From assembly GCF_009193305.1 (NCBI RefSeq), contig NZ_WBVS01000004.1:62001-126000 (forward strand): a DNA stretch of 64,000 bases, written 5' to 3'. Shown here piece after piece: positions 1 to 64,000 of the stretch. This DNA is from Bifidobacterium cebidarum. GTDB taxonomy: Bacteria > Actinomycetota > Actinomycetes > Actinomycetales > Bifidobacteriaceae. The position numbers were made by a program, and so were the translations under genes. Under the pieces are notes generated by a model, which was given only the letters and a program-made list of their open reading frames with translations, had not been told where the DNA came from and did not search any database. Positions within the stretch are counted from its first letter, which is position 1. Every line of letters begins with the position of its first letter.

Positions 1-1
1 C

Positions 2-151
2 GAGGGCTACCAGTCGGTCCATCCGTTGAAGGCCGGATGGCGGGAGCGTCTGACCTTGTGGCAGCTCTACCCCATCGCCGGTCACTGCGTGTTCTTCGGC
101 GGCGGTTATGTGAGTGAATACCGCTCGATGTGCCGTTCGTTACTGAAGTAG
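2..151 (+). CDS. Fructosamine kinase family protein, C-terminal end (partial)
   Basis: Only the last 49 codons are in the window; the gene enters from the left edge. The visible tail has the order Trp-Arg-x-Arg-Leu...Leu-Tyr...His...Phe-Phe-Gly-Gly-Gly-Tyr, which resembles the end of the fructosamine/ketosamine kinase fold (aminoglycoside phosphotransferase superfamily). These enzymes phosphorylate sugar amines bound to proteins or amino acids. The TAG stop is followed about 45 bp later by a long hairpin shared with the converging dnaJ. The family call rests on this short tail and is therefore tentative. Confidence 0.5.
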   Translation, partial: EGYQSVHPLKAGWRERLTLWQLYPIAGHCVFFGGGYVSEYRSMCRSLLK

Positions 152-197
152 TCAGCCGAACATAGCCGCAAGAGGTGTTATCGAGCTGATTCTTTTC

Positions 198-260
198 ACA
201 CAAACGGGTTGCACCATAGACTTCATGCACGATGAAGTCTATGGTGCAACCCGTTTGTGT
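198..260. terminator. 29-bp perfect inverted repeat, probable bidirectional terminator
   Basis: Two perfect 29-base arms (198-226 and 232-260) flank a 5-base loop. It lies between the end of the kinase-like gene on the plus strand and the end of dnaJ on the minus strand, where a two-way terminator is expected. No long T run follows on either strand, so termination is inferred from position and stem strength. Confidence 0.6.
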
Positions 261-293
261 TATTCAAAAAGGTTCGGTTTCATTCGCCTTTGC

Positions 294-1439
294 TCAGCTC
301 AACGCGTCCTTCAATTTGCTGAAAAATCCGGCTTTCTTCTGACCGGTTTGAGGACGGGAAGCCTGGGAGATATGTTTGGCATCGGTGTCGTGCGAGGCGG
401 CGAACTGCTCGATGAGGCTGCGTTCGTTGTCGTCAAGTTTCGTGGGGATAAGCACATTCACATGAGCGATGAGATCGCCGCGTTCGTCGTTATTGCGGAT
501 GTTGGTGACACCGAGCCCCTTCAATGTCACGGTATCCTCAGGCTGGCAGCCCGCAGGAATGGTAACGGTCTTCTTCCCATCAAAAGTGTCGATGTCAAGA
601 TTATGGCCAAGCACCGCCCAGCTCATCGGTACCTGAATCCAGCAATGCAGATCGTCGCCGTCTCGGGTGAACTGCTTATCCGCACGGATGCGGATATCGA
701 TATACAAATCACCAGCGGCTCCGCCGCCTTCGCCCACCTCGCCTTGGTTGGCGAGGCGAAGACGTGCATTGTCCCTGATACCAGCTGGCACGGTAACACC
801 CACGTTACGGGTGGTACGCACGCGTCCATGACCCATGCAGCTCGGGCATGGGTTCTGAATAATGGTTCCATGGCCTTCGCAACGTTCACACGGCGCAGAG
901 GTCATCATCTGGCCGAGCATGGTGCGAACCACTTTCTGCATGAAACCTTGACCATGGCAGTCCGGGCAGGTGACCGGCTGGGATCCGCCCTGCGCTCCGG
1001 ACCCGCCGCATTCCTGGCACAGTGAAAAGGTGTTGATCTTCACATGAGCGGTACCGCCGAACACGGCAGTCTTCAAATCGATGGAAGCGGAGGCAAGAGC
1101 ATCGCGACCAGGCTGCGTACGCGGTACCGGGCCCTGTGCGCCGCCGCCGAAAGCGGAGCCGAAGAATGTGGAGAACACATCGTTCATGTCGCCAAAACCA
1201 CCGGAGAAGCCGCCGGCCCCTGCATTCGGATCGTTGGGATCTACGCCGGAATCGTACATGCGGCGCTTGTCCGGGTTGGACAGCACCTCGTATGCGTTGT
1301 TGACTTCCTTGAACTTATCTTCGAATTCCGGGCCGGCGATGTCGGGGTGGTATTTACGACTGAGCTTGCGGTACGCCTTCTTGATCTCCGTATCGCTTGC
1401 GTTGCGGTCAACACCTAGGGTCTCATAATAATCTGCCAC
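294..1439 (-). CDS. dnaJ: Chaperone protein DnaJ (HrcA-linked copy)
   Basis: Type I Hsp40 co-chaperone that stimulates the ATPase of DnaK and holds unfolded clients in the cytosol. The J domain covers residues 1-70 with the HPD tripeptide at 31-33. A Gly/Phe-rich linker follows (about 70-105). The four CxxCxGxG zinc repeats start at Cys141, and the C-terminal client-binding domain completes 381 residues, a normal length. The start is GTG, with AAAGGA 7 bases upstream. It is the second gene of an hrcA-dnaJ operon (88-bp gap) behind a CIRCE element. dnaK and grpE are not here. Bifidobacteria usually have a separate HspR-controlled dnaK operon with its own dnaJ, so this is probably the second DnaJ (dnaJ2). 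Confidence 0.95.
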
Positions 1440-1527
1440 TGATGGTTCCTTTGTGCTCGTTGAGTCTGCGGGTTATTGTGCCACAGCCCTCGGTCAGTCC
1501 GAGGTTGCTGATTGCGCCGGTGATGAA

Positions 1528-2631
1528 CTAGCTTTCCGTGCCGCTCTCAGAAATGAACGCGGTAAGGTATCTGGCCACGGCCTTAACCGCGGCCATGGTC
1601 GCCGCATAATCCATGTGGGTCGGTCCAATGGAACCAACGAATGCAACCGGATCATTGCTGGTGTCGTCCACGTCGGATTGTTCCTGTTGCGCCGGGGCTT
1701 CCCGATGAGAAGAAGCATTGACGCTCCGGCCGTAGCCACTGCTGACCACTGAGGCGTGCAGCAGGCCTGGCGTATGACTTTCCGAACCGATGGCGACCCC
1801 TACGCCAGAGGCGTTTGACTCCTCGCTGAGGTTGCTCATCAATTTCATCAGGACCACTTGCTCTTCAAGCGCGTCGAATAATGGCGCAAGATCAGACAAA
1901 GAACGAGAATGAGCCAGGTATGAAGCACCTGACATGTACAGCTCGTTGGCCCGCTCATCCAAAGCCATCGATTCGAAGGCGCCGGCCAATGTCTTGGCTG
2001 CCTCCCGCACGTCTTCGTATCCTGTGCTGTCTGCGATGGAACGAACCTTCTCCCCCGCTTTCGACAGCGACAATCCATTGCATTGTTCGTTGACGGCAGC
2101 GGAAAGACGATTGATTTCGTCAATGGCCGGCATGGTGCTCACAGCGATACCGTGTTGGGCGACGCGCCCTGTGTCGGTGATGACCACGGCCAGTAATGTA
2201 TTCATAGCCACGGGGACTATTTCGACATGACGAAGCGTCGCCTTGGCAAGGGACGGGGATGCGACCACGGCCACCTGGCCGGTGATTTCAGAGAGCAATC
2301 GAGCAGAACGCTGCAGCGCGTCCTTAAGGCTCACCGATCCAGACAGGAAGCTGTTGATTCCACGTCTCTGGGCTTCATTGAGAGGCACCACGGTGGCGAG
2401 GCGGTCCACAAAATACCGATACCCTTTTTCCGTGGGCACTCGTCCGGCTGAAGTATGCGGCTGGATGAGGTAGCCTTCGTCTTCAAGAGCCGCCATATCA
2501 TTGCGTATGGTGGCTGAACTGACGCCGAGATCGTGCTCCTTGGTCAGGGATGTAGAGCCAACCGGCTCCTGCGAGCGAATGTAATCTTCAACTACGGCGC
2601 GCAGTACCAGCATGCGTCTTGTTTGCGTCAT
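1528..2631 (-). CDS. hrcA: Heat-inducible transcription repressor HrcA
   Basis: Repressor of class I heat-shock genes; it binds CIRCE operators and its activity depends on GroEL in known systems. The N-terminal winged helix (about residues 1-75, with a VGSTSLTKEHDLGVSSATIRND-type helix) and the following GAF-like domain match the family. At 367 residues it is slightly longer than the usual 340-350 because of a Ser/Asp-rich insertion near residues 310-330. GGAGG lies 6 bases before the ATG. It is first in the operon with dnaJ and has a perfect CIRCE about 165 bp upstream, so it should repress itself. Confidence 0.95.
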   Translation of the reverse strand: MTQTRRMLVLRAVVEDYIRSQEPVGSTSLTKEHDLGVSSATIRNDMAALEDEGYLIQPHTSAGRVPTEKGYRYFVDRLATVVPLNEAQRRGINSFLSGSVSLKDALQRSARLLSEITGQVAVVASPSLAKATLRHVEIVPVAMNTLLAVVITDTGRVAQHGIAVSTMPAIDEINRLSAAVNEQCNGLSLSKAGEKVRSIADSTGYEDVREAAKTLAGAFESMALDERANELYMSGASYLAHSRSLSDLAPLFDALEEQVVLMKLMSNLSEESNASGVGVAIGSESHTPGLLHASVVSSGYGRSVNASSHREAPAQQEQSDVDDTSNDPVAFVGSIGPTHMDYAATMAAVKAVARYLTAFISESGTES

Positions 2632-2790
2632 GCGCGCCTCCTTTATATATGCACCTAATGTTCATGCGGAGTATGTTCCGTGTTCGGTCTGCGTGCTCCC
2701 CGGCGACACGCTGAATGGGCATAATCACAGTATTCGGCGTGTCTTGAGCTGCTTGAGCACTCCTGGGAGCTCGCAAACGGCCTTATGCAT

Positions 2791-2823
2791 ATTGTATTAG
2801 CACTCATTGGTTTCGAGTGCTAA
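2791..2823 (-). promoter_or_regulatory. CIRCE operator and adjoining -10 of the hrcA-dnaJ promoter
   Basis: A perfect CIRCE (TTAGCACTC, 9-base spacer, GAGTGCTAA) lies at 2797-2823. Directly next to it, reading on the minus strand, is TACAAT (2791-2796), a good -10 hexamer for hrcA transcription. The operator would therefore cover the region between -35 and -10. This is the classical HrcA binding site and supports heat-inducible autoregulation of hrcA-dnaJ. Confidence 0.93.
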
Positions 2824-3008
2824 TACGTTCGTCGGTAGCGAAGGATTGTGAATTGTGAACGCTAACAGAACACAACTTACCAAAACACGCCAAATATGCA
2901 CCACAAACGTCTTCTTGCGACGTTAACATGGGAAACGCAATGTGAGGGCGTCAAGCGCCCGGCACAAGCCGGATACGCGGCCCGACCAATTGGAAGGAAA
3001 GTAAATCC

Positions 3009-5111
3009 ATGACCGAATTCAAGGAGACCGAGCTCGACGAGCGCGCCATCGCAATGGCAAAGGTCCTTTCGGCTGACGCGGTTGAGAAGGCTGGTTCCGG
3101 CCACCCCGGTTCCCCCATCTCCCTGGCGCCTGTCGCCTACACCCTGTACCAGCACTTCATCAAGCACGATCCTAACGATCCCAACTGGGAAGGCCGCGAT
3201 CGCTTCATCCTTTCCGGCGGTCATGCTTCCCTCACCCAGTACGTCCAGCTGTACTTCTCCGGCTATGGCGTGACCCTGGATGACCTCAAGCACTTCCGTG
3301 GCGGCGCTGACACCCGCACCCCGGGCCACCCTGAGTACGGCCTGACCCCGGGCATCGAAATGACCACCGGCCCGCTGGGCCAGGGCTTCGCTTCCGCCAT
3401 CGGCTTCGCTTATGGTGAGCGTTTCCAGCGTGGTCTGCTCGATCCGGAGACCCCGAAGGAAGATTCCCCGTTCTACCACAAGATCTGGGCTATCTGCGGC
3501 GAAGGCGATATCGAGGAAGGCATTTCCGGCGAGGCTGCTGCTCTGGCTGCTAACCAGAAGCTCGGCAACCTGACCGTGATCTTCGATGCCAACCGCATTC
3601 AGATCGAGGGTGACACCAACCTGGTGCTGGCCGAGGATGTGCTCAAGCGCTTCCAGGCCTACGGTTGGTACACCGACGAGTTCAGCTTCATCCAGCCGGA
3701 TGGCTCCTACAAGGAGGACATCGAAGGCCTGGCCGACGTGATTGCCAAGGCCGAGGCCGCTGCTCCGGATCAGCCGAAGCTCATCAAGGTTCACTCCCTG
3801 ATCGCATGGCCGACCCCGGGCAAGACCAACGATCCGTCTTCCCACGGCTCCAAGCTTGGTGCTGAGGCTGTCGCCGGCCTGAAGAAGGTCCTCGGCTACG
3901 ATCCTGAGGAATCCTTCCACGTTGACGAAGAGGCTCTGGCTCACGCTCGCAAGGTTGCCGAGCGCGGTCTCGAAGCCCACAAGGCATGGGACGAGAAGTT
4001 CGACGCCTGGCGCAAGGCCAACCCGGACAAGGCTGCCCTGTACGACCGCATCAAGGCCGGCGAACTGCCGGAAGGCTTCGACAAGGCCATCGATGACCTT
4101 GAAGCCACCTTCGAAGTCGGCAAGGGTGTTGCCACCCGTGGCGCTTCCGGTTCCGTGCTGAATGCCATCGCCGCTGTCATGCCGGAACTCTGGGGCGGCT
4201 CCGCCGACCTCGGTGGCTCCAACAAGACCGACCTCAAGGGCGCAGCCACCTTCGCTCCTGCAGAGTGCGCCACCAAGCAGTGGCCGAACTGCAACGAGTT
4301 CGGTCGCCAGCTGCACTTCGGCGTGCGCGAGTTCACCATGGGCTGCATCACCAACGGCATCCTGCTGGGCTCCCACACCCGTCCGTTCGGTGGCACCTTC
4401 TTCATGTTCTCCGACTACGAGCGTTCCGCTGTTCGTCTGGCCGCCCTCATGGAGATTCCGAACCTCTACGTCTGGACCCACGATTCCGTGGCCGTCGGCG
4501 AAGATGGTCCGACCCACCAGCCGGTTGAGCACCTCGCTTCCTTCCGCGCCATCCCGCAGCTCGAGGTCATCCGTCCTGCCGATGCCTTCGAGACCGCTGA
4601 AGCCTACCGTTACTTCTTCGAGAAGAAGAACGCCCTGCCGGGCGCCATGGTGCTGACCCGCCAGGGCGTGCCGGTTCTGGCTGAGACCGCCGCCAAGGCC
4701 AAGGAAGGCGTCAAGAAGGGCGCTTACGTGCTCGTCGACACCGAAGGCACCCCGGACGTCATCATCATGGCCTCCGGCTCCGAAGTCCAGTGGGCTGTCG
4801 CCGCCGCCAAGACCCTGGCTGAGAAGGGCACCAAGGCTCGCGTGGTCTCCTTCCCGTCCATGGAATGGTTCGAGGAGCAGGACGCCGAGTACAAGGAGGC
4901 CGTGCTTCCGGCTTCCGTCAAGGCTCGCGTCTCCGTCGAGGCCGGCGTTGCCATGCCGTGGTACAAGTACCTCGGCTCCTACGGCAAGCCTGTCTCCATC
5001 GAGCAGTTCGGCCTGCAGGGTGACGGCGCTCAGAACATGATCGACCTCGGTATCACCGCCGAGCACGTGGTCGAGGCTGCTGAGGCTTCCATCGCCGAGG
5101 CCAACGCCTGA
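3009..5111 (+). CDS. tkt: Transketolase
   Basis: Thiamine-diphosphate enzyme that moves two-carbon ketol units between sugar phosphates. In the bifid shunt it makes the xylulose-5-phosphate and ribose-5-phosphate used by phosphoketolase. The 700 residues contain the N-terminal TPP-binding domain (GEGDIEEG at 164-171, Asn195), the central pyrimidine-binding domain (SADLGGSN, then the FMFSDYERSAVRLAALM region) and the C-terminal domain. GGAAGGAAAG lies upstream of the ATG. The codon use is extremely biased, typical of a highly expressed gene. Transaldolase follows 73 bp downstream. Confidence 0.97.
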   Translation: MTEFKETELDERAIAMAKVLSADAVEKAGSGHPGSPISLAPVAYTLYQHFIKHDPNDPNWEGRDRFILSGGHASLTQYVQLYFSGYGVTLDDLKHFRGGADTRTPGHPEYGLTPGIEMTTGPLGQGFASAIGFAYGERFQRGLLDPETPKEDSPFYHKIWAICGEGDIEEGISGEAAALAANQKLGNLTVIFDANRIQIEGDTNLVLAEDVLKRFQAYGWYTDEFSFIQPDGSYKEDIEGLADVIAKAEAAAPDQPKLIKVHSLIAWPTPGKTNDPSSHGSKLGAEAVAGLKKVLGYDPEESFHVDEEALAHARKVAERGLEAHKAWDEKFDAWRKANPDKAALYDRIKAGELPEGFDKAIDDLEATFEVGKGVATRGASGSVLNAIAAVMPELWGGSADLGGSNKTDLKGAATFAPAECATKQWPNCNEFGRQLHFGVREFTMGCITNGILLGSHTRPFGGTFFMFSDYERSAVRLAALMEIPNLYVWTHDSVAVGEDGPTHQPVEHLASFRAIPQLEVIRPADAFETAEAYRYFFEKKNALPGAMVLTRQGVPVLAETAAKAKEGVKKGAYVLVDTEGTPDVIIMASGSEVQWAVAAAKTLAEKGTKARVVSFPSMEWFEEQDAEYKEAVLPASVKARVSVEAGVAMPWYKYLGSYGKPVSIEQFGLQGDGAQNMIDLGITAEHVVEAAEASIAEANA

Positions 5112-5137
5112 TCCACTGAATAATTTAAAAAAATTTC

Positions 5138-5165
5138 GGCTTCCCTCTTATCTGGGAGGGGAGCC
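5138..5165 (+). promoter_or_regulatory. Hairpin between tkt and tal
   Basis: A 10-bp stem (arms 5138-5147 and 5156-5165, with one G-T pair) and an 8-base loop sit just before the AAGGAG ribosome site of tal. An A-rich tract precedes it. It could be a partial terminator or a processing/stability hairpin that sets the tkt to tal ratio; there is no T run to make it a clear terminator. Confidence 0.5.
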
Positions 5166-5184
5166 AATAACAAGGAGAAACAAT

Positions 5185-6288
5185 ATGACTGAAGCAACTC
5201 AGCGTACGTCCGACAACGGCGTTTCCATCTGGCTGGACGATCTGTCCCGTTCCCGCATCGAGTCCGGCTCCCTGCAGGACCTCATCGCCAACAAGAACGT
5301 GGTCGGTGTTACCACCAACCCGTCCATCTTCCAGAAGGCCCTGAGCCAGGTTGGTCCGTACGATGCTCAGCTCAAGGAGCTCGGCAAGGTTGATGTTGAG
5401 ACCGCTGTGCGCGAGCTCACCACCACCGACGTGCGTAACGCCACCGATATCTTCCGCGAGATTGCCGAGAAGACCGACTTCGTCGACGGCCGCGTCTCCA
5501 TCGAGGTCGACCCGCGTCTGGCCCACGAGACCGAAGCCACTGAGAAGCAGGCTGTCGAGCTGTGGGAGAAGGTCAACCGTCCGAACGCCATGATCAAGAT
5601 CCCGGCAACCCTCGAAGGCCTGCCGGCCATCACCGCTACCCTGGCCAAAGGCATCTCCGTGAACGTCACCCTGATCTTCTCTCTCGAGCGTTACGAGCAG
5701 GTCATCGACGCTTACATCGAGGGCATCGCCCAGGCTGCCGCCAACGGCCACGACCTGAAGCACATCGGTTCCGTCGCTTCCTTCTTCGTCTCCCGCGTGG
5801 ACACCGCTGTGGACAAGCTGCTGGAAGCCAACGGCTCCGACGAAGCCAAGGCTCTGGAGGGCAAGGCCGCTGTGGCCAACGCTCGCCTGGCTTACGAGCT
5901 GTTCGAGAAGAAGTTCGCCGAGGATCCGCGTTGGGCCGACCTGGCTGCCAAGGGCGCCAAGGTCCAGCGTCCGCTGTGGGCCTCCACCGGCACCAAGAAC
6001 CCGGCTTACTCCGACTGCAAGTACGTTGACGAGCTGGTTGCTCCGCACATCGTCAACACCATGCCGGAGAAGACCCTGAACGCTCTGGCTGACCACGGCA
6101 ACGGCGCTCCGTCCATCGAGGGCACCTACGAAGAGTCCCACGCCATCATCAACAAGCTGGCTGAGCTCGGCATCAACCTCAAGGACGTCACCGACAAGCT
6201 GGAGGCCGACGGTGTCGCCGCCTTCATCAAGTCCTGGGATTCCGTGCTGGCCGACGTTCAGTCCGGCATCGATCGCGTGAACGCCTGA
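5185..6288 (+). CDS. tal: Transaldolase
   Basis: Transfers a dihydroxyacetone unit from sedoheptulose-7-phosphate/fructose-6-phosphate via a Schiff base; essential partner of transketolase in the bifid shunt. The 367-residue protein is of the longer actinobacterial TalB-like type. It has the GVTTNPSIFQKAL segment (residues 41-53), an Asp-rich N-terminal strand and Lys138 in the MIKIPAT motif as the Schiff-base lysine. AAGGAG lies 7 bases before the ATG. Codon bias is strong, as in tkt. A strong terminator follows. Confidence 0.96.
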   Translation: MTEATQRTSDNGVSIWLDDLSRSRIESGSLQDLIANKNVVGVTTNPSIFQKALSQVGPYDAQLKELGKVDVETAVRELTTTDVRNATDIFREIAEKTDFVDGRVSIEVDPRLAHETEATEKQAVELWEKVNRPNAMIKIPATLEGLPAITATLAKGISVNVTLIFSLERYEQVIDAYIEGIAQAAANGHDLKHIGSVASFFVSRVDTAVDKLLEANGSDEAKALEGKAAVANARLAYELFEKKFAEDPRWADLAAKGAKVQRPLWASTGTKNPAYSDCKYVDELVAPHIVNTMPEKTLNALADHGNGAPSIEGTYEESHAIINKLAELGINLKDVTDKLEADGVAAFIKSWDSVLADVQSGIDRVNA

Positions 6289-6331
6289 GACACACTGATG
6301 TAGTGCGTGAACAGCGCATTATCCAGTAACT

Positions 6332-6363
6332 TGAGGCCCTGACCTGTAATGGTCAGGGCCTCA
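6332..6363. terminator. Terminator after tal
   Basis: A 13-bp GC-rich stem (6332-6344 with 6351-6363) with a 6-base loop lies between the converging tal and the aminotransferase gene. Its position suggests two-way termination. No long T tract follows. Confidence 0.75.
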
Positions 6364-6370
6364 TCGCATA

Positions 6371-7537
6371 TCACACTAATGATTCCAACCATGCCCGCAT
6401 ACGTCGCAGGCCTTCCGCCGTATCTTCGGCACTGCCCACGTAAGACAAACGCACATAGCCCTGCCCACGCAATCCAAAACCGGATGCCGGCGTAACCACC
6501 ACTTTGGCTTCATTCAACAAACGAACCGCAAAGTCATGATCATCTAATCCGGTGTTCTTGACATTGATGAGAATATAGAACGCGCCGTCCGGCGTATTGC
6601 AAGTCACCAATGGCATATGTCGCACCGCATCGACGACCATATCCCTATTCGCGCGGTACGCATCCTTCATCGTGGAAAGAATATCCACGGAACCTTCCAA
6701 CGCAGCAGCAGCCCCCATTTGCAACGCATCTGGTACACAGGACACCACATTCTCCTGCATAATCATCATCTGGTCGATAACTGCCTTAGGACCAAAGGCA
6801 CATCCAATGCGCCAACCGGTCATAGCAAAGGTTTTCGAGAATGAATCAACGATAATCGTGTGCTCTTGCATGCCCGGCATTGATGCAATCGACAGGAATT
6901 GCGTGTGATCGTCATAGACGAACGCCCGATATACTTCATCGCTGATCACCCACAGATCATGTCGCTTGACTACTTCGGCTATCGCGGCAAGCTCTTGTGG
7001 ATTGATGATCGCCCCAGTGGGATTGGACGGCGAATTCAGTAGCAGCGCCTTCGTCTGAGGTGTGATGGCTGCTTCAACATCAGCCGCACGCATGCGGAAG
7101 CCGTTATTTTCACGCAATGGTACTGGCACGACATGCGCATGCACCATCTGCACCTGTCCAAAATAGTTCGCGTAACCAGGGTCGGGAATAAGAATGTCGT
7201 CATTCTCATCCAACGTGGCGATCATCGCCAGATACATGGCTTCCATACCGCCCGCTGTAATGATGATATGGTCGTTTGGTTCGTATGCGATGCCATCCAG
7301 CCGAAGCCGATATTCGCACCATGCTCGGCGCAATGCCTCGGTTCCTCGGTTCGGCGTGTAATGGGTATCGCCATGAATGGCCGCCTCATATGCGGCATCA
7401 ATCATAGGCCGAGGCGTATCGAATCCCGGCTCCCCTATCGCGAACGAGATTGCATCCGGCACATGCGAGGCGAGTTCGAACATCTCCCTCACACTGGGAT
7501 ACATCGCTTGTTGAGCGCGGCATGAAATCGCAGGCAT
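6371..7537 (-). CDS. Class I/II pyridoxal-phosphate aminotransferase (aspartate-aminotransferase-like)
   Basis: Fold-type I aminotransferase, 388 residues. The PLP lysine is Lys235 in DSFSKTFAMTGWRIG; the NSPSNPTG loop (168-175) and SDEVYRAF (199-206) complete the cofactor pocket, and a C-terminal Arg near the SYVGS segment should bind the substrate carboxylate. It most resembles the broad Ib aspartate/aromatic aminotransferase subgroup, so the exact amino acid cannot be given. GAAAGGG lies upstream of the ATG. It is monocistronic, divergent from brnQ (206-bp gap) and convergent with tal. Confidence 0.85.
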   Translation of the reverse strand: MPAISCRAQQAMYPSVREMFELASHVPDAISFAIGEPGFDTPRPMIDAAYEAAIHGDTHYTPNRGTEALRRAWCEYRLRLDGIAYEPNDHIIITAGGMEAMYLAMIATLDENDDILIPDPGYANYFGQVQMVHAHVVPVPLRENNGFRMRAADVEAAITPQTKALLLNSPSNPTGAIINPQELAAIAEVVKRHDLWVISDEVYRAFVYDDHTQFLSIASMPGMQEHTIIVDSFSKTFAMTGWRIGCAFGPKAVIDQMMIMQENVVSCVPDALQMGAAAALEGSVDILSTMKDAYRANRDMVVDAVRHMPLVTCNTPDGAFYILINVKNTGLDDHDFAVRLLNEAKVVVTPASGFGLRGQGYVRLSYVGSAEDTAEGLRRMRAWLESLV

Positions 7538-7743
7538 AACCCCAACCCTTTCTCATATTGCAAGCCATAGCCCAATAGTGGTTTGCATTGTAGAGACAAC
7601 ATGTTTCGCCCACCATAATCACAACGTCACAGGCCATGAGATGCAAATGCCCGAAACGTGAACGCAACCATGGTATTCCGATTGGCTGGTCTTGACCCTG
7701 ATTCGCAACAACTGGTAGGTTCGCGGGAGAAGAGAGGAGCATT

Positions 7744-9093
7744 ATGCCGACATTGCATCCACGCCAACGACTTGTTATGACGTTCACGTTCTTTTCCATG
7801 TTCTTCGGAGCGGGTAATCTCATTTTCCCGCCATTCGTGGGTGCTCAGGCCGGTGCGGCCACAATTCCCGCGGCAATCGGCTTTATCGTGTCCGCGGTGG
7901 GCCTGCCTATTCTGGGTGTGCTGGCCGTCACATTCGCCGGTGGCTTCGACAAGCTCGCTGGTCGTGTCTCCCCCAAATTCGCCGTATTGTTAGGCGTGGC
8001 CATCATTCTGACCATCGGTCCATGCTTTGCGATTCCCCGCACCGCAACTACCTCATTCGAAATGATGGTGGCACCTTTTACGCCGGACAGTTCCCGATGG
8101 ATCGCGCAACTGGCCTATTCATTGGTGTTTTTCGCTTTGTCATTCGTATTCGCCCAGCATCCAGAAAAACTGTCCAAGGTACTTGGACGGTTCATGGGAC
8201 CGCTGCTTTTGGTCTTGATCGCAGTGCTGTTCGTAGCCTGCCTGGTGCACGGCATTGACACTGCTGCCCATCCTGGCGGTAATTATCAGACGAATCAGAT
8301 GGCCCGAGGCTTTTTGGATGGTTATCAGACCATGGATTTGCTCGCCGCGCTTTACTTCGGCATTGTGATTTCCGCGAACATCCGTGCGCTTGATATCACC
8401 GCAGAGGCGCAAGTGCAACGCGAGACCGCTTTTGCCGGACTCGGCACAGGAGCATTGCTGATTCTGATTTATGGCGCATTGAGCTATGTGGGCACGGTAT
8501 CCGGTTCCATCACCCCCATTGATGCGGATAGTGACACTGGCGCCACGGTGCTAACGAATCTCACCGATGCAGTATTTGGCACCGCAGGTACCGCTTTCCT
8601 CGGCGTAGTGTTCGTCATCGCTTGCCTCAACGTCTGCACTGGTCTCATTTGCACCTGTGCCACCTATTTCCATACCAAGTTCCCGACGGTTGCCGGTCGC
8701 TCGGTCAGCTACCGCGCCTGGCAGGTCATGTTTACCGTTTTCAGTTTCATCGTCTCCAACGCAGGACTGAGTTTAATCATCAAGGTTTCCGTGCCGGTGC
8801 TTTCGGCCTTGTACCCGATTTCGATTGTGCTGGTGCTGTTGGCAATCACCCATAAGGTGTTTGCGGCACGATTCCATCGCGTGTATTTCTGGACTGTGCT
8901 GATGGTAGGCGTCGTGGCGCTCATCGGATGCATTGATTCGCTGGCCGCCGTGTTTGGTGGATCATTGCCTTTGCTGGATTCGGCACTTGGCCTGCTTCCA
9001 TTGCAGGAACAGCAGCTAGGCTGGTTCATTCCGGCGGTTCTCGGCATGATTATCGGTGTGGCGGATTCACTGAGAATAACCCGTACGGCTTGA
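7744..9093 (+). CDS. brnQ: Branched-chain amino acid transport protein (LIVCS family)
   Basis: Sodium- or proton-coupled carrier for leucine, isoleucine and valine in the cytoplasmic membrane. The 449 residues form about 12 hydrophobic segments. The N-terminal FGAGNLIFPP motif (about residues 20-29) and the following GFIVSAVGLPILGV stretch are characteristic of BrnQ. GAGAGGAG lies upstream of the ATG. The gene stands alone and is followed by an inverted repeat at 9179-9215. Confidence 0.92.
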   Translation: MPTLHPRQRLVMTFTFFSMFFGAGNLIFPPFVGAQAGAATIPAAIGFIVSAVGLPILGVLAVTFAGGFDKLAGRVSPKFAVLLGVAIILTIGPCFAIPRTATTSFEMMVAPFTPDSSRWIAQLAYSLVFFALSFVFAQHPEKLSKVLGRFMGPLLLVLIAVLFVACLVHGIDTAAHPGGNYQTNQMARGFLDGYQTMDLLAALYFGIVISANIRALDITAEAQVQRETAFAGLGTGALLILIYGALSYVGTVSGSITPIDADSDTGATVLTNLTDAVFGTAGTAFLGVVFVIACLNVCTGLICTCATYFHTKFPTVAGRSVSYRAWQVMFTVFSFIVSNAGLSLIIKVSVPVLSALYPISIVLVLLAITHKVFAARFHRVYFWTVLMVGVVALIGCIDSLAAVFGGSLPLLDSALGLLPLQEQQLGWFIPAVLGMIIGVADSLRITRTA

Positions 9094-9178
9094 TTCGTCA
9101 GCTGATCACTCATACGACGTTCTATGAGACGATTGCCGACAACGTAGCCTTTGCACTGATAAGGTACCCATCGTATGG

Positions 9179-9215
9179 TTTGTTCTGCCATGCGATGACT
9201 GCATGGCAGAACAAA
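9179..9215. terminator. Inverted repeat downstream of brnQ
   Basis: Perfect 15-base arms (9179-9193, 9201-9215) and a 7-base loop, 85 bp after the brnQ stop. It is probably the brnQ terminator, although it ends in AAATGATG rather than a T run. Confidence 0.6.
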
Positions 9216-9239
9216 TGATGTGGCATAACCGTATCAATC

Positions 9240-9273
9240 ATGGTTACTTCAGCAGGTCGGCTGAAGTAACCAT
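9240..9273 (+). promoter_or_regulatory. Palindrome just before the MetE-like gene
   Basis: Perfect 13-base arms (9240-9252 and 9261-9273) with an 8-base loop end only 8 bases before the AAGGAG of the next gene. It could be an operator near the transcription start or an RNA hairpin controlling access to the ribosome site. It does not look like a known SAM riboswitch. Confidence 0.5.
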
Positions 9274-9294
9274 GTCTCGTTAAGGAGTGATTCC

Positions 9295-10404
9295 ATGGCG
9301 TATCAGCATAATGCACCGTTCCGTGCCGACGTGGTCGGCAGCTTTCTTCGTCCTGCCGAACTGAAGGCGGCCCGCGTTGATTTCGAAGCAGGACGTATTG
9401 ATGCTGCTGCACTGAAAGCAGTGGAAGACAAGGCCATCATCGAACTGGTCGACAAGCAGAAGGCCGCTGGACTGCATGTGATCACCGATGGTGAGTTCCG
9501 CCGCGCTTACTGGCACCTTGACTTCATGTGGGGACTGAACGGCGTCAAACGTGGCACCGCCCCCATTCTGTTCAAAGGCTCCGATGGCACGCCCGTGACC
9601 GAGGCTGCCGGTGTCGATGGCGAACTCAATGGTGAGAATCATCCATTTGTCGAGCACTACAAGTTCGTTAAAGCATTGGAGGATGAGAACACCATTGCCA
9701 AGCAGACTGTGCCCTCCCCCGCACAGACGCTGTTCGTACTGCAACAAGGCATCGCCGAAGAGGCCACTAATCCGTATAGGGATAATGATGCGTTGGCTGA
9801 AGCGATCGCCAATGCTTACATTCAGGTGGCTCACGATTTGTATGCTGCCGGTTGCCGCACGCTGCAATTCGATGATTGTACCTGGGGTGCGTTCGTGTCC
9901 GAAGACTTCAAAGACACAGTGTTTGGCGTCGATGCCAAGACCGTGCAGCGCCAGTATGCCGCCGTCAACAACGCCGTGATTGCCGCCGTACCGGATGACA
10001 TGGTCGTCACCACGCATATCTGCCGCGGCAATTACCAATCCCAGTGGTTCTCCGCAGGCGGCTACGGTCAGGTTGCCGATGTGCTGTTCGGCGAAGAGAA
10101 CGTCGCCGCCTACTACCTTGAGTTCGATGACGATCGCTCCGGTGATTTCGAGCCATTGGCCAAGGTATCCGGAGACAAGAAGGTGGTGCTTGGCCTGATC
10201 ACCTCGAAGAAGCCGGAGCTTGAAGATCCGGAGGTGATCAAGGCTCGTATCGCCGAAGCCGCACAGTACGTGCCGCTGGAGCGTCTGTGTCTGTCCACCC
10301 AGTGCGGTTTCGCCTCCACCGAGGAAGGCAACCATCTGACCGAGGAGCAGCAATGGGCCAAGATCGCGCTGGTCCGTTCTATCGCGGAAGAAGTGTGGGG
10401 CTAA
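9295..10404 (+). CDS. Cobalamin-independent methionine synthase-like protein (MetE C-terminal domain)
   Basis: At 369 residues it holds only the catalytic C-terminal barrel of MetE (the YxjG/YxjH-like form) and lacks the N-terminal half of classical 750-residue MetE. The DVVGSFLRP start, DGEFRR near residue 65, and a probable zinc site from His-x-Cys-Arg-Gly-Asn (THICRGN) and the C-terminal CLSTQCGF support the family. These proteins transfer a methyl group to homocysteine or a related thiol; the methyl donor of this short form is not certain. AAGGAG lies 7 bases before the ATG. Regulation may act through the palindrome just upstream. Confidence 0.85.
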   Translation: MAYQHNAPFRADVVGSFLRPAELKAARVDFEAGRIDAAALKAVEDKAIIELVDKQKAAGLHVITDGEFRRAYWHLDFMWGLNGVKRGTAPILFKGSDGTPVTEAAGVDGELNGENHPFVEHYKFVKALEDENTIAKQTVPSPAQTLFVLQQGIAEEATNPYRDNDALAEAIANAYIQVAHDLYAAGCRTLQFDDCTWGAFVSEDFKDTVFGVDAKTVQRQYAAVNNAVIAAVPDDMVVTTHICRGNYQSQWFSAGGYGQVADVLFGEENVAAYYLEFDDDRSGDFEPLAKVSGDKKVVLGLITSKKPELEDPEVIKARIAEAAQYVPLERLCLSTQCGFASTEEGNHLTEEQQWAKIALVRSIAEEVWG

Positions 10405-10420
10405 CTAGTCATATGCATTG

Positions 10421-10519
10421 ATGCAGTGATGGGGTTGAGGGATGCGATGCCGGACCGTAAGCTTGGCCGAACGGCCTTGAGTGTGTCAGGCATCGCATCC
10501 CTCAACCCCATCACTGCAT
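10421..10519. terminator. 31-bp perfect inverted repeat with inner hairpin and T run
   Basis: Arms 10421-10451 and 10489-10519 match over all 31 bases. The 37-base loop contains a small GGCCG-AA-CGGCC hairpin (10465-10476). Six T residues follow at 10531-10536. It lies between the ends of the convergent MetE-like and helix-turn-helix/aminotransferase genes, so a terminator is likely. The arm length is unusual for a simple terminator. Confidence 0.65.
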
Positions 10520-10585
10520 AGGAGCTGGTCTTTTTTATTTCGAGGCGTTATACGCTCACATTAGTTTCTCTAGTGGTCTATAAGC

Positions 10586-12163
10586 TCAGTTTTGCCAATA
10601 GTAACTGAAGAAGTTGGCGATTTTGTTGGTGGCATCCTTGAGCACTTCGATGCGCGGCAGATACACGATACGGAAGTGATCCGGCTCTCCCCAGTTGAAG
10701 CCGCCGCCACGCGTGATCAGAATACGCTCATCATGAAGCAGATCAAGGGCGAACTGCTCATCATCATGAATATTGAACTTCTTCACATCGATTTTCGGGA
10801 AGATGTAGAACGCCGCCTTGGGTTTGACCGCAGTCAGACCAGGGATGCTGTTGATGGCATTGTAGATGTACTCGCGCTGTTCGTAGAGTCGGCCACCTGG
10901 CACGATGTAGTCATTCACACTCTGATGGCCACCCAATGCCGTCTGTACAATGGACTGCGCCGGCACGTTCGAGCAGATACGCATGTTCGCCAGCATGTTG
11001 ATGCCCTCGATATAGTCCTTGGCGATGCGCTTATTGCCGGAAAGCACCATCCAGCCAACACGATAGCCCGCGATCATATGGGACTTCGACAGACCGGAGA
11101 ACGTGACGCAGAACAGATCAGGCGCAAGCGATGCGATGGACGTATGCTTCAACCCGTCCATGACCAAACGATCGTAGATTTCATCGGAGAAGATGATGAG
11201 CTGATGCTCACGTGCGATATCCACGATCTGTTGCAGCACTTCCTTGGGATACAGTGCGCCCGTCGGATTATTCGGGTTGATAAGTACGATGGCCACTGTG
11301 CGATCGGTGATCTTGGAACGAATATCATCGATGTCCGGATACCACTCCGACTGCTCGTCGCACACGTAATGCACCGCAGTACCGCCGGCCAGATTCACGC
11401 AGGCGGTCCATAGTGGGTAATCCGGGCTGGGGATCAGTACCTCGTCGCCATCATCCAGCAAGGCCGACATACAGAGGTTGATGAGCTCGCTCACACCATT
11501 GCCAGTATAAATATCATCGATGGTCACGTTCGGCAGATTCTTCAGCTGCGCATACTGCATAATGGCCTTACGTGCGGAGAACAGGCCCTTGGAAGGCGAA
11601 TAGCCTTCCGTATCGGTCAACTGATGGGCCATATCGTATACGACTTCGTCCGGTGTGCGGAAGCCGAATGGAGCGGGATTGCCGATGTTCAATTTCAGGA
11701 TGTGCGTGCCGTCCGCCTCCATACGAGCCGCTTCATCGACCACCGGCCCTCGCACGTCGTATAGCACATTGTCGAGTTTGTGAGACTTGCCGAAGGCGCG
11801 GCGGCGACCAACCGGGATTTCGACGTCAAGGCTCATATCCTTGCCACGTTCCGGATGGGACTCCATTGGAACCGATGTGCTGCCTGTATCGGACGGGGTT
11901 TGAGAGTCCATGGTGTCGGGCATCGAATCCGCGTTATGGTCGCTGGATTCGCCGCGCAACCAGTTCACATCCACGTCCAGCTCGTTAGCCAGAAAATCAA
12001 GCACATCCTCACGCGGCATGGTTTTGCCGGCCACGTATTGACTGATATGACTTTTACCCATTTTGACGCCACGGTGTTCCGCCGCATGCACCAAATCGAT
12101 CTGCTTCAATCCCCTGCTGTCCATGGCGCTGTGCAAACGCTGGGCGAATACCGTGACGGTCAT
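10586..12163 (-). CDS. XRE-type helix-turn-helix fused to class I aminotransferase (AlaT-like)
   Basis: A 525-residue fusion. Residues 1-72 form a lambda-repressor-like helix-turn-helix (LKQIDLVHAA...GKSHISQYVAGKTMP). Residues 75-110 are a polar linker. From about 115 an aminotransferase follows, close to alanine aminotransferase AlaT, with NPNNPTG at 296-302, SDEIYDRL at 326-333 and PLP-Lys360 in SGLSKSHMIAGYRVG. The fusion suggests a DNA-binding enzyme that could sense alanine/pyruvate status. GGAGGGACT precedes the ATG. Five GTTCAA half-sites directly upstream may be its own operator. An AlaT-like enzymatic role is well supported; regulation by the fused domain is inference. Confidence 0.85.
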   Translation of the reverse strand: MTVTVFAQRLHSAMDSRGLKQIDLVHAAEHRGVKMGKSHISQYVAGKTMPREDVLDFLANELDVDVNWLRGESSDHNADSMPDTMDSQTPSDTGSTSVPMESHPERGKDMSLDVEIPVGRRRAFGKSHKLDNVLYDVRGPVVDEAARMEADGTHILKLNIGNPAPFGFRTPDEVVYDMAHQLTDTEGYSPSKGLFSARKAIMQYAQLKNLPNVTIDDIYTGNGVSELINLCMSALLDDGDEVLIPSPDYPLWTACVNLAGGTAVHYVCDEQSEWYPDIDDIRSKITDRTVAIVLINPNNPTGALYPKEVLQQIVDIAREHQLIIFSDEIYDRLVMDGLKHTSIASLAPDLFCVTFSGLSKSHMIAGYRVGWMVLSGNKRIAKDYIEGINMLANMRICSNVPAQSIVQTALGGHQSVNDYIVPGGRLYEQREYIYNAINSIPGLTAVKPKAAFYIFPKIDVKKFNIHDDEQFALDLLHDERILITRGGGFNWGEPDHFRIVYLPRIEVLKDATNKIANFFSYYWQN

Positions 12164-12180
12164 AGTCCCTCCAAACAGAA

Positions 12181-12238
12181 GTTCAATTTCATGTTGAACA
12201 ACGGTTCAAAGACTACACCTAGTTCAATTCGAGTTCAA
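12181..12238 (-). promoter_or_regulatory. Cluster of five GTTCAA half-sites, probable autoregulatory operator
   Basis: GTTCAA occurs at 12181-12186, 12204-12209, 12222-12227 and 12233-12238, and its reverse TTGAAC at 12194-12199, so 12181-12199 is an inverted pair. The last two copies start exactly 11 bp apart. The cluster begins 18 bp before the start codon of the helix-turn-helix/aminotransferase gene, which fits binding by that protein to its own promoter. The binding partner is inferred. Confidence 0.55.
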
Positions 12239-12305
12239 TTTACATGTCGTAATAATTGCATAATGAAATACCATGCAAACTTACTCCATGACGTCAAGCG
12301 GTTTT

Positions 12306-13253
12306 TCACTGAAACTCTGGAACAAGCGCTGCCAGCTCGCCTCGTGATGGACAGGTTGCGGGACCCCGCCGCGTCACGGAAATCGCGGCAGCGATATTGG
12401 CCATCCGCACTGCGTCGTGAAGTGATGCACCCCGAATCAATTCGGCACTCATCACTCCCACATGGCAATCACCGGCACCATTGGTATCCACGGCATGTAC
12501 ATGGTGCGAAGCGATAAGCTCAGCGCTGCGACCTGGCTTCTCGCACAGCCATGCGCCAGAGGAGCCGGCGCGCAGAATAACGGGAGCCTCGACCGCAGTG
12601 CTTAATGCTGCGCATGTATTGCCGGTATCGTCCAGCATGGCGCCGGCAATACCCAGTCTACGGGCCAGGGCAAGAGCCTCTTCGTAATTGCATGACCAAA
12701 TGGGGTGATGCGCGATGATTGCGGACAATAAGCGGTCTTCCGCCCCAGCGGTGACCGAGGATGGGTCGAACACCGTGGTGAAATCGTGGGATTGGCATCG
12801 TTCGAGGAAAGCCAGCAGACCACGAGCCGTTGGATGCGCGAATGTATAGCCGTTGATATGTACGATATCGCTTCCTTCAGGCGCGATCGCATCGAAGCAA
12901 TGCTCATCGCCCTGCGTTTCCGCACCGCGCACGGTGACGAATGTACGTTCGGCGCGGGCATCGGTCATGGCCATACATATTCCGGAATCACGGGAGAAAT
13001 CCGTCAGGCCGATGTGTTCGATGCCATCGGTGGCCAGAGCTTCACGAATCTGCGTGGCCCATGGACCGGTGCCGATGATACCCCCGTGAGCTGCAGAGAC
13101 CCCCATCTGCCGAACAGCATGCAGGATGTTGAAGCTGGAGCCCACTCGTGCCACGGCTTCGTCGGCGAAGGCATCGCCGCCCGGTTCGGGAACACGATCG
13201 ATTCGCATGGTCAGATCGACCAGCATCTGTCCTAACGAAATGACCTTGCTCAT
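12306..13253 (-). CDS. PfkB-family carbohydrate/nucleoside kinase
   Basis: Ribokinase-fold kinase of 315 residues that phosphorylates a sugar or nucleoside hydroxyl with ATP. The N-terminal substrate region (GQMLVDL, then GSSFNILHAVRQMG) and the C-terminal ATP/anion-hole signature DTNGAGDCHVG (about residues 256-266, Asp as catalytic base) are intact. Its ATG overlaps the stop of the ADP-ribosylglycohydrolase gene by 4 bp (ATGA). The pair resembles the YegV-YegU arrangement in enterobacteria, suggesting nucleoside or ribosyl salvage. The substrate is not determinable from sequence alone. Confidence 0.82.
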   Translation of the reverse strand: MSKVISLGQMLVDLTMRIDRVPEPGGDAFADEAVARVGSSFNILHAVRQMGVSAAHGGIIGTGPWATQIREALATDGIEHIGLTDFSRDSGICMAMTDARAERTFVTVRGAETQGDEHCFDAIAPEGSDIVHINGYTFAHPTARGLLAFLERCQSHDFTTVFDPSSVTAGAEDRLLSAIIAHHPIWSCNYEEALALARRLGIAGAMLDDTGNTCAALSTAVEAPVILRAGSSGAWLCEKPGRSAELIASHHVHAVDTNGAGDCHVGVMSAELIRGASLHDAVRMANIAAAISVTRRGPATCPSRGELAALVPEFQ

Positions 13254-14314
13254 TGTTCGCCGCTCCTGGAAATGGCCAGCAATTCATTGGCTACATGGCG
13301 TAAATCGATGTGATTGGTCTCTTGAACCAGGCGAACCATCTCTTCAGGGAAAGCTTCCACTCCATGAGATGCACCAAGTATGGCGCCAACCATTGCGCCG
13401 ATGGTATCGGTATCGCCTCCGATATTCGCCGCCACGCATAAGGCGTCGTATGGCCGTTCGGAGTAGCGGGTGGCAATGGCAAATGCGGCAGGCACCGATT
13501 CGTTGGCTTCCACACTGGTGCCAACGAGTGCACGCAGCTGATCGCCGAACATGTCATGGTCATAGATATCACCGGACTGCGAATCGGCATGCTCTCGAGC
13601 CCAGCTGATGGCCCAGCGGGTGCGGGCGAGCACTGAAGCCTTAGGCGACCAGTGCCCCACTTCCATACCTTCGAAACGGTTCATGGCAAGATAGGCGGTG
13701 ACATAGTTCAAAGCCATCATCATGGCTTCGCCGGCGTCGGTTCCTTCCAAACCATAACTCACGGTTGCCGCAATAAGCATGGTGGATTCAATGCCTTGCG
13801 TGGTGTTATGGGTCACGATGGAGGAACGGCGTGCGATATCCGCCAAATGGGTGTCCGGCCTATTGGCGATGCCGATGGGGCATGCTCGCATCGCACCTCC
13901 ATTGGTGGTGCCGTGAATACCTGTAAGATTCACGTCCATACCGGCTTTGAATTGCTCCAGCGCGTATTTGGTGGAAGGCCCCAGCAGGTCAAGCGAGCCT
14001 TTGGCCTTCATGTCATCCTCCCAGTTGAGCAACGATTGTGCGTACTGGTGGATGTCCAGTTCTCCTTCACCGGCAATCAGCTGGTTCGCCAGAACAAGCG
14101 CCTGCTCGGTATCATCGGTGATGGAACCTGCTCTCATGCCCGGAGCTATAGGCTGCTCGGGAGAAGCATCCACAAAAGTCCGAATAGGCTTGAAACCATA
14201 TTCCGCACGGATCTGGTCAGACGACATACTTTGTGTGGGCATGCCCAAGGCATCACCAATGGCGAGTCCCACTAACGCGCCGTAAGCGCGGCCCTCCAAC
14301 ATATTCTTCTTCAT
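13250..14314 (-). CDS. ADP-ribosylglycohydrolase family protein
   Basis: 354 residues of the DraG/ARH all-alpha fold. The N-terminal GALVGLAIGDALGMPTQ (about 11-27), the central Asp-rich TDDTEQ (about 65-70) and the C-terminal GGDTDTIGAMVGAILGA (near 306-322) carry the two-magnesium site of the family. Such enzymes cleave N- or O-glycosidic ADP-ribose bonds, and some act on small ribosyl compounds. It lies in an operon between a HAD phosphatase (6 bp upstream) and a PfkB kinase (4-bp overlap), so small-molecule nucleoside or ribosyl metabolism is more likely than protein deADP-ribosylation. Confidence 0.87.
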   Translation of the reverse strand: MKKNMLEGRAYGALVGLAIGDALGMPTQSMSSDQIRAEYGFKPIRTFVDASPEQPIAPGMRAGSITDDTEQALVLANQLIAGEGELDIHQYAQSLLNWEDDMKAKGSLDLLGPSTKYALEQFKAGMDVNLTGIHGTTNGGAMRACPIGIANRPDTHLADIARRSSIVTHNTTQGIESTMLIAATVSYGLEGTDAGEAMMMALNYVTAYLAMNRFEGMEVGHWSPKASVLARTRWAISWAREHADSQSGDIYDHDMFGDQLRALVGTSVEANESVPAAFAIATRYSERPYDALCVAANIGGDTDTIGAMVGAILGASHGVEAFPEEMVRLVQETNHIDLRHVANELLAISRSGEQ

Positions 14315-14320
14315 GATTCC

Positions 14321-15178
14321 CTACTGTAGACGTGCCTCAATCCATTGGGCGACGCCATCATCATTGTTTGCGGGGCAGACTTCGTCTGCGATTTCGAGCA
14401 CCTGTGGATTCGCGTTGGCCACGGCCACTCCCCTGCCTGCGGCACGCATCATATTGATATCGATCAGATCATCGCCGAATGCGACGGTATCTTCAACTGG
14501 TACGCCTAATCGTTCACAGAGCATGCTGAACGCATGTTCCTTGCTTGCCTGCGGATTCATCAGCATCCACATCACACCCTCTGAAATGGATATGCTGAAA
14601 TCATCAGGAACCAATGGTCGCAAAGCCTCCCACTGGTCTTGTTCCGGGAAGATTGTTATTTTGTCGGCCGTGCCCTGCGGCACGTTGCCGTTGGGCTCAA
14701 TCTGGAAATTCGTGTATTGGAACGCCTGGGTCTTCCAATACTTCCGGACATCGAAATTGGTGTATCTGACATCGTTCATCACAATGCCCAATTGCAGTCC
14801 CGGCATCGCCTGCAGCAGCTGGAGACACACTTCACAGGCTCGCTGGGATGGAAACCCGACTTTGACTAGATTGGGGTTATCGTCGGCGGACGCGGAAGTC
14901 AAGGATTTGAAATCGGAGTGAGCCGGATCGAAATCAATCAGCGCGCCGTTGAGGTATATTACGGCATCCACGGGAAGCATTTGAGCGAACCTCAGTCCAG
15001 TGCTCACCGGGCGCGCGGTTGCGATGGCGAACTGGTAACCGGCTTCATGCGCCTGTTCAATGACCTTGATGCTGCGCTGCGTGATGGAGCGGTTTTCGAA
15101 CACTGCAGCGTCATGCAGCAGCGTGCCATCAAGATCAGCGACCAGCAGTTTCGGCTTGTTGGTTGGCGTATCGGTCAC
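14321..15178 (-). CDS. HAD-superfamily hydrolase, Cof-type
   Basis: Phosphatase of the Cof/YbiV-like HAD IIB group. Motif I is DLDGTLL near the N terminus, motif II is the Thr of IATARP, and motif IV is GDDLIDINMMRAAG near residue 240. The large cap between residues 90 and 200 matches sugar-phosphate or FMN phosphatases. I chose the GTG at 15178 because its GTGA overlaps the ldh stop and GAGGGG lies 5 bases upstream. An in-frame ATG at 15193 has no ribosome site. It gives 285 residues. Confidence 0.83.
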   Translation of the reverse strand: MTDTPTNKPKLLVADLDGTLLHDAAVFENRSITQRSIKVIEQAHEAGYQFAIATARPVSTGLRFAQMLPVDAVIYLNGALIDFDPAHSDFKSLTSASADDNPNLVKVGFPSQRACEVCLQLLQAMPGLQLGIVMNDVRYTNFDVRKYWKTQAFQYTNFQIEPNGNVPQGTADKITIFPEQDQWEALRPLVPDDFSISISEGVMWMLMNPQASKEHAFSMLCERLGVPVEDTVAFGDDLIDINMMRAAGRGVAVANANPQVLEIADEVCPANNDDGVAQWIEARLQ

Positions 15179-16125
15179 AGCAGCCCCTCGCAATGTTCAC
15201 GCACGAGCTCGGCAGAATGATGGAGCTTCTCACGCTCGTCATCGTTAAGATCCAGTTCCACGATTTCATTCGCGCCATTGGCACGCAATTCGGTGGGAAC
15301 GCCGAGGAAGACGTCACGCTCGCCGTATTCGCCGTCCAACAGGGTGGAGACCGGCACGATTCGGCGTTCATCCCACAGAATCGTCTGCACAATACCGGCC
15401 ACAGTGGATGCGATGCCGTAGTTCGTGCCATGCTTGGCGGCCACGATTTCGTTACCGCGCGTGCGGGTCTTCTCTTCGATCTCCGCCGTGGATACGGAGG
15501 AGAATCGATCCTGATTGTCGGCGAGGAATCGGCTGAACGGCTTGCCGCCGAGCGATACGGTGGACCATGCGGTGAATTGGGAGTTGCCATGCTCGCCCAT
15601 GACGAAGCCGCCCACATTGCGCGGATCCAAGCCGGTCTCCTCGCCAATGATGGTCTTCAGACGGGAGGTATCGAGTGCGGTGCCGGTGCCCAGCACCTGT
15701 GTGCGTGGCAATCCGGAGCGTTTCCAGGCATACCAGGCCATGACGTCGACCGGATTGGAAACCATGACGATGACGCCGTTGAATCCGGAAGCCATCACAT
15801 GATCGACCACATCGCCGACCAATCCCACCGTAAAGCCGAGCTCGGCCATTCTGGTGGAGTTTGCCGGCGGCTTGCGGCCTACGGTAATCACAACGATATC
15901 GGCGTCTTTGCACTCGTCATAATCACCAGCATGCACTTTGACATGACGATCCTGGAATTCGCTGCCATCATCAAGATCGTGGGCCTCGGCGATGGCTTTC
16001 TCCATGAAGTGATCGATGAGCACCAGTTCGTTGCATAGACCATGCGTGACGATGGCGTATGCGGCGGTGGAACCCACCTGGCCGGTGCCGACGATAACGA
16101 CTTTGTTGCGGTTCATCGTAACCAT
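15175..16125 (-). CDS. ldh: L-lactate dehydrogenase
   Basis: Reduces pyruvate to L-lactate with NADH, the end step of the bifid shunt that regenerates NAD. 316 residues: Rossmann motif GTGQVGS (13-19), NAD-selecting Asp near residue 38, substrate Arg92 in NSTRMAE, and catalytic His179 in GEHGN. The residue after the catalytic loop is Asn where most homologues have Asp; the family pattern allows both. AGGAGGAGA precedes the ATG. It is the first gene of the ldh-HAD-ADPRG-PfkB run, with a 4-bp overlap into the HAD gene. A small hairpin at 16151-16167 lies in the leader. Confidence 0.95.
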   Translation of the reverse strand: MVTMNRNKVVIVGTGQVGSTAAYAIVTHGLCNELVLIDHFMEKAIAEAHDLDDGSEFQDRHVKVHAGDYDECKDADIVVITVGRKPPANSTRMAELGFTVGLVGDVVDHVMASGFNGVIVMVSNPVDVMAWYAWKRSGLPRTQVLGTGTALDTSRLKTIIGEETGLDPRNVGGFVMGEHGNSQFTAWSTVSLGGKPFSRFLADNQDRFSSVSTAEIEEKTRTRGNEIVAAKHGTNYGIASTVAGIVQTILWDERRIVPVSTLLDGEYGERDVFLGVPTELRANGANEIVELDLNDDEREKLHHSAELVREHCEGLL

Positions 16126-16194
16126 ATTGTCTCCTCCTGTCGCAGTCCTCCGTCATCTGTGATGACGTGATCCTGCTATGGATATGTGAAACGA

Positions 16195-16232
16195 ATACGA
16201 CCCATGACCGAACGGACGGCCATGGGTCGTAT
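16195..16232. terminator. Terminator between secG and ldh
   Basis: Perfect 12-base arms (16195-16206, 16221-16232) with a 14-base loop, 18 bp after the secG stop on the minus strand. It should end the secG transcript before the ldh promoter. Confidence 0.7.
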
Positions 16233-16249
16233 GAAGCATAAACGGATAA

Positions 16250-16498
16250 TCAGCCCAAGTTGAACTTGGTCATCATATCGAGGCCGATAATCAAGGCCAC
16301 CCAGATGAGGGCGATGATGACGGTCCAGCGGTTCAGGTTCTTCTCTGCCACACCGGAGGTGCCAGCGTTTTGGGTCAGACCGCCACCGAACATATCGGAC
16401 AAGCCGCCGCCCTTGCCCTTGTGCATGAGGATGAGCAGGGTCAGCAAGCAGCTGAGCACGACGACAACAACTTCGAGCGTGATCTTAAGAGCGGTCAC
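16250..16498 (-). CDS. secG: Protein translocase subunit SecG
   Basis: Small membrane subunit of the SecYEG channel. 82 residues with two hydrophobic segments (about 5-25 and 57-77) separated by the conserved cytosolic loop HKGKGGGLSDMFGGG. The start is GTG, with GGAGG 6 bases upstream. It is located downstream of tpiA, the common actinobacterial order pgk-tpiA-secG. Confidence 0.93.
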   Translation of the reverse strand: MTALKITLEVVVVVLSCLLTLLILMHKGKGGGLSDMFGGGLTQNAGTSGVAEKNLNRWTVIIALIWVALIIGLDMMTKFNLG

Positions 16499-16561
16499 AG
16501 GGTACCTCCGAGTCCAAATTACTGTTGAATAGCATAGCGCACATGTGGGAAAACTATGGCA

Positions 16562-17365
16562 TTATGACCGGGATTTTGTGATTTTCAATGCCAAACGTGC
16601 GATTTTGGTCAGTTCCTGAGCATCCAGTGACGCGCCTCCGATGAGGAACCCATCCACATCGGGCTGAGAGATCAGCTCTGCAGCATTCTTTGACGTAACC
16701 GATCCGCCATAGAGGATGCGGACGGTATCAGCCACGGACGGGTTGAATGTGGCTTTCAAATCATCGCGGATGGCATTGGCCGCCTCCTGAGCGGTCTGCG
16801 GGGTGGCAACCATACCGGTGCCGATGGCCCATACCGGTTCATAAGCCACAATCAGCTTCGCGGCTTCTTCGGTGTTCAGATCTCGGGTGACATCATGAAC
16901 TTGCCCCACGGCGAAATCCAGCTCGATGCCTTGGCGGCGTTCCTCGAAGCTTTCCCCCACGCACAGGATCGGCTGCATGCCAGCGGCCAATACGGCACGG
17001 ACCTGGTCGACGATGTTGGCATCGTCTTCAGGATGATACTTGCGGCGTTCCGAATGTCCGACGATGACGTATTTGCATCCCAGAGCCGCCAACATATCGG
17101 CGGAGACATCGCCGGTGAACGCTCCCTGCGTGGTCACGGACACCGATTGCGCACCATAGTTAATGTGCAGTTTGTCCGCTTCGACAAGCACCTGTACGCT
17201 GCGCAGGGATGTGAAGGATGGGAAAAGCGCGACTTCGCAGCGCCTGAAGTCGAAATGCGCGTCACGAAGCAGCCATACCAGCTTCTGCACGAAGTAAGTG
17301 GCCTCCAAGTGATTGAAGTTCATCTTCCAGTTGCCGGCCACCAGCGGAATACGTCGCGATGCCAT
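16562..17365 (-). CDS. tpiA: Triosephosphate isomerase
   Basis: Interconverts dihydroxyacetone phosphate and glyceraldehyde-3-phosphate. 267 residues from the ATG at 17365, which has GAAAGGA upstream; an ATG 24 bases earlier is open but lacks a ribosome site. Asn12/Lys14 lie in AGNWKMN, the catalytic His in VGHSERR, and the catalytic Glu in AYEPVWAIGTG. The phosphate loop GGSV appears near residue 232. It is downstream of pgk on the same strand. Confidence 0.95.
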   Translation of the reverse strand: MASRRIPLVAGNWKMNFNHLEATYFVQKLVWLLRDAHFDFRRCEVALFPSFTSLRSVQVLVEADKLHINYGAQSVSVTTQGAFTGDVSADMLAALGCKYVIVGHSERRKYHPEDDANIVDQVRAVLAAGMQPILCVGESFEERRQGIELDFAVGQVHDVTRDLNTEEAAKLIVAYEPVWAIGTGMVATPQTAQEAANAIRDDLKATFNPSVADTVRILYGGSVTSKNAAELISQPDVDGFLIGGASLDAQELTKIARLALKITKSRS

Positions 17366-17401
17366 CCTTGTCCTTTCCCCCTCAAGCATGCTCTAAAGCA
17401 T

Positions 17402-17433
17402 AATAGGCTCCCCTATGGCGAGGGGAGCCTATT
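17402..17433 (-). terminator. Hairpin between pgk and tpiA
   Basis: A 13-bp stem (17402-17414 with 17421-17433) and a 6-base loop lie 18 bp after the pgk stop and before the tpiA start. It could terminate or attenuate pgk transcripts and lower tpiA expression. Confidence 0.7.
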
Positions 17434-17451
17434 CCAACCAAAAACGGCTAA

Positions 17452-18657
17452 CTACTCCAGAACCTTCAGGCCCGGCAGCTCCTTGCCCTCAAGGAATTCG
17501 AGGGAAGCGCCGCCACCGGTGGAGATGTGGGAGAAACCGTCCTCCGGGAAGCCGAGGTTGCGCACTGCGGAAGCGGAGTCACCACCGCCAACGATGGTGA
17601 ATGCACCGGCTGCGGTGGCGTCCACGAGGCCCTGAGCCACAGCCTTGGTGCCGGCTGCGAACTCCGGAATCTCGAACACACCCATCGGACCGTTCCACAC
17701 GACGGTCTTGGAATCGACGATCTTGTCGTGGAAGAGCTTCTGGGACTCCGGACCGATGTCCAGGCCCATCTTGTCGGCCGGGATGGCGTCAGCGGCAACG
17801 ACCTCCGGAGCGACCGGGGTATCGCCAGCCGGGAAGCCGGGGTTCACGACGATATCGGTCGGCAGCACGAGCTCAACGCCGTTCTTCTCGGCAGTCTCGA
17901 TGTAGCCCTTGACCTTGTCGAGCTGATCCTCTTCGAGCAGGGAGGTGCCGACTTCGTAGCCCTTGGCCTTGAGGAAGGTGAACACCATGCCACCGCCGAT
18001 GACCAGACGATTGGCCTTGTCAAGCAGGTTCTCGATCACACCGAGCTTGTCGGAGACCTTGGAACCGCCGAGCACCACGGTGAACGGACGCTCCGGGTTC
18101 TCGGTGGCCTTGGACAGAGCCTTGACTTCCTTCTCGACCAGCAGGCCGGCGGCAGCCGGCAGATCGGCGGCCACATCATAATCGGAACCCTGAGCGCGGT
18201 GCACAACACCGAAGCCATCGGAGACGAAGACCTCGCCGAGGGCGGCGATCTTCTTGGCGTACGGAGCGCGCACAGCCGGATCCTTGCTGGTCTCCTCCGG
18301 GTTGAAGCGAACGTTCTCGAGCAGCACAACATCACCGTCGTTCATGGCGGCAACCTTAGCCTGGGCATCCTCGCCGTAGGTGTCCTTGGCCAGCGGCACA
18401 GTGATGCCGAGCAGTTCGCCGAGACGAGCGGCAACCGGGGCCAGGCTCAGCTCAGGAACGACCTTGCCCTTCGGACGGCCGAGATGAGCCATCAGAATGA
18501 CCTTTGCGCCTTCCTCGCGCAGAGCCTTGATGGTCGGCAGGGCGGCCTTGATACGACCGTCATCGGTGATCGTAGTGCCGTCCAGCGGGACGTTGAAATC
18601 AGCACGCATCAGAACGCGCTTGCCCTTGAGATCTCCAAGATCCTTGAGTGTCTTCAT
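17452..18657 (-). CDS. pgk: Phosphoglycerate kinase
   Basis: Transfers the acyl phosphate of 1,3-bisphosphoglycerate to ADP, the ATP-forming step shared by the bifid shunt and glycolysis. 401 residues from the ATG at 18657, chosen because GGAAAGGA lies upstream and the family begins at MKTLKDL; the upstream reading frame is non-coding. Visible are [10 protein letters not shown] (substrate), [16 protein letters not shown] (hinge and nucleotide) and GGGDSASAV (nucleotide loop). Codon bias is strong. Confidence 0.97.
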
Positions 18658-18733
18658 GAATATCCTTTCCTTGACGTTCGACGCCAAAGTGGCCAGTTTT
18701 GCCAATTCGCATATTACAGGCATTGAAGAACAA

Positions 18734-18768
18734 AACACCGCATTGCCTCACAGGGCGAATGCGGTGTT
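18734..18768 (-). terminator. Terminator of the whiA operon
   Basis: An 11-bp stem (18734-18744 with 18758-18768), followed on the minus strand by TTTTGTTCTT, 29 bp after the whiA stop. A good intrinsic terminator for the uvrA-uvrC-aroE-rapZ-whiA direction. Confidence 0.8.
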
Positions 18769-18797
18769 GTGAATTCGTGATACACGAGTAGAAGGTC

Positions 18798-19748
18798 TTA
18801 CTTTCCTTCCGCGGCACGTGCCTTTTCGGTTTTCTCGGCCAGCTGCAGCAGACGGCGGATGCGGCCTGCGATGGCATCCTTGGTGATCTGCGGTTCCGCG
18901 ATCTTGCCAAGCTCCTCCAGACTCTTGTCCACGTGGTCGATACGCAGCTGGCCTGCCTGACGCAGATTTTCAGGGATGTTATCGCCAAGGATTTCGAATG
19001 CGCGCTGCACTTTTTCGCTGGCCTCGGCTGCCGCTTTGGCGCTACGGCGCATATTCGCGTCATCGAAGTTCGCGAGACGATTGGCCTTGCCGCGGGTTTC
19101 GCCATCCGAACGTTTGCCGGTCCATTCGCGAACCGAACGAGAGGCCCCCATGGATTTCAGCATGCGCTCAATGGCATCGGGATCCTTCAACGTCACGCGC
19201 TCCGAAGTGCGCGTCGTGCGATGCTTGGCCTGGAAGCCCAGACGACGAGCCATGCCGCACAGCGCCATTGCGGCCTCTTCGGAAGGACATGCAATGTCCA
19301 GGAAACTTGCCTTGCCGGGTTCGGAGAGCATGCCACGAGCCATGAATGCTCCGCGCCAAGCGGCTTTGATCTGGGCAATGGAACCATTGACCACTTCGGC
19401 GGGCAGACCATGAACCTGCTGCTTGCGACGGTCGACCAAACCGGTCTGCAATGCGAGTGCCACAACGTTGCGGGTCACCAGCACGATGTAGGTTTCGACA
19501 GGTCCGTTCTGGGTCTGACGAGTCTGGTGCTTGATTTCAGCCTCATGCCCGAACACGTTCCTCAACGTATCGCGCAGCCATTCCGCCGCTTCAAGCGAGG
19601 TGTATATGGATCGAATCACATATGCGTTCTGCACGCGGTGAAGTCCACCGCCGAAACGAATCATGGTCGCCGCCTGGGCCTTGATCGCGGCTGGCGAATC
19701 ACCTTCAAAAGCTGCCAATTCGCTTTTGACGTCGTCCAGAAGAGCCAA
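18798..19748 (-). CDS. whiA: DNA-binding protein WhiA
   Basis: Actinobacterial WhiA: an N-terminal degenerate LAGLIDADG homing-endonuclease fold (residues about 20-210, including the GGGLHRVQ and [18 protein letters not shown] segments) and a C-terminal helix-turn-helix (about 225-305). In sporulating relatives it controls differentiation genes; in non-sporulating bacteria it affects division and chromosome segregation. The start is TTG at 19748, with AGGAGG 7 bases upstream. It follows rapZ in the conserved uvrC-rapZ-whiA neighbourhood, but yvcK is missing between them. Confidence 0.93.
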
Positions 19749-19903
19749 GATCCAACCTCCTACAGTCTCGTTCTTCCCAATGCTTCAGCCGCTTCGTGCC
19801 GTTGCACGCCGGAAGCCATCGGCTTACTGTGATACCTAATCTCGTGGACAAGCGAACCCGTTCGATACGCTTTTCGGGCAACGCTTTCTCGTAGTGTGGT
19901 CAT

Positions 19904-20857
19904 TCAGGATGAGTGATGTTTGTGCTGCTCCCTTGCGGAAACAGTGACTTTCAGCCCATGAGCGCGTAATCTGCGAGCGAGTTCCTCGCTCATGGCGACC
20001 GAACGGTGTTGGCCACCGGTGCATCCGATGGCAATGGTCACGAAATGCTTATCCTCGCGCGCATAGCCTTCCAATGCGGTCTCGATGGCCTTCTCATAGG
20101 CGTCAAGGAATTCTGTGGCCCCCTTGCTGGAAAGCACATAGTCGGCGACCGGTTTGTCATGACCGGTGAGTTCCCGCAGACTTGGCACCCAGAACGGATT
20201 GGGCAGGAATCGTACATCGGCGACGAAATCGGCATCGATGGGGGTGCCGTATTTGAATCCGAAGCTGAAGATGTGCACGGCCACGGTAGTCGGGCCGGAA
20301 CCCAGCATCGTCTCATAGAGCTTGGTGGATAGCTGATGGATACTGAGCCTACTGGTATCGATGACCCAGTCGGCACGCTCCTTCAGATTGCTCAGCAGGT
20401 GGCGTTCCTCCAGAATACCGTCGATAAGACGGTTGCCATGCTGCAGAGGATGCGGGCGACGAACGGATTCATAACGCTTGATGAGCACGTCATTGCTGGC
20501 ATCGAGGAACAGGATGCGGGTTTTGACTCCAAGGTCATCCAAATGGCTCAATACGGCGGCCAGATCATCGAAGTAGCTACGTGAACGCACATCGATGACA
20601 GCTGCGAGCTTATGGATGCCGCTATCGGAACCGGAAGTGGTCATCATGTCCACGAGCGGTACCAGCAATTTGGGCGGCAGATTATCGACCACATACCAGC
20701 CCATATCCTCCACGGTGCCTGCAGCTCGGGATCGCCCAGCGCCGGACATGCCGGTAATCAGTAATACTTCAAATGCGTCCGCCGGATTCGGCTGATCACC
20801 GTCGGTCTGCGCAACGTTGATGATGGAACTGTTGGCCGCTACTGCATGCTGGCTCAT
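19904..20857 (-). CDS. rapZ: RNase adapter protein RapZ (YvcJ-like nucleotide-binding protein)
   Basis: GTP/ATP-binding protein; in E. coli RapZ brings RNase E to the GlmZ small RNA, and in Gram-positives (YvcJ) it affects competence. Walker A is GMSGAGRS (about 36-43). The C-terminal domain has the conserved IGCTGGQHRSVAMSE motif. 317 residues from the ATG at 20857, which overlaps the aroE stop by one base and has GGAGG 7 bases upstream; a GTG three bases earlier is also open. The RNA target in bifidobacteria is unknown. Confidence 0.92.
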   Translation of the reverse strand: MSQHAVAANSSIINVAQTDGDQPNPADAFEVLLITGMSGAGRSRAAGTVEDMGWYVVDNLPPKLLVPLVDMMTTSGSDSGIHKLAAVIDVRSRSYFDDLAAVLSHLDDLGVKTRILFLDASNDVLIKRYESVRRPHPLQHGNRLIDGILEERHLLSNLKERADWVIDTSRLSIHQLSTKLYETMLGSGPTTVAVHIFSFGFKYGTPIDADFVADVRFLPNPFWVPSLRELTGHDKPVADYVLSSKGATEFLDAYEKAIETALEGYAREDKHFVTIAIGCTGGQHRSVAMSEELARRLRAHGLKVTVSAREQHKHHSS

Positions 20858-21828
20858 CACAAGGCCTCCTCCAATGCATTGCGCATGGCGATTTCCAACT
20901 GGTCGTCTTCGGTGGTGGTGTCCTGCAGACGTTTATCCGCATCACTGGGCGGATCGTCGTCCCAGATGCCGGTCATCAGCAATACCTGGATCAAGGCCTG
21001 ATACAGTAGCATTTCCTCGCCGCCGATGGCATCACCGCCGCGGGCACGCCAGGCTTCCATGAGCTTGGTAGGTCTGGGATCGTATACCACGTCCAGCAGG
21101 AGCCCGCGGGATTCATCGAATTCGATGTTGCCCAGCTCAACGGCAACACTATCCGCGGCATGGCCGGGAATGGTGTTGATGATGTATGTGGCGTCGTGGG
21201 CGGCCGTCAATAGCGCAGACACATCAGACAGACTGATCTCACTATATGGAGTATGAGTATTGATGTAACGCTCGGCCAATGGCTTGAACGAGGTGTTCTT
21301 TCCGGGATGGCGTGCCGCCACCGTCACGTGCCCTATCTCCGGCATCATGCAGCATGCCGCCATTGCCGAGGTGGCTGTGTTGCCGTTGCCGATGATCAAT
21401 GCACTGCCGGCATGGTCGGGCTTATGATGTGCACCAAGTTCACGATTGGCATGATCGAACGCCAGCTGAATGCCAATCACATCCGTGTTATACAACTTGA
21501 TGCTCGGCTTTCCATGCGGCCAAGTGGGATCATCGGTAATCCGGGACCAGTCGAAGATGGCGGTATTGGCCACTTTCAGCTCTTTGGCCCATAGATTCGC
21601 AGGAACGCCATACGGCTGTATGGTTTTCTTCAACGGCATGGTCAGGCTCAACCCCGACCATGTAGGATCAAGGCTTTTGAGGAATGAGTCAAGGTCCTCT
21701 TCGCCGATTTCATGCTTGTCGTAGAGCCAGTCAGTCAAGCACAATGCCCGATAGGCGGCATTATGAAGCACCGGTGAGAGCGAATGTGCGATCGGCTTGC
21801 CGAGAACCGCGCAACGATGGTTGATCAT
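20857..21828 (-). CDS. aroE: Shikimate 5-dehydrogenase
   Basis: NADPH-dependent reduction of 3-dehydroshikimate in aromatic amino acid synthesis. The N-terminal GKPIAHSLSPVLHNAAY (about 10-26) and LTMPLKK (about 61-67, catalytic Lys) form the shikimate pocket; GNGNTATSAM (near 148-157) is the dinucleotide loop. At 323 residues it is longer than the usual 270-290, with extra sequence at the C terminus. GGAGGGG precedes the ATG. It is inserted between uvrC and rapZ. Confidence 0.88.
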   Translation of the reverse strand: MINHRCAVLGKPIAHSLSPVLHNAAYRALCLTDWLYDKHEIGEEDLDSFLKSLDPTWSGLSLTMPLKKTIQPYGVPANLWAKELKVANTAIFDWSRITDDPTWPHGKPSIKLYNTDVIGIQLAFDHANRELGAHHKPDHAGSALIIGNGNTATSAMAACCMMPEIGHVTVAARHPGKNTSFKPLAERYINTHTPYSEISLSDVSALLTAAHDATYIINTIPGHAADSVAVELGNIEFDESRGLLLDVVYDPRPTKLMEAWRARGGDAIGGEEMLLYQALIQVLLMTGIWDDDPPSDADKRLQDTTTEDDQLEIAMRNALEEAL

Positions 21829-21954
21829 GTCCCCTCCTTCAACTTCCTTCCATGCTAGCCGAACTTGTAGGCAGATATGTGTCTTCGCTTGAAGTCAATA
21901 GGCATCATCGACCCTGCACCGCATACACCACTGCTGATGCATATTTACGCTTGA

Positions 21955-24255
21955 CTATGATTCATCACGGTGCAGCGCCTGATACAACGTTTCGGCTTTG
22001 GCTTGTCCCACGCCCCTGACCTGCATGAAATCCTCGACGTTGGCTTCGCGCATGGCCTTGACGGAGCCGAAATGGTTCAGCAGCTTCTTCTGATAGCTCT
22101 CGCCGATGCCCGGGATTTCGTCTAGCGCACTGCGCAACGCTCCTTTACGCCGTTGCTGGCGATGGTAGGTGATAGCGAAGCGGTGGGATTCATCGCGCAC
22201 TCGTTGCAGCAGGTACATGCCTTCGGATTGACGTTTGAGAATGATCGGATAATCGTCATCCGGCACCCAAACCTCTTCCAATCGCTTGGCCAAGCCGCAT
22301 ACGGCGACATCGTCGACTCCGCAATCCTCTAACGCCCTTGCCGCGGCCATGACCTGCGGTTTGCCGCCATCGACCACGACAAGATTCGGCTTGTAGGCGA
22401 AATGACGACGGTCAGTGTTCTGTTGCACGGTTTCAGCGACTTGATCATCGCGCTCGGAACCGGTTGCGGCTTTTGCTTTGGCTGTGGCCATTCGCTGTTC
22501 GGCATCCATGCTCTCTCCGGAATCGCCGGCGATGTTGCCGTGCTTGAATCGACGGGTCAGAGTCTCATACAAGGCTGACAGATCATCTACCGCCCCCTTG
22601 CCGTCCTTGCCTCGAATGGCGAATCGCCGGTACTCGGATTTCTTGGCGATGGCATCCTCGAACACCACCATCGACGCCACCTGGAAGGCTCCACCCACGG
22701 TATTGGAGATGTCGTAGCATTCGATGCGCAGCGGAGCCTCATCGAGGAACAGTGCCTTGGCCACATCATTCATAGCCTGCGTGCGTGCGCCCATGTCCGA
22801 GATGCGGCTGAGTTTGCTGCGCTGCAGAGCTTGATTGGCGTTCTCATTGGCGCGGTCCATGAGCTGCTTCTTATCGCCGCGGGAGGCCACCCGGATGGAC
22901 ACCGCACCCCCACGCAAACCGGTGAGCCAATCCTCTAATTCCTCGCGACGGCTCGGTTCGATGGGCAGGATGATTTCACGAGGCACAGGCGCGATGGGCG
23001 CCAGTAAATCAGCACGACCGGTGACTTCTTGGCGGCTGTTGCGTTCCCGGGTCGCTTTGGCTCGAGCTATAGCATCCGTAGCGGTGATGGTTTGCGTGGA
23101 ACCGATGGCCTCGCGTTGCTCCTGAATAGATGCTGTATGCTCCTTGGCCTGCCTGTCTTTCGATTCGCTGCCAGCGGCGTCAGAATACACTTGGACAATC
23201 AGGTCGGCCATCAAATCGCCATCGCTGATATCTTCGACACGTTCCACACTCCAGTTGCGTTCGCCTCGGATGGCTCCGGCACGTACATAGAACGCGTGCA
23301 CGGACGCTTCCAGTTCATCGCTGGCGAATCCGAATACGTCGGCATCCACATCCTGATCGAAAACGACCGCATTCTGCTGCACCACGGTTTCCAACATTTG
23401 AATCTGGTCGCGCAGACGTGCGGCTTTTTCGAATTCCAGTTCGGCGCTGGCCTCTTTCATTGCTCGGGTCAGCTGAGCAATGTACGGACGGCCGAGACGA
23501 CCGGTCATGACGCCAACCAATTGTTCGGCGAGCTTGCGATGGTCCATTGGTGTGATTCGTCCGATGCAAGGAGCAGAGCATTTACCAATCGAGGCGAACA
23601 GGCATGGACGGCCAGTGAGCTCCGCTTTGTGGAATACGTTGGGTGTGCAGGTGCGTACCGGGAATGTGCGCAGCAGCCTGTCCAAGCTATGACGTAATTC
23701 CCAAACCTTGGCATAGGGGCCGAAATATCTGGTGTCGTGGCGTTTGCGTGAACGCGTGACCCAAACGCGCGGAATCCGCTCCCCTGTGCTGACTGCCAGA
23801 TACGGATAGGTTTTATCATCACGGAACTGCACATTGAATCGAGGATCGAATTCCTTGATCCACGTGTATTCCAACGTCAGCGATTCCAGCTCGGTGCCGA
23901 CAACGGTCCATTCGAGACTGCGGGCGGTAAGCACCATCGTCTGGGTGCGCGGGTGCAGCAGGTAAAGCGGCTGGAAATAGTTGGTGAGTCTATTGCGTAG
24001 GTTCTTGGCCTTGCCTACATAAATGACTCGCCCTTCACCGTCCCGCCATTTGTAGACGCCTGGTTTCGCTGGAATATCCGAGGTTTTCGGCCTGAACAGA
24101 TCACGCGTATCCCCGAGCAGCGGAGCCCCATTCACATTGACGTTCGCTTCCGCTCCGCGTTCGACTGCGATGCTCTCGGCCGTGCTTTCCGTCATCAACG
24201 CCGAAGCGGTCTTGCGCCACGTATCCGGACTATGCCGTTCAATATCGTTCGTCAT
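21955..24255 (-). CDS. uvrC: UvrABC system protein C
   Basis: Nuclease that makes both incisions in nucleotide excision repair. 766 residues: GIY-YIG domain (KPGVYKWRDG...VIYVGKAKNLRNRL, about 63-90), a Cys-rich segment (CLFASIGKCSAPC), the UVR UvrB-binding motif (EFEKAARLRDQI), an RNase H-like C-terminal nuclease domain (IECYDISNTVGG, VVVDGGKPQV) and paired helix-hairpin-helix motifs at the end. It starts 2 bp after the uvrA stop, so the two are probably translated together. Confidence 0.96.
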   Translation of the reverse strand: MTNDIERHSPDTWRKTASALMTESTAESIAVERGAEANVNVNGAPLLGDTRDLFRPKTSDIPAKPGVYKWRDGEGRVIYVGKAKNLRNRLTNYFQPLYLLHPRTQTMVLTARSLEWTVVGTELESLTLEYTWIKEFDPRFNVQFRDDKTYPYLAVSTGERIPRVWVTRSRKRHDTRYFGPYAKVWELRHSLDRLLRTFPVRTCTPNVFHKAELTGRPCLFASIGKCSAPCIGRITPMDHRKLAEQLVGVMTGRLGRPYIAQLTRAMKEASAELEFEKAARLRDQIQMLETVVQQNAVVFDQDVDADVFGFASDELEASVHAFYVRAGAIRGERNWSVERVEDISDGDLMADLIVQVYSDAAGSESKDRQAKEHTASIQEQREAIGSTQTITATDAIARAKATRERNSRQEVTGRADLLAPIAPVPREIILPIEPSRREELEDWLTGLRGGAVSIRVASRGDKKQLMDRANENANQALQRSKLSRISDMGARTQAMNDVAKALFLDEAPLRIECYDISNTVGGAFQVASMVVFEDAIAKKSEYRRFAIRGKDGKGAVDDLSALYETLTRRFKHGNIAGDSGESMDAEQRMATAKAKAATGSERDDQVAETVQQNTDRRHFAYKPNLVVVDGGKPQVMAAARALEDCGVDDVAVCGLAKRLEEVWVPDDDYPIILKRQSEGMYLLQRVRDESHRFAITYHRQQRRKGALRSALDEIPGIGESYQKKLLNHFGSVKAMREANVEDFMQVRGVGQAKAETLYQALHRDES

Positions 24256-24257
24256 AT

Positions 24258-27200
24258 CTATAGCATTGGTTTCAGGAACTTGCCGGTCCAGGATTCAGCG
24301 CATTCGGCCACTTGTTCAGGGGTACCCTGCGTGACGATGGTGCCGCCGCCATCGCCTCCTTCGGGGCCCAGATCAATCAGCCAGTCCGCTTCCTTGATTA
24401 CATCGAGATTGTGTTCGATGACAATCACCGTATTGCCTTTATCAACCAACGACTGCAGCACTTTGAGCAGCTTGTTCACGTCTTCGAAGTGCAGGCCGGT
24501 GGTCGGCTCGTCCAGAATGTATACGGTTTTACCGTCCGAACGACGCTGCAGCTCGGTGGCGAGCTTCACGCGCTGTGATTCACCACCGGAAAGCGTAGGC
24601 GCCGGCTGGCCGAGTCGGATATAGCCCAGGCCGACATCCACTAGCGTCTTCAGATAACGGGAGATGCCGGTGTATGCCTTGAAGAAGTCGGCGGCCTCCT
24701 CGATCGGCATATCGAGAATGTCGGAAACGGTTTTGCCGTTGTACTTCACTTCAAGGGTTTCACGGTTGTAGCGTTTGCCGTGGCATGTCTCGCATTCCAC
24801 ATACACATCCGGCAGGAAGTTCATCTCGATCTTCAGCGTGCCGTCGCCATGGCAGGCTTCGCATCGGCCGCCCTTGACGTTGAAGCTGAATCGGCCCGGG
24901 CCATAGCCGCGTACCTGCGCTTCCGGCGTCTTGGCGAACAATGTGCGAATCTTATCCCACACGCCGGTGTATGTGGCCGGGTTGGAACGCGGCGTGCGTC
25001 CGATTGGATTCTGATCCACATGGATCACCTTGCGCACCTGGTCGACGCCTTCGACGCGTGTGTGTTTGCCGGGCACGATGCGTGCGCCGTTGAGCTTGTC
25101 CGCAAGCACCGGATACAGAATCGTGTTCACCAAGGAGGATTTGCCGGAGCCGGAGACACCAGTGACCACGGTGAAGACGCCGAGCGGGAAGCTCACATTG
25201 ATGTTCTTCAGGTTGTTCTCACGTGCGCCCACGACCTTGAGCATCTTGGTCTTGTTGATCTTGCGGCGGTGCGCAGGCACGGCGATTTCGCGGCGATGCG
25301 CGATGTAATCGCCGGTGATGGAGCGCTTGGCTTCGATGAGATGCTTGGCTGGGCCTGAGTAGATGACCTCGCCGCCATGTTCGCCGGCACCGGGGCCGAT
25401 GTCCACCAGCCAGTCTGCCTGACGAATCGTATCCTCATCATGCTCGACCACGATGAGCGTATTGCCGAGATCACGCAGATGGTGCAGGGTTTCGATCAAT
25501 CGTTCGTTGTCTCGCTGGTGCAAACCGATGGACGGCTCATCAAGCACATACATGACGCCGACCAGACCGGAACCAATCTGCGTGGCCAGGCGGATGCGCT
25601 GTGCTTCGCCACCGGATAGTGTGGCCGCCGCGCGCGAGAGCGTCAGGTAGTCGAGACCGACATCGTTGAGGAATCCAAGTCGTGCCTTGATCTCCTTGAG
25701 GACTTCGCCGGCAATCAGCTGTGCGGAGCCTTCGAGCTTCAGTCCGTTGACCCATTCGAGTTCGCGGACTACCGGCATATCGCAGACGTCGAAAATGGAC
25801 TTGCCATTCACGGTGACCGCCAACACTTCCGGCTTTAGACGACGGCCATGGCATACCTGGCATGGCACTTCGCGCATGTACGATTCGTAGTATTCGCGCA
25901 TGGACTGCGAGTCGGTTTCGTCATGGCGGCGCATCAGCGTGCGTACCACGCCTTCGAAACCGGTGGAGTATTCGCGCAGACGCCCCCAACGATTGCGGTA
26001 GGAGACATCCACCTTGAAATCGTGACCGTAGAGGATGTCATGCTTCACATCCTCGGGCAGGTCTTTCCACGGGGTTTTCATTGAGAAGCCCATTTCACGG
26101 GCCAGGCCTTCAAGTACATGGCTGTAATACTGGGAGGTCATCTTCGTGTTGCCCCACGGTTCGATGACGCCTTCGGCCAGCGACTTCTCCGGATCGGAAA
26201 TCACGAGTTCCGGATCAATCTCCAACTTAAAACCAAGACCGGTGCACGCCGGGCATGCGCCATAAGGCGCGTTGAAGGAGAAGGTACGTGGCTCGATCTC
26301 ATCGAGCTCCAAAGTGTGGCCGTTCGGGCAGCTGCGATGTTCGGAAAATGGTCGACGGCGTGCCGGAGAGCCTTCCTCCTCATCCACGAAGTCGATGACG
26401 ATGCTACCGTTGGCGAGCTTCAATGCGGTCTCCACCGAATCAGTCAAACGCTGACGAATACCATCCTTGATCACCAGACGATCCACCACCACTTCGATGG
26501 TGTGCTTCTTCTGTTTGGTGAGCTTGATGTCTTCCGAGAGCTGCTTCATTTCGCCGTCGATGAGCGCGCGGGCATAGCCATCGGAGCGCAGTAGCTCCAA
26601 CATGTCCACGAACTCGCCCTTACGGCCCTTCACCACCGGGGCGAGAATCTGGAATCGCGTGCGCTCCGGATAGTCCAGCAGCGTATCGACGATTTGCTGT
26701 GGTGTCTGTGAGGCTACAGGCTCACCGCATTCCGGGCAGTGCGGCACGCCGGTACGGGCGAACAGCAGTCGCAGATAATCATAGATTTCGGTGATGGTGC
26801 CCACGGTGGATCGCGGGTTGCGGTTCGTGGTTTTCTGATCGATGGAGACGGCCGGGCTTAAACCTTCGATGAAGTCGACATCGGGCTTATCCATCTGCCC
26901 CAGGAACTGGCGCGCATAGGCGGACAGGGATTCCACATAGCGACGCTGGCCTTCAGCGAACAGGGTGTCGAACGCGAGCGAGGATTTACCAGAACCCGAT
27001 AGTCCGGTAAATACCACCATACGATTGCGCGGAATCGCCAAATCCACATTCTTCAGGTTGTGTTCGCGCGCGCCTTGGATGGTGATTTTCAAGTCATTGG
27101 GGATATGTGAGATGTCCGCCACCAGCGAGCCGTTATGTTCGACGAGCGGCGCCTTCTTGATTTCACGGCTCAGGAAGGAGTCGCTGGTCATGACTTTCTC

Positions 27201-27278
27201 AACGATGACCTCGCCGTTCTTGCCTTTGGTCTTTGCTCCCCCAGCCGTGCGCTTTGTGCCAGTCTGCGTTGCCGCCAC
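24258..27278 (-). CDS. uvrA: UvrABC system protein A
   Basis: Damage-recognition ATPase of nucleotide excision repair. 1006 residues with two ABC modules: Walker [10 protein letters not shown] near residue 95 and GVSGSGKSS near 700, signature LSGGE in both, and zinc modules CPECGEP...CPNGH...CPAC and CEACHGDG...CETCHGKR. The start is GTG with a GGAAGGCGGGA tract upstream. A Lys/Gly-rich N-terminal extension of about 30 residues precedes the conserved part. It is the first gene of the uvrA-uvrC run. Confidence 0.97.
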
Positions 27279-27432
27279 CGCAATCCCGCCTTCCCTGTCG
27301 CCTTCGTTCGCACACGAGCGTCATAAGCGGCGCCCGCACATAACAATCTGCCCCAAGAATACCCGAACACCCGACCTCAGTCGAACGCTTGTTCGATGGC
27401 GTGTTCGGCTCGGATACGCGCTATGGATACGA

Positions 27433-27467
27433 GTAAGGGCCCCGGATAATGCATTCGAGGCCCTTAC
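27433..27467 (-). terminator. Inverted repeat after the MFS gene
   Basis: Nine-base arms (27433-27441, 27459-27467) lie between the end of the MFS gene and the start of uvrA, both on the minus strand. It probably terminates the MFS transcript. Confidence 0.6.
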
Positions 27468-27493
27468 CGATCATCAGGAATTACGCGTAGCGC

Positions 27494-28725
27494 TTACTCG
27501 AGCGCGACGCCCTTCTTTTCGGGGATGAAGAACATCGTGATGAACGCGATGATATAGATGGACGCGATGGCCGCCAGCGCGAAGCCGAAGCCGTGGCCGG
27601 TGGCGATGGCCGCGATAACAACCGGGCCCAGACCGCCGCGATGAAGCGACCAGTGTTGTACAGGGCGGTTTGCGCGGTGGCGCGCAGCTCGGTCGGGAAT
27701 AGTTCGGAAATCAGCGCACCGTAGCCGCCGATCATGCCGTTGGCGAACATACCCATGAAGAAGCCGCCGATAAGCAATGCGGTCGGGTCCTTGAGCTGGC
27801 TGTAGATCACCACCATGATGGCGGCACCGATCTGGAAGATCCAGAATGCCGGGCGACGGCCGAGGTGATCGGCGAGGAAGCCGAACACCGAGATGCCGAG
27901 CATCATGCCGAGTACGGTGACGGCGGTCCAGATACCGGTGGAGGTCAGGGACAGATTCAACTCGGTGTTGAGGTAGCTGGGCAGCCAGGTCATGATGCCG
28001 AAGTAGCCGCAGTTCTGCACGGTGCACAGGATGATGATGGCGATGGAGAAGCGCACGCGCTCCGGGGTGGAGAACAGCTGGCGAATCGAGCCATGCTCCT
28101 TGGCGGTCTGGCGGTGCTTCAAATACAGCGGAGGCTCAGGCACGAAGACTCGAATGAAGATTGCCACGATGGCAGGCACGATGCCGATGGCGAACAGTCC
28201 GCGCCAGCCGAAGGCGGTCAGGATCGGAGCGCTCAGCAGGGAAGCCAGCAGCACGCCCACCTGGAAGCCGAGGCCCACGCCGGAAGTCGCCTTGGCGCGG
28301 TTGGCCGGGCTGGACGCTTCGGCGGCGATGGCCATGCCGATGCCGAACTCAGCGCCGATACCCACGCCGGCGAGGAAGCGGAACAATGCCATCAGGAAGA
28401 AGTTCGGCGCGAATGCAGAGAACAGCGTGAACACGCCGAAGAAAATCACCGAATAGGTCAGCACGCGAATGCGACCGTACTTATCCGCCATACGGCCGAA
28501 CACCAGACCGCCCAGAAATGCACCGGCCAGCGTGATGGTGGTCAGTGTGCTTGCCGTGGTCTTGTCGATGTTGAAGCTGGCCATGATGCCGGACATCGCA
28601 AAGCCCAAAATCATCAGATCAAGGCCGTCGAGTGCATGCCCGACCGCCGAGGAGAATACTGCCAGACCGGCGTAATGCTTCATGCCGCTGGCCTTATCCA
28701 CCGTTTCCTTATCTGCCATGAACAT
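27494..28725 (-). pseudogene. MFS transporter, aromatic-acid:proton-symporter-like, frameshifted near the 3' end
   Basis: Twelve-helix major facilitator with ALDGLDLMILGFA in helix 1 and the loop motif GRMADKYGRIRVL, as in the AAHS/metabolite:H+ symporter groups; the substrate is unknown. GGAGGG lies 7 bases before the ATG at 28725. The frame is intact to about 27638. There the expected ...FIAAGLGPVVIAAIATG is split: the running frame turns into Ser/Arg-rich sequence ending at 27481, while the true last helix and its ILE-CYS-like tail (FFIPEKKGVALE) continue in another frame to 27494. One missing base explains it. It may be a real mutation or a sequencing error; the protein lacks its last membrane segment if real. 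Confidence 0.82.
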
Positions 28726-28864
28726 GGCTATCCCTCCGCTCTTCTCGTTACGGTTCGGCGGAAGATTGTAATAGATAAGGTGAACAGATGGTGAACAAGG
28801 TATGTCGAATAGTTGCGGGCTATCCGTTTGCGCGACAACCCAGCGCTCAATGGCAGGTTGCGCA

Positions 28865-29563
28865 TTAGAACAGACTGGGGACATCAATCTGCGCTAGCGG
28901 TCGAATCAGCCTACGACCATCATCCGATGCATTGAATGCAGCGACCTCATGATAGGCAAGGTTACGGGATAGTTCGGTGCCGTTGTTCTGCATATCCGGC
29001 ATTAATGATGCGCCATCGATTGAACGATCAAGCCATGCATCGGTGAGATTGTGCGGCACCAGTAACGGCATGCGATTATGCACCGTAGCGGGGCCATCCA
29101 CAGCCTGGCAGGTAAGTATCGTGGAGGTCAGTAGCCACGCGGATTGCTGCTCGCCCCGCCACCAGGAAAATAGCCCGGCCAAATACAACGTGGCATTATC
29201 CGGCGCATGGAAATAATACGGCTTGCGTCCATGAAATTCGTAGTATCCGGAAGCGGGAATGATGGCTCGCATCGATTTGGCGGATTCCGCGAACGTGGGT
29301 TTGGTACAGGCTGATTCGACGCGTGCGTTGTATGTGGGATACGCGAGTTCTTTGCTTTGGCTCCATGCGGGAATCAACGACCAATATGCGTCAGCCAGAT
29401 GGCGCCGTCCGTCTCTTCCCTGAGCCACGATACCGATGGTCTGTTTAGGTGTGATGTTGTATGACGGCTGCGGTAGTTCGGCGGAATCTACTTCGTCCTT
29501 GTCCACGCTGAATTGCTCGGCGATTGCATCCCAATCCAAATCAGCCGCAAAACACCTGCACAT
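28865..29563 (-). CDS. SOS response-associated peptidase family protein (SRAP, YedK/HMCES-like)
   Basis: Forms a stable link with abasic sites in single-stranded DNA through the amino-terminal Cys2. The protein begins Met-Cys-Arg-Cys-Phe, so Cys2 is exposed after Met removal. The other active-site residues fit: Asn in YNARVES, Glu in PASGYYEF, and His in VHNRMPLLV. 232 residues is normal. The ribosome site is weak. It is probably separate from the DUF2316 gene 44 bp upstream. Confidence 0.9.
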   Translation of the reverse strand: MCRCFAADLDWDAIAEQFSVDKDEVDSAELPQPSYNITPKQTIGIVAQGRDGRRHLADAYWSLIPAWSQSKELAYPTYNARVESACTKPTFAESAKSMRAIIPASGYYEFHGRKPYYFHAPDNATLYLAGLFSWWRGEQQSAWLLTSTILTCQAVDGPATVHNRMPLLVPHNLTDAWLDRSIDGASLMPDMQNNGTELSRNLAYHEVAAFNASDDGRRLIRPLAQIDVPSLF

Positions 29564-29607
29564 AGCGTCAATATCCCATCGTGTAATTCATGACAATATC
29601 CGACGGA

Positions 29608-29907
29608 TCAGTTCAATCTGTTCGCGTCGATGATTCGGTCGTCAAGGAACCAATAGCCGTGCGGATCGCCACGCAATGCACTGAATGGTATCGGATTCAC
29701 GCCCTCGGCTGCGACCTTGTCAAGCAGATATCCACGCACAATCCATGGGTACTCCAGCACGCCGGACCGTAGCTCGATGATATTCGTAATAATTGCGCCC
29801 GATACCCCGAAATCCGCGCCGATTTGGTCTGCGGTCAACCCCAACAAGGCCATATTTTCACGAAACTCGCGGATAGTCGCCGCCCGCTGCTCGCTCGTCA
29901 ATGACAC
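29608..29907 (-). CDS. DUF2316 family protein
   Basis: About 99 residues with a small helix-turn-helix-like N-terminal part (LTADQIGADFGVSGAIITNII) and the family's C-terminal motif, PWIVRGYL...PIPFSALRGDPHGYWFL. I chose the GTG at 29907 because AAGGAG lies 6 bases upstream and homologues begin near (M)SLT; an upstream ATG would add 8 residues. The function is unknown; a DNA-binding role is only suggested by the helix pattern. Confidence 0.75.
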   Translation of the reverse strand: MSLTSEQRAATIREFRENMALLGLTADQIGADFGVSGAIITNIIELRSGVLEYPWIVRGYLLDKVAAEGVNPIPFSALRGDPHGYWFLDDRIIDANRLN

Positions 29908-29994
29908 GCCAAACTCCTTATCTTTCAGCATAGAAATGCCGCATTCAACAGTATTAGCTGGTGATGATTATGCAATGCGCAGGTCGATGATTAT

Positions 29995-30405
29995 TTAGCT
30001 TGCTTGACGCTTCTCAAACCAGCCGGACCAGTCGACCACGGCTTCGATATTATTGCCGTCCGGATCCAATACGAACGCCGAATAATAGCCGGGATGGTAA
30101 GGCCGGGGCCCGGGGGCTCCGTTATCTCGGCCACCGGCTGCGAGCGCGGCCTGGTAGAACGTCTGTACGGCCTCAACGTTGGGAGTCAAAAACGCGATAT
30201 GGGTGACCGGAGAGGCTTCCTCATCATCCATCGGCGAAACATAGAAATCGGAATGGGGCGTGCCATCGTCCACGCCGAAACCAATCGTCGGTTCGTGATG
30301 TGCTTTGGCGACATATCCCAGTGGGGCAAGCGCTTGCCGGTAGAACGCGATGCTGCGTTCTATATCCTTTACATGCAGCGTGATGTGATCCAACATGGCT
30401 GCCAC
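29995..30405 (-). CDS. VOC-fold protein (glyoxalase/bleomycin-resistance-like)
   Basis: Single vicinal-oxygen-chelate domain of 136 residues with two beta-alpha-beta-beta-beta units. The N-terminal LDHITLHVKDIERSIAFYRQAL and the C-terminal FVLDPDGNNIEAV are typical, with the metal-ligand pair His (near residue 7) and Glu (near 124). The start is GTG at 30405 or ATG at 30396; neither has a clear ribosome site. The substrate is unknown. Confidence 0.85.
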   Translation of the reverse strand: MAAMLDHITLHVKDIERSIAFYRQALAPLGYVAKAHHEPTIGFGVDDGTPHSDFYVSPMDDEEASPVTHIAFLTPNVEAVQTFYQAALAAGGRDNGAPGPRPYHPGYYSAFVLDPDGNNIEAVVDWSGWFEKRQAS

Positions 30406-30796
30406 TGTACGCGCATCACGTGCTATCTGTCTGTTTCTGATTATTTGTTCGACCGCATACCGCGGAATGGTGTTTTGCTATATTCCGCCTGATTAACATA
30501 GATATATGTAGGAAGCATTGCGGAGCCCATCATTGGCGATTTTCGCAATGCGCCATTATCGGTCATTGGAGACTTACATGTACGTCGTTCTGGAATCATT
30601 CGCATACGACTAAGCGGGTTAGCGGTTTGTTTTCCCCGCCTCTTCCCTATCGCTACGGGTCGCTTTAGCTCGCGCGATATGTCGTTATGCCTGATTTCCG
30701 AACGTTCCCATGAGCGCGATGTGCGATGCCATAATCAGCAGTAATCCGATTGGGTATCGCATGCCGTTCATGGGCAGTCATGAAATGAGTTTCACC
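30406..30796. other. Intergenic stretch between VOC and MFS genes
   Basis: No convincing gene. An 8-bp inverted repeat, GCATTGCG...CGCAATGC, occurs near 30516-30552. The region should hold the promoter of the MFS gene, but no clear -35/-10 pair or ribosome site could be picked with confidence. Confidence 0.4.
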
Positions 30797-32113
30797 ATGA
30801 ACACCGATATCCACCCGTCCAATCACTCCTCCGTCAAGGCCGCACACAATCCTCGTTCACTGTGGCGCCTGTCCGCATACCGTAACTGGTTCATTTCAGA
30901 CACTGCCGATGTTTTCGCGGTCAGTCTTCGTACGTTCGCCATACCGTTAATCGGCCTTGCCTTGTCCGGTTCTGCTTTTATTTCAGGGCTATTGGTTGCC
31001 ATCGAATCAGCTATAGGGCTGGTGCTTATGTCCATCGGCGGCGCAATCGCCGACCGACATGATCGCAGACGACTGATGATTCTGCTCGGGCTTGTTGGCG
31101 TGGTGCTGTCTGTGTCAGCGACTGTTCTTCTCGCTTTTGGCATGATGAATACGACAGCATTCATGTTTTTTGTCGTTATGTTTGCAATGATGAACGGCCT
31201 CTTAGGGCCATCCAACGACGCGATGCTCAAATCGATTGTGCCGATGGAACGATTTGCCAAAGCCCAAGCAATACGCGAGGCTCGTGAATCCTGCGTCGAA
31301 CTGTCTGGCGGCGCAATCGGCGGATTGTTGTACAGGATTGCCGGTTGGTGCCCGTTCCTCACGTCTGCAGCGCTATACCTGATTGCGAGCATCACCGCAC
31401 TGGCCTTGCCGAAGAACACGACAGTCGCAACCGAGAACGTTCCAGCAAATCGACAAATTTCTAGTAGTTCGACAATGGATTCGTCGTTCCTCGCCCAGTT
31501 TATTGAGGGTTGGAAATGGACATTGACCAGACGAACGGTTCTTGCAGCCATCGTCCAGGGAGCGGTCATCAACGTCGCTTGCTATGGGAACATCATCGGA
31601 GTTCAAATCATGCTCGCCGAACGTGGTACGGACGCTGCGCTTATCGGACTGGTGGGCACAGCTACCGGCGTCGCGGCTTTAATCGGATCACTGGCTGCCA
31701 ATTGGCTGGTGGATCATATTCCGACCGGCAAGCTCATCATGCTTACCTTTGCCGTGTTTACGTTTGCGATAACACCTCTGCTATTCACCGACTCATACGG
31801 TGTAATCGTTGCATGCACGGCGATGGCTTCCTTGCTGTTTCCTGCGTTTAACGCCGGCGAGCTCGGATTCATTTATGGGCGCACGCCAGACCACATGCAA
31901 GGCAGGGTGTCTACCGTATTCGAGACCGCAATCGGCATTCCCGGAGCCTTGACGCCTGCTTTGGTCGGTTGGCTGTTGCAGACACCCGGACTTGGTTTCA
32001 GGGCAGTCATGATACTGGTCGTTGCATGTGCGGGCGTTGGACTGTTGCTCGCCTGCGTCACCCCGACGCGCGACATCCCTCTGCCATCACAATGGGAACA
32101 AGCTGAACTGTAA
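30797..32113 (+). CDS. MFS transporter, MefA/EntS-like exporter
   Basis: About 438 residues with 12 hydrophobic segments, an ADRHDRRRLMILLG loop after helix 2 and a RSLWRLSAYRNWFISDTAD beginning, as in MFS_3 macrolide or siderophore exporters. The cargo is unknown. The start is uncertain: the frame is open from 30710, several ATGs are possible and none has a good ribosome site; 30797 leaves a normal N-terminal tail. A related fragment (GKIIMLTFAVFTLAM) survives at 39023-39097. Confidence 0.8.
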   Translation: MNTDIHPSNHSSVKAAHNPRSLWRLSAYRNWFISDTADVFAVSLRTFAIPLIGLALSGSAFISGLLVAIESAIGLVLMSIGGAIADRHDRRRLMILLGLVGVVLSVSATVLLAFGMMNTTAFMFFVVMFAMMNGLLGPSNDAMLKSIVPMERFAKAQAIREARESCVELSGGAIGGLLYRIAGWCPFLTSAALYLIASITALALPKNTTVATENVPANRQISSSSTMDSSFLAQFIEGWKWTLTRRTVLAAIVQGAVINVACYGNIIGVQIMLAERGTDAALIGLVGTATGVAALIGSLAANWLVDHIPTGKLIMLTFAVFTFAITPLLFTDSYGVIVACTAMASLLFPAFNAGELGFIYGRTPDHMQGRVSTVFETAIGIPGALTPALVGWLLQTPGLGFRAVMILVVACAGVGLLLACVTPTRDIPLPSQWEQAEL

Positions 32114-32142
32114 GACGATGGCCGACAATGCGCGGCAATCGA

Positions 32143-32179
32143 ACGAGGGCACCGCAAATATATCGCGTCGTGCCCTCGT
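32143..32179 (+). terminator. Hairpin after the MFS exporter
   Basis: Perfect 10-base arms (32143-32152, 32170-32179) 30 bp after the stop codon. No T run follows, so its strength as a terminator is uncertain. Confidence 0.55.
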
Positions 32180-32361
32180 ATACCAGAATCGACTCATTGT
32201 CTGGTCTGTGCGGCGTTCAACGCCGGCCAATTCATACGCAGCAAAGCCTATTTCGCTATCAATCGATAGATTGTCCGATATGTCCAATATCGCCGAAATG
32301 TCTGGACTGAGGTAGGCTGAGCATAAGGTTTCAGGAAAGGATCAGTTAGTAGCTTTTCTCG

Positions 32362-32570
32362 ATGCGAACATCTTCCCGCCACACTTGGCTGACGGATGTA
32401 CTGCTCACGTTTGCAGACCATCACCTGTTCGACCCCGAGTACTCCGATGACGTGCTTGAAAAAGCCAGCTGGGCACCATGCAGGAGGAGCTTGAACGGCT
32501 CGAACATTTCGACATGCCGGGATTTGCCCAGACAATGCGCCGACTGATGAATGGGCGGGTTCAGATTTAA
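32362..32570 (+). pseudogene. Possible relic of a small gene in two frames
   Basis: An open frame from the ATG at 32362 reads TWLTDVLLTFADHHLFDPEYSDDVLEKA, then turns unlikely. A different frame from 32478 (preceded by Lys-Ser-Gln-Leu-Gly-Thr) reads MQEELERLEHFDMPGFAQTM and ends at 32570. Joined by one frameshift they would make one alpha-helical segment. GAAAGGA occurs about 25 bases before the first ATG. I do not recognise a family, and the call is weak. Confidence 0.3.
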
Positions 32571-32853
32571 GATCGTTTCATTATCTGCGTTTAATTATTC
32601 CAAAAGATGTTTCATAGGGCTGTCTGATTTTAGAAAAAAGTTGGTTTAGAGAGTTGTTTTATCGGCGGTAAATGATGGCTACATGCGCATTACGCTATGC
32701 GTATTGGTTTGTGCACATTGAGCTGATACGACTCTTGGGGCATGTGTACAGCATCACTGAAAAATCGCCACCCTAACTGTCATTTTTGGAAAGGCGACAT
32801 AAAGATTCAAACAAATGCTGACAATGGAGTGACCTCCAGCGGCAGTCCTGCTA
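32571..32853. other. AT-rich stretch without a gene
   Basis: No coding sequence is visible. The sequence is poorer in GC than its surroundings and contains GGGCTGTCTGATTTTAGAA near 32611, which recalls the end of some insertion sequences, but no partner end was found. An imperfect palindrome lies near 32683-32702. It is probably the left edge of the accessory region. Confidence 0.4.
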
Positions 32854-33342
32854 TCAGTAGTTGGTCATTTCGAGTTCCAAGCCCATGTCTTCAGTTTGGG
32901 TGAGACCGGTCTCATGAAAACCGATGTGTCGGTAAAAACCTTGGGCGTTGTCGTTGAAGCCAGCGACCCAAAGCGCAAGCCGGTCGTTGCCGACGGCCCG
33001 TTTGCCGGCCTCGACCAGCATGCGTCCAACGCCCTGCCGGCGCCGGTCGGCCAACACATACAATGAGGCCAGTTCCGCTGCTTCGGGACGGTCAATCGGT
33101 GGTCGCGGCGTGCGCAGCAGTTCCGCGAACCCAATCACGTGGTCGTCGTCAAGCGCCACCAGCACGACCTGATCGGAGTCCCTGGCGTGGGCATCCGTGA
33201 GCTTCAGCGCGAACTGTGGTGTGATGGCATCCACTATCTCCTGCGGAATATGCCCCTGATTTAGCTCCCGCTACGTTTGAGACTGCACCTGCGCCTTCTC
33301 CTCGAACCATCGTGGTTCGATCGGAGCGATACGAATCGTCAT
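32854..33342 (-). pseudogene. GNAT acetyltransferase with in-frame amber codon
   Basis: The gene should begin at the ATG at 33342 (GAAGGA upstream) and read MTIRIAPIEPRWFEEKAQVQ... Codon 24 is TAG (33271-33273). The same frame then continues with RELNQGHIPQEIVDAI and a full GNAT core: YVLADRRRQGVGRMLVEAG for the acetyl-CoA loop and AQGFYRHIGFHETG near the end. In relatives this place usually holds a Trp (TWRE...), so TGG to TAG is likely. A GTG-initiated remnant (33234 to 32854) still carries the CoA site. It lies 5 bp after the SdpI-family gene and would be last in that operon. Substrate unknown. Confidence 0.82.
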
Positions 33343-33347
33343 GTCTA

Positions 33348-33740
33348 TCATTCCTTCTGAATATCTTCGTTCGATTCTAGGTAATGCCTTTTTGCGTCGA
33401 AATTCGCGATGGTGCCGCATGCAACAAGCCAAGCAACAAGCATGGCGGCAAGTGCAAGAAGCATCCACCACCAGATCATGTTCATGGTATTAATGTCACG
33501 GGTTGCAATCATGCCGACCAGTACGTCTAATGGCATCAGAGTGGTCAGAACACCACAGCCGAGGAACACGAACGCATACTTGCGGTGTATGTATTCCCAT
33601 GTTTCGTCCGAGGCGATGGTCCAGCGGGTCTTGATGCCGACCTGATAATTCCTCTCCAATTGACCGTTCCTCGCGAACCCATACATGGAGAAGCACCACT
33701 GGACTATCGGCAGGAATAAACCGATCAGGCAAAGAAGCAT
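33348..33740 (-). CDS. SdpI-family membrane protein
   Basis: 130 residues with three or four membrane helices. The segment GIKTRWTIASDETWEYIHRKYA is the hallmark of SdpI/YhfL (DUF1648-type C-terminal) proteins. SdpI protects Bacillus from the SdpC toxin. The ATG at 33740 has GAAAGGA 8 bases upstream; the longer open frame to 34004 is non-coding. Third gene of an operon controlled by the palindrome at 34334. In this context, immunity against a peptide toxin is plausible but not shown. Confidence 0.75.
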   Translation of the reverse strand: MLLCLIGLFLPIVQWCFSMYGFARNGQLERNYQVGIKTRWTIASDETWEYIHRKYAFVFLGCGVLTTLMPLDVLVGMIATRDINTMNMIWWWMLLALAAMLVAWLVACGTIANFDAKRHYLESNEDIQKE

Positions 33741-33753
33741 ATCCCGATTCCTT

Positions 33754-34098
33754 TCAGGCATTATGCCGGTTAAGGGGCGCTTGCACGGCGGCGACACCGA
33801 ACACGGACTGCACGCAGAACAATCCCGTGAGGAATACGAATGCGGCGGGATGGTATGTGCGGTAGAAATCAACCATGTCGGGTTGCGCGTATGGCATCGC
33901 GATGGTGTACGCACAACCGACGAGCAGAGCGACGGATAGCGAGCCGACCAGTAGTGCGATGACTGTGAAACGCAGTCGTCGCCGGTCTTCGCACGCATGC
34001 GCAAGCCAGCGAAACGACAGCGTGATGCAAATGCTGACCAGTAGGTAGCACACCAGTCCGTATGCGGGCAGCATATCGATGATAAGCAGATACTTCAT
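33754..34098 (-). CDS. Small multi-pass membrane protein, unknown function
   Basis: 114 residues, three to four hydrophobic segments (MLPAYGLVCYLLVSICITLSF, FTVIALLVGSLSVALLVGCAY, AAFVFLTGLFCVQSVFGVAAV) and basic inner loops (CEDRRRLRF). I recognise no family. GAAAGGA lies 6 bases before the ATG at 34098. It lies between the 49-residue peptide gene (11-bp gap) and the SdpI-family gene (13-bp gap), so all three are almost certainly cotranscribed. Confidence 0.7.
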   Translation of the reverse strand: MKYLLIIDMLPAYGLVCYLLVSICITLSFRWLAHACEDRRRLRFTVIALLVGSLSVALLVGCAYTIAMPYAQPDMVDFYRTYHPAAFVFLTGLFCVQSVFGVAAVQAPLNRHNA

Positions 34099-34109
34099 GG
34101 AAGATCCTT

Positions 34110-34259
34110 TCAGATCAGGCATTCGAAAAGATGCCATTCCGAGGAATCAGCATCACGGATGATGATCAACGTACCGCTCTCGTTGTCTATCTCCCTATGA
34201 GGCTGATCGTATAGATCATCAAGTTGTGTTCCCAGATCCAATTGCAGAGTCTTTTCCAT
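34110..34259 (-). CDS. 49-residue acidic peptide, first gene of the SdpI operon
   Basis: A short soluble product: a polar acidic N-terminal half (LQLDLGTQLDDLYDQ) and a C-terminal half with a hydrophobic patch followed by Asp-Ser-Ser-Glu-Trp-His-Leu-Phe-Glu-Cys-Leu-Ile. AGGAGA lies upstream of the ATG. The layout recalls short class III lanthipeptide precursors (LxLQ-like leader, Ser-Ser...Cys end), but no lanthipeptide synthetase is in the window, so it may equally be a small regulator. It starts 74 bp from the shared palindrome. I do not assign a function. Confidence 0.55.
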   Translation of the reverse strand: MEKTLQLDLGTQLDDLYDQPHREIDNESGTLIIIRDADSSEWHLFECLI

Positions 34260-34333
34260 CGGAGGTCTCCTAGCCTTCGCTGTATACCGATAAGTCTCAT
34301 TGAATCCACGTACGTCCAGCAATCGCAACGTCA

Positions 34334-34353
34334 TGTCAAGCAATCGCATGACA
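34334..34353. promoter_or_regulatory. Operator copy 1 (TGTCA-N10-TGACA palindrome)
   Basis: TGTCAAGCAATCGCATGACA, a 20-bp palindrome of form TGTCA-N-GC-N4-GC-N-TGACA. It lies between the 49-residue peptide gene (minus strand) and the response regulator (plus strand, ATG 27 bp away). On the minus strand its right half forms CTTGACA, a -35-like element. Near-identical copies lie at 36663 and 38593. It is the likely binding site of the neighbouring NarL-type regulator, which could then control both directions. Confidence 0.75.
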
Positions 34354-34380
34354 GCGGTGCCGTTTCATGTAGGAGAACCA

Positions 34381-35106
34381 ATGTCCGCCGGCGGTACAGT
34401 GGACGTTATGGGACTTGAGAACAAGCCGGACGTAATGGGCGTGATTCGTATCGGCGTGTTGGATAATGATCCGTTCGCATTGGATGCGATGTGTGCGATG
34501 ATCGCGGCCATGTCCCGGGATTTCCGCGTCGTGTGGAGCACGGGGTCGCCGGCGGTGGCGATCGAGCACTGCCATAACGCGCATACGAGGCCGGATGTGC
34601 TCGTGCTGGACATGGCGTTGGGCGGCATCACGGGCGCGGACGTGTGCCGGCGCATCCGACGCAGGACGAGTGCGGTGGGTATCGTGTGCGTCACCTCGTA
34701 TTCGACGGACGTCTACCGGGCGGAGGCGATTGCGGCCGGCGCGCAGGGACTGCTCGCCAAGGAACGACTCAGTGCCGATATCGTTGACGCCGTGCGTCAG
34801 GCGGCCTCAGGGGAACCGACCGCAGTGCAGGCCGCGGCGGGGTTCCGTGACGCGGTTTCGGCGTATGCGCTGCTGTCCGGCACGGTGCCGGCGAGGATGT
34901 CGGAGGACATGAAAGACTCGTTGTCCGCGCGTGAGAAGGACATCCTGCGCCTGTACTCGCAGCGTCTCACTACCGACGAGATCGCACAACGTCTGGGCAT
35001 TACTAAGGGCAGCGTGTTCACGTACGTGCATCGCGCGGCCGACAAGCTCGGTGTGACCAGCCGTAGGGAGGTGCTGGAGGCATGCGCCAGATACGATCTG
35101 CTGTAA
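34381..35106 (+). CDS. NarL/LuxR-family two-component response regulator
   Basis: 241 residues. The receiver domain (about 22-140) has the acidic pair in LDNDPFALDAM, phospho-acceptor Asp77 in VLVLDMALGG, Thr/Ser in VCVTSYS and Lys in LLAKERL. A LuxR helix-turn-helix follows (about 172-235: LSAREKDILRLYSQRLTTDEIAQRLGITKGSVFTYVHRAADKLG). I chose the ATG at 34381, with AGGAG 6 bases upstream; the frame is open further but has no ribosome site. The histidine kinase gene overlaps its end by 25 bp. An operator palindrome lies 27 bp upstream. Confidence 0.9.
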   Translation: MSAGGTVDVMGLENKPDVMGVIRIGVLDNDPFALDAMCAMIAAMSRDFRVVWSTGSPAVAIEHCHNAHTRPDVLVLDMALGGITGADVCRRIRRRTSAVGIVCVTSYSTDVYRAEAIAAGAQGLLAKERLSADIVDAVRQAASGEPTAVQAAAGFRDAVSAYALLSGTVPARMSEDMKDSLSAREKDILRLYSQRLTTDEIAQRLGITKGSVFTYVHRAADKLGVTSRREVLEACARYDLL

Positions 35107-36281
35107 ACCGGCTTATCGGACGACTCGGTCCAAACAACGATCACCCGGTCATCGCGGCGACATGCGTGCTGCTGGCCGCGGCCCTCATCGCGGAATATAC
35201 GGCTCGGGCCGCGACGGATGCCTCCTCAACGGTGAGCGTGCAGCATCTCGTACTGGTTCTGGTGATACTCGTCGGTCTGACCGGCGGCATATTCCGCCCG
35301 CATCGGTTCCTCTGGGCGGCGCTTGTGGCCGGGGAGATATTGCTGATGAGGACACTCATGATTACTCCGTTAGCCATCAGCATCGTCTGTACGGGATTTC
35401 TTGCCTACCTCAATACATGGTCCGGCGCAATCGCCACCGGACTGCTACTCACGTTGCTGTTCGCTCCGGCACCACCTAGTAGCAACCATCTGCTGGTAGC
35501 CACATTGATGCATATCGCGCTCTATTGCTTCCCGCTAGTGACCGGACTGCTACTGCACATGATGCGACAGCGCGACCGTGACTCGTATCTGCTGCGTCGC
35601 CAGCAGGAACACGAGGACACGGCCCGCAATTTGCATGACACCATCAGCAACGATCTCGCCTATCTCATCCTACGCATCGACCACGCCGAAACCAGCGGCA
35701 TGCCCGCCGGCGAGCATGAATACCGTCGGCAACTCCGGGAACTACGCGACGCGGCCGATCGCGCCATGACCCACACACACACGGTCATCGAGTCGCTAGA
35801 AGAGCATCCGGAGCAACATCCGCAACCAGAACCGTCGGAACCGCGAAGCACGGCAATATTCCCGCTAGCAACGGCCGCAGATCACGCCACCGTGCAACAG
35901 GCGGAACTGCAATCCCTGATCGACGACGAGGAGACGAAACTCGAATCGCTCGGCTTCACCGGTGACAACCTGCTCGGCGAACTCCGCCGCCCGCTCTCCC
36001 CGGGCATGATGCAGCTGTTCACAGGATTGCTGACGGAACTCTACGCGAACATCGCCAAGCACGCCGACCCAGCCGAATGGTACGCCGTCTCCATCAGCTT
36101 TGACGCTGAAGAGCTCCGCATCTCCGTCAGCGACACCATCGCCAAACATGACGGAAAGCTCGGGTTGGGCAGCGGCCTCGACCGTTACCGCATCATCATC
36201 GAAAAAGCCGGCGGCAATTTCACCATCCACGCGGAACAGCGACACTGGCAACTGGATGCCACCATCCCAAACAAGCTATGA
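35082..36281 (+). CDS. Two-component sensor histidine kinase (NarX/LiaS-type)
   Basis: 399 residues. Five or six hydrophobic segments lie within 1-160 with only short external loops, so the signal is probably sensed in the membrane. The HisKA_3 box has His185 in ARNLHDTISNDL. The ATPase domain has the N box ELYANIAKHADP and the G box GLGSGLDRYR. The typical HisKA_3 length and intramembrane sensing resemble kinases that respond to cell-envelope stress or antimicrobial peptides. The ATG overlaps the regulator gene by 25 bp, with GGAGG 10 bases upstream. Confidence 0.9.
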   Translation: MRQIRSAVNRLIGRLGPNNDHPVIAATCVLLAAALIAEYTARAATDASSTVSVQHLVLVLVILVGLTGGIFRPHRFLWAALVAGEILLMRTLMITPLAISIVCTGFLAYLNTWSGAIATGLLLTLLFAPAPPSSNHLLVATLMHIALYCFPLVTGLLLHMMRQRDRDSYLLRRQQEHEDTARNLHDTISNDLAYLILRIDHAETSGMPAGEHEYRRQLRELRDAADRAMTHTHTVIESLEEHPEQHPQPEPSEPRSTAIFPLATAADHATVQQAELQSLIDDEETKLESLGFTGDNLLGELRRPLSPGMMQLFTGLLTELYANIAKHADPAEWYAVSISFDAEELRISVSDTIAKHDGKLGLGSGLDRYRIIIEKAGGNFTIHAEQRHWQLDATIPNKL

Positions 36282-36307
36282 ACCATCGGCAAGTTCGGCA
36301 GCTTGGA

Positions 36308-36583
36308 CTACAGGAGCGCAATCACCAGAGCAATAGACGCCAAACTTGCGGTTACGCCAATCCCTATGGCAAGAAGCGGTTTTTGCTGAGCGTTGCTTTT
36401 CACAGCGGCAAGCAACGCCATGACCAGCAGTAGCACTCCGACGGCTCGACAGAGCAGGCTCAAGGCACCTCCCGGGATCGCAAACGCAAGAGACTGCAAT
36501 GCTATGGATGCGCACAGCAGGATCACGACCAATCGTCTGGCGCCACTGTTTTGTACCGACGTGTTAGGAGTGGACTTTCCCAT
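36308..36583 (-). CDS. Small membrane protein controlled by operator copy 2
   Basis: About 91 residues with three hydrophobic segments (LVVILLCASIALQSLAFAI, LLCRAVGVLLLVMALLAAV, AIGIGVTASLASIALVIALL) and a polar N-terminal tail. No family is recognised. The ATG at 36583 has GAAGGGAAG upstream; the frame is open to 36634. It is convergent with the histidine kinase gene (26 bp apart). The palindrome at 36663-36682 lies 79 bp before the start. Confidence 0.6.
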   Translation of the reverse strand: MGKSTPNTSVQNSGARRLVVILLCASIALQSLAFAIPGGALSLLCRAVGVLLLVMALLAAVKSNAQQKPLLAIGIGVTASLASIALVIALL

Positions 36584-36662
36584 TGCGATCGCTTCCCTTC
36601 GTTGGGACTCGGTTCTCTTGCGATTTCCATTCAATCAGGGAACGGCCGACAGCACAACATCA

Positions 36663-36682
36663 TGTCAAGCGATCGCATGACA
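36663..36682 (-). promoter_or_regulatory. Operator copy 2
   Basis: TGTCAAGCGATCGCATGACA, one base different from copies 1 and 3. Similarity to copy 3 extends beyond the palindrome: on the minus strand both continue with GATGTTGT, and a GATTGAAT occurs 26 bases after TTGACA in both. It precedes the three-helix membrane protein by 79 bp. Confidence 0.75.
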
Positions 36683-36800
36683 GGAATCATTATCCGAGGC
36701 CTGCACCCAGTCAAGCCCGTCGTTAGCTGAACACGCATCGCCCTCAATATCGAGCTAATCGTAAAATCGAGCATACAGGGATGTCGTTGTTCGTTCACGG

Positions 36801-37931
36801 TTATGGTGCCACCGGCGCGACGAGGATGTCGTCGCTGCTGCGGTTGGTCGGAATAAGCGCGGGTGTGGTCGATACCTTGCCGGTAGTCATGTCGGCGTTC
36901 GCAATGATGCCGATCTGCTTCACTCCACGTGCCGGGACCTTCACGGCCGGGTTCAAGGATTCTCGGACCAGCATGACGATCCGCGTGTCCACGACGATGG
37001 CCTGCGAAACATACGGCGACGACCCCGTGGGCATGGAGATGCACTGATTACCGATAGCGAACGGCTGCTCGATGACGGGGCAGATTTGCCGTGTTCCTAC
37101 GGCCCATGGCTTTCCCGCAACGACTACAAGCGTCTGGAAATCCGAGGAGACCGTGGTGCTGTCCGTTCGTTCCAAGGTGTTCGCATCGAACATGTCGATT
37201 TGCCGGGGAGTCCCGTTCATGTCCGTACCGGCCACCAGCACGTGATTGTTCCATACGACCGGCCGCAAGTACAGCAGAGCGTCGTCGGTCACCTGTGCCT
37301 TGACCGAACGGTCGGATAACCCGTAGCGGATGATTTTACCCTGGTATCGGTTGGAACTCAACGTGAGCTCGTGACCGGTGATGAACAGGTGCTGCCCGTC
37401 GGAGACCTGGCCTTCGGTGTAGATCTTCAGTATTTTTCGCTCAGTGATTTTGCCCGTACCGTCCTGGACGACCAGCAGGTTGAGATACGAGTCGTCTTCC
37501 GGAGAATCGTTGCCGTTCATCACCGCCACGACCCCGCCGCCATACGGTCCGATGGACATAACACCGGAATAATTCGGATTATCCAACAGATGGAATGATC
37601 GCATCACGCCATCCTTGTCGATGATGAGATGCATGTTCGAGCGTTGGCCTCCGGCGATGAACTCGCCGTTCTCATACGAGTATACGGACACGTTCTGCAA
37701 TTCGGGGACCCGTTCATCCGTAATGATGCCGCCCTTACGGTCAATGGTCAGCACGCCGCCCTTGTTCGATTCCAGCATGGCCGAATAGATAATCCGATAG
37801 GCTGCCGGCTTGTTCGAGCGCTCATAATGCGGGACGAGGTACCAGACGATGAGCGAAGCGGCCGCTATGATCGCCGTTGATACCGCGGCGACTATGGCAA
37901 TCGCCGTCTTGTGATAGTGTCGCATCTTCAT
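36801..37931 (-). CDS. Membrane-anchored extracytoplasmic protein, unknown function
   Basis: 376 residues from the ATG at 37931 (GGAAAG 9 bases upstream). A basic N terminus and one hydrophobic helix (about 9-31, IAIVAAVSTAIIAAASLIVWYLV) anchor a large outer domain. That domain is rich in beta-strand-like blades (repeating short hydrophobic-Gly-Asp patterns such as VLTIDRKGGI, LIIDKDGVM, LLVVQDGTGK), suggesting a beta-propeller. Two Cys occur (ICPVIEQPFAIGNQC). No family is recognised. It lies inside the two-component locus with a degenerate operator 90 bp upstream, so a sensing or capture role on the outside is possible. Confidence 0.6.
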   Translation of the reverse strand: MKMRHYHKTAIAIVAAVSTAIIAAASLIVWYLVPHYERSNKPAAYRIIYSAMLESNKGGVLTIDRKGGIITDERVPELQNVSVYSYENGEFIAGGQRSNMHLIIDKDGVMRSFHLLDNPNYSGVMSIGPYGGGVVAVMNGNDSPEDDSYLNLLVVQDGTGKITERKILKIYTEGQVSDGQHLFITGHELTLSSNRYQGKIIRYGLSDRSVKAQVTDDALLYLRPVVWNNHVLVAGTDMNGTPRQIDMFDANTLERTDSTTVSSDFQTLVVVAGKPWAVGTRQICPVIEQPFAIGNQCISMPTGSSPYVSQAIVVDTRIVMLVRESLNPAVKVPARGVKQIGIIANADMTTGKVSTTPALIPTNRSSDDILVAPVAP

Positions 37932-38020
37932 CGTTGCATCTTTCCTATGTTTTCCGAATCGATCATGGATCCGAACCGATACCGTCAGCATACGAACGAT
38001 TCCACATCCGCTTGTCACGC

Positions 38021-38039
38021 TGTCATCAATCACATGGCA
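38021..38039 (-). promoter_or_regulatory. Operator copy 4 (degenerate)
   Basis: TGTCATCAATCACATGGCA matches the 20-bp consensus with one base missing and three changed. It lies 90 bp before the start of the membrane-anchored protein, slightly further than the 74-79 bp of the other copies. It may be a weak or former site. Confidence 0.45.
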
Positions 38040-38119
38040 GGCACGCAAACCGGCTATGCAGGATAAGGGAACACCCAACTTACGGAACTTGACTATATGT
38101 GATGTCCCTGCTCACAGGC

Positions 38120-38362
38120 TTAATCCGCTCGATCCTTCTTTCTTTTCGCTAGAAGTATCCGGGTGACCCGGATCGATAGGATTGCTAGAACGAGTGGAAC
38201 GACCACCCATTTAGGGAATTGCATCGCGTTGGAAACCAATGCCAGCACAAAAATCAACACGTACGCCAAAAGTTCCCACCATTTTAGAGGCAAACGATAC
38301 GTTCCCTTCACGTTCTTGCACCGGTGTTGTATCTCAGTCGAGTTCTTCTTCTGTCGATTCAT
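38120..38362 (-). CDS. Small two-helix membrane protein
   Basis: 80 residues: a basic N-terminal tail, two membrane helices (WWELLAYVLIFVLALVSNAM and WVVVPLVLAILSIRVTRILL) and a Lys/Arg-rich end. GGAAGAAG lies just before the ATG. Its ATGA overlaps the stop of the preceding small gene, so translation is coupled. No family is recognised. It belongs to the operon behind operator copy 3. Confidence 0.6.
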   Translation of the reverse strand: MNRQKKNSTEIQHRCKNVKGTYRLPLKWWELLAYVLIFVLALVSNAMQFPKWVVVPLVLAILSIRVTRILLAKRKKDRAD

Positions 38363-38514
38363 GGCTTCTTCCTTGTGTTTTGGTAATAGGTTTTGGAGAC
38401 GATCGAAATCACCGCATACAATGCGCAGGTTCCGGCCGCAGCGAGCAAACGCCATCGTCCCTCGCTCCTGCACAAACGCCTATTACTTGAGCCGTGTGAA
38501 GTACCATCGGTCAT
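38359..38514 (-). CDS. 51-residue single-helix membrane peptide
   Basis: A polar basic N-terminal part (TDGTSHGSSNRRLCRSEGRW) followed by one hydrophobic helix (LLAAAGTCALYAVISIVS) and a basic tail. GAGGGG lies 7 bases before the ATG at 38514; another ATG is two codons upstream. The stop overlaps the next start (ATGA). It starts 79 bp from operator copy 3. The size and charge could suit a small membrane-active or regulatory peptide; nothing is known. Confidence 0.5.
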   Translation of the reverse strand: MTDGTSHGSSNRRLCRSEGRWRLLAAAGTCALYAVISIVSKTYYQNTRKKP

Positions 38515-38592
38515 GGTCATTCCCCTCTTCGAGGGCCAGCACTTTCCCATAATCCTTATTCAATCCGAGAACAGCCGGCCATACAACATCCT

Positions 38593-38612
38593 GTCAAGCA
38601 ATCGCATGACAG
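38593..38612 (-). promoter_or_regulatory. Operator copy 3
   Basis: TGTCAAGCAATCGCATGACA, identical to copy 1 over all 20 bases. It lies 79 bp before the first start of the small-membrane-protein pair on the minus strand. Its flank matches copy 2, including the GATGTTGT just after the palindrome. Confidence 0.75.
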
Positions 38613-38639
38613 GAATCTTCGTAGACATAGGATGAGACG

Positions 38640-39010
38640 GGAAGAGCCTGTCGCGGCAAGCCCTCCGACTATAGATGCAGGGGAACCGGCGGCGACGATG
38701 TCGGCACACAGGGTCAGGAACAGTCGCGTCCGTTTCGGTTCGATCAGGAACAATGGCATGGCCGTGGCCGTGTCGGTCAGGACTCGAACGGATAGCAGCG
38801 CCGCGATGATCGCCACGGGTTCGCTCATGGGTATGATCGCCCCGGCGATGTCCAGTCCGTTGAACGGCTTGTACAACACGATGATTGGCGCGTCGGCGAG
38901 CATCGCCCCAGCCACTCCTCACCCATTGGCGCATGCCCGTGGAATGCCCCTTGATCCGGGCCTTCGGCCAACGGTCCAATCCGCAATCGTGCATCATGCG
39001 GCGCACGCGA
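38640..39010 (-). pseudogene. Relic of an antimicrobial-peptide-type ABC transporter
   Basis: On the minus strand a fragment reads RVRRMMHDCGLDRWPKARIK then GHSTGMRQW, the region before and at the ABC signature. After a frameshift near 38917 it continues as AGAMLADAPIIVLYKPFNGLDIAGAI, the Walker B and D-loop. The key Asp-Glu pair of Walker B is Tyr-Lys (LYKP for LDEP), so it cannot hydrolyse ATP. A hydrophobic tail follows, perhaps from the adjoining permease joined by deletion. The signature type is that of bacitracin/lantibiotic-resistance ABC ATPases. Confidence 0.65.
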
Positions 39011-39022
39011 TGACGCACGTCA

Positions 39023-39097
39023 GGCAAGATCATCATGCTCACCTTTGCCGTGTTCACGCTTGCGATGGTACCGTTGCTGTCTTTAGGCAATGGATGA
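39023..39097 (+). pseudogene. Fragment of an MFS transporter gene
   Basis: 25 codons read GKIIMLTFAVFTLAMVPLLS and then a stop. The same segment in the MFS exporter at 30797-32113 reads GKLIMLTFAVFTFAITPLLF, and the DNA is nearly identical over about 45 bases (compare 31730-31780). It is a leftover of a second, related exporter gene. Confidence 0.65.
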
Positions 39098-39182
39098 CAA
39101 TGAGCGCGGAGACTCAATATACAGCCATAATTGGTATGTCTAGAGCAGGTAGATTCGCGGCGCGAGTGAAAGGACCAACAGC

Positions 39183-40076
39183 ATGGATAGCAGCACGGGA
39201 CGCAGCCAGGAACAGATTTCGAACGCACAATACGAATATCGTCTGCCGGCTGGATTTGAACGGTGTTCGAAACTGAAACCAGTCGCACAGGCTCCGAGTG
39301 CGTTGGAGCGGGTCAAGGCCATTGTGGACATTCTGTATTCGCCGGGCGGCTGCCCTTGGGATGGCAAGCAGACGAACCGTTCGCTGCTCAAACCGCTGCT
39401 TGAAGAGACCTATGAGTATGTGGATGCAGTTGAAACGAACGACAGGGATAACATGCGCGAGGAGCTGGGCGACGTGTTGCTGCAGTCGGTGTTCCAAGCG
39501 CGGGTGTGCGCGGCCGACTCAGCCGATCCATTTGACATTGACGAAGTGGCTGATCGTCTGGTGAACAAACTCATTACCCGCCATCCGCACGTATTCGAGC
39601 CTGATGATGACGCTGATGCGGAAGACAAGGCACAAAAAAACGAGACTGAGTTTTCTCCGGAGGAGACTCTCGCGCTGTGGGAACGCATGAAGCAGCAGGA
39701 GAAGCATCGCAGATCCGTGCTCGACGGCATCTCGCATGCGCAAGGCGCGCTGCCTCGTGCAGCCAAAGTGGTCTCGCGCATCATGAAATCGGTACACAAG
39801 GATGAGCTGCTCGCCGTTTTTGACGAGGCAATCAGAGCGAATAATACCCAGTGTCACACTGAAGAAGCTGCGTTGGATTCATCGATTACCACGGATTCTT
39901 CTGATTCAAGGCCCTCGACTTACGCCAATGAAATCCTCACCATCGTGCGCCGCGCTCAATCCGAAGGCATCGACCTCGAAGCTGCATTGCGCAATCGACT
40001 GCGCGATGTGGAGGCTACTATCTCCTCGCATGAAAAGGCACTTGAAAGCGAAGCGTCAGATTATTCCACTGAATGA
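39183..40076 (+). CDS. mazG: Nucleoside triphosphate pyrophosphohydrolase MazG
   Basis: Hydrolyses (d)NTPs to monophosphates and pyrophosphate, cleaning the nucleotide pool. 297 residues. The MazG core is at about 55-150: SPGGCPWDGKQTNRSLLKPLLEETYE, and EELGDVLLQSVFQA with the Glu/Asp magnesium ligands. The C-terminal part is long and poorly conserved. GAAAGGA lies upstream of the ATG. It marks the return to core genome after the accessory region. Confidence 0.9.
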   Translation: MDSSTGRSQEQISNAQYEYRLPAGFERCSKLKPVAQAPSALERVKAIVDILYSPGGCPWDGKQTNRSLLKPLLEETYEYVDAVETNDRDNMREELGDVLLQSVFQARVCAADSADPFDIDEVADRLVNKLITRHPHVFEPDDDADAEDKAQKNETEFSPEETLALWERMKQQEKHRRSVLDGISHAQGALPRAAKVVSRIMKSVHKDELLAVFDEAIRANNTQCHTEEAALDSSITTDSSDSRPSTYANEILTIVRRAQSEGIDLEAALRNRLRDVEATISSHEKALESEASDYSTE

Positions 40077-40097
40077 CAGGGGTATGCCGATTCTGTT

Positions 40098-40124
40098 TGA
40101 CTGCAACTGTCGGCAGTCATTTTT
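40098..40124 (+). terminator. Intrinsic terminator of mazG
   Basis: A 7-bp stem (40098-40104 with 40113-40119) and an 8-base loop followed directly by TTTTT, 22 bp after the mazG stop. Confidence 0.8.
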
Positions 40125-40155
40125 GGATGCTTATGCGCTGCCCTAATCATCCAAA

Positions 40156-40761
40156 CTATTTGGCATGCATGCGGCTTGGCCTCGGATGTGCTTTTGCCGT
40201 GAGTCTGGTTGCTTCGATTTTCCACACGGTGACGGCGTTCACCTGTGCATCGGTAAATTCGACATGTGGCATATGAGCCTGATGGTCCATAAGCAGCTGC
40301 AACCCATGTCGTCGTTCTTCAAAATCGTCCACAATCGAGGCGATGCCATTGCCGATGACCGAGGTGAACGCCTCGCCCCAGTTGCAGGCAGTACGCCCCT
40401 CGATGACCTCGCAATCGGTTCGCATGGCGAATGATACAGGCAGTTGATTGCTCGCAGCTCGGATAGCGTCAAGTTTGCGTCCGCGTGACGCCGAATGGAT
40501 CCATAGGGTGAGGGAACCGGAAGCCGGATCATAGTCGTACCCGAAGTTGAGCGGCACCATCGTCAGGCCTTCAATATCCATGTACGCGACATCAATGATG
40601 TCGCATCGGCTGATGATTGCACCTATTTGAGCGAAATCGACGATCTCACGGTCGGCACGCCGCATCCTGCGATGTCCACCGGCTACAGTGTGCTCGTCAT
40701 CCCGACGCTTCAGCACATGCACGCCATCGGCTGGTTTGCTGTCGTCATTCATGCCAGTCAT
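40156..40761 (-). CDS. Pyridoxamine-5'-phosphate-oxidase-like FMN-binding protein (NimA-type)
   Basis: 201 residues with a split-barrel flavin-binding fold. REIVDFAQIGAIISRCDIIDVAYMD begins the domain, followed by VPLNFGYDYD, LWIHSASRGRKLDAIRAA and CNWGEAFTSVIGNGIA, the order seen in nitroimidazole-resistance (NimA-like) flavoproteins. The physiological substrate is unknown. AAGGAT lies 9 bases before the ATG. It starts 47 bp after the JetC gene, in the place where a JetD gene could be expected. Confidence 0.82.
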   Translation of the reverse strand: MTGMNDDSKPADGVHVLKRRDDEHTVAGGHRRMRRADREIVDFAQIGAIISRCDIIDVAYMDIEGLTMVPLNFGYDYDPASGSLTLWIHSASRGRKLDAIRAASNQLPVSFAMRTDCEVIEGRTACNWGEAFTSVIGNGIASIVDDFEERRHGLQLLMDHQAHMPHVEFTDAQVNAVTVWKIEATRLTAKAHPRPSRMHAK

Positions 40762-40808
40762 GATTGGATATCCTTGTCGCTTCCCTGTAGCTGTGCAGCT
40801 GTATCAAA

Positions 40809-43800
40809 TCATTCGGATGCGGATTGGTCTGTGATTAGCGGAGCCTCCTCATCGATGCCATCCAGGCTGGCTTCGCGCAGGGAGGTGAGGCCGGTGTCGG
40901 GATCCTTGTAGGTCACGTAAGCCTTGGTGGACACCTCGAGGATTTCGCCGGTCTTGCTTTCCGGAGCGGATACGATGACCTGGAAGCCGAGGCGCGGCAG
41001 CACGCTCAATGCACGCTGCGTGTAACGACCGTCCGCCTTGATGAGCGCCTCGTCAAGGAACAAGGTGGTGTAGCTCGGTTTCAGACGGTTCTCCATACCG
41101 CCGCCCAACAGGTAGATCAATGCAGCGCCATAGACGAACGAGGTGAGTTCCTGCAACGCGCCGCCCGAACGGCCTCCGGTCGAGGTGATGCGCTCGTCCG
41201 GACCATCCGCATGGTGCACGATGGCGTAGAACGAGGAGCGGCAGCGCGGGTCCAGATTGCGGGCACCATACTGTTTGATACCGTTGGCGTCCTTGACTTG
41301 CGCAAGCTCGTCCTTCAACAGCGTGACCATGGGAGCGCACGCGGTAAAGACGCGGCGGGACTCAGCGTGCTGCTTGGCGGCATCATCCGCTTCCCCGGCA
41401 GCAGTCTTCCAATCGTTCAATGCACCGATGGCCCGTGTGAGCTGGCTGGAGAACACGCGTTCCGGTCTGCGTACATCCGCTTGCAAGGACAGGCTGCCGT
41501 GCTTGGGGCCGAATTGCTGGCCTTCCAGCATGGCGTTGATGCGGTCGAGCTGATCGTGGATGTCGGTGGCATCCGTGTCGATGGCTCGTTTGATGGTCAG
41601 GAAGCTCATCAGCAGTTGTTCAAGGCAACGCCGGTATTCGGCTTCCGTGGCCGTGGTGGTTGCCAGTTGCGCAAGGCTTTCAAGCTCATCGAGATAGTAA
41701 CGGTAGTCTTCCACGCTTGCGGTGAGCGCATCATCGTCCGCCGCCCAGATGCCGATGTAAGCGCTCATCTTCGATTCGACGGCCGTGCGTGCCGCGTTTG
41801 CCTGAGTCTGCAGCATGGTGATGCGTGTGTTGATATCGTTGGCCATGCCGGCAAGGACGCGTGCAGTGAAATCCGAGGTTCCAGCTCCCGCGCCGATGAT
41901 CATATGAGCTCGTAGCGCCGTGTCTTCGATGCCGGTGAATCGATTTTCATATGCTTCGGCAAGTGCTGCGGTTACCTCAGCCGGTAGCTGACGCGTTGCG
42001 ACTTGTTCGCGGCCACCGTCCTCCTCTGTATCTTCCGCTGCTGCGGCATGACGACTGAGCCACATGAGTGCCGCCTCAACTGCCCGCGATGATGCAGCTG
42101 AAGCTTGTTCGGCTTTCATACGACGCTCGTCCAACTGTTCGAGTTCTGTGGTTAGCTCGTCCTTGCGGGCAGAGAGCTCGGCGAGCTTGGGGTCGTTCTT
42201 AATGGAACTCATCGACTCTTCGATATCGGCGATTGTTTTGCGGGCGCCGTCGATGTCGATGCGTTCCCAAGAGGTGTAGGCAAGCTGGTTGGCGAGTTCG
42301 AGCTCGCGATGCAGCTTGTCTGAATTCTGCTTTGCGGATGTATAGTCGCTGTCTGACTGTTGCAACTTCCGCTTCGCCTGATCGATCTGCTGCTCGAGAT
42401 CGTTCAGGTAGGCTTCGTTGACGAAACCAATGACTTGCGAACGATCTTTGATGCCGTGCTGCCCACGGGCTCCGGATTTGATCTGACCATCCGTCTGCAC
42501 CTGGCGCATGCTGCGGTCGTCATCATCGATGGCATCCACACACAGGGCGTCATAATGCTCGGATTGGGCTTGCGAGCGCAGCCATCCGGCGAATGGCGAG
42601 TCTTCGCGGTAGCGCAGTTTGCTGGAAAGCCAGTTGCTCTCAGCGGATGCGGAAACGTCGGATGTATCGTCGTTTGCGTAATCGCGTGAGGTGTCTACGA
42701 ATTGCCAGGTGCGTCGGCTCATGGCGTGCGGGTCGATGGTGCTGACCTTGGCTGCGAAACCTTGTTCATGGCGTTTGTCCACGAGGATGGTTTGCGCGAT
42801 GGGCGCATAGGCTACGTTCATGGCGAGGCGCCAGCGTTCGTCGGTTTCCTTGACGTCCATGAGTTCGGCCACATAGGGCAGATCCGTTGGAGTCAGTCCG
42901 GTGGCGCGCGCCAGCATGGCACGGGTTTCGTCCATGTGCTGGGTGATGCGGGTGCGCTGCGATTTCTGGCGGTCGTAGTCGCGTTGCAATCGTTCGAGGT
43001 CGGCGCGCGCTTCAGCACGTGCGTTCATGGCCGTGGCGAGCTGTTCCTCGCATTCGCCGGAACGTTCGTCATACGTGCGTTTGAAGTTCACGGCATTGAT
43101 GCGTCGCTCGTTCCATGCCTGTTCGTCGGTCGGCAGCTGCTCATCAATGGATGCGAACGTTTGTTCGATGCGCTTGCGGCTGGTTTCCGTATCCTCCAGC
43201 GTGCGCTTGGCCTGGTCCAGTTCCATTTCCAGGCGGGTCAGGTTGCCGCCGTCGAGGCCTTGCATCTGGCCGCGCAGCATGTCGATGCGGCTGTGCAGGT
43301 TCTCGGCGTTGCGGCGTGCGTTTCGGGCTTCGGATTCGTAGGCTTGCGCTTCATTGCGGTCGACGGGCAGCTGTGCGCCGACTTCCATGCGCATGCGGGC
43401 CATGGCCCAATCTTCCAGCGCATCCGGAATCGCCTTGCCATCCTCGGTCGCAACATCATCGAACATATGTACGCATTGGTTGGCTTTGGCATATTCGCCG
43501 TAAGCGTTTTGGATGCCGCGCAATGCGTCCATGCGTTTGGTTTTCTCTTCCATGGCATGGAAGTTCGCGTCGTAGCGTTCGTAATCCTCGACCGTGGTGC
43601 GTGCGAGCTCCAATGCTTCGGGTACGCCGAGCACACCTTGTTTGAAGATGTCGTCGAGTCTGGATGGCGCGTCCGCGGATTGGATCTTATGCAAGAGTCG
43701 GCAGGCTTCCTCGCTCAGGCCCATGATCGACCAAATGTGGCTGTGGAAGGCTTCGGCGCTGGGGAAGGTCAGACAGTCGGGGTAGGTGTCGCGCAACTGG

Positions 43801-44339
43801 CCGGGTGTGAACGGGTTTTCGCGATACTGATCCATGAGTCTGGGATCGATGGGCTTGCCCCAGACCGCGTATTGGCGGCGCACGTCGGCGCGACCATCAC
43901 CGGGCATCAGGTACAGGAATTTCGCGCAGGAGAGAATCTGACCGGAGGTTTGATTGCGATAGGTGTCCACGATGGCACCCCATACCGCTTGCGGAGCGCC
44001 GGTAACAGGATCTTTGCCGCGTAGGTAGATTGGCTCATCGCCGTGTTCGGTGCTGCCGACACCGATCATGCCCTTCAAATACGTGTAGTCGCTGCGTTCG
44101 GAACGTCCGGAGTTCGATGCCTTGTTGAATGGCGTACCGGTCGGGTAGAGCAGTGAGATTTGCGCATCCACCAATGTGGATTTGCCGGACTCGCTGGCGC
44201 CGGCGAGCAGCGTCACGGGAAGTGTGGAATCCGTGGAGGGGCGGAATTCGTGATAGCCCTCGTAGGAACCCCAGTTGACGAGTCGGCGGCTGACCATCAT
44301 CCAACGGTCGGCGATCATCTGCAGTTCTGCGGCTGCCAT
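40809..44339 (-). CDS. jetC: SMC-like ATPase of a Wadjet/Mks system (JetC, MksB-like)
   Basis: 1176 residues forming a condensin-like motor that extrudes DNA loops. Walker A is GASESGKST (about 47-55). Two long coiled-coil arms span about 240-450 and 640-900 around a hinge that includes the RWRLAMNVAYAPIAQTILVDK segment. The ABC signature STGGRSGGALQELTSF and Walker B LFLDEALIKAD lie near the C terminus. The ATG at 44339 has AAGGGGAG upstream; a GTG at 44345 overlaps the JetB stop. It acts with JetA and JetB; no JetD nuclease gene is adjacent. Confidence 0.9.
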   Translation of the reverse strand: MAAAELQMIADRWMMVSRRLVNWGSYEGYHEFRPSTDSTLPVTLLAGASESGKSTLVDAQISLLYPTGTPFNKASNSGRSERSDYTYLKGMIGVGSTEHGDEPIYLRGKDPVTGAPQAVWGAIVDTYRNQTSGQILSCAKFLYLMPGDGRADVRRQYAVWGKPIDPRLMDQYRENPFTPGQLRDTYPDCLTFPSAEAFHSHIWSIMGLSEEACRLLHKIQSADAPSRLDDIFKQGVLGVPEALELARTTVEDYERYDANFHAMEEKTKRMDALRGIQNAYGEYAKANQCVHMFDDVATEDGKAIPDALEDWAMARMRMEVGAQLPVDRNEAQAYESEARNARRNAENLHSRIDMLRGQMQGLDGGNLTRLEMELDQAKRTLEDTETSRKRIEQTFASIDEQLPTDEQAWNERRINAVNFKRTYDERSGECEEQLATAMNARAEARADLERLQRDYDRQKSQRTRITQHMDETRAMLARATGLTPTDLPYVAELMDVKETDERWRLAMNVAYAPIAQTILVDKRHEQGFAAKVSTIDPHAMSRRTWQFVDTSRDYANDDTSDVSASAESNWLSSKLRYREDSPFAGWLRSQAQSEHYDALCVDAIDDDDRSMRQVQTDGQIKSGARGQHGIKDRSQVIGFVNEAYLNDLEQQIDQAKRKLQQSDSDYTSAKQNSDKLHRELELANQLAYTSWERIDIDGARKTIADIEESMSSIKNDPKLAELSARKDELTTELEQLDERRMKAEQASAASSRAVEAALMWLSRHAAAAEDTEEDGGREQVATRQLPAEVTAALAEAYENRFTGIEDTALRAHMIIGAGAGTSDFTARVLAGMANDINTRITMLQTQANAARTAVESKMSAYIGIWAADDDALTASVEDYRYYLDELESLAQLATTTATEAEYRRCLEQLLMSFLTIKRAIDTDATDIHDQLDRINAMLEGQQFGPKHGSLSLQADVRRPERVFSSQLTRAIGALNDWKTAAGEADDAAKQHAESRRVFTACAPMVTLLKDELAQVKDANGIKQYGARNLDPRCRSSFYAIVHHADGPDERITSTGGRSGGALQELTSFVYGAALIYLLGGGMENRLKPSYTTLFLDEALIKADGRYTQRALSVLPRLGFQVIVSAPESKTGEILEVSTKAYVTYKDPDTGLTSLREASLDGIDEEAPLITDQSASE

Positions 44340-44341
44340 CG

Positions 44342-45127
44342 TCACTCCCCTTCCTTCTGCGTGTGTACCGTATTGGCTGTATCGCCGTCATCATCCGTGG
44401 CATCGAACAATGGCTCGGTGAAGAGATTCTCATCCGGAATGTCGTCATCCGATTCGGCTGCATCGGAATCCGATGATTCCACCGACTCGGCATCCGCGCC
44501 ATTGAAATCATCCGAATCAGATGCCTCCCCCAGGTTCTTGGCCGCGGTATCCAGCCAGGTATCGGCCAATGCGCGGTCCAGTACCACGGGCACCAATGGT
44601 GTGATGAGGTACATGGCCTCATCATCCATTCGAGCCAGATAGCCGTAGGTGATCATCGTGGAGACGATGGCGCCTACCTGTTTGAGCACGCCTTCCTCAT
44701 CGTTGCGCGAGGCCAAGAAACCTGCTCCCGAGGCGAGCGCGGCGCGGATTTCCTCGAAACTCACCAGCCATTCCGATTGGTCGGTGCGCGTGTTTTCATA
44801 TTCGAGCACGCGGATGCGCAGGAAGGCGAGCAATGCCGCTTCCTCGCGTTTCAAGCTGGCTCGGGTTTTCAATGCTCGCAATGCCACATTGTCGTTGGCC
44901 ACGGGGGTCGCATACATGATGCGGTAACGTTCGTTGACCACGAGGGCGAGCAGATCGTTGTTGAGTGAACGTTCCACCGCTTCACGGTTATCGTTGACCA
45001 GATCGTAGAGTTGACCGGAAATATAGCGTTCACGTTTCAAGGCGATGGCGGCCATGCGCGCGTCCGCGGTCATATCGCCGTAATCGTCTTCAAACAGGGC
45101 GTACGGGTTGGCGACTGGTTCGCTCAT
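44342..45127 (-). CDS. jetB: JetB/MksE-like subunit (DUF4194)
   Basis: 261 residues. The winged-helix-rich N-terminal part ([23 protein letters not shown]..., [15 protein letters not shown], then [19 protein letters not shown]) matches the kleisin-binding KITE-type subunit of Jet/Mks complexes. The last 60 residues are an acidic Ser/Asp/Glu tail. GGAAGGAT lies before the ATG. It lies 2 bp after jetA and overlaps jetC, so the three are one translational unit. Confidence 0.85.
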
Positions 45128-45129
45128 GC

Positions 45130-46689
45130 TTATCCTTCCTCCACGATGCTGTCAAGTTCCTCCAACGAAGCCCATACCGGGCTCGTGATCCAATCCCTGG
45201 GTGTGCCGTCCAGGGCGACGCAATGCCAGACCACACCAGCTGCGGGATTCGCCACAGAATCCTTGTCTTGACCTTGGCTCCCGTTTGGCGTGGCCACGGA
45301 TGGCAAACTGCCGAGGAATCCGACGATTTCGCTTTCGCGGCGTTCCCGTTCGGGCAATCGGTTGAAACTGGCGGCTACATCCACCTTGCCCTGTGCGATG
45401 GCTGGATTGCGGCGAATGAGTTCCACCATATGACGCAATCGCGGGCCTCCACCTTCGACCATGTCTTTGAGATTGACCTGCGGCACTTGCCGTTCAGCGA
45501 CGTCCAAGGAATCCAAGCCCGGCATCTCGGTATAGGCCATCGAACGCGCGGGCCGCATCGGCAAGGGGGCGAACAGAGCGCTCGCCGTATCAGTGCCGTA
45601 TGGTCGTGAGGCATCGCCGGTATGGGCTTTCGCATCGGCGTTCAGGTTCACGTACAGCCGGTTCAATCGGCTCATCATCGTACGGTATCGCGTATCGGTT
45701 TGCTGGCGCACCAGACGGCTGATGGCCTCATCGGAGACGCGCATCTGATGGCGTACCGCTTCGATGCCGTCGTAGATGCGGGACAGTTCGTCACGAATCT
45801 GCCCGAGCAATGCCGCGGATTCACCGGCGAGATACGGGGTTTTGGCGATGTCTCGCAAGGCGGAGTCAATCTGCTGGCGGCCTTCGTCAGTAATGATCAC
45901 CTGGAACGCGTCTTCGAATCGACGTCCGGAATCGGATTCGCTGAATGAACGGCGGTATTCCTCGTGATACCGGTTCAGGGTTTCGTCCACGCTCATGTCG
46001 CCGGCCTGCATGCGGCGGCGCAACGCATCGCCGTTATCGCGTTCGGTGAGCACCAGTTCGCGCAGATCGATGGGAACGCCTCGCAACGTGTTATGGATCA
46101 CGGCGATCACATCCTCCACCTGAGCCTGACTCAATGTGGCATGCTGCTGGCCTTGCTGGATGCGCTTGATCTCATGCTTGCGTTCTTTGATCTCACTGTT
46201 GAGTAAGCGGACACGTTCACCGGGGTCGGCGGTCAACTGCATGCGCGCATGTTCGATCTCCATGATGATGCTGTTGGCCTGGGCGCCGGAGAGAGCACGG
46301 GATTCGTCTTCCAAACGGCTTAACGCTTCGATGGCGCGATGCGCACGAGCGGTCAGGCGGTAGAGGAATCGATGGGAGGCGGCGTCATGCGAGTTGGCGA
46401 GCCAGGCGTAGTCGCCCTCGCCTTCACGGGTCAGATCGGCAAGGATGCGATGAGCCGCGTCCGCATAGGATTGGTCTTTCAACGTGTATTCGCCGCTGGA
46501 GGCCAGTAGCTCCAGACTCTGCGCGAAGCGTTCCTCCACGGTTTCGCGCGGCAGCTCGCCGGTCAACGGGTCGAAGGCGGCGCGCAGCAACGCCACATAC
46601 AGCATGGCATGCTGCCGCAACAGCAGACGGAGCACGCCGGTTTCATAAATCGGCCGCAGACGTTCCATTTCCCGTCTGATATCGCCCAT
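45130..46689 (-). CDS. jetA: JetA/MksF-like kleisin subunit (DUF3375)
   Basis: 519 residues from the ATG at 46689 (AAAGGAGA upstream; the longer open frame is non-coding). It is mostly alpha-helical with an N-terminal [25 protein letters not shown] region, a central coiled coil (about 150-230) and [25 protein letters not shown] near the end. It matches the kleisin subunit that bridges the heads of JetC. First gene of the jetABC operon. Confidence 0.85.
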
Positions 46690-46747
46690 GCGTCTCCTTT
46701 GCGTCGTGCCAGAATGACGTATCGACGCTAGCACACACTCGGGAGCG

Positions 46748-47947
46748 TCACTCGCCGCGCAACGCATCGGTCGGCGTGAGTCGGGCCGCGCGCGATGCCG
46801 GATAGAAACCGGCGATGATGCCGACCAGCACGGCAGCACCCCATGCGGCAGGCAATCCAGTCCAATCCAAGGTCAATGGTTGGCCTGCGTTCATGGCAAC
46901 GCCTATGGCGGTAGCTGCACCGATCAGAACCCCAGTGAACCCGCCGATGGCGGACAACAATGCCGCTTCGGTGACGAATTGCATGCGGATGTTGCCGGGC
47001 GTGGCGCCAAGCGCACGCCGCAAGCCGATTTCCCCTCGACGTTCCATCACGGTCACAATCATCATGTTCGCGATGCTCATGCCACCCACGGCGAGCGCGA
47101 TGGCACCGATCATCAGCCCCAAGGTAGTCAGAGAGTCATTGGTGGCGTTTCGGGCTTGGGAGAGGTTCGCCGAAGCTGAAACGGAGACGTTGCCGCCGGA
47201 CAGGTTCGCCGCATGTGCGATGATGCGGCGCAAGGATTCGGCGTTACCGGGTTTGGTGCGCACGTAGATCTGGCTGATTTGCTGTATTGATTCCTTCTGG
47301 TCCGGGTAATGGCTGATTGCCCAGTCGGCTCCGATGATGACGGATGCGTTGATGGATTGCGCTTGTGGAGCGGGCTCAAGGATGCCGATGACGCCGTACC
47401 ATTCGTTGTCGATGAGAATGCGGTCGCCAGTCTGATTGATACCGAGACGGTAGGCGGCCTCGGATCCGAGGACCGCGACCGGTAGACTCTCGTTGTTCGC
47501 ATTGATACCATGCCCTTGAGCGAATGAGGCATCCACAGCTTGGATTGCGCCCGGCTTCATGATGGATACGGCCAGCGCATTGCCATTGGTTTTCGGTACA
47601 AGCTCGTTTTTGAAGACTTGGGCGTCCTTGGGTGGGGTGAGGAATACGCCGACTTGTTCAACGCTGGGCTGACGCGCGATGGTTTCAGGCGCATAATCGG
47701 GCAACGGCACAGGCTGTCCTGTGGCATCCTGCCCGGGGGCCACGACCTGCAGGTTCGCCCCAAGCGCATCGAGCTGGGCGAGCAAAGCGGCTTGGTTGGA
47801 GGCGGCGATACCGGAGAGCGCCACATAGGAGGCAACACCCAATGCGATGCCGAGCGAGGCGAGAATGGTACGTGAGATGCGGCCTGTGGCACCGATCCAT
47901 GCCGTATGCAGGAGGTCGGCCACACGTGTGGCAAGCGGCTTACGCAT
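46748..47947 (-). CDS. MacB-like ABC transporter permease
   Basis: 399 residues: one N-terminal membrane helix (ISRTILASLGIALGVASYVAL), a large outer MacB_PCD domain (about 60-270) and three C-terminal helices with FtsX-type features (NMMIVTVMERRGEIGLRRALGATPGNI). The start at 47947 (ATGCGTAA) overlaps the ATPase stop, and GAAGGAGG lies upstream. Works with the ATPase and adaptor encoded upstream; the substrate is probably a lipid-linked or peptide compound, not known. Confidence 0.88.
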   Translation of the reverse strand: MRKPLATRVADLLHTAWIGATGRISRTILASLGIALGVASYVALSGIAASNQAALLAQLDALGANLQVVAPGQDATGQPVPLPDYAPETIARQPSVEQVGVFLTPPKDAQVFKNELVPKTNGNALAVSIMKPGAIQAVDASFAQGHGINANNESLPVAVLGSEAAYRLGINQTGDRILIDNEWYGVIGILEPAPQAQSINASVIIGADWAISHYPDQKESIQQISQIYVRTKPGNAESLRRIIAHAANLSGGNVSVSASANLSQARNATNDSLTTLGLMIGAIALAVGGMSIANMMIVTVMERRGEIGLRRALGATPGNIRMQFVTEAALLSAIGGFTGVLIGAATAIGVAMNAGQPLTLDWTGLPAAWGAAVLVGIIAGFYPASRAARLTPTDALRGE

Positions 47948-48638
47948 GGCTGCCTCCTTCATCAAGTTCCGTGACCACGCCATCCTGAATGTGCAGGCGG
48001 CGCGGGAATCGTGCGGCAATATTGGGGTCATGGGTCACGATTACAAGGCTCGCTCCTTGATCGGCAGCGCCCATGAGCAGTTCGATGATGGCATGGCCGG
48101 TATCGGTGTCGAGTGCGCCGGTGGGCTCGTCGGCGAAGATGATGTCGGGCTTCTTCGCCAATGCCCGGGCGATGGCAACACGTTGCTGTTCGCCGCCAGA
48201 CAACTGAGAAGGCTTGTGCAATATGCGCTCACCAAGTCCAACCTGTTCGAGCGCTTGGATGGCCTGCTCACGGCGGGCGTTGCGCGGCAGTGTTGTGTAT
48301 TGCAGCCCGGTCATCACGTTCTCCAACGCGGAAACGGTGGCGATTAGATGGAATTGTTGGAATACGAATCCGATGTGTTGGGCTCTGAGAATGCTGCGGC
48401 GCTTCTCCCCCATGTCCGTCACGTTCTGGTCATCGTAGGCGAGCATGCCGGAGGTGGGCATGTCCAATGCGCCGAGCAAGGACAGCAAGGTGGATTTGCC
48501 GGAGCCGGATGGTCCCACGATGGCGATGCGCTCACCATGATTGATGGCGAGTGACGTGTCATGCAGTATTTCCAGAGGATTGCCATCCTTGCCCGGAAAG
48601 GATTTGGTGACGTGATCCAACGTCAGCAGCGCGTTCAT
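47940..48638 (-). CDS. MacB/LolD-type ABC transporter ATP-binding protein
   Basis: 232 residues. Walker [12 protein letters not shown] (about 40-50), Q loop FVFQQFHLI, signature [15 protein letters not shown] and Walker [13 protein letters not shown] are all intact. The QFHLI pattern places it with LolD/MacB/FtsE exporters. Its ATGA overlaps the adaptor stop by 4 bp and its end overlaps the permease start by 8 bp. Confidence 0.92.
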
Positions 48639-49750
48639 GAGACCACCACCTTGTCGTCTTCCTTCAAGCCGTTGGCTTTGGTGATCTGCGCCTGGGCGCC
48701 CGCCACGAGACCAATCTCAACGCTGATGCGTGTGATCTCATTGCCGCGAATCACCTCGACCGCATATGAGTTGCCGGCGCCGGCAATCAATGCGGTGACC
48801 GGTACGATAAGCGTCTCCGTGTTTGCCGCTGCGGCGTTCGGCACAATGACTTGGATGGTCGCAGGTCCGAATTGCGCCACTTGCGTCTGATCGGGGAAAT
48901 CAATGCGCACCGAAGGTGAGGTGACCTGTCCGTCCTTGCCGGTGGATTGCCCGCCTTGATCGACGGCAGTGAGCGTGGTGTCAACCGTGGTGTTGTCCGG
49001 CAGGATCACCTGTGCCTTATCACCGGCCTTGAATGTGGCGGCCTGGGCTGCGGTGATGGTGGATTGCGCATGTAGGGTCACGCCCGTGTAGCTGGCTGGG
49101 CTCACGTTGGTGTCTCCGAGTTTCGCGTTCACGGTTTTGATGCGAATCGGAGCTGAGGAAGCCAACGCTACGGATCCGGGATTAAATACCCCGTTGACCG
49201 CGTCCCCGGTGAGGCCGAGAGAACGCTGCCATTGTTTGATAGCTTCACGGGTCAGCCAATTGACATGCGGACCTACCTCACCGGTATAGAAACCGAGCTC
49301 CTTAAGGTTCTGCTCCAATTGGGTCACATCCGGACCGTCCGAAATCCCCACTTCGATGGTGCGCCAGAAAGGGCGCTCGCCATGGAAGAGCGGCACAGAC
49401 ACCCCATCCATCTCATACACCTGTTCACCGGCGTTGATTTGTTTGCCGGCAACCGGCAGTTGGGTGATAATGCCGGTGGCGGCAGCAAAATCGGAAGCGT
49501 CATCGTATTGGAGGGTCGCACCGAGCCGGGTCTCCGCGTTGAGCACACCTTTGGTGACCGGCTGCGCGCGCAGCGTGGTCACATCGATGTTTTGTGTGGA
49601 TGATTGGTTCGCCGCGGTCATATGGCCGATAAGCGTCCACGGGCGTGTGGCCACACAAGTGGCGGCGAGTCCTATCACTGCGATGAGCACGATGATGATG
49701 GTGATGATTCTGCGGCGTTTGGAAAATCGTCGCGCTTCCGTTCGTGTCAT
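48635..49750 (-). CDS. Efflux adaptor protein with peptidoglycan-binding domain
   Basis: 371 residues: a basic N terminus and one membrane helix (about 13-33), then a lipoyl/barrel-like domain. Inside it is a PG_binding_1-like segment (DVTQLEQNLKELGFYTGEVG...LTREAIKQWQRSLGL) that could tie it to the cell wall. In this Gram-positive it bridges the MacB-like permease and the wall. GGAG precedes the ATG. First gene of the three-gene efflux operon, 12 bp after lipoprotein 1. Confidence 0.88.
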   Translation of the reverse strand: MTRTEARRFSKRRRIITIIIVLIAVIGLAATCVATRPWTLIGHMTAANQSSTQNIDVTTLRAQPVTKGVLNAETRLGATLQYDDASDFAAATGIITQLPVAGKQINAGEQVYEMDGVSVPLFHGERPFWRTIEVGISDGPDVTQLEQNLKELGFYTGEVGPHVNWLTREAIKQWQRSLGLTGDAVNGVFNPGSVALASSAPIRIKTVNAKLGDTNVSPASYTGVTLHAQSTITAAQAATFKAGDKAQVILPDNTTVDTTLTAVDQGGQSTGKDGQVTSPSVRIDFPDQTQVAQFGPATIQVIVPNAAAANTETLIVPVTALIAGAGNSYAVEVIRGNEITRISVEIGLVAGAQAQITKANGLKEDDKVVVS

Positions 49751-49762
49751 GATGGGCTCCGA

Positions 49763-50605
49763 TCAGTTCATCGCCTGCTGGACGGCGAAGGTGTCGTAGG
49801 GGTAATCGCCATTCCAAGCGAAGATTACGGGCGTATCGTTTGCCGGGCATTCTTTGAAAAAGCGCCGCACATCTTCTTCCGGTACGGTGTTCGGGATCAC
49901 GATGGTCAATGGATGTTCGCCGCTCGGATCGGCGATCCAACTGAACCCTTTGGCACGGGCGTCCTGTGCGTATTGCAAAACGGAAGCCTTGTCTTCCTCC
50001 GATGCATTGGCATCTTTGTCTTCAGCACTGAGCGTGGATTGAGAAAAGTCAGGGACTGCCGCCTCACAAGCAGCATAATCGGATTGTTTGGATGCGTATG
50101 GCGAACCGGCCATGTCTGCCGCGGTTCGGAAGATCACGTAGTTCCAGTCCTCTTTGGTGATGCTGTTGCCGATACCACCCGACGATTTGACGTGAGGATA
50201 CAGTTCTGGCGGCGTTGCATGGTAGTGTTCCTCCGTGCCATCCTCAAGATATCTGATTTCGGATGGCGCGGGATTGCCGGCCGCATCAAGCTCCACGACT
50301 CCTACCTGATTATTATCCCAGCCAACCGATCGCGCATCGAAGCCTTTACTGGTGAGGCAGGAAACAAATCGCTTGACCTCAATGCTCGGCTCTTCCGGCC
50401 CATCATTATCATGTGAGTCCGTGGCGCCGGTTGAAGTGCCGGTATTGTCACCGGTTGCCGCATCTGTTCCACTGTTCACAGTGAGCGGTGACGAGCATGC
50501 GGCCAGCATGGCTAGACCGAATGCGGACACGACTAGGCTGGCCGCTATTCGTCTTAGCCCATAACGGCTCTCGCCCTCTTCGATATGCTGATGCTGTTTC
50601 ATCAT
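49763..50605 (-). CDS. Lipoprotein, paralogue 1 of 3
   Basis: 280 residues with a lipobox LAAC (lipidated Cys37) after a Leu/Ala-rich signal. A Ser/Thr/Gly/Asp linker leads to the mature domain. It shares with the next two genes the motifs FVSCLTSKGFDA, SDYAACEAAVPDFSQ, ARAKGFSWIADP and DVRRFFKECP. The three conserved Cys (SC, CE, EC) may form disulphides. It is 12 bp before the efflux adaptor and so is likely cotranscribed with it. The function is unknown; it could present substrate to the exporter or sense it. Confidence 0.8.
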   Translation of the reverse strand: MMKQHQHIEEGESRYGLRRIAASLVVSAFGLAMLAACSSPLTVNSGTDAATGDNTGTSTGATDSHDNDGPEEPSIEVKRFVSCLTSKGFDARSVGWDNNQVGVVELDAAGNPAPSEIRYLEDGTEEHYHATPPELYPHVKSSGGIGNSITKEDWNYVIFRTAADMAGSPYASKQSDYAACEAAVPDFSQSTLSAEDKDANASEEDKASVLQYAQDARAKGFSWIADPSGEHPLTIVIPNTVPEEDVRRFFKECPANDTPVIFAWNGDYPYDTFAVQQAMN

Positions 50606-50713
50606 GCCCCCCTAATTTCGCTATTCCGGTCATTGGTCATCGATGGTCGAATGCGAAAGAAATATGAATCAATGTGAAAGCGTTCCGTGCCTCATTGCCG
50701 GATGGATGCGTGT

Positions 50714-51544
50714 TCAGGAAACCACTCCCATGGCCTCATCCATAACTTTGGTGTAGTCGTAACCGAAATCATCCGGTGTTCCATCGAAGCCGAAGGTGAT
50801 GTGCGCATCCCTTACTGGGCATTCCTTGAAGAAACGGCGCAACTCGTCTTCGGACACGGTTTTGGGGACGAGGATGGTGGTCGGTTCGTTTCCTGTCGGA
50901 TCGGCGACCCAGCTGAAGCCTTTGCTTCGCGCGTTCTTGGCGAAGTCAAGCGCCGCCTGCTTATCCTCATCGGAATAGGTCGGTGTCTGGCTCAGGTCCT
51001 GTGCGGGCTGGGCGAAGTTCGGGTTCTTGGCCTCGCAGTCTGCGTAGTCCTGTCGTTTCGACTCGTATGGGCTGCCGGCCAACGCAGCGGAATCCTTGAA
51101 CGCCACCCATACCGTGCCGTAGTCGATGGATGTGAACATGGAGTTGGCGTACATCTGCTGCGTTGCGGAGTCGGTGGACACGCTCATGCCATTGTCGTCA
51201 GCCTTGACCGGCTGCCCGTTTGAGTCGAGCATGCGCAGCATGACCATGTTTTTGGTGGTCGGAGTCTTTGACTTGCCGGACGAGCCCGGCATTCCAGGCA
51301 TGGCCGCGGCTTGCGCTTCGAATCCTTTGTCGGTCAGGCAGGAGACGAATTGCTTTGCGCTCGCATCGGTTGCGAGATTATCTGTGGAACTGGCAGCATT
51401 ACCGGTACCGTTGGTATCCGCTGCCTGGTTGATGAACGGCATGGAGCATCCGGCGAGCGCAATCAGACATGCTGCCGATGCGGAGGCTGCCGCCAATGTA
51501 CGCCGCAATGGCTGATTGGGAATGTGATTGAAGTTGATGACCAT
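50714..51544 (-). CDS. Lipoprotein, paralogue 2 of 3
   Basis: 276 residues, lipobox LAGC (Cys33). Shared core: FVSCLTDKGFEA, QDYADCEAKNPNFAQP, ARSKGFSWVADP, ELRRFFKECP. It is closest to paralogue 1 in the last 60 residues. GGAACC lies before the ATG. A GGTGAG-N8-TTACT-N6-TTACC element lies about 73-102 bp upstream, matching one before paralogue 3. Confidence 0.8.
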   Translation of the reverse strand: MVINFNHIPNQPLRRTLAAASASAACLIALAGCSMPFINQAADTNGTGNAASSTDNLATDASAKQFVSCLTDKGFEAQAAAMPGMPGSSGKSKTPTTKNMVMLRMLDSNGQPVKADDNGMSVSTDSATQQMYANSMFTSIDYGTVWVAFKDSAALAGSPYESKRQDYADCEAKNPNFAQPAQDLSQTPTYSDEDKQAALDFAKNARSKGFSWVADPTGNEPTTILVPKTVSEDELRRFFKECPVRDAHITFGFDGTPDDFGYDYTKVMDEAMGVVS

Positions 51545-51616
51545 GTCGGTTCCTTTCGGCAGACGATTCTCATGTGGCTGATGACTTCATCAAACTCCGT
51601 TCGCTGTGGCGCGTCG

Positions 51617-51646
51617 GTGAGGGATCGTCTTACTTTTGCTTTACCT
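51617..51646 (-). promoter_or_regulatory. Direct-repeat site before lipoprotein 2
   Basis: GGTGAG at 51617-51622, then TTACT at 51631-51635 and TTACC at 51642-51646; the two repeats start 11 bp apart, the spacing bound by OmpR/PhoB-type regulators. The same three elements with identical spacing lie at 52656-52685. The nearby OmpR-type regulator is the obvious candidate. Confidence 0.6.
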
Positions 51647-51685
51647 GGTTTTCGAATCATGTGGACCCTGCTGAGTTCACTGAGC

Positions 51686-52579
51686 TTACTGTTGTCGTTC
51701 GCTGAGAATGCGGTTGTATGCCGTGCACTCCCCGGTGCAGGAGGTGCCGAACGGAATGCCGTCATGGCTGGGCCATTGATCACCGGAGTAGGTGTCAAAG
51801 AAACGACGTAGCTCCTCATAAGACACGTTGGATGGAATCTCAACCGCCTGAGTCTCCCCGGGTGCAGGGTCGGCCATCCAGCTGAATCCATCTGCGCGAG
51901 CCCTGCGCGCGAAGTCGATGAGTATCTGCTGGTTATTGGAGTTTGTGGAGGTCGAATCGGAAGCTGTGCCGTTCGAAGCATTGCCGTTTCCATAATTCGG
52001 CTGCGCGAAATCAGGATTCGCCGCCTCGCATGCCGCGTAATCAGCCTGCTTGTCCGCATAGATGGAGCCGGTGAGCGACTTGGAATTCTTGAAGCCCACC
52101 CATGCGCCTTCCTTGGCGGAGACGATGGTGTACATCACGTCTGGGTACAGTGGATCCGCATCTGCGCTAATCACCATTCCGGGGCCGGGCACAATCGGGG
52201 TGCCGTCCGCTCCAAGCCGGCGCACCACCACAGTGGTTTGCGGAGCTTCGTCGACTGATGAGCCAAGAGGCTGCAACGCATAGCTTCCGGTGACTTTCGC
52301 ATCGAATCCTTTCTCGACCAGGCAGGCCGCGAATCGTTTGGCTATCGTCTCCAGTTCGGTGGTGCTGAAATTCGCGGATGGATTGCTGGAATCATCGGTT
52401 GCCTTCGCGGTGTTTTCTGCGCTCTTAGCGGCAGTTTTCCCATCATTGCCGGCACCCTCGGTCGTAGTCGATGATGAACATGCGGCTGTTCCAAATAGGC
52501 ACGTCAATGCCATCAGACTTACTGTCAGACTACGGGTTATCGTTCGGACATTGGCTTTGCCACCTTGTTCGCTTGCCAT
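51686..52579 (-). CDS. Lipoprotein, paralogue 3 of 3
   Basis: 297 residues, lipobox TAAC (Cys34). Shared core: FAACLVEKGFDA, ADYAACEAANPDFAQP, ARADGFSWMADP, ELRRFFDTYS. It differs from the others by a different C-terminal end with two Cys (SCTGECTAYN) in place of FFKECP. GGAGG lies before the ATG. It is divergent from the OmpR-type regulator, and the direct-repeat site lies between them. Confidence 0.8.
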   Translation of the reverse strand: MASEQGGKANVRTITRSLTVSLMALTCLFGTAACSSSTTTEGAGNDGKTAAKSAENTAKATDDSSNPSANFSTTELETIAKRFAACLVEKGFDAKVTGSYALQPLGSSVDEAPQTTVVVRRLGADGTPIVPGPGMVISADADPLYPDVMYTIVSAKEGAWVGFKNSKSLTGSIYADKQADYAACEAANPDFAQPNYGNGNASNGTASDSTSTNSNNQQILIDFARRARADGFSWMADPAPGETQAVEIPSNVSYEELRRFFDTYSGDQWPSHDGIPFGTSCTGECTAYNRILSERQQ

Positions 52580-52655
52580 GGTTTCTCACCTCCGCTGATG
52601 TAATCGCTGCTTCGCTGCGGTTGATTCCATTCAACCTCCTACCCAGTGCGCCGAC

Positions 52656-52685
52656 GGTGAGAAAAAGGATTACCTTCGCCTTACC
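52656..52685. promoter_or_regulatory. Direct-repeat site between lipoprotein 3 and the response regulator
   Basis: GGTGAG at 52656-52661, TTACC at 52670-52674 and TTACC at 52681-52685. Repeat-to-repeat distance is 11 bp and GGTGAG-to-repeat distance 14 bp, exactly as before lipoprotein 2. It lies about 90 bp before the lipoprotein 3 start and 78 bp before the regulator start, so it may serve both. Confidence 0.62.
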
Positions 52686-52762
52686 TAAAAAGCTTGAAAA
52701 TGAACGAATAACGCCTGTATAGGCGGATAATTGGATGTACCAGACATGGTGAGGGGCATGGC

Positions 52763-53434
52763 ATGAGAATCCTGATCGTTGAGGACGACCGCGAATTGGC
52801 GGCCGCATTAGATGATGCACTGCGCTACGAAGGATACGCCACAAGCATGGCCGCAACCGGCGTGGAAGCGCTGAAGATTCTTGCCGAACAAACCGTGGAT
52901 ATCGTGCTGCTGGACCGTGATCTGCCGGTGCTCTCCGGAGACGCGGTGATGGCCACGATTGCCGCGAACCATATCCCTGTAGCAGTGATCATGTTGACGG
53001 CCGCCGCCGAGGTGAGCGACCGGGTGAGCGGACTTGATTTAGGCGCTGACGATTATCTGACCAAACCGTTCGCCTATCCGGAATTGCTGGCACGTATCCG
53101 CGCATTGCAACGCCGTGCCAGCAAGGGCGCTGCTACGGCGGCGGTGCTCATGCATGGCGATTTGACGCTCGATACCACACGACGTCTCGTGTTCCGGGAC
53201 CGTGGCCATACACTCGTCAAACTCACACCCAAGGAGTACGGCGTGCTGTTGGAACTCATGCGCGCGGATGGCGGATACGTGAGCGTAGGCGAACTGTATG
53301 AGACCGTCTGGGATGATGCCACAGCCGCGGAACCAGCCGACGTGATCAAAACCACCATGTATTCCCTGCGACGCAAATTGGGCGACCCGAAAACCATCGA
53401 ATCAACACGCGGGGAAGGATACCGACTCGCATGA
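52763..53434 (+). CDS. OmpR-family two-component response regulator
   Basis: 223 residues. Receiver domain: acidic pair VEDDRE, phospho-acceptor Asp51 in VLLDRDLP, Thr in VIMLTAAAE, Lys in YLTKPFAYPE. The winged-helix DNA-binding domain is at about 130-222 (LTPKEYGVLLELMRADGGYVSVGELYETVW...VIKTTMYSLRRKLG). GAGGGG lies before the ATG. Partner kinase 75 bp downstream. Probable controller of the lipoproteins and the MacB-like exporter. Confidence 0.92.
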   Translation: MRILIVEDDRELAAALDDALRYEGYATSMAATGVEALKILAEQTVDIVLLDRDLPVLSGDAVMATIAANHIPVAVIMLTAAAEVSDRVSGLDLGADDYLTKPFAYPELLARIRALQRRASKGAATAAVLMHGDLTLDTTRRLVFRDRGHTLVKLTPKEYGVLLELMRADGGYVSVGELYETVWDDATAAEPADVIKTTMYSLRRKLGDPKTIESTRGEGYRLA

Positions 53435-53456
53435 ACCGCTTTTCTAGCTGGGTTCT

Positions 53457-53507
53457 GGCTCCCCTTGTTAGGGGAGCTGGCGCGCGAAGCGTGACTGAGG
53501 GGTAGTC
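53457..53507 (+). repeat. Palindromic repeat element in the regulator-kinase gap
   Basis: About 51 bases made of two hairpins: CTCCCC-TTGTTA-GGGGAG, then a Gly-Cys-rich GCGCGCGAAGCGTGAC hairpin ending in TGAGGGGTAGTC. Closely similar elements (a CTCCCCT...AGGGGAG hairpin, GCGAAGCGTGACTGAGGGG tail) are scattered in many actinobacterial and clostridial genomes. Its last GAGGGG serves as the ribosome site of the kinase gene. Confidence 0.6.
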
Positions 53508-53509
53508 AT

Positions 53510-54940
53510 ATGCAAGTATTCCAATCGTTGCGAACGCGTTTTTCTGTCATTGCCGGCAAGCTCGCGCCGAAGTCGTTCCGCGCGAAAATCACTGTGGCCA
53601 TCGCACTTATCATCATCGTGATGATGAGCGCGCTTATCGTCACGCAGAATATCGTCGTGGCACATACCACTGCGGAGGCAAGCCAGACGGTGACCATGTG
53701 CGCGAACTCCGATGGCACTGTGTCCGTCACCGCAGGCGCGGATGCCGAAAACGGATCAGCCGCCGACGGTACCGGAGATGACGCACTCGTCTGCTACACG
53801 GGTGCGAGACGAAACCTCGACGGCATGAAACTGTACGTGCCCTTCAATTCCAAAGAATGGGATACGGCCATAGAGCAGACCAAAAACGGCAGCCCTTGGA
53901 TTCTTGACGAGTACAACGGCGTGATGATCAACACGGCGAACACCATCGCCAACACGCTGACCACCTCCATGCGCACGGTCTCCATTATCGCGCTCGCCGT
54001 ATTTGGCGTATTCGCGGTGCTTGCAGCATGGTTCATCGGCACAATGCTGTCCCGACGCGTCACCGAAGTAGACAAGCAGGTGGCAGCCTTGCAACCTAAT
54101 GATTTGAGCGTCAGGCTTGATGTGAAACCCGGCCATGACGACATCGACCGACTGGTCGATTCGATCAACGGCATGCTTGACCGCGTGGAAGCCAGCGCGG
54201 AAGCCGAACGGCGGTTCGTGTCCAATGCCTCACATGAGTTGCGCACGCCTATCGCCGCCGTGGAGACCAATCTTGATGCGCCTCTTTCCCAAGGCCGTTT
54301 CCCTGCTGATGTGGAACCATCGGTACGTCGTGCGCTTGCAGCCAATAGGCGCGGTGCCGAACTCGTACAAGCGTTGCTTACTCTTTCACGCATTCAAAGC
54401 GGCACCATCGGCGGCGATAATGCGCAGGCTGAGGGCAACGTCGATTTGCGCGAATGCATTGAAACGTCACTCGCTGATATTGATGATGCAGTTGTTCAAG
54501 CCGAAATCGCTGTCAACATCGATGGTGATGCCACAGTTCCTGCAAACCCGGCATTACTGGGATTGGCCGTGGGCAATCTGCTGCGTAACGCCGCAGTGCA
54601 CAACATGGAGAACGGGTCTATCGATGCGACGATTACCACGACCGATAACGCTGGTGATAAAGAAAGTAACGGAGATGAAGCAGCCAAAAGTATTGATACT
54701 AACGCCCACCATGACGTATCGCTGACTGTCGTCAACACAACCGACGAAATACTGCCGGCAGATCTCAATGAGCTTGTCCAGCCATTCCACCGCGGTCAGA
54801 ATTCGCGCATCAGCGCCACGCCTGGCGTGGGCCTTGGCCTATCCATAGCGGACGCCGCCTGCCAAGCCATGCACGCCACCCTCAGTCTCAGCCAGCCGGA
54901 ACCAACCAAGTTCCAAGCCACCATACAATTCCACAATTAG
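53510..54940 (+). CDS. Two-component sensor histidine kinase (HAMP, EnvZ-like)
   Basis: 476 residues. Membrane helices at about 26-48 and 156-180 enclose an outer loop of about 105 residues that contains two Cys (64 and 95). HAMP follows (about 180-232). His242 is in SNASHELRTPIAAVETNLD. The ATPase N box is AVGNLLRNAAVHN and the G box GVGLGLSIADAA. GAGGGG, part of the preceding repeat, lies before the ATG. Cys in the sensor loop and in the neighbouring lipoproteins suggests that they may interact. Confidence 0.92.
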   Translation: MQVFQSLRTRFSVIAGKLAPKSFRAKITVAIALIIIVMMSALIVTQNIVVAHTTAEASQTVTMCANSDGTVSVTAGADAENGSAADGTGDDALVCYTGARRNLDGMKLYVPFNSKEWDTAIEQTKNGSPWILDEYNGVMINTANTIANTLTTSMRTVSIIALAVFGVFAVLAAWFIGTMLSRRVTEVDKQVAALQPNDLSVRLDVKPGHDDIDRLVDSINGMLDRVEASAEAERRFVSNASHELRTPIAAVETNLDAPLSQGRFPADVEPSVRRALAANRRGAELVQALLTLSRIQSGTIGGDNAQAEGNVDLRECIETSLADIDDAVVQAEIAVNIDGDATVPANPALLGLAVGNLLRNAAVHNMENGSIDATITTTDNAGDKESNGDEAAKSIDTNAHHDVSLTVVNTTDEILPADLNELVQPFHRGQNSRISATPGVGLGLSIADAACQAMHATLSLSQPEPTKFQATIQFHN

Positions 54941-55014
54941 GTATTGCCTTTACCTTCAATCCCCGATACATTGGCGAGAGGTAAGTTGTTCCCTCACAAG
55001 AAACGGAAAGTATT

Positions 55015-55674
55015 GTGACCGCTCCGAATTCGCCAGAAACCAATGCTCAGACCGCAAATCAGACCGCGGCCAAGACAGCCAAGACCGGCAAGCTTGAGGT
55101 CTCCGATCTCATTACCATTGGCGTATTCGCCGCACTGTATTTTGTGATGGTTTGTGTGGCTACGCTGGTCAGCACGCTGTTCACCGGCGGCTTCGGCTCC
55201 ATCTTCCTGCCTGCCATCGCCGCGTTGATTTCCGGCTGCGTGTACATGCTGCTGGCCGCACGACTCGGCAAATTCGGCGGCATTACCGTCATGGGCGTGG
55301 TCATCGGCCTGTTCCTGTTCATCTCCGGTCACTTCGTGCTCTCGTTCATAGCCAGCATCGTATTCCCAGTGATTGCTGACTTGATTGCCAAAGCCGGCAA
55401 GTACAAGAGCAAGGCTTTGTTGCTGGCCAGCTATGTGGTGTTCTCCTACGGCCTCACCGGTCCGATCCTGCCGCTGTGGTTCATGAAGGACGCCTACATC
55501 GCCAGCCTGCAGGCACGAGGCAAGGATGCAGCCTACATCGATGGCGTGTTCGCCAACATCAACACCGGCACGTTCATCATCTCGATGGCGGCAATCCTGG
55601 TTTGCGCGATCGTCGGCGGCTGGTTCGGCCAGAAGATGATGAAGAAACACTTCGTCAAGGCCGGCATCGTCTGA
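55015..55674 (+). CDS. ECF transporter S component, MptD/Trep_Strep family
   Basis: 219 residues with a polar N-terminal tail and five to six membrane helices. DLITIGVFAALYFVMVCVA and the later FVLSFIASIVFPVIADLIAKAGKYKS match the MptD family of substrate-binding membrane subunits. The substrate is unknown. The start is GTG with GGAAAG close upstream. The T component follows with a one-base overlap. Confidence 0.82.
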   Translation: MTAPNSPETNAQTANQTAAKTAKTGKLEVSDLITIGVFAALYFVMVCVATLVSTLFTGGFGSIFLPAIAALISGCVYMLLAARLGKFGGITVMGVVIGLFLFISGHFVLSFIASIVFPVIADLIAKAGKYKSKALLLASYVVFSYGLTGPILPLWFMKDAYIASLQARGKDAAYIDGVFANINTGTFIISMAAILVCAIVGGWFGQKMMKKHFVKAGIV

Positions 55675-56516
55675 TGCGATCCAGCCTTCCTGTGGAACAT
55701 ACGGCGAGTACAACCCTAACGCCGATACAGCCCCCGGTAGTCTCAATGACACCGGGGGCACCCACGTATTCGGGCACTGCTGACGATTGCTCAACGGAAC
55801 AACCAGGCCATCATATTCGAGCCGTTCGCACACTCGATCCGCGAACAAAGCTGTTTCTGCTTTTGACCGCCAATCTCATGCTGTTCTTCCATGTGACGGT
55901 CACCACGCAAATCATCCTCGTGACGATTTTTCTCATTCCGCTTGTAGTCGCAGGCCGTTGGAAGTTGACCCTGAACTTTGCACTTACGTATGCCGTGCTC
56001 ACCGGATTGGGCTTCCTTGATCCTGATGCTTTGGGAGTGCCGTGGCTGCATGTAATCTCTGCGTTGGCAGTCGGCTGCACGATGATGCTGCCCTGTTTCA
56101 TCACGGGAGCCTACGCGTTCACCACCACCTCCCCCAGTGAATTCATTTGCGCAATGCGACGCATGCATGTGCCTGAATCCGTGGTGATTCCCTGCGTGGT
56201 CGTCATCCGGTTCTTTCCGACGATTGCCGAGGACTACCGGCAGATTCGCAATGCGATGGCCTTGCGCGGTATTGCCGCAGGCGGCTGGGGGCTCGTGCGC
56301 AATCCCGCGCAATCGTTGGAATACATTCTTATCCCGTTGCTGATGAACGCCACCAATGTGGCCCAGGACTTGTCTGTGGCTGCGGTGACCAAGGGGCTAG
56401 GACATACAGGAATGCACACCTCGCGTACCCAGATTCGTCTGCGAATCATAGATTGGCTTGCAATGATTGTAGTGCTGATTCCGCTGGTGCTTGACATTGC
56501 TGGGGTGATTCAATAA
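55674..56516 (+). CDS. ECF transporter T component (EcfT)
   Basis: 280 residues; the start ATG overlaps the S-component stop by one base (TGATG). A poorly conserved first 45 residues precede five helices. The coupling helices carry the conserved Ala-Arg-Gly-type motif as MALRGIAAGG, and a second such motif near VTKGLGHTG. It links the S component to the ATPases. Confidence 0.85.
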   Translation: MRSSLPVEHTASTTLTPIQPPVVSMTPGAPTYSGTADDCSTEQPGHHIRAVRTLDPRTKLFLLLTANLMLFFHVTVTTQIILVTIFLIPLVVAGRWKLTLNFALTYAVLTGLGFLDPDALGVPWLHVISALAVGCTMMLPCFITGAYAFTTTSPSEFICAMRRMHVPESVVIPCVVVIRFFPTIAEDYRQIRNAMALRGIAAGGWGLVRNPAQSLEYILIPLLMNATNVAQDLSVAAVTKGLGHTGMHTSRTQIRLRIIDWLAMIVVLIPLVLDIAGVIQ

Positions 56517-57979
56517 TGACAGCCGACGTGTATTCCAACAACGTGTCGTTTACTTATGAACATGCCGACGAACCAGCTTTAATCGACATCACGTTGAGTA
56601 TTGCAAGCGGTCAGTGCATCGTATTATGCGGTGCCAGCGGATGCGGCAAAACCACATATTCCCGTATCGTCAATGGTCTGATTCCACAGTTCTTCCACGG
56701 TGAATGCAGTGGGGCACAACGTACTTGTGGGCTCGATACCGCTATCGAGCCCATCGATGGGCTCACTCCCTTGGTCGGCAGTGTATTCCAGAATCCCAAA
56801 ACCCAGTACTTCAACGCCAAAGTCATCGACGAACTTTCATTCCCCGCGGAAAACATGGGATTGCCGCCTGAAGCAATCAATAAGCGTATCGCGAAAACCG
56901 CGCGGCGATTCTCCATCGAACCATTATTGAATCGCAGCATCTTCCACCTTTCCGGAGGCCAAAAACAGCGCATTGCCTTGGCTGCGGCAACCATGTTGAG
57001 TCCAAGACTGCTCGTGCTGGATGAACCAACAAGCAATTTGGATGCTGTGGCTATTGAGAAAATGCGCGAGCTCGTTGCACAACTCAAAGCGGCTGGCATG
57101 ACCATCGTCGTGGCGGAGCATCGACTCGCATGGCTGAATGGCATCGCCGACCGATACCTTGTATTCGACAACGGTCGCATCGCACACGAATATGAGGCCG
57201 CAGAATTTCTTGCGCTCTCCCCCGGCTGTATTGGCGCAATGGGATTACGTGCACTTGATTTGCAGCCGTACCGGCAGCGCATTGCACAGCTCGAATCGCA
57301 AACGGCATCGTCGTTTTCCGAATCGCCCACACCGCTGCTTTCCACTCGCAATCTGAGTATCGGCTACCGTGGGCGTGACGGTTTCACGAGGACCATTCCG
57401 GATCTTGATTTCCATGCCGGCCAGATCATCGGCCTGATGGGCCACAACGGTTGCGGCAAAACCACACTGGTCCGTACACTGACCGGTCTTATCAAACCAG
57501 CATCCGGCACCGTGCTGCTCAATGGCAAACCAGCCAAGCCACGCGAACTGACACGTGCCGGATTCCTGGTCATGCAGGACGTGAACTATCAGCTGTTCTC
57601 CGACAGCGTGCGCGAGGAATTGTTGCTTGGTCTTGATGAGTCTGACCCGGCGAATACCAAACACTGCAACCAAGTGCTTGAAGACCTTGACCTCACCAGA
57701 TTCGCCGACCGGCATCCGATGAGTCTTTCCGGAGGCCAGAAGCAGCGCGTGGCCATCGGTTCGGCATTGATGTGTGGCAAGGACCTCATCATTCTGGACG
57801 AGCCGACCAGCGGCCTCGACCGCTACCATATGGAGCACGTGGGTGAACTTCTCCGCCAGCTCGCCGCACAAGGCAAGACCGTGCTCGTCGTAACCCATGA
57901 CGAGGAACTCGCCGCCGGCTGGTGCACCGACATTATCAACCTGGAACACAACGAAGACGCGTCAAAAACAAACAGCTAA
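56516..57979 (+). CDS. ECF transporter ATPase, two ABC domains fused (EcfA1-EcfA2)
   Basis: 487 residues. First ABC domain: Walker A CGASGCGKTT, signature LSGGQKQRIAL, Walker B LLVLDEPTSNLD. Second domain: GHNGCGKTT, LSGGQKQRVAIGS, LIILDEPTSGLD. Both look active. The start ATG overlaps the EcfT stop (TAATG). With the S and T genes it forms a complete dedicated ECF importer. Confidence 0.9.
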   Translation: MTADVYSNNVSFTYEHADEPALIDITLSIASGQCIVLCGASGCGKTTYSRIVNGLIPQFFHGECSGAQRTCGLDTAIEPIDGLTPLVGSVFQNPKTQYFNAKVIDELSFPAENMGLPPEAINKRIAKTARRFSIEPLLNRSIFHLSGGQKQRIALAAATMLSPRLLVLDEPTSNLDAVAIEKMRELVAQLKAAGMTIVVAEHRLAWLNGIADRYLVFDNGRIAHEYEAAEFLALSPGCIGAMGLRALDLQPYRQRIAQLESQTASSFSESPTPLLSTRNLSIGYRGRDGFTRTIPDLDFHAGQIIGLMGHNGCGKTTLVRTLTGLIKPASGTVLLNGKPAKPRELTRAGFLVMQDVNYQLFSDSVREELLLGLDESDPANTKHCNQVLEDLDLTRFADRHPMSLSGGQKQRVAIGSALMCGKDLIILDEPTSGLDRYHMEHVGELLRQLAAQGKTVLVVTHDEELAAGWCTDIINLEHNEDASKTNS

Positions 57980-58187
57980 AGGCATGCGCGCATTCTTTAC
58001 ACAGCCAACCTATTAAAACCGGTAAATATCTACCGCCTCGATTGGCGCGCTCATATATTCGAGGCATGAGATGCAGAGCAACACAACACGACAACAGTTC
58101 GATTGATTTCGAAGAATGGCCTGACAAAAATCAAACCTTCAATAATTTCGTCGTCAACACATCCAATCGAGAGGCTTGGAGATAACC
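57980..58187. other. Gap after the ECF operon
   Basis: 208 bp without a gene. It becomes AT-richer towards the next gene. A short inverted repeat, CCTCG...CGAGG, lies at about 58036-58064. It presumably contains the promoter of the following hypothetical gene. Confidence 0.35.
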
Positions 58188-58796
58188 ATGATGACAGTCA
58201 AACTTGAGTGGACTGCTGATATGCCGTCAAACTCTCCGTATGCGCTTGATGCGAATCATAATAGGCGAATGAGCCGAGATGATTTTCATCGAGCTGGAGA
58301 GGCTCTGTCGGATTTCTTGAATATCGTTGCCGGAACGAAGACAACGGTTGAATGGTATAACGATTATTCTGCAGAAATTGTTCCGACGCTTGATGAGGAA
58401 CAGGAATACTCAACGGATGATGACGGCCACACAAGCGAGGTATTCGAGCTCGATGAAGCTCTATTCGATGATATTGACTGGAAATTGCAGGATACACTGA
58501 CATTAATCTCAGACGTTCAACGCCTTGGCCAGAAGGGAGTAATGAGCATTGACTTCACTGACGGCAGCATCCAGTTATCGCAGCACGATATCATTCGAAT
58601 GGCTAACAGATATGCTCTGTTGAATAGCGTTTCAGCTCATCGAGATCTACTCGCGCAAATCACACGATTCAGAACCGGATTCATGACCGTACGAACTGAG
58701 AAAACCACCATCACGTTGAATCAAACCTGGATTCGCGATTTCGAAAAAGGACTTGAAATCGCACTCTACGCCATGCGTATCAGTCAACTGATTTAA
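58188..58796 (+). CDS. Hypothetical protein
   Basis: 202 residues, acidic, no signal peptide or membrane helix. The N-terminal half has VEWYNDYSAEIVPTLDEEQEY and a stretch of Asp/Glu; the C-terminal half is alpha-helical with ISQLI at the end. GGAGAT lies 5 bases before the ATG at 58188. I recognise no family. Base use is lower in GC than the neighbours, like the nuclease region that follows. Confidence 0.55.
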   Translation: MMTVKLEWTADMPSNSPYALDANHNRRMSRDDFHRAGEALSDFLNIVAGTKTTVEWYNDYSAEIVPTLDEEQEYSTDDDGHTSEVFELDEALFDDIDWKLQDTLTLISDVQRLGQKGVMSIDFTDGSIQLSQHDIIRMANRYALLNSVSAHRDLLAQITRFRTGFMTVRTEKTTITLNQTWIRDFEKGLEIALYAMRISQLI

Positions 58797-58821
58797 TTCA
58801 ACAATCGCTCCAGCCATATGA

Positions 58822-59865
58822 CTAGTCGGCATACAGGCTTGCAAGGTATTCGCCGTCTTTTTGTAACGTGTCGCGCAGAGATTGCGGAGACAATATTTCG
58901 ATGATGCGATCGTCGGCGTATTGCAATGCCCACCAGAGTGCCGCTTTTTCATTCGAGGTAATTTGTACATCGTATGTGTGCTCGGCAATACGAGTTACCG
59001 TGGCATCATCGAACTAATCATAAACAGACTCAAGGGTATTCTTGATGCGCAAATGAATCGGGACGGCCTTGTCGTTCATCGGGTAGGGACGCTCCCCCAT
59101 GTGTTTATCCCAATCAAATGAAGAACCCGGCTCCGGATTGAAGCTGTCCAATGCGCGCATCAGTGAATGGTCATGCTCATTCACTGCAAGATTACGGAAA
59201 CGCTCTACATGCAGATAGCTCAGATTCTCATATTGATGCATATGGCAAATCAAATAGTATTTGCCGTTTCGATACATCAACCGGTATGGGTCTGCCGCAT
59301 AGTTTTTTACGCTGCCTGAAGCATCTTTCCTCGGTATTAAAGTCCCGTCAACGTCATAGGTGCAGTAGTGGAATGTAATAGCCCGCTCATGAACAATCGC
59401 ATCATTCAGCAGTTCGATGTTATTCAGGAATTCACGATTGTAATTGCGCGGCGTGCTCAGCTGGCCAAGAGCACCAAGCTAGTTGGGCTGGCCAGCGAAA
59501 GCATATAATTTCGCGATAAGGTCGTGCAGATATTCGCTGTCTGAGCGGGAAAGGATTGCCCCGTCAGCGAGCAGCCTCATTTGAGCGGTATCGAAAATAG
59601 GTTCAATGTACCAGCCAGGTCGAGGATCGGCGCTTTCGGCATTTTTCAAGTCCTTGCGTTCGATGCGTTCAATCTTACGCCCGAATGGCTGCATTGCTTG
59701 CAAGGTATGCAGATGGGAACGAACCGTTTTCTCCGTGACTCCAAGCTGATTGGCAATCCAAACGGCGGTTATACCATGCTCTCGGTCGGTGTTCTTATCA
59801 AGCAGTTCAAGGATGCTTACGACAATCTCTGCGGTTGACGGTACAAACTGTGCCATTACCACCAT
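58822..59865 (-). pseudogene. WYL-domain transcriptional regulator with two in-frame amber codons
   Basis: An N-terminal winged helix-turn-helix (HGITAVWIANQLGVTEKTVRSHL) is followed by a WYL domain (HERAITFHYCTYDVDG..., PYRLMYRNGKYYLICHM) and a C-terminal WCX part (VQITSNEKAALWWALQYADDRIIEIL). In-frame TAG codons lie at 59479-59481 and 59014-59016, with no other damage. Without the stops it would be about 345 residues. WYL regulators often control phage-defence genes. It lies 71 bp after the PD-(D/E)XK nuclease on the same strand. Confidence 0.82.
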
Positions 59866-59936
59866 TGCCTATCCCCCTTGTAAAAGAATGCTGATTCATG
59901 AGCTAAGCTGACAAAAATGCAATTACACAAATCCAT

Positions 59937-61193
59937 TTAATGCTCAAGCTTATCGAGATACTCTTTCTCTTTTGACAGCATCTTATCAATCGCGGTACGT
60001 AGCTTATTCTCTACTGCTTGAGGATTTACATCAGTCTTATCTTCATATTTCAGCGAACCAATATTGGTTGGAATAGTGATAATCTTCCTATATCTGTTAG
60101 TCGGGAGAACAGTCTGCAGCTTGTGAGGTATTACCTCAACCAGTCGATTCATGCGTTCAATCACATCCTCTGATTGGTTGAGTGGTCCAAGTTCAAGTTT
60201 GACCGACGGATTATTCAGCGGAGGATAAATCCAATATGTGTAGGTTCGGCTGTTATCTCCCCAACTGCCACGTTGCTCTTGTTTGTTGAGCAAATATTTA
60301 TCCATACGTTTTGTAGTAAATCCAAGATATCGTCCCGGCTCATTTTCACCGTGGCACCAAGAAAAAACATCCTCATTCTTGTACTTGTTATACTCGTTCA
60401 GAACTTTAATATATATGGATCTCAACTCTCCATCAAGACTGTCATCACCGACATAGCGCGCATATACCATGTCAAATACAGGCCCATATTTCGAATACAA
60501 GTTTTTTGCTAGTTCATCGAGCTCTTTGTCTTCCACAATAGTCTCTTTCTTCAGCATGCGGATATAGTCATTGATAACGGATCCGGTTTTCGACTCCGCA
60601 TATGGCACAAGGTCTTCAAGAATGCGTGCAATGGTCTCATAGCTTATGGGTATCCATTTGTCTGGATTCTTGCACTCTTTTTCAGGGGCCGGCTCTCCTC
60701 CGGGCGATAAAAGCACATATACCCGGCACCAGTCAGAATATGTATTCTCCACATAGTCGTAATACTTATCGAGCTGCCGGTCATGCAATTGAGAGTCAAC
60801 CTTATTTTCAATACAAAGCGCCAGACGTTCATTGCTGTCATAACAAAGTACGTCGATACGATTCCGCCCTTCACCCGTCGTAACCTCGCGTTCAACCACG
60901 AGATCAGATAAATCCTTGACTGCAAAAGTAGCGAATCCTTCCGGATGAGCTTTGTAGAGTTCAGCAAGAAGACGACGAATCAATAAATCGTCCAATCCAT
61001 GAGGATTAGACGGTTCAAGAAGCCATGCCAGAAATGCGCTGTGGCGGATTTCCTGACGACTCATGCCGACCATATCGAACATGTTAGGCTTATGCAACAG
61101 ACTATTAGCCTCAAGGAAATCCGGATCCGACAGCATAGACATTGCCAAACTAACAGGCTCTATTGTTTTTACCGGTTCACTCATACCAGCCAT
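59937..61193 (-). CDS. PD-(D/E)XK nuclease family protein (PDDEXK_4-like)
   Basis: About 418 residues from the ATG at 61193; GTG at 61208 or ATG at 61184 are alternatives. The catalytic core lies near residues 110-150: Asp in NRIDVLCYD and Glu-Asn-Lys in LALCIENKVDSQLHDRQLDKYY. N-terminal EIRHSAFLAWLLEPSNPHG is typical of this group of single-gene nucleases, common in defence islands. GC content is clearly lower than around it, suggesting transfer. It is divergent from the ZinT-like gene. Confidence 0.8.
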   Translation of the reverse strand: MAGMSEPVKTIEPVSLAMSMLSDPDFLEANSLLHKPNMFDMVGMSRQEIRHSAFLAWLLEPSNPHGLDDLLIRRLLAELYKAHPEGFATFAVKDLSDLVVEREVTTGEGRNRIDVLCYDSNERLALCIENKVDSQLHDRQLDKYYDYVENTYSDWCRVYVLLSPGGEPAPEKECKNPDKWIPISYETIARILEDLVPYAESKTGSVINDYIRMLKKETIVEDKELDELAKNLYSKYGPVFDMVYARYVGDDSLDGELRSIYIKVLNEYNKYKNEDVFSWCHGENEPGRYLGFTTKRMDKYLLNKQEQRGSWGDNSRTYTYWIYPPLNNPSVKLELGPLNQSEDVIERMNRLVEVIPHKLQTVLPTNRYRKIITIPTNIGSLKYEDKTDVNPQAVENKLRTAIDKMLSKEKEYLDKLEH

Positions 61194-61343
61194 ACTACCT
61201 ACTATCACCGGTATGATTCCATTGCAATTGCAAGAGTAATCTTGAATCTATTGGCGATGGACATTTTCTCTGGCATGATTATGAGAAAACGCCGCCGGTT
61301 AATCGTATCGATTGTCTCAATAACAATATGTACTGGAGAAAGA

Positions 61344-61991
61344 ATGCACATGAGCAATGCATCCATAGACTTCAATCTGACCGATTGGCTTGGCGATTGG
61401 GAGAGCTTTGAGCATTACATTGATGCTCAGGATGAAGCTCTTCGCAAGACTTGGGATGAGGCGGAGCAGGCTGTGCTCTCTAATCCGAAGATGGCACCAA
61501 TGGCAGCTCACGGCATTCGCAAGTTCTGGGCTATGGCCTGTTCCACCACCAGCCCGGAGAACATCATTCATATCGGCTATTGGACTGTTGGCGAACCGGA
61601 CAGCACCGATGCGGATGTGCGCATCACCTGGTATCCGGAAGACAACACGAACCTTGACGCCTATGACTACCGCATCGATCATGTGATCGAACATGGTTTG
61701 GAAGGTTCGCCTACCTACGTGTTCCGAACCGACGATCCGCACGCCGAAGACAGTCCATTCCGTTGGTTGATTGCCATTGCACCGCTGCCGTCGCGAGCCG
61801 CATTCGCAGAAGGTGGGCTGCTGAGCCACTTGCATTTCCAGTATGCCAATGACTTGCACACGCTCGTTGCAGTTGATGACTCTGGCGCAGAGACCCTGCG
61901 CAATCCGCGATGGTATGCGACGATGTGCGCGGATGAGGGAACGGTTGAAGACCGTTGCCGGATTATTCGCGCGTTGCATCATCTAGACTGA
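61344..61991 (+). CDS. ZinT/YodA-like metal-binding protein, cytosolic form
   Basis: 215 residues. The N-terminal LTDWLGDWESFEHYI and the C-terminal HLHFQYANDLH match the ZinT lipocalin-like fold with its His metal ligands. Unlike E. coli ZinT there is no signal peptide. GGAG lies 5-8 bases before the ATG at 61344; an upstream open frame (from 60999) overlaps the nuclease and is not coding. The 150 bp to the nuclease start form a divergent promoter region. Confidence 0.75.
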   Translation: MHMSNASIDFNLTDWLGDWESFEHYIDAQDEALRKTWDEAEQAVLSNPKMAPMAAHGIRKFWAMACSTTSPENIIHIGYWTVGEPDSTDADVRITWYPEDNTNLDAYDYRIDHVIEHGLEGSPTYVFRTDDPHAEDSPFRWLIAIAPLPSRAAFAEGGLLSHLHFQYANDLHTLVAVDDSGAETLRNPRWYATMCADEGTVEDRCRIIRALHHLD

Positions 61992-62009
61992 GCAAATGCA
62001 TTGCTCAAT

Positions 62010-62055
62010 GCGCAGTTACTGTCTGTTTTTCGTTGAATACCGGCAGTAACTGCGC
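62010..62055. terminator. Bidirectional terminator between ZinT-like and SDR genes
   Basis: Perfect 12-base arms (62010-62021, 62044-62055) with a 22-base loop between the ends of two convergent genes. Confidence 0.65.
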
Positions 62056-62071
62056 GGATATGGGTCCGACC

Positions 62072-62779
62072 TCAGCTGTTGCGGTTGATTTCGATGTCGG
62101 TGACGGTGAGGTTCGCCTCGTTGATGAGGTTGAACAGAATGACCTCGGCCAGCGGGCCGGGCTGCATGAACGTGTGCTGCTTTTCCTCGGACACGTAATC
62201 GTGGCTGTCACGGTAGAATGCGGTGTCGATGCCGCCCGGGTAGACGGCCACGACCTTGACGCTCGCACCCTTGTAAGCGGCCTGGAGGCTCTTGGTGTAG
62301 CCCTTTTCGCCCCATTTGGTGGCACAGTACACGCTTTCGTTCGCATTGCCGCGAGTGGCGGCCGTGCTCATGATCTGTGCGATCTTGACGTCCTGTTCGC
62401 CGCAAGCCTTCAGCGTCTCAACGGTCCACAGAATCATGCCCTTCAAACCTTTGAGGCACTTATCAACGTCTGCGGCCTCGTAAGCGGTCGGCACCTTGAA
62501 CGATGGCTGACCAGCGTTGTTGATGAGCAGATCGATGTGGCCGAAGGAGGCGATCTCCGCCACGGATTTGCGCACGAAATCCTCGTCGGTGATGTCGCCC
62601 ACGTAGGCACGATACGATTCAGCCGGCCATTGCGCGGTCAATTCGGCCTGACGCCCAGCGTTGAAATCGACGCCAGCCACCAGCCAACCGGCTTCAATCA
62701 GCTGGCTCGCCAATTCGTAGCCAAGTCCCAGTGCGCTACCGGTGACGATGGCGATCTTCTGTCCGCTTGCAGTGGTCAT
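62072..62779 (-). CDS. Short-chain dehydrogenase/reductase
   Basis: 235 residues, classical SDR. Cofactor motif TGSALGLG (about 14-21), Asp near 38 that suggests NAD preference, NNAG (about 88-91), the catalytic Ser in MSTAATRG and YCATK (about 150-154). The C-terminal PGGIDTAFY segment is normal. The substrate is unknown. It lies 25 bp after the ABC-F gene. Confidence 0.87.
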   Translation of the reverse strand: MTTASGQKIAIVTGSALGLGYELASQLIEAGWLVAGVDFNAGRQAELTAQWPAESYRAYVGDITDEDFVRKSVAEIASFGHIDLLINNAGQPSFKVPTAYEAADVDKCLKGLKGMILWTVETLKACGEQDVKIAQIMSTAATRGNANESVYCATKWGEKGYTKSLQAAYKGASVKVVAVYPGGIDTAFYRDSHDYVSEEKQHTFMQPGPLAEVILFNLINEANLTVTDIEINRNS

Positions 62780-62804
62780 AGCTATCTCCTTTATTCCTCA
62801 GCGA

Positions 62805-64000
62805 CTATTCTTCAGCAACCAATTCTAGGTAGGAGTCGTTCCACAGATCCTCATCACCGTCGGGCATGAGCAGCACGCGCTCCGGGTTCAATGCTTCAAC
62901 TGCACCTTCATCGTGGGTGACGAGCACGATGGCACCCTCATATTTGGCGATGGCCTTCAAAATCTCCTCGCGGGAGGCGGGGTCAAGGTTGTTGGTGGGC
63001 TCATCGAGCAGCAGCACGTTGGCGCGTGAGGTCACCAGAGTCGCCAATGCCAGACGGGTTTTCTCGCCACCGGAGAGCACGCGCGCGGGCTTCATCGCAT
63101 CGTCGCCGGAGAACAGGAACGAGCCCAGGATGGAGCGTGCGTGCGTATCATCCAATTCCGGGGCCACATGCTGCAGGTTCTCCAACACGGTGGCGTCCAG
63201 ATCCAACGTATCGTGCTCTTGGGCGAAGTAGCCGATCTTGCAGCCGTGACCGTACTCCACCGAACCGGTGTCCGGCTCCTCGATATGAGCGAGCAGACGC
63301 AGCGTCGTGGTCTTACCGGCGCCGTTGTAGCCCAGAATCACCACGCGAGAGCCCTTATCAATGGCCAGATTCACTCCGGCGAACACGATGTTCGAACCAT
63401 ACGCCTTGGAAATATCCTTGGCCATGATCGGCGTCTTGCCGCATGGAGCGGGCTCCGGGAAGCGGATGTCCGCCACCTTCTCCTTCTTCTGCGCCTCCGA
63501 GGTCTCAGACAGGAGTTTCTCTGCACGGCGCATCATGTTCTGCGCGGCCACGGCCTTTGTGGCCTTGGCGTGCAGACGGATGCCCTGCTTCATCAGGCGT
63601 TCGGCCTTCTTCTCGGCCACTTCGCGTTCACGGCGGCGACGCTCCTCATCCACCACGCGCTGATGCAGGTACGCCTTCCAGCTCAGCGAATACATGTCGA
63701 TCTGACCGAGCTGTGCGTCAAGATGCCAGACTTTGTTCACCACTTCGTCCAGCAGTTCCGTGGAGTGGGAGATGACCAGGAAGCCACCCTCATACTTCTT
63801 CAGGTATCCGCGCAGCCATTCGATGGAGTCGGCATCCAAATGGTTGGTGGGCTCGTCGAGAATCAAGGTGTCGGCGTCAGAGAACAAAATGCGCGCCAGT
63901 TCGATGCGGCGACGCTGGCCGCCGGAGAGCGTGCCAAGTTCCTGCTGCATGGTTTCCTGCGGCAGACCGAGCGAAGCCGCCATGGAGATCGCCTCGGATT
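62805..64000 (-). CDS. ABC-F family ATPase (partial, runs off the window)
   Basis: 398 codons are visible, the frame is still open at 64000, and the N-terminal part of the first ABC domain is outside. Visible: first signature LSGGQRRRIELARILF and Walker B LILDEPTNHLD; the charged linker (EERRRREREVAEKKAERLMKQG); a complete second domain with GYNGAGKTT, LSGGEKTRLALATL and LLLDEPTNNLD. ABC-F proteins act on the ribosome (translation factors or antibiotic protection). The exact subgroup cannot be told from the visible part. Confidence 0.9.
   Translation of the reverse strand, partial: SEAISMAASLGLPQETMQQELGTLSGGQRRRIELARILFSDADTLILDEPTNHLDADSIEWLRGYLKKYEGGFLVISHSTELLDEVVNKVWHLDAQLGQIDMYSLSWKAYLHQRVVDEERRRREREVAEKKAERLMKQGIRLHAKATKAVAAQNMMRRAEKLLSETSEAQKKEKVADIRFPEPAPCGKTPIMAKDISKAYGSNIVFAGVNLAIDKGSRVVILGYNGAGKTTTLRLLAHIEEPDTGSVEYGHGCKIGYFAQEHDTLDLDATVLENLQHVAPELDDTHARSILGSFLFSGDDAMKPARVLSGGEKTRLALATLVTSRANVLLLDEPTNNLDPASREEILKAIAKYEGAIVLVTHDEGAVEALNPERVLLMPDGDEDLWNDSYLELVAEE

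Follow-up and report, generated by a model that had tools for sequence, protein, structure and literature searches.

A palindromic box before small membrane-protein operons of Bifidobacterium cebidarum, a predicted operator and joint of envelope-defence cassettes

Our analyses suggest that a 20-bp palindrome in the genome of Bifidobacterium cebidarum probably serves as the operator through which a NarL-type response regulator activates predicted envelope or antimicrobial-peptide defence operons and, across related species, also as the joint of interchangeable cassettes arranged head to tail. We observed the box itself, a near-constant promoter geometry next to it, its co-occurrence with a two-component system and a stop of homology at the box between related loci. 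All positions refer to the window, that is, the whole stretch of 64,000 nucleotides that was analysed (Table 1).

The box and its predicted promoter

Three exact copies of the palindrome TGTCANGCNNNNGCNTGACA are present in the window, where the original prediction had described near-identical ones. The conserved flank that it reported is a 60-nt repeat, in which copies 2 and 3 agree at 85% and copy 1 at 63%, and the third copy starts at 38592 instead of 38593. The 74–79 bp proposed between box and start codon hold for copies 1 and 2 (74 and 79 nt) but not for copy 3, where the open frame taken as end point, at 65 or 71 nt, is the remnant of a gene. A degenerate copy placed at 38021 was abandoned: it exceeds three mismatches to the box, 4 of the 1049 bins of the window reach a gapped score at least as high, and the equivalent position holds no box in the two relatives compared (L099 and L095). 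The region 32000–40500 gave no Rfam match at gathering score. The rest of the genome and other bifidobacteria were searched, as had been suggested for this motif. The 2.34-Mb genome to which the window belongs contains three exact copies, all at the present locus, and none with one mismatch; sites within two mismatches number 12, the three exact copies counted, versus 8 for the reversed control. Across 112 Bifidobacterium genomes the box was found 59 times and the reversed control twice.

A TTG, the putative start of a −35 element, begins about 5 nt past the box (4–6 nt in 60 of 66 boxes, a set that takes in one-mismatch boxes and near-copy loci). Of 25 promoters taken as representative, 23 have a −10-like hexamer 17–18 nt further on and two break the rule, versus none of 500 shuffles; these promoters were hand-picked, and those of TM24 and imm18 are one identical sequence. 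Judged by this geometry, the box is part of the predicted promoter and lies near −51, an activator position.

Table 1. Features of the locus, in window coordinates
Feature	Position	Strand	Remarks
SdpI-family protein	33348..33743	-	PF13630 51.3 bits, cut-off 28.2
114-aa membrane protein (TM107 family)	33754..34098	-	Kept in relatives' SdpI and glycosyltransferase cassettes
49-aa frame	34110..34259	-	C-terminal remnant of a single-TM protein of 159 aa
Predicted SdpI-operon promoter	34299..34328	-	−35 TTGCGA (34323-34328), 18 nt, −10 TTCAAT (34299-34304); geometry as at other boxes
Box 1	34334..34353	-	Exact match; between regulator gene and SdpI operon; cross-species homology breaks here
NarL/LuxR-type response regulator	34408..35106	+	Response_reg and GerE matches; alternative start 34381
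Histidine kinase	35082..36281	+	N-terminal half membrane-embedded (hydropathy scan); HisKA_3
91-aa membrane protein (TM91 family)	36308..36583	-	Convergent with kinase gene; 14 homologues in loci read
Predicted promoter, box 2	36629..36657	-	−35 TTGTGC (36652-36657), 17 nt, −10 TTGAAT (36629-36634)
Box 2	36663..36682	-	Exact match; before 91-aa membrane protein gene; junction
Membrane-anchored beta-propeller protein	36801..37931	-	Beta-propeller model with N-terminal helix (4-32)
Small membrane protein (TM43 family)	38120..38365	-	75% identity to L095 protein residues 6-82
Remnant of TM154-type gene plus leader	38362..38591	-	Protein-level match to residues 118-139 only
Predicted promoter, box 3	38558..38586	-	−35 TTGTAT (38581-38586), 17 nt, −10 TTGAAT (38558-38563)
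Box 3	38592..38611	-	Exact match; before remnant/TM43/propeller operon; junction
ABC permease and ABC ATPase fragments	38628..39081	-	Collapsed cassette; tblastn with L094 proteins

The two-component system and its pairing with the box

The gene beside box 1 codes for a response regulator of the NarL/FixJ (LuxR-type) family (PF00072, 60.8 bits; PF00196, 44.5 bits; both past the cut-off). Its identification as the nitrate regulator NarL itself was rejected, the score being 73.3 bits versus an NCBIfam NarL cut-off of 250. The gene likely has a leaderless start at 34408, with a −10 TACAGT at 34395–34400, and all 11 of the close relatives examined, the window counted, keep TACAGT-N7-ATG. The 27 bp formerly given between copy 1 and the regulator gene apply to the ATG at 34381, whereas 34408 is the better conserved start. 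The accompanying kinase narrowly passes the HisKA_3 cut-off (24.9 bits versus 24) and stays under the cut-off for HATPase_c (12.9 bits).

Close regulators (76% or more) occur in 16 of the 112 genomes, with an exact box in 15 and a one-mismatch box in the sixteenth. Members of a second regulator subfamily (52–55% identity) retain GSVFTYV(H/N)RA, and their own matched box, TGTCATGC-RCGC-GCATGACA, adjoins the subfamily's gene. This pairing in both groups, together with the confinement of the exact box to a single locus of the window's genome, argues against a different regulator as reader of the box with the adjacent two-component pair as a passenger, an explanation that we consider improbable. 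It finds some ground in the boxes of G003, G034 and G042, where the adjoining regulator is more distant (about 35%) and differs in its helix segment, and in those of G015 (L086), next to a regulator at 30%; because of these boxes, the window-type regulator may not be the sole reader. Likewise, G005, G023 and G072 keep their boxes beside a close regulator gene that bears a stop, although G072 has a second copy without one. No regulator was found in the 15 kb of sequence analysed for the G091 box or in the 16 kb for the G156 box. Since the motif is confined to the locus, the regulator co-occurs with it in the genus and the promoter geometry is near-constant, the local regulon predicted around the two-component system appears well supported, and the adjacent regulator likely turns on the three small membrane-protein operons.

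An eroded array and the joints between its cassettes

Compared with its relatives, the window is, as far as sequence can tell, an eroded version of a larger modular array, of which the SdpI operon, the 91-aa gene, the propeller operon and the fragments of an ABC cassette are left; the earlier description of a self-contained system does not survive this comparison. The same holds for the 49-residue peptide as a product in its own right: its frame is a truncated gene, with 91% identity to residues 114–159, at the end of a 159-residue membrane protein of L107. Positions 38416–38631 are 92% identical to L091, and permease residues 56–132 and ATPase residues 88–139 and 142–169 were recovered from the collapsed ABC cassette. 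The structure predicted for the propeller protein has a pLDDT of 91, and propeller matches were also found. In the related arrays the boxes are arranged head to tail, and behind each lies an exchangeable cassette containing SdpI, ABC transporters, glycosyltransferases, small membrane proteins or a membrane-anchored propeller; strains of B. rousetti and B. oedipodis have five or six boxes. In these cassettes of relatives, the best matches, to the lactococcin-972 ABC and 7TM immunity profiles, stay under the cut-off (TIGR03608, 234.6 of 254.85 bits; TIGR01654, 36.8 of 189.35). The membrane-stress or peptide response originally proposed fits the gene content, owing to the SdpI protein in the window and the lactococcin-972-like and other ABC genes in relatives; the function itself we infer. 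The array would most likely be an inducible defence of the envelope or against antimicrobial peptides.

Related islands were compared with one locus per genome, 12 in all: 166 of 1110 alignment ends lie no more than 10 bp from a box, where 8.2 would be expected, and an alignment end is present at 32 of 41 boxes versus 24 of 95 box-free gaps. In 28 of the 29 pairs that differ upstream, homology on that side is lost no more than 9 nt from the box, and the next gene ends tens of nucleotides beyond this stop. Against a joint at the box, among 81 pairs with a changed downstream side, 5 stop 60–119 nt past the box and 10 at 19–59 nt. A separate comparison between species, in which homology also breaks at the boxes, drew on 52 of 64 TTG-flank instances; L097, L099 and L101 were excluded as near copies of L094 and L091, as were a falsely oriented instance in L083 and another close to the end of a locus. 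A table of flank types (25 left, 24 right, 32 combinations) was set aside because single linkage had fused several cassettes into one type. To judge by these alignments, the box is also the joint where exchangeable cassettes meet, a role visible through the relatives, beyond the window alone.

An ordinary regulon might in principle leave similar traces: the box would be an operator, general processes would shuffle the operons, and the breakpoints would be a by-product of unit starts, any unit that retained its promoter starting at a box. The alignment ends in box-free gaps and the failure to find a recombinase specific to the box, one candidate pair being also box-free elsewhere, are in agreement with this explanation. 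We nevertheless hold it to be unlikely, though not negligible, in view of the upstream homology that stops at the box and short of the next gene's end, and of the higher share of boxes than of gaps with an alignment end. Conversely, direct repeats border the cassettes in 15 of 16 multi-box loci, and a tyrosine-recombinase pair adjoins the outermost box in six genomes, as if the box were mainly the attachment site of a tyrosine recombinase, with its promoter likeness secondary. We give this very little credence: the pair, judged unlikely as the box recombinase, also exists where boxes are absent, in G010 contig 13 and in G073; the window's genome gives no match to it at E 1e-80; and a −10 signal stands at a fixed distance from the box. 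By eye, the box-free pair adjoins an apparent tRNA 3' end; ARAGORN detected no complete tRNA gene in the window and 16 loci. A chromosomal dif or Xer site was also considered and not adopted; in the window's genome a dif-like half-site pattern matches exactly at box 2 alone, and boxes 1 and 3 are among its eight one-mismatch matches there.

Proposed mechanism and comparison with known systems

If the palindrome is both operator and joint, as we favour, the kinase would sense a membrane-perturbing agent and phosphorylate the regulator, a dimer of which would sit on the TGTCAWGC half-sites at about −51 and recruit RNA polymerase to promoters whose −35 is poor. Recombination between near-identical box regions would add or remove cassettes, so that an incoming cassette would come under the same control at once. 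We propose tentatively, at somewhat less than an even chance, that this putative regulator binding box of 28–29 bp serves an exchangeable envelope-defence cassette array both as switch and as crossover site. With this locus, the question of how gut bifidobacteria may sense antimicrobial peptides and resist them gains a concrete regulon that can be tested. The locus further suggests that immunity genes could be swapped without loss of regulation, as the units meet at a common regulatory box, and, if the joint role is true, new immunity cassettes in Bifidobacterium genomes could be listed from the box sequence alone.

A literature search, judged partly from abstracts, did not find a published precedent for this regulon. 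The SdpI/YfhL family, to which one window protein belongs, protects Bacillus subtilis from its SDP toxin; there, control is by an autorepressor, whereas here it would pass through a two-component box. The blp bacteriocin immunity region of Streptococcus pneumoniae has a similar layout, with a two-component regulator (BlpRH), a conserved promoter element reported at that locus only and immunity operons, here predicted ones, beneath it (PMC5295010). However, BlpR binds direct repeats and answers the BlpC pheromone (PMC5295010), whereas our locus has a palindrome, a NarL-type regulator, a membrane-embedded HisKA_3 kinase and no pheromone gene among the genes recognised. The mobile integrase cassette (MIC) of Bifidobacterium longum shares the genus, contiguous xerC-type integrases and a 20-bp palindrome, but the latter, published as TTAAACCGACATCGGTTTAA, differs in sequence from the box and was rejected as its counterpart (PMC2430713). 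Finally, integron cassette arrays and dif modules also consist of head-to-tail units with one short repeat each; unlike theirs, the repeat described here bears promoter geometry, and a recombinase dedicated to it was not found. The use of an operator as a joint may, by an analogy that we offer with reserve, follow an integron-like logic in which control, besides capture, is built into the joint.

The box as a candidate activator site

The 20-bp palindrome TGTCA-N-GC-N4-GC-N-TGACA, hereafter the box, had been read from the window alone as the operator of a local regulon. All three copies were recovered (Table), the claimed degenerate copy at 38021 was not supported, and a search of the whole genome (2,335,510 bases) found no further exact or one-mismatch box, confining exact boxes to this locus. 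At up to two mismatches the genome holds 12 boxes, the three window copies included, and eight matches to the reversed pattern. The 112 genomes searched across the genus hold 59 exact boxes, spread over 20 of them, versus two matches to the reversed pattern, and a family-wide search of 189 genomes added two genomes with two copies each.

A TTG begins 4–6 nt past the box, on one side or more, in 60 of 66 boxes, and a −10-like hexamer lies 17–18 nt past this TTG-type −35 in 23 of 25 promoters from a representative, mostly non-homologous set. The mean best −10 score is 3.8 at this spacing and −1.1 elsewhere (sd 0.75, highest 0.85); none of 500 shuffles reached 3.8. This arrangement of predicted −35 and −10 elements places the box at roughly −60 to −41, where an activator would sit. 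Boxes point one way in 15 of the 16 loci having two or more one-sided boxes, the exception (L103) being made up of two separate loci. Three boxes carry the TTG flank on both sides and are symmetric over about 36 bp; two of them lie in near copies of each other (L094 and L097).

Homology breaks and proposed cassette exchange

Homology was extended outward from 52 box instances (1326 pairs). The downstream side is common to 55 pairs, 26 of them also alike for at least 120 nt upstream; in the remaining 29, upstream homology stops within 9 nt of the box in 28 and at 20 nt in one. The upstream side is common to 107 pairs, 26 of them also alike for at least 120 nt downstream; in the other 81, the downstream stop falls within 18 nt in 66, at 19–59 nt in ten and at 60–119 nt in five. 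Since about 8 nt downstream are common to any two boxes, the common element measures 28–29 bp. As box pairs are not independent, a separate count was made on 12 whole islands: 166 of 1110 alignment ends are no more than 10 bp from a box (uniform expectation 8.2), 32 of 41 boxes have an end within 15 bp, and 24 of 95 box-free intergenic gaps have one within 25 bp of their midpoint. Related islands differ by whole cassettes (box-led gene blocks), each with one box; examples are 18-1|TM91 in L107 and L109, 18-1|24-1-16|TM91 in L094, and 18-1|24-1-16|43-27|TM91 in L095.

In two islands a cassette is adjoined by a second box with a regulator gene fragment limited to the 5′ part (frames of 79 and 95 aa, sharing 137 nt), as if the cassette had been inserted through recombination at the box and the start of the regulator gene. 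Two tyrosine recombinase genes adjoin the outermost box in six genomes, the first being 97–100% alike between genomes. The same pair, ending at a tRNA-like 3′ end, is also present in G010 contig 13 and G073 (L116, L117), where no box accompanies it; it is not specific to the box and was rejected as its recombinase. Identity with the B. longum MIC palindrome was also rejected, the published sequence being different.

Gene calling and clustering on 30 related stretches plus the window showed boxes ahead of SdpI operons, several small membrane proteins, a propeller protein, ABC-2-like sets, a set of FtsX type, and a PgfS-like glycosyltransferase (below the PgfS cut-off) accompanied by a PMT-like protein. 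A further box-led set consists of an ATPase and a 687-aa membrane protein; its best profiles, the lactococcin-972 ABC and the bacteriocin-associated membrane protein, both fall below cut-off. The window's own array is eroded: the supposed 49-residue peptide proved to be a frame matching residues 114–159 of a 159-aa protein of relatives, fragments are left of an ABC permease and ATPase, and the TM154-type membrane protein gene is a remnant. The GNAT gene downstream of SdpI encodes 126 aa versus about 162 in relatives, and looks truncated at its start. A Wadjet-type gene set adjoins the array.

Coordinates of the features discussed, in the window or in stretches from related genomes
Feature	Stretch	Position	Remarks
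Boxes	Window	34334, 36663, 38592	Third start originally placed at 38593
GNAT acetyltransferase gene	Window	32854-33341	
Two-component genes	Window	34408-36281	NarL/LuxR-type response regulator, HisKA_3 kinase
Propeller protein	Window	36801-37931	N-terminal helix; confident beta-propeller model (pLDDT 91, 23 sequences); database matches are generic propellers
ABC permease and ATPase	Window	38628-39081	Fragments
Wadjet-type set	Window	40809-46689	Minus strand; JetC 1874, JetB 378, JetA 874 bits
Second box with regulator 5′ part	L095	2810	
Second box with regulator 5′ part	L096	13968	
Two-sided box	L094	5536	
Two-sided box	L097	5782	
Two-sided box	L103	4419	
Tyrosine recombinase pair	L094	16164-18249	Equivalents in five other genomes

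The regulator and its link to the box

Close regulators (at least 76% identity) are present in 16 of the 112 genus genomes; 15 of these carry exact boxes and the sixteenth, G097, a single-mismatch box. The segment GSVFTYV(H/N)RA, the part through which NarL-family proteins contact DNA, is retained in a second regulator subfamily (52–55% identity, four genus genomes) whose genes are adjoined by their own box version, TGTCATGC-RCGC-GCATGACA. Two of the four extra family copies were inspected: the G160 box adjoins a second-subfamily regulator, and no regulator homologue was found within 16 kb of the G156 box. An exclusive link is weakened by boxes lacking a close regulator: those in G003, G034 and G042 adjoin a more distant one (about 35%) whose segment differs, the boxes of locus L086 in G015 adjoin one at 30% identity, and the G091 box has none within 15 kb. 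A stop interrupts the close regulator gene beside boxes in G005, G023 and G072. The kinase has several membrane segments within its first 155 residues (hydropathy scan); among its 56 relatives found, every named one is labelled Bifidobacterium.

TACAGT-N7-ATG is conserved at all 11 close regulator genes examined, the window's included, which suggests a leaderless start at 34408; five second-subfamily genes have TACGAT, then 7–8 nt, then ATG. In this subfamily the regulator's own −10 stands 29 nt past the box, as in other box promoters, a geometry that predicts positive autoregulation. The case is weaker for the window-type regulator, its −10 standing 41 nt past the box.

A putative exchangeable immunity regulon

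We propose that a membrane-perturbing agent would activate the kinase, and that the regulator would then bind the boxes, thereby inducing both the defence cassettes and the 91-aa protein encoded next to the kinase gene. Recombination between near-identical boxes, of RecA or site-specific type, might allow cassettes to be gained or lost with their control kept. A literature search that covered a minority of subscription journals returned nothing about this bifidobacterial regulon. Its presumed logic resembles that of the pneumococcal blp immunity region, where a conserved BlpR promoter element reported at that locus only precedes immunity operons (PMC5295010).
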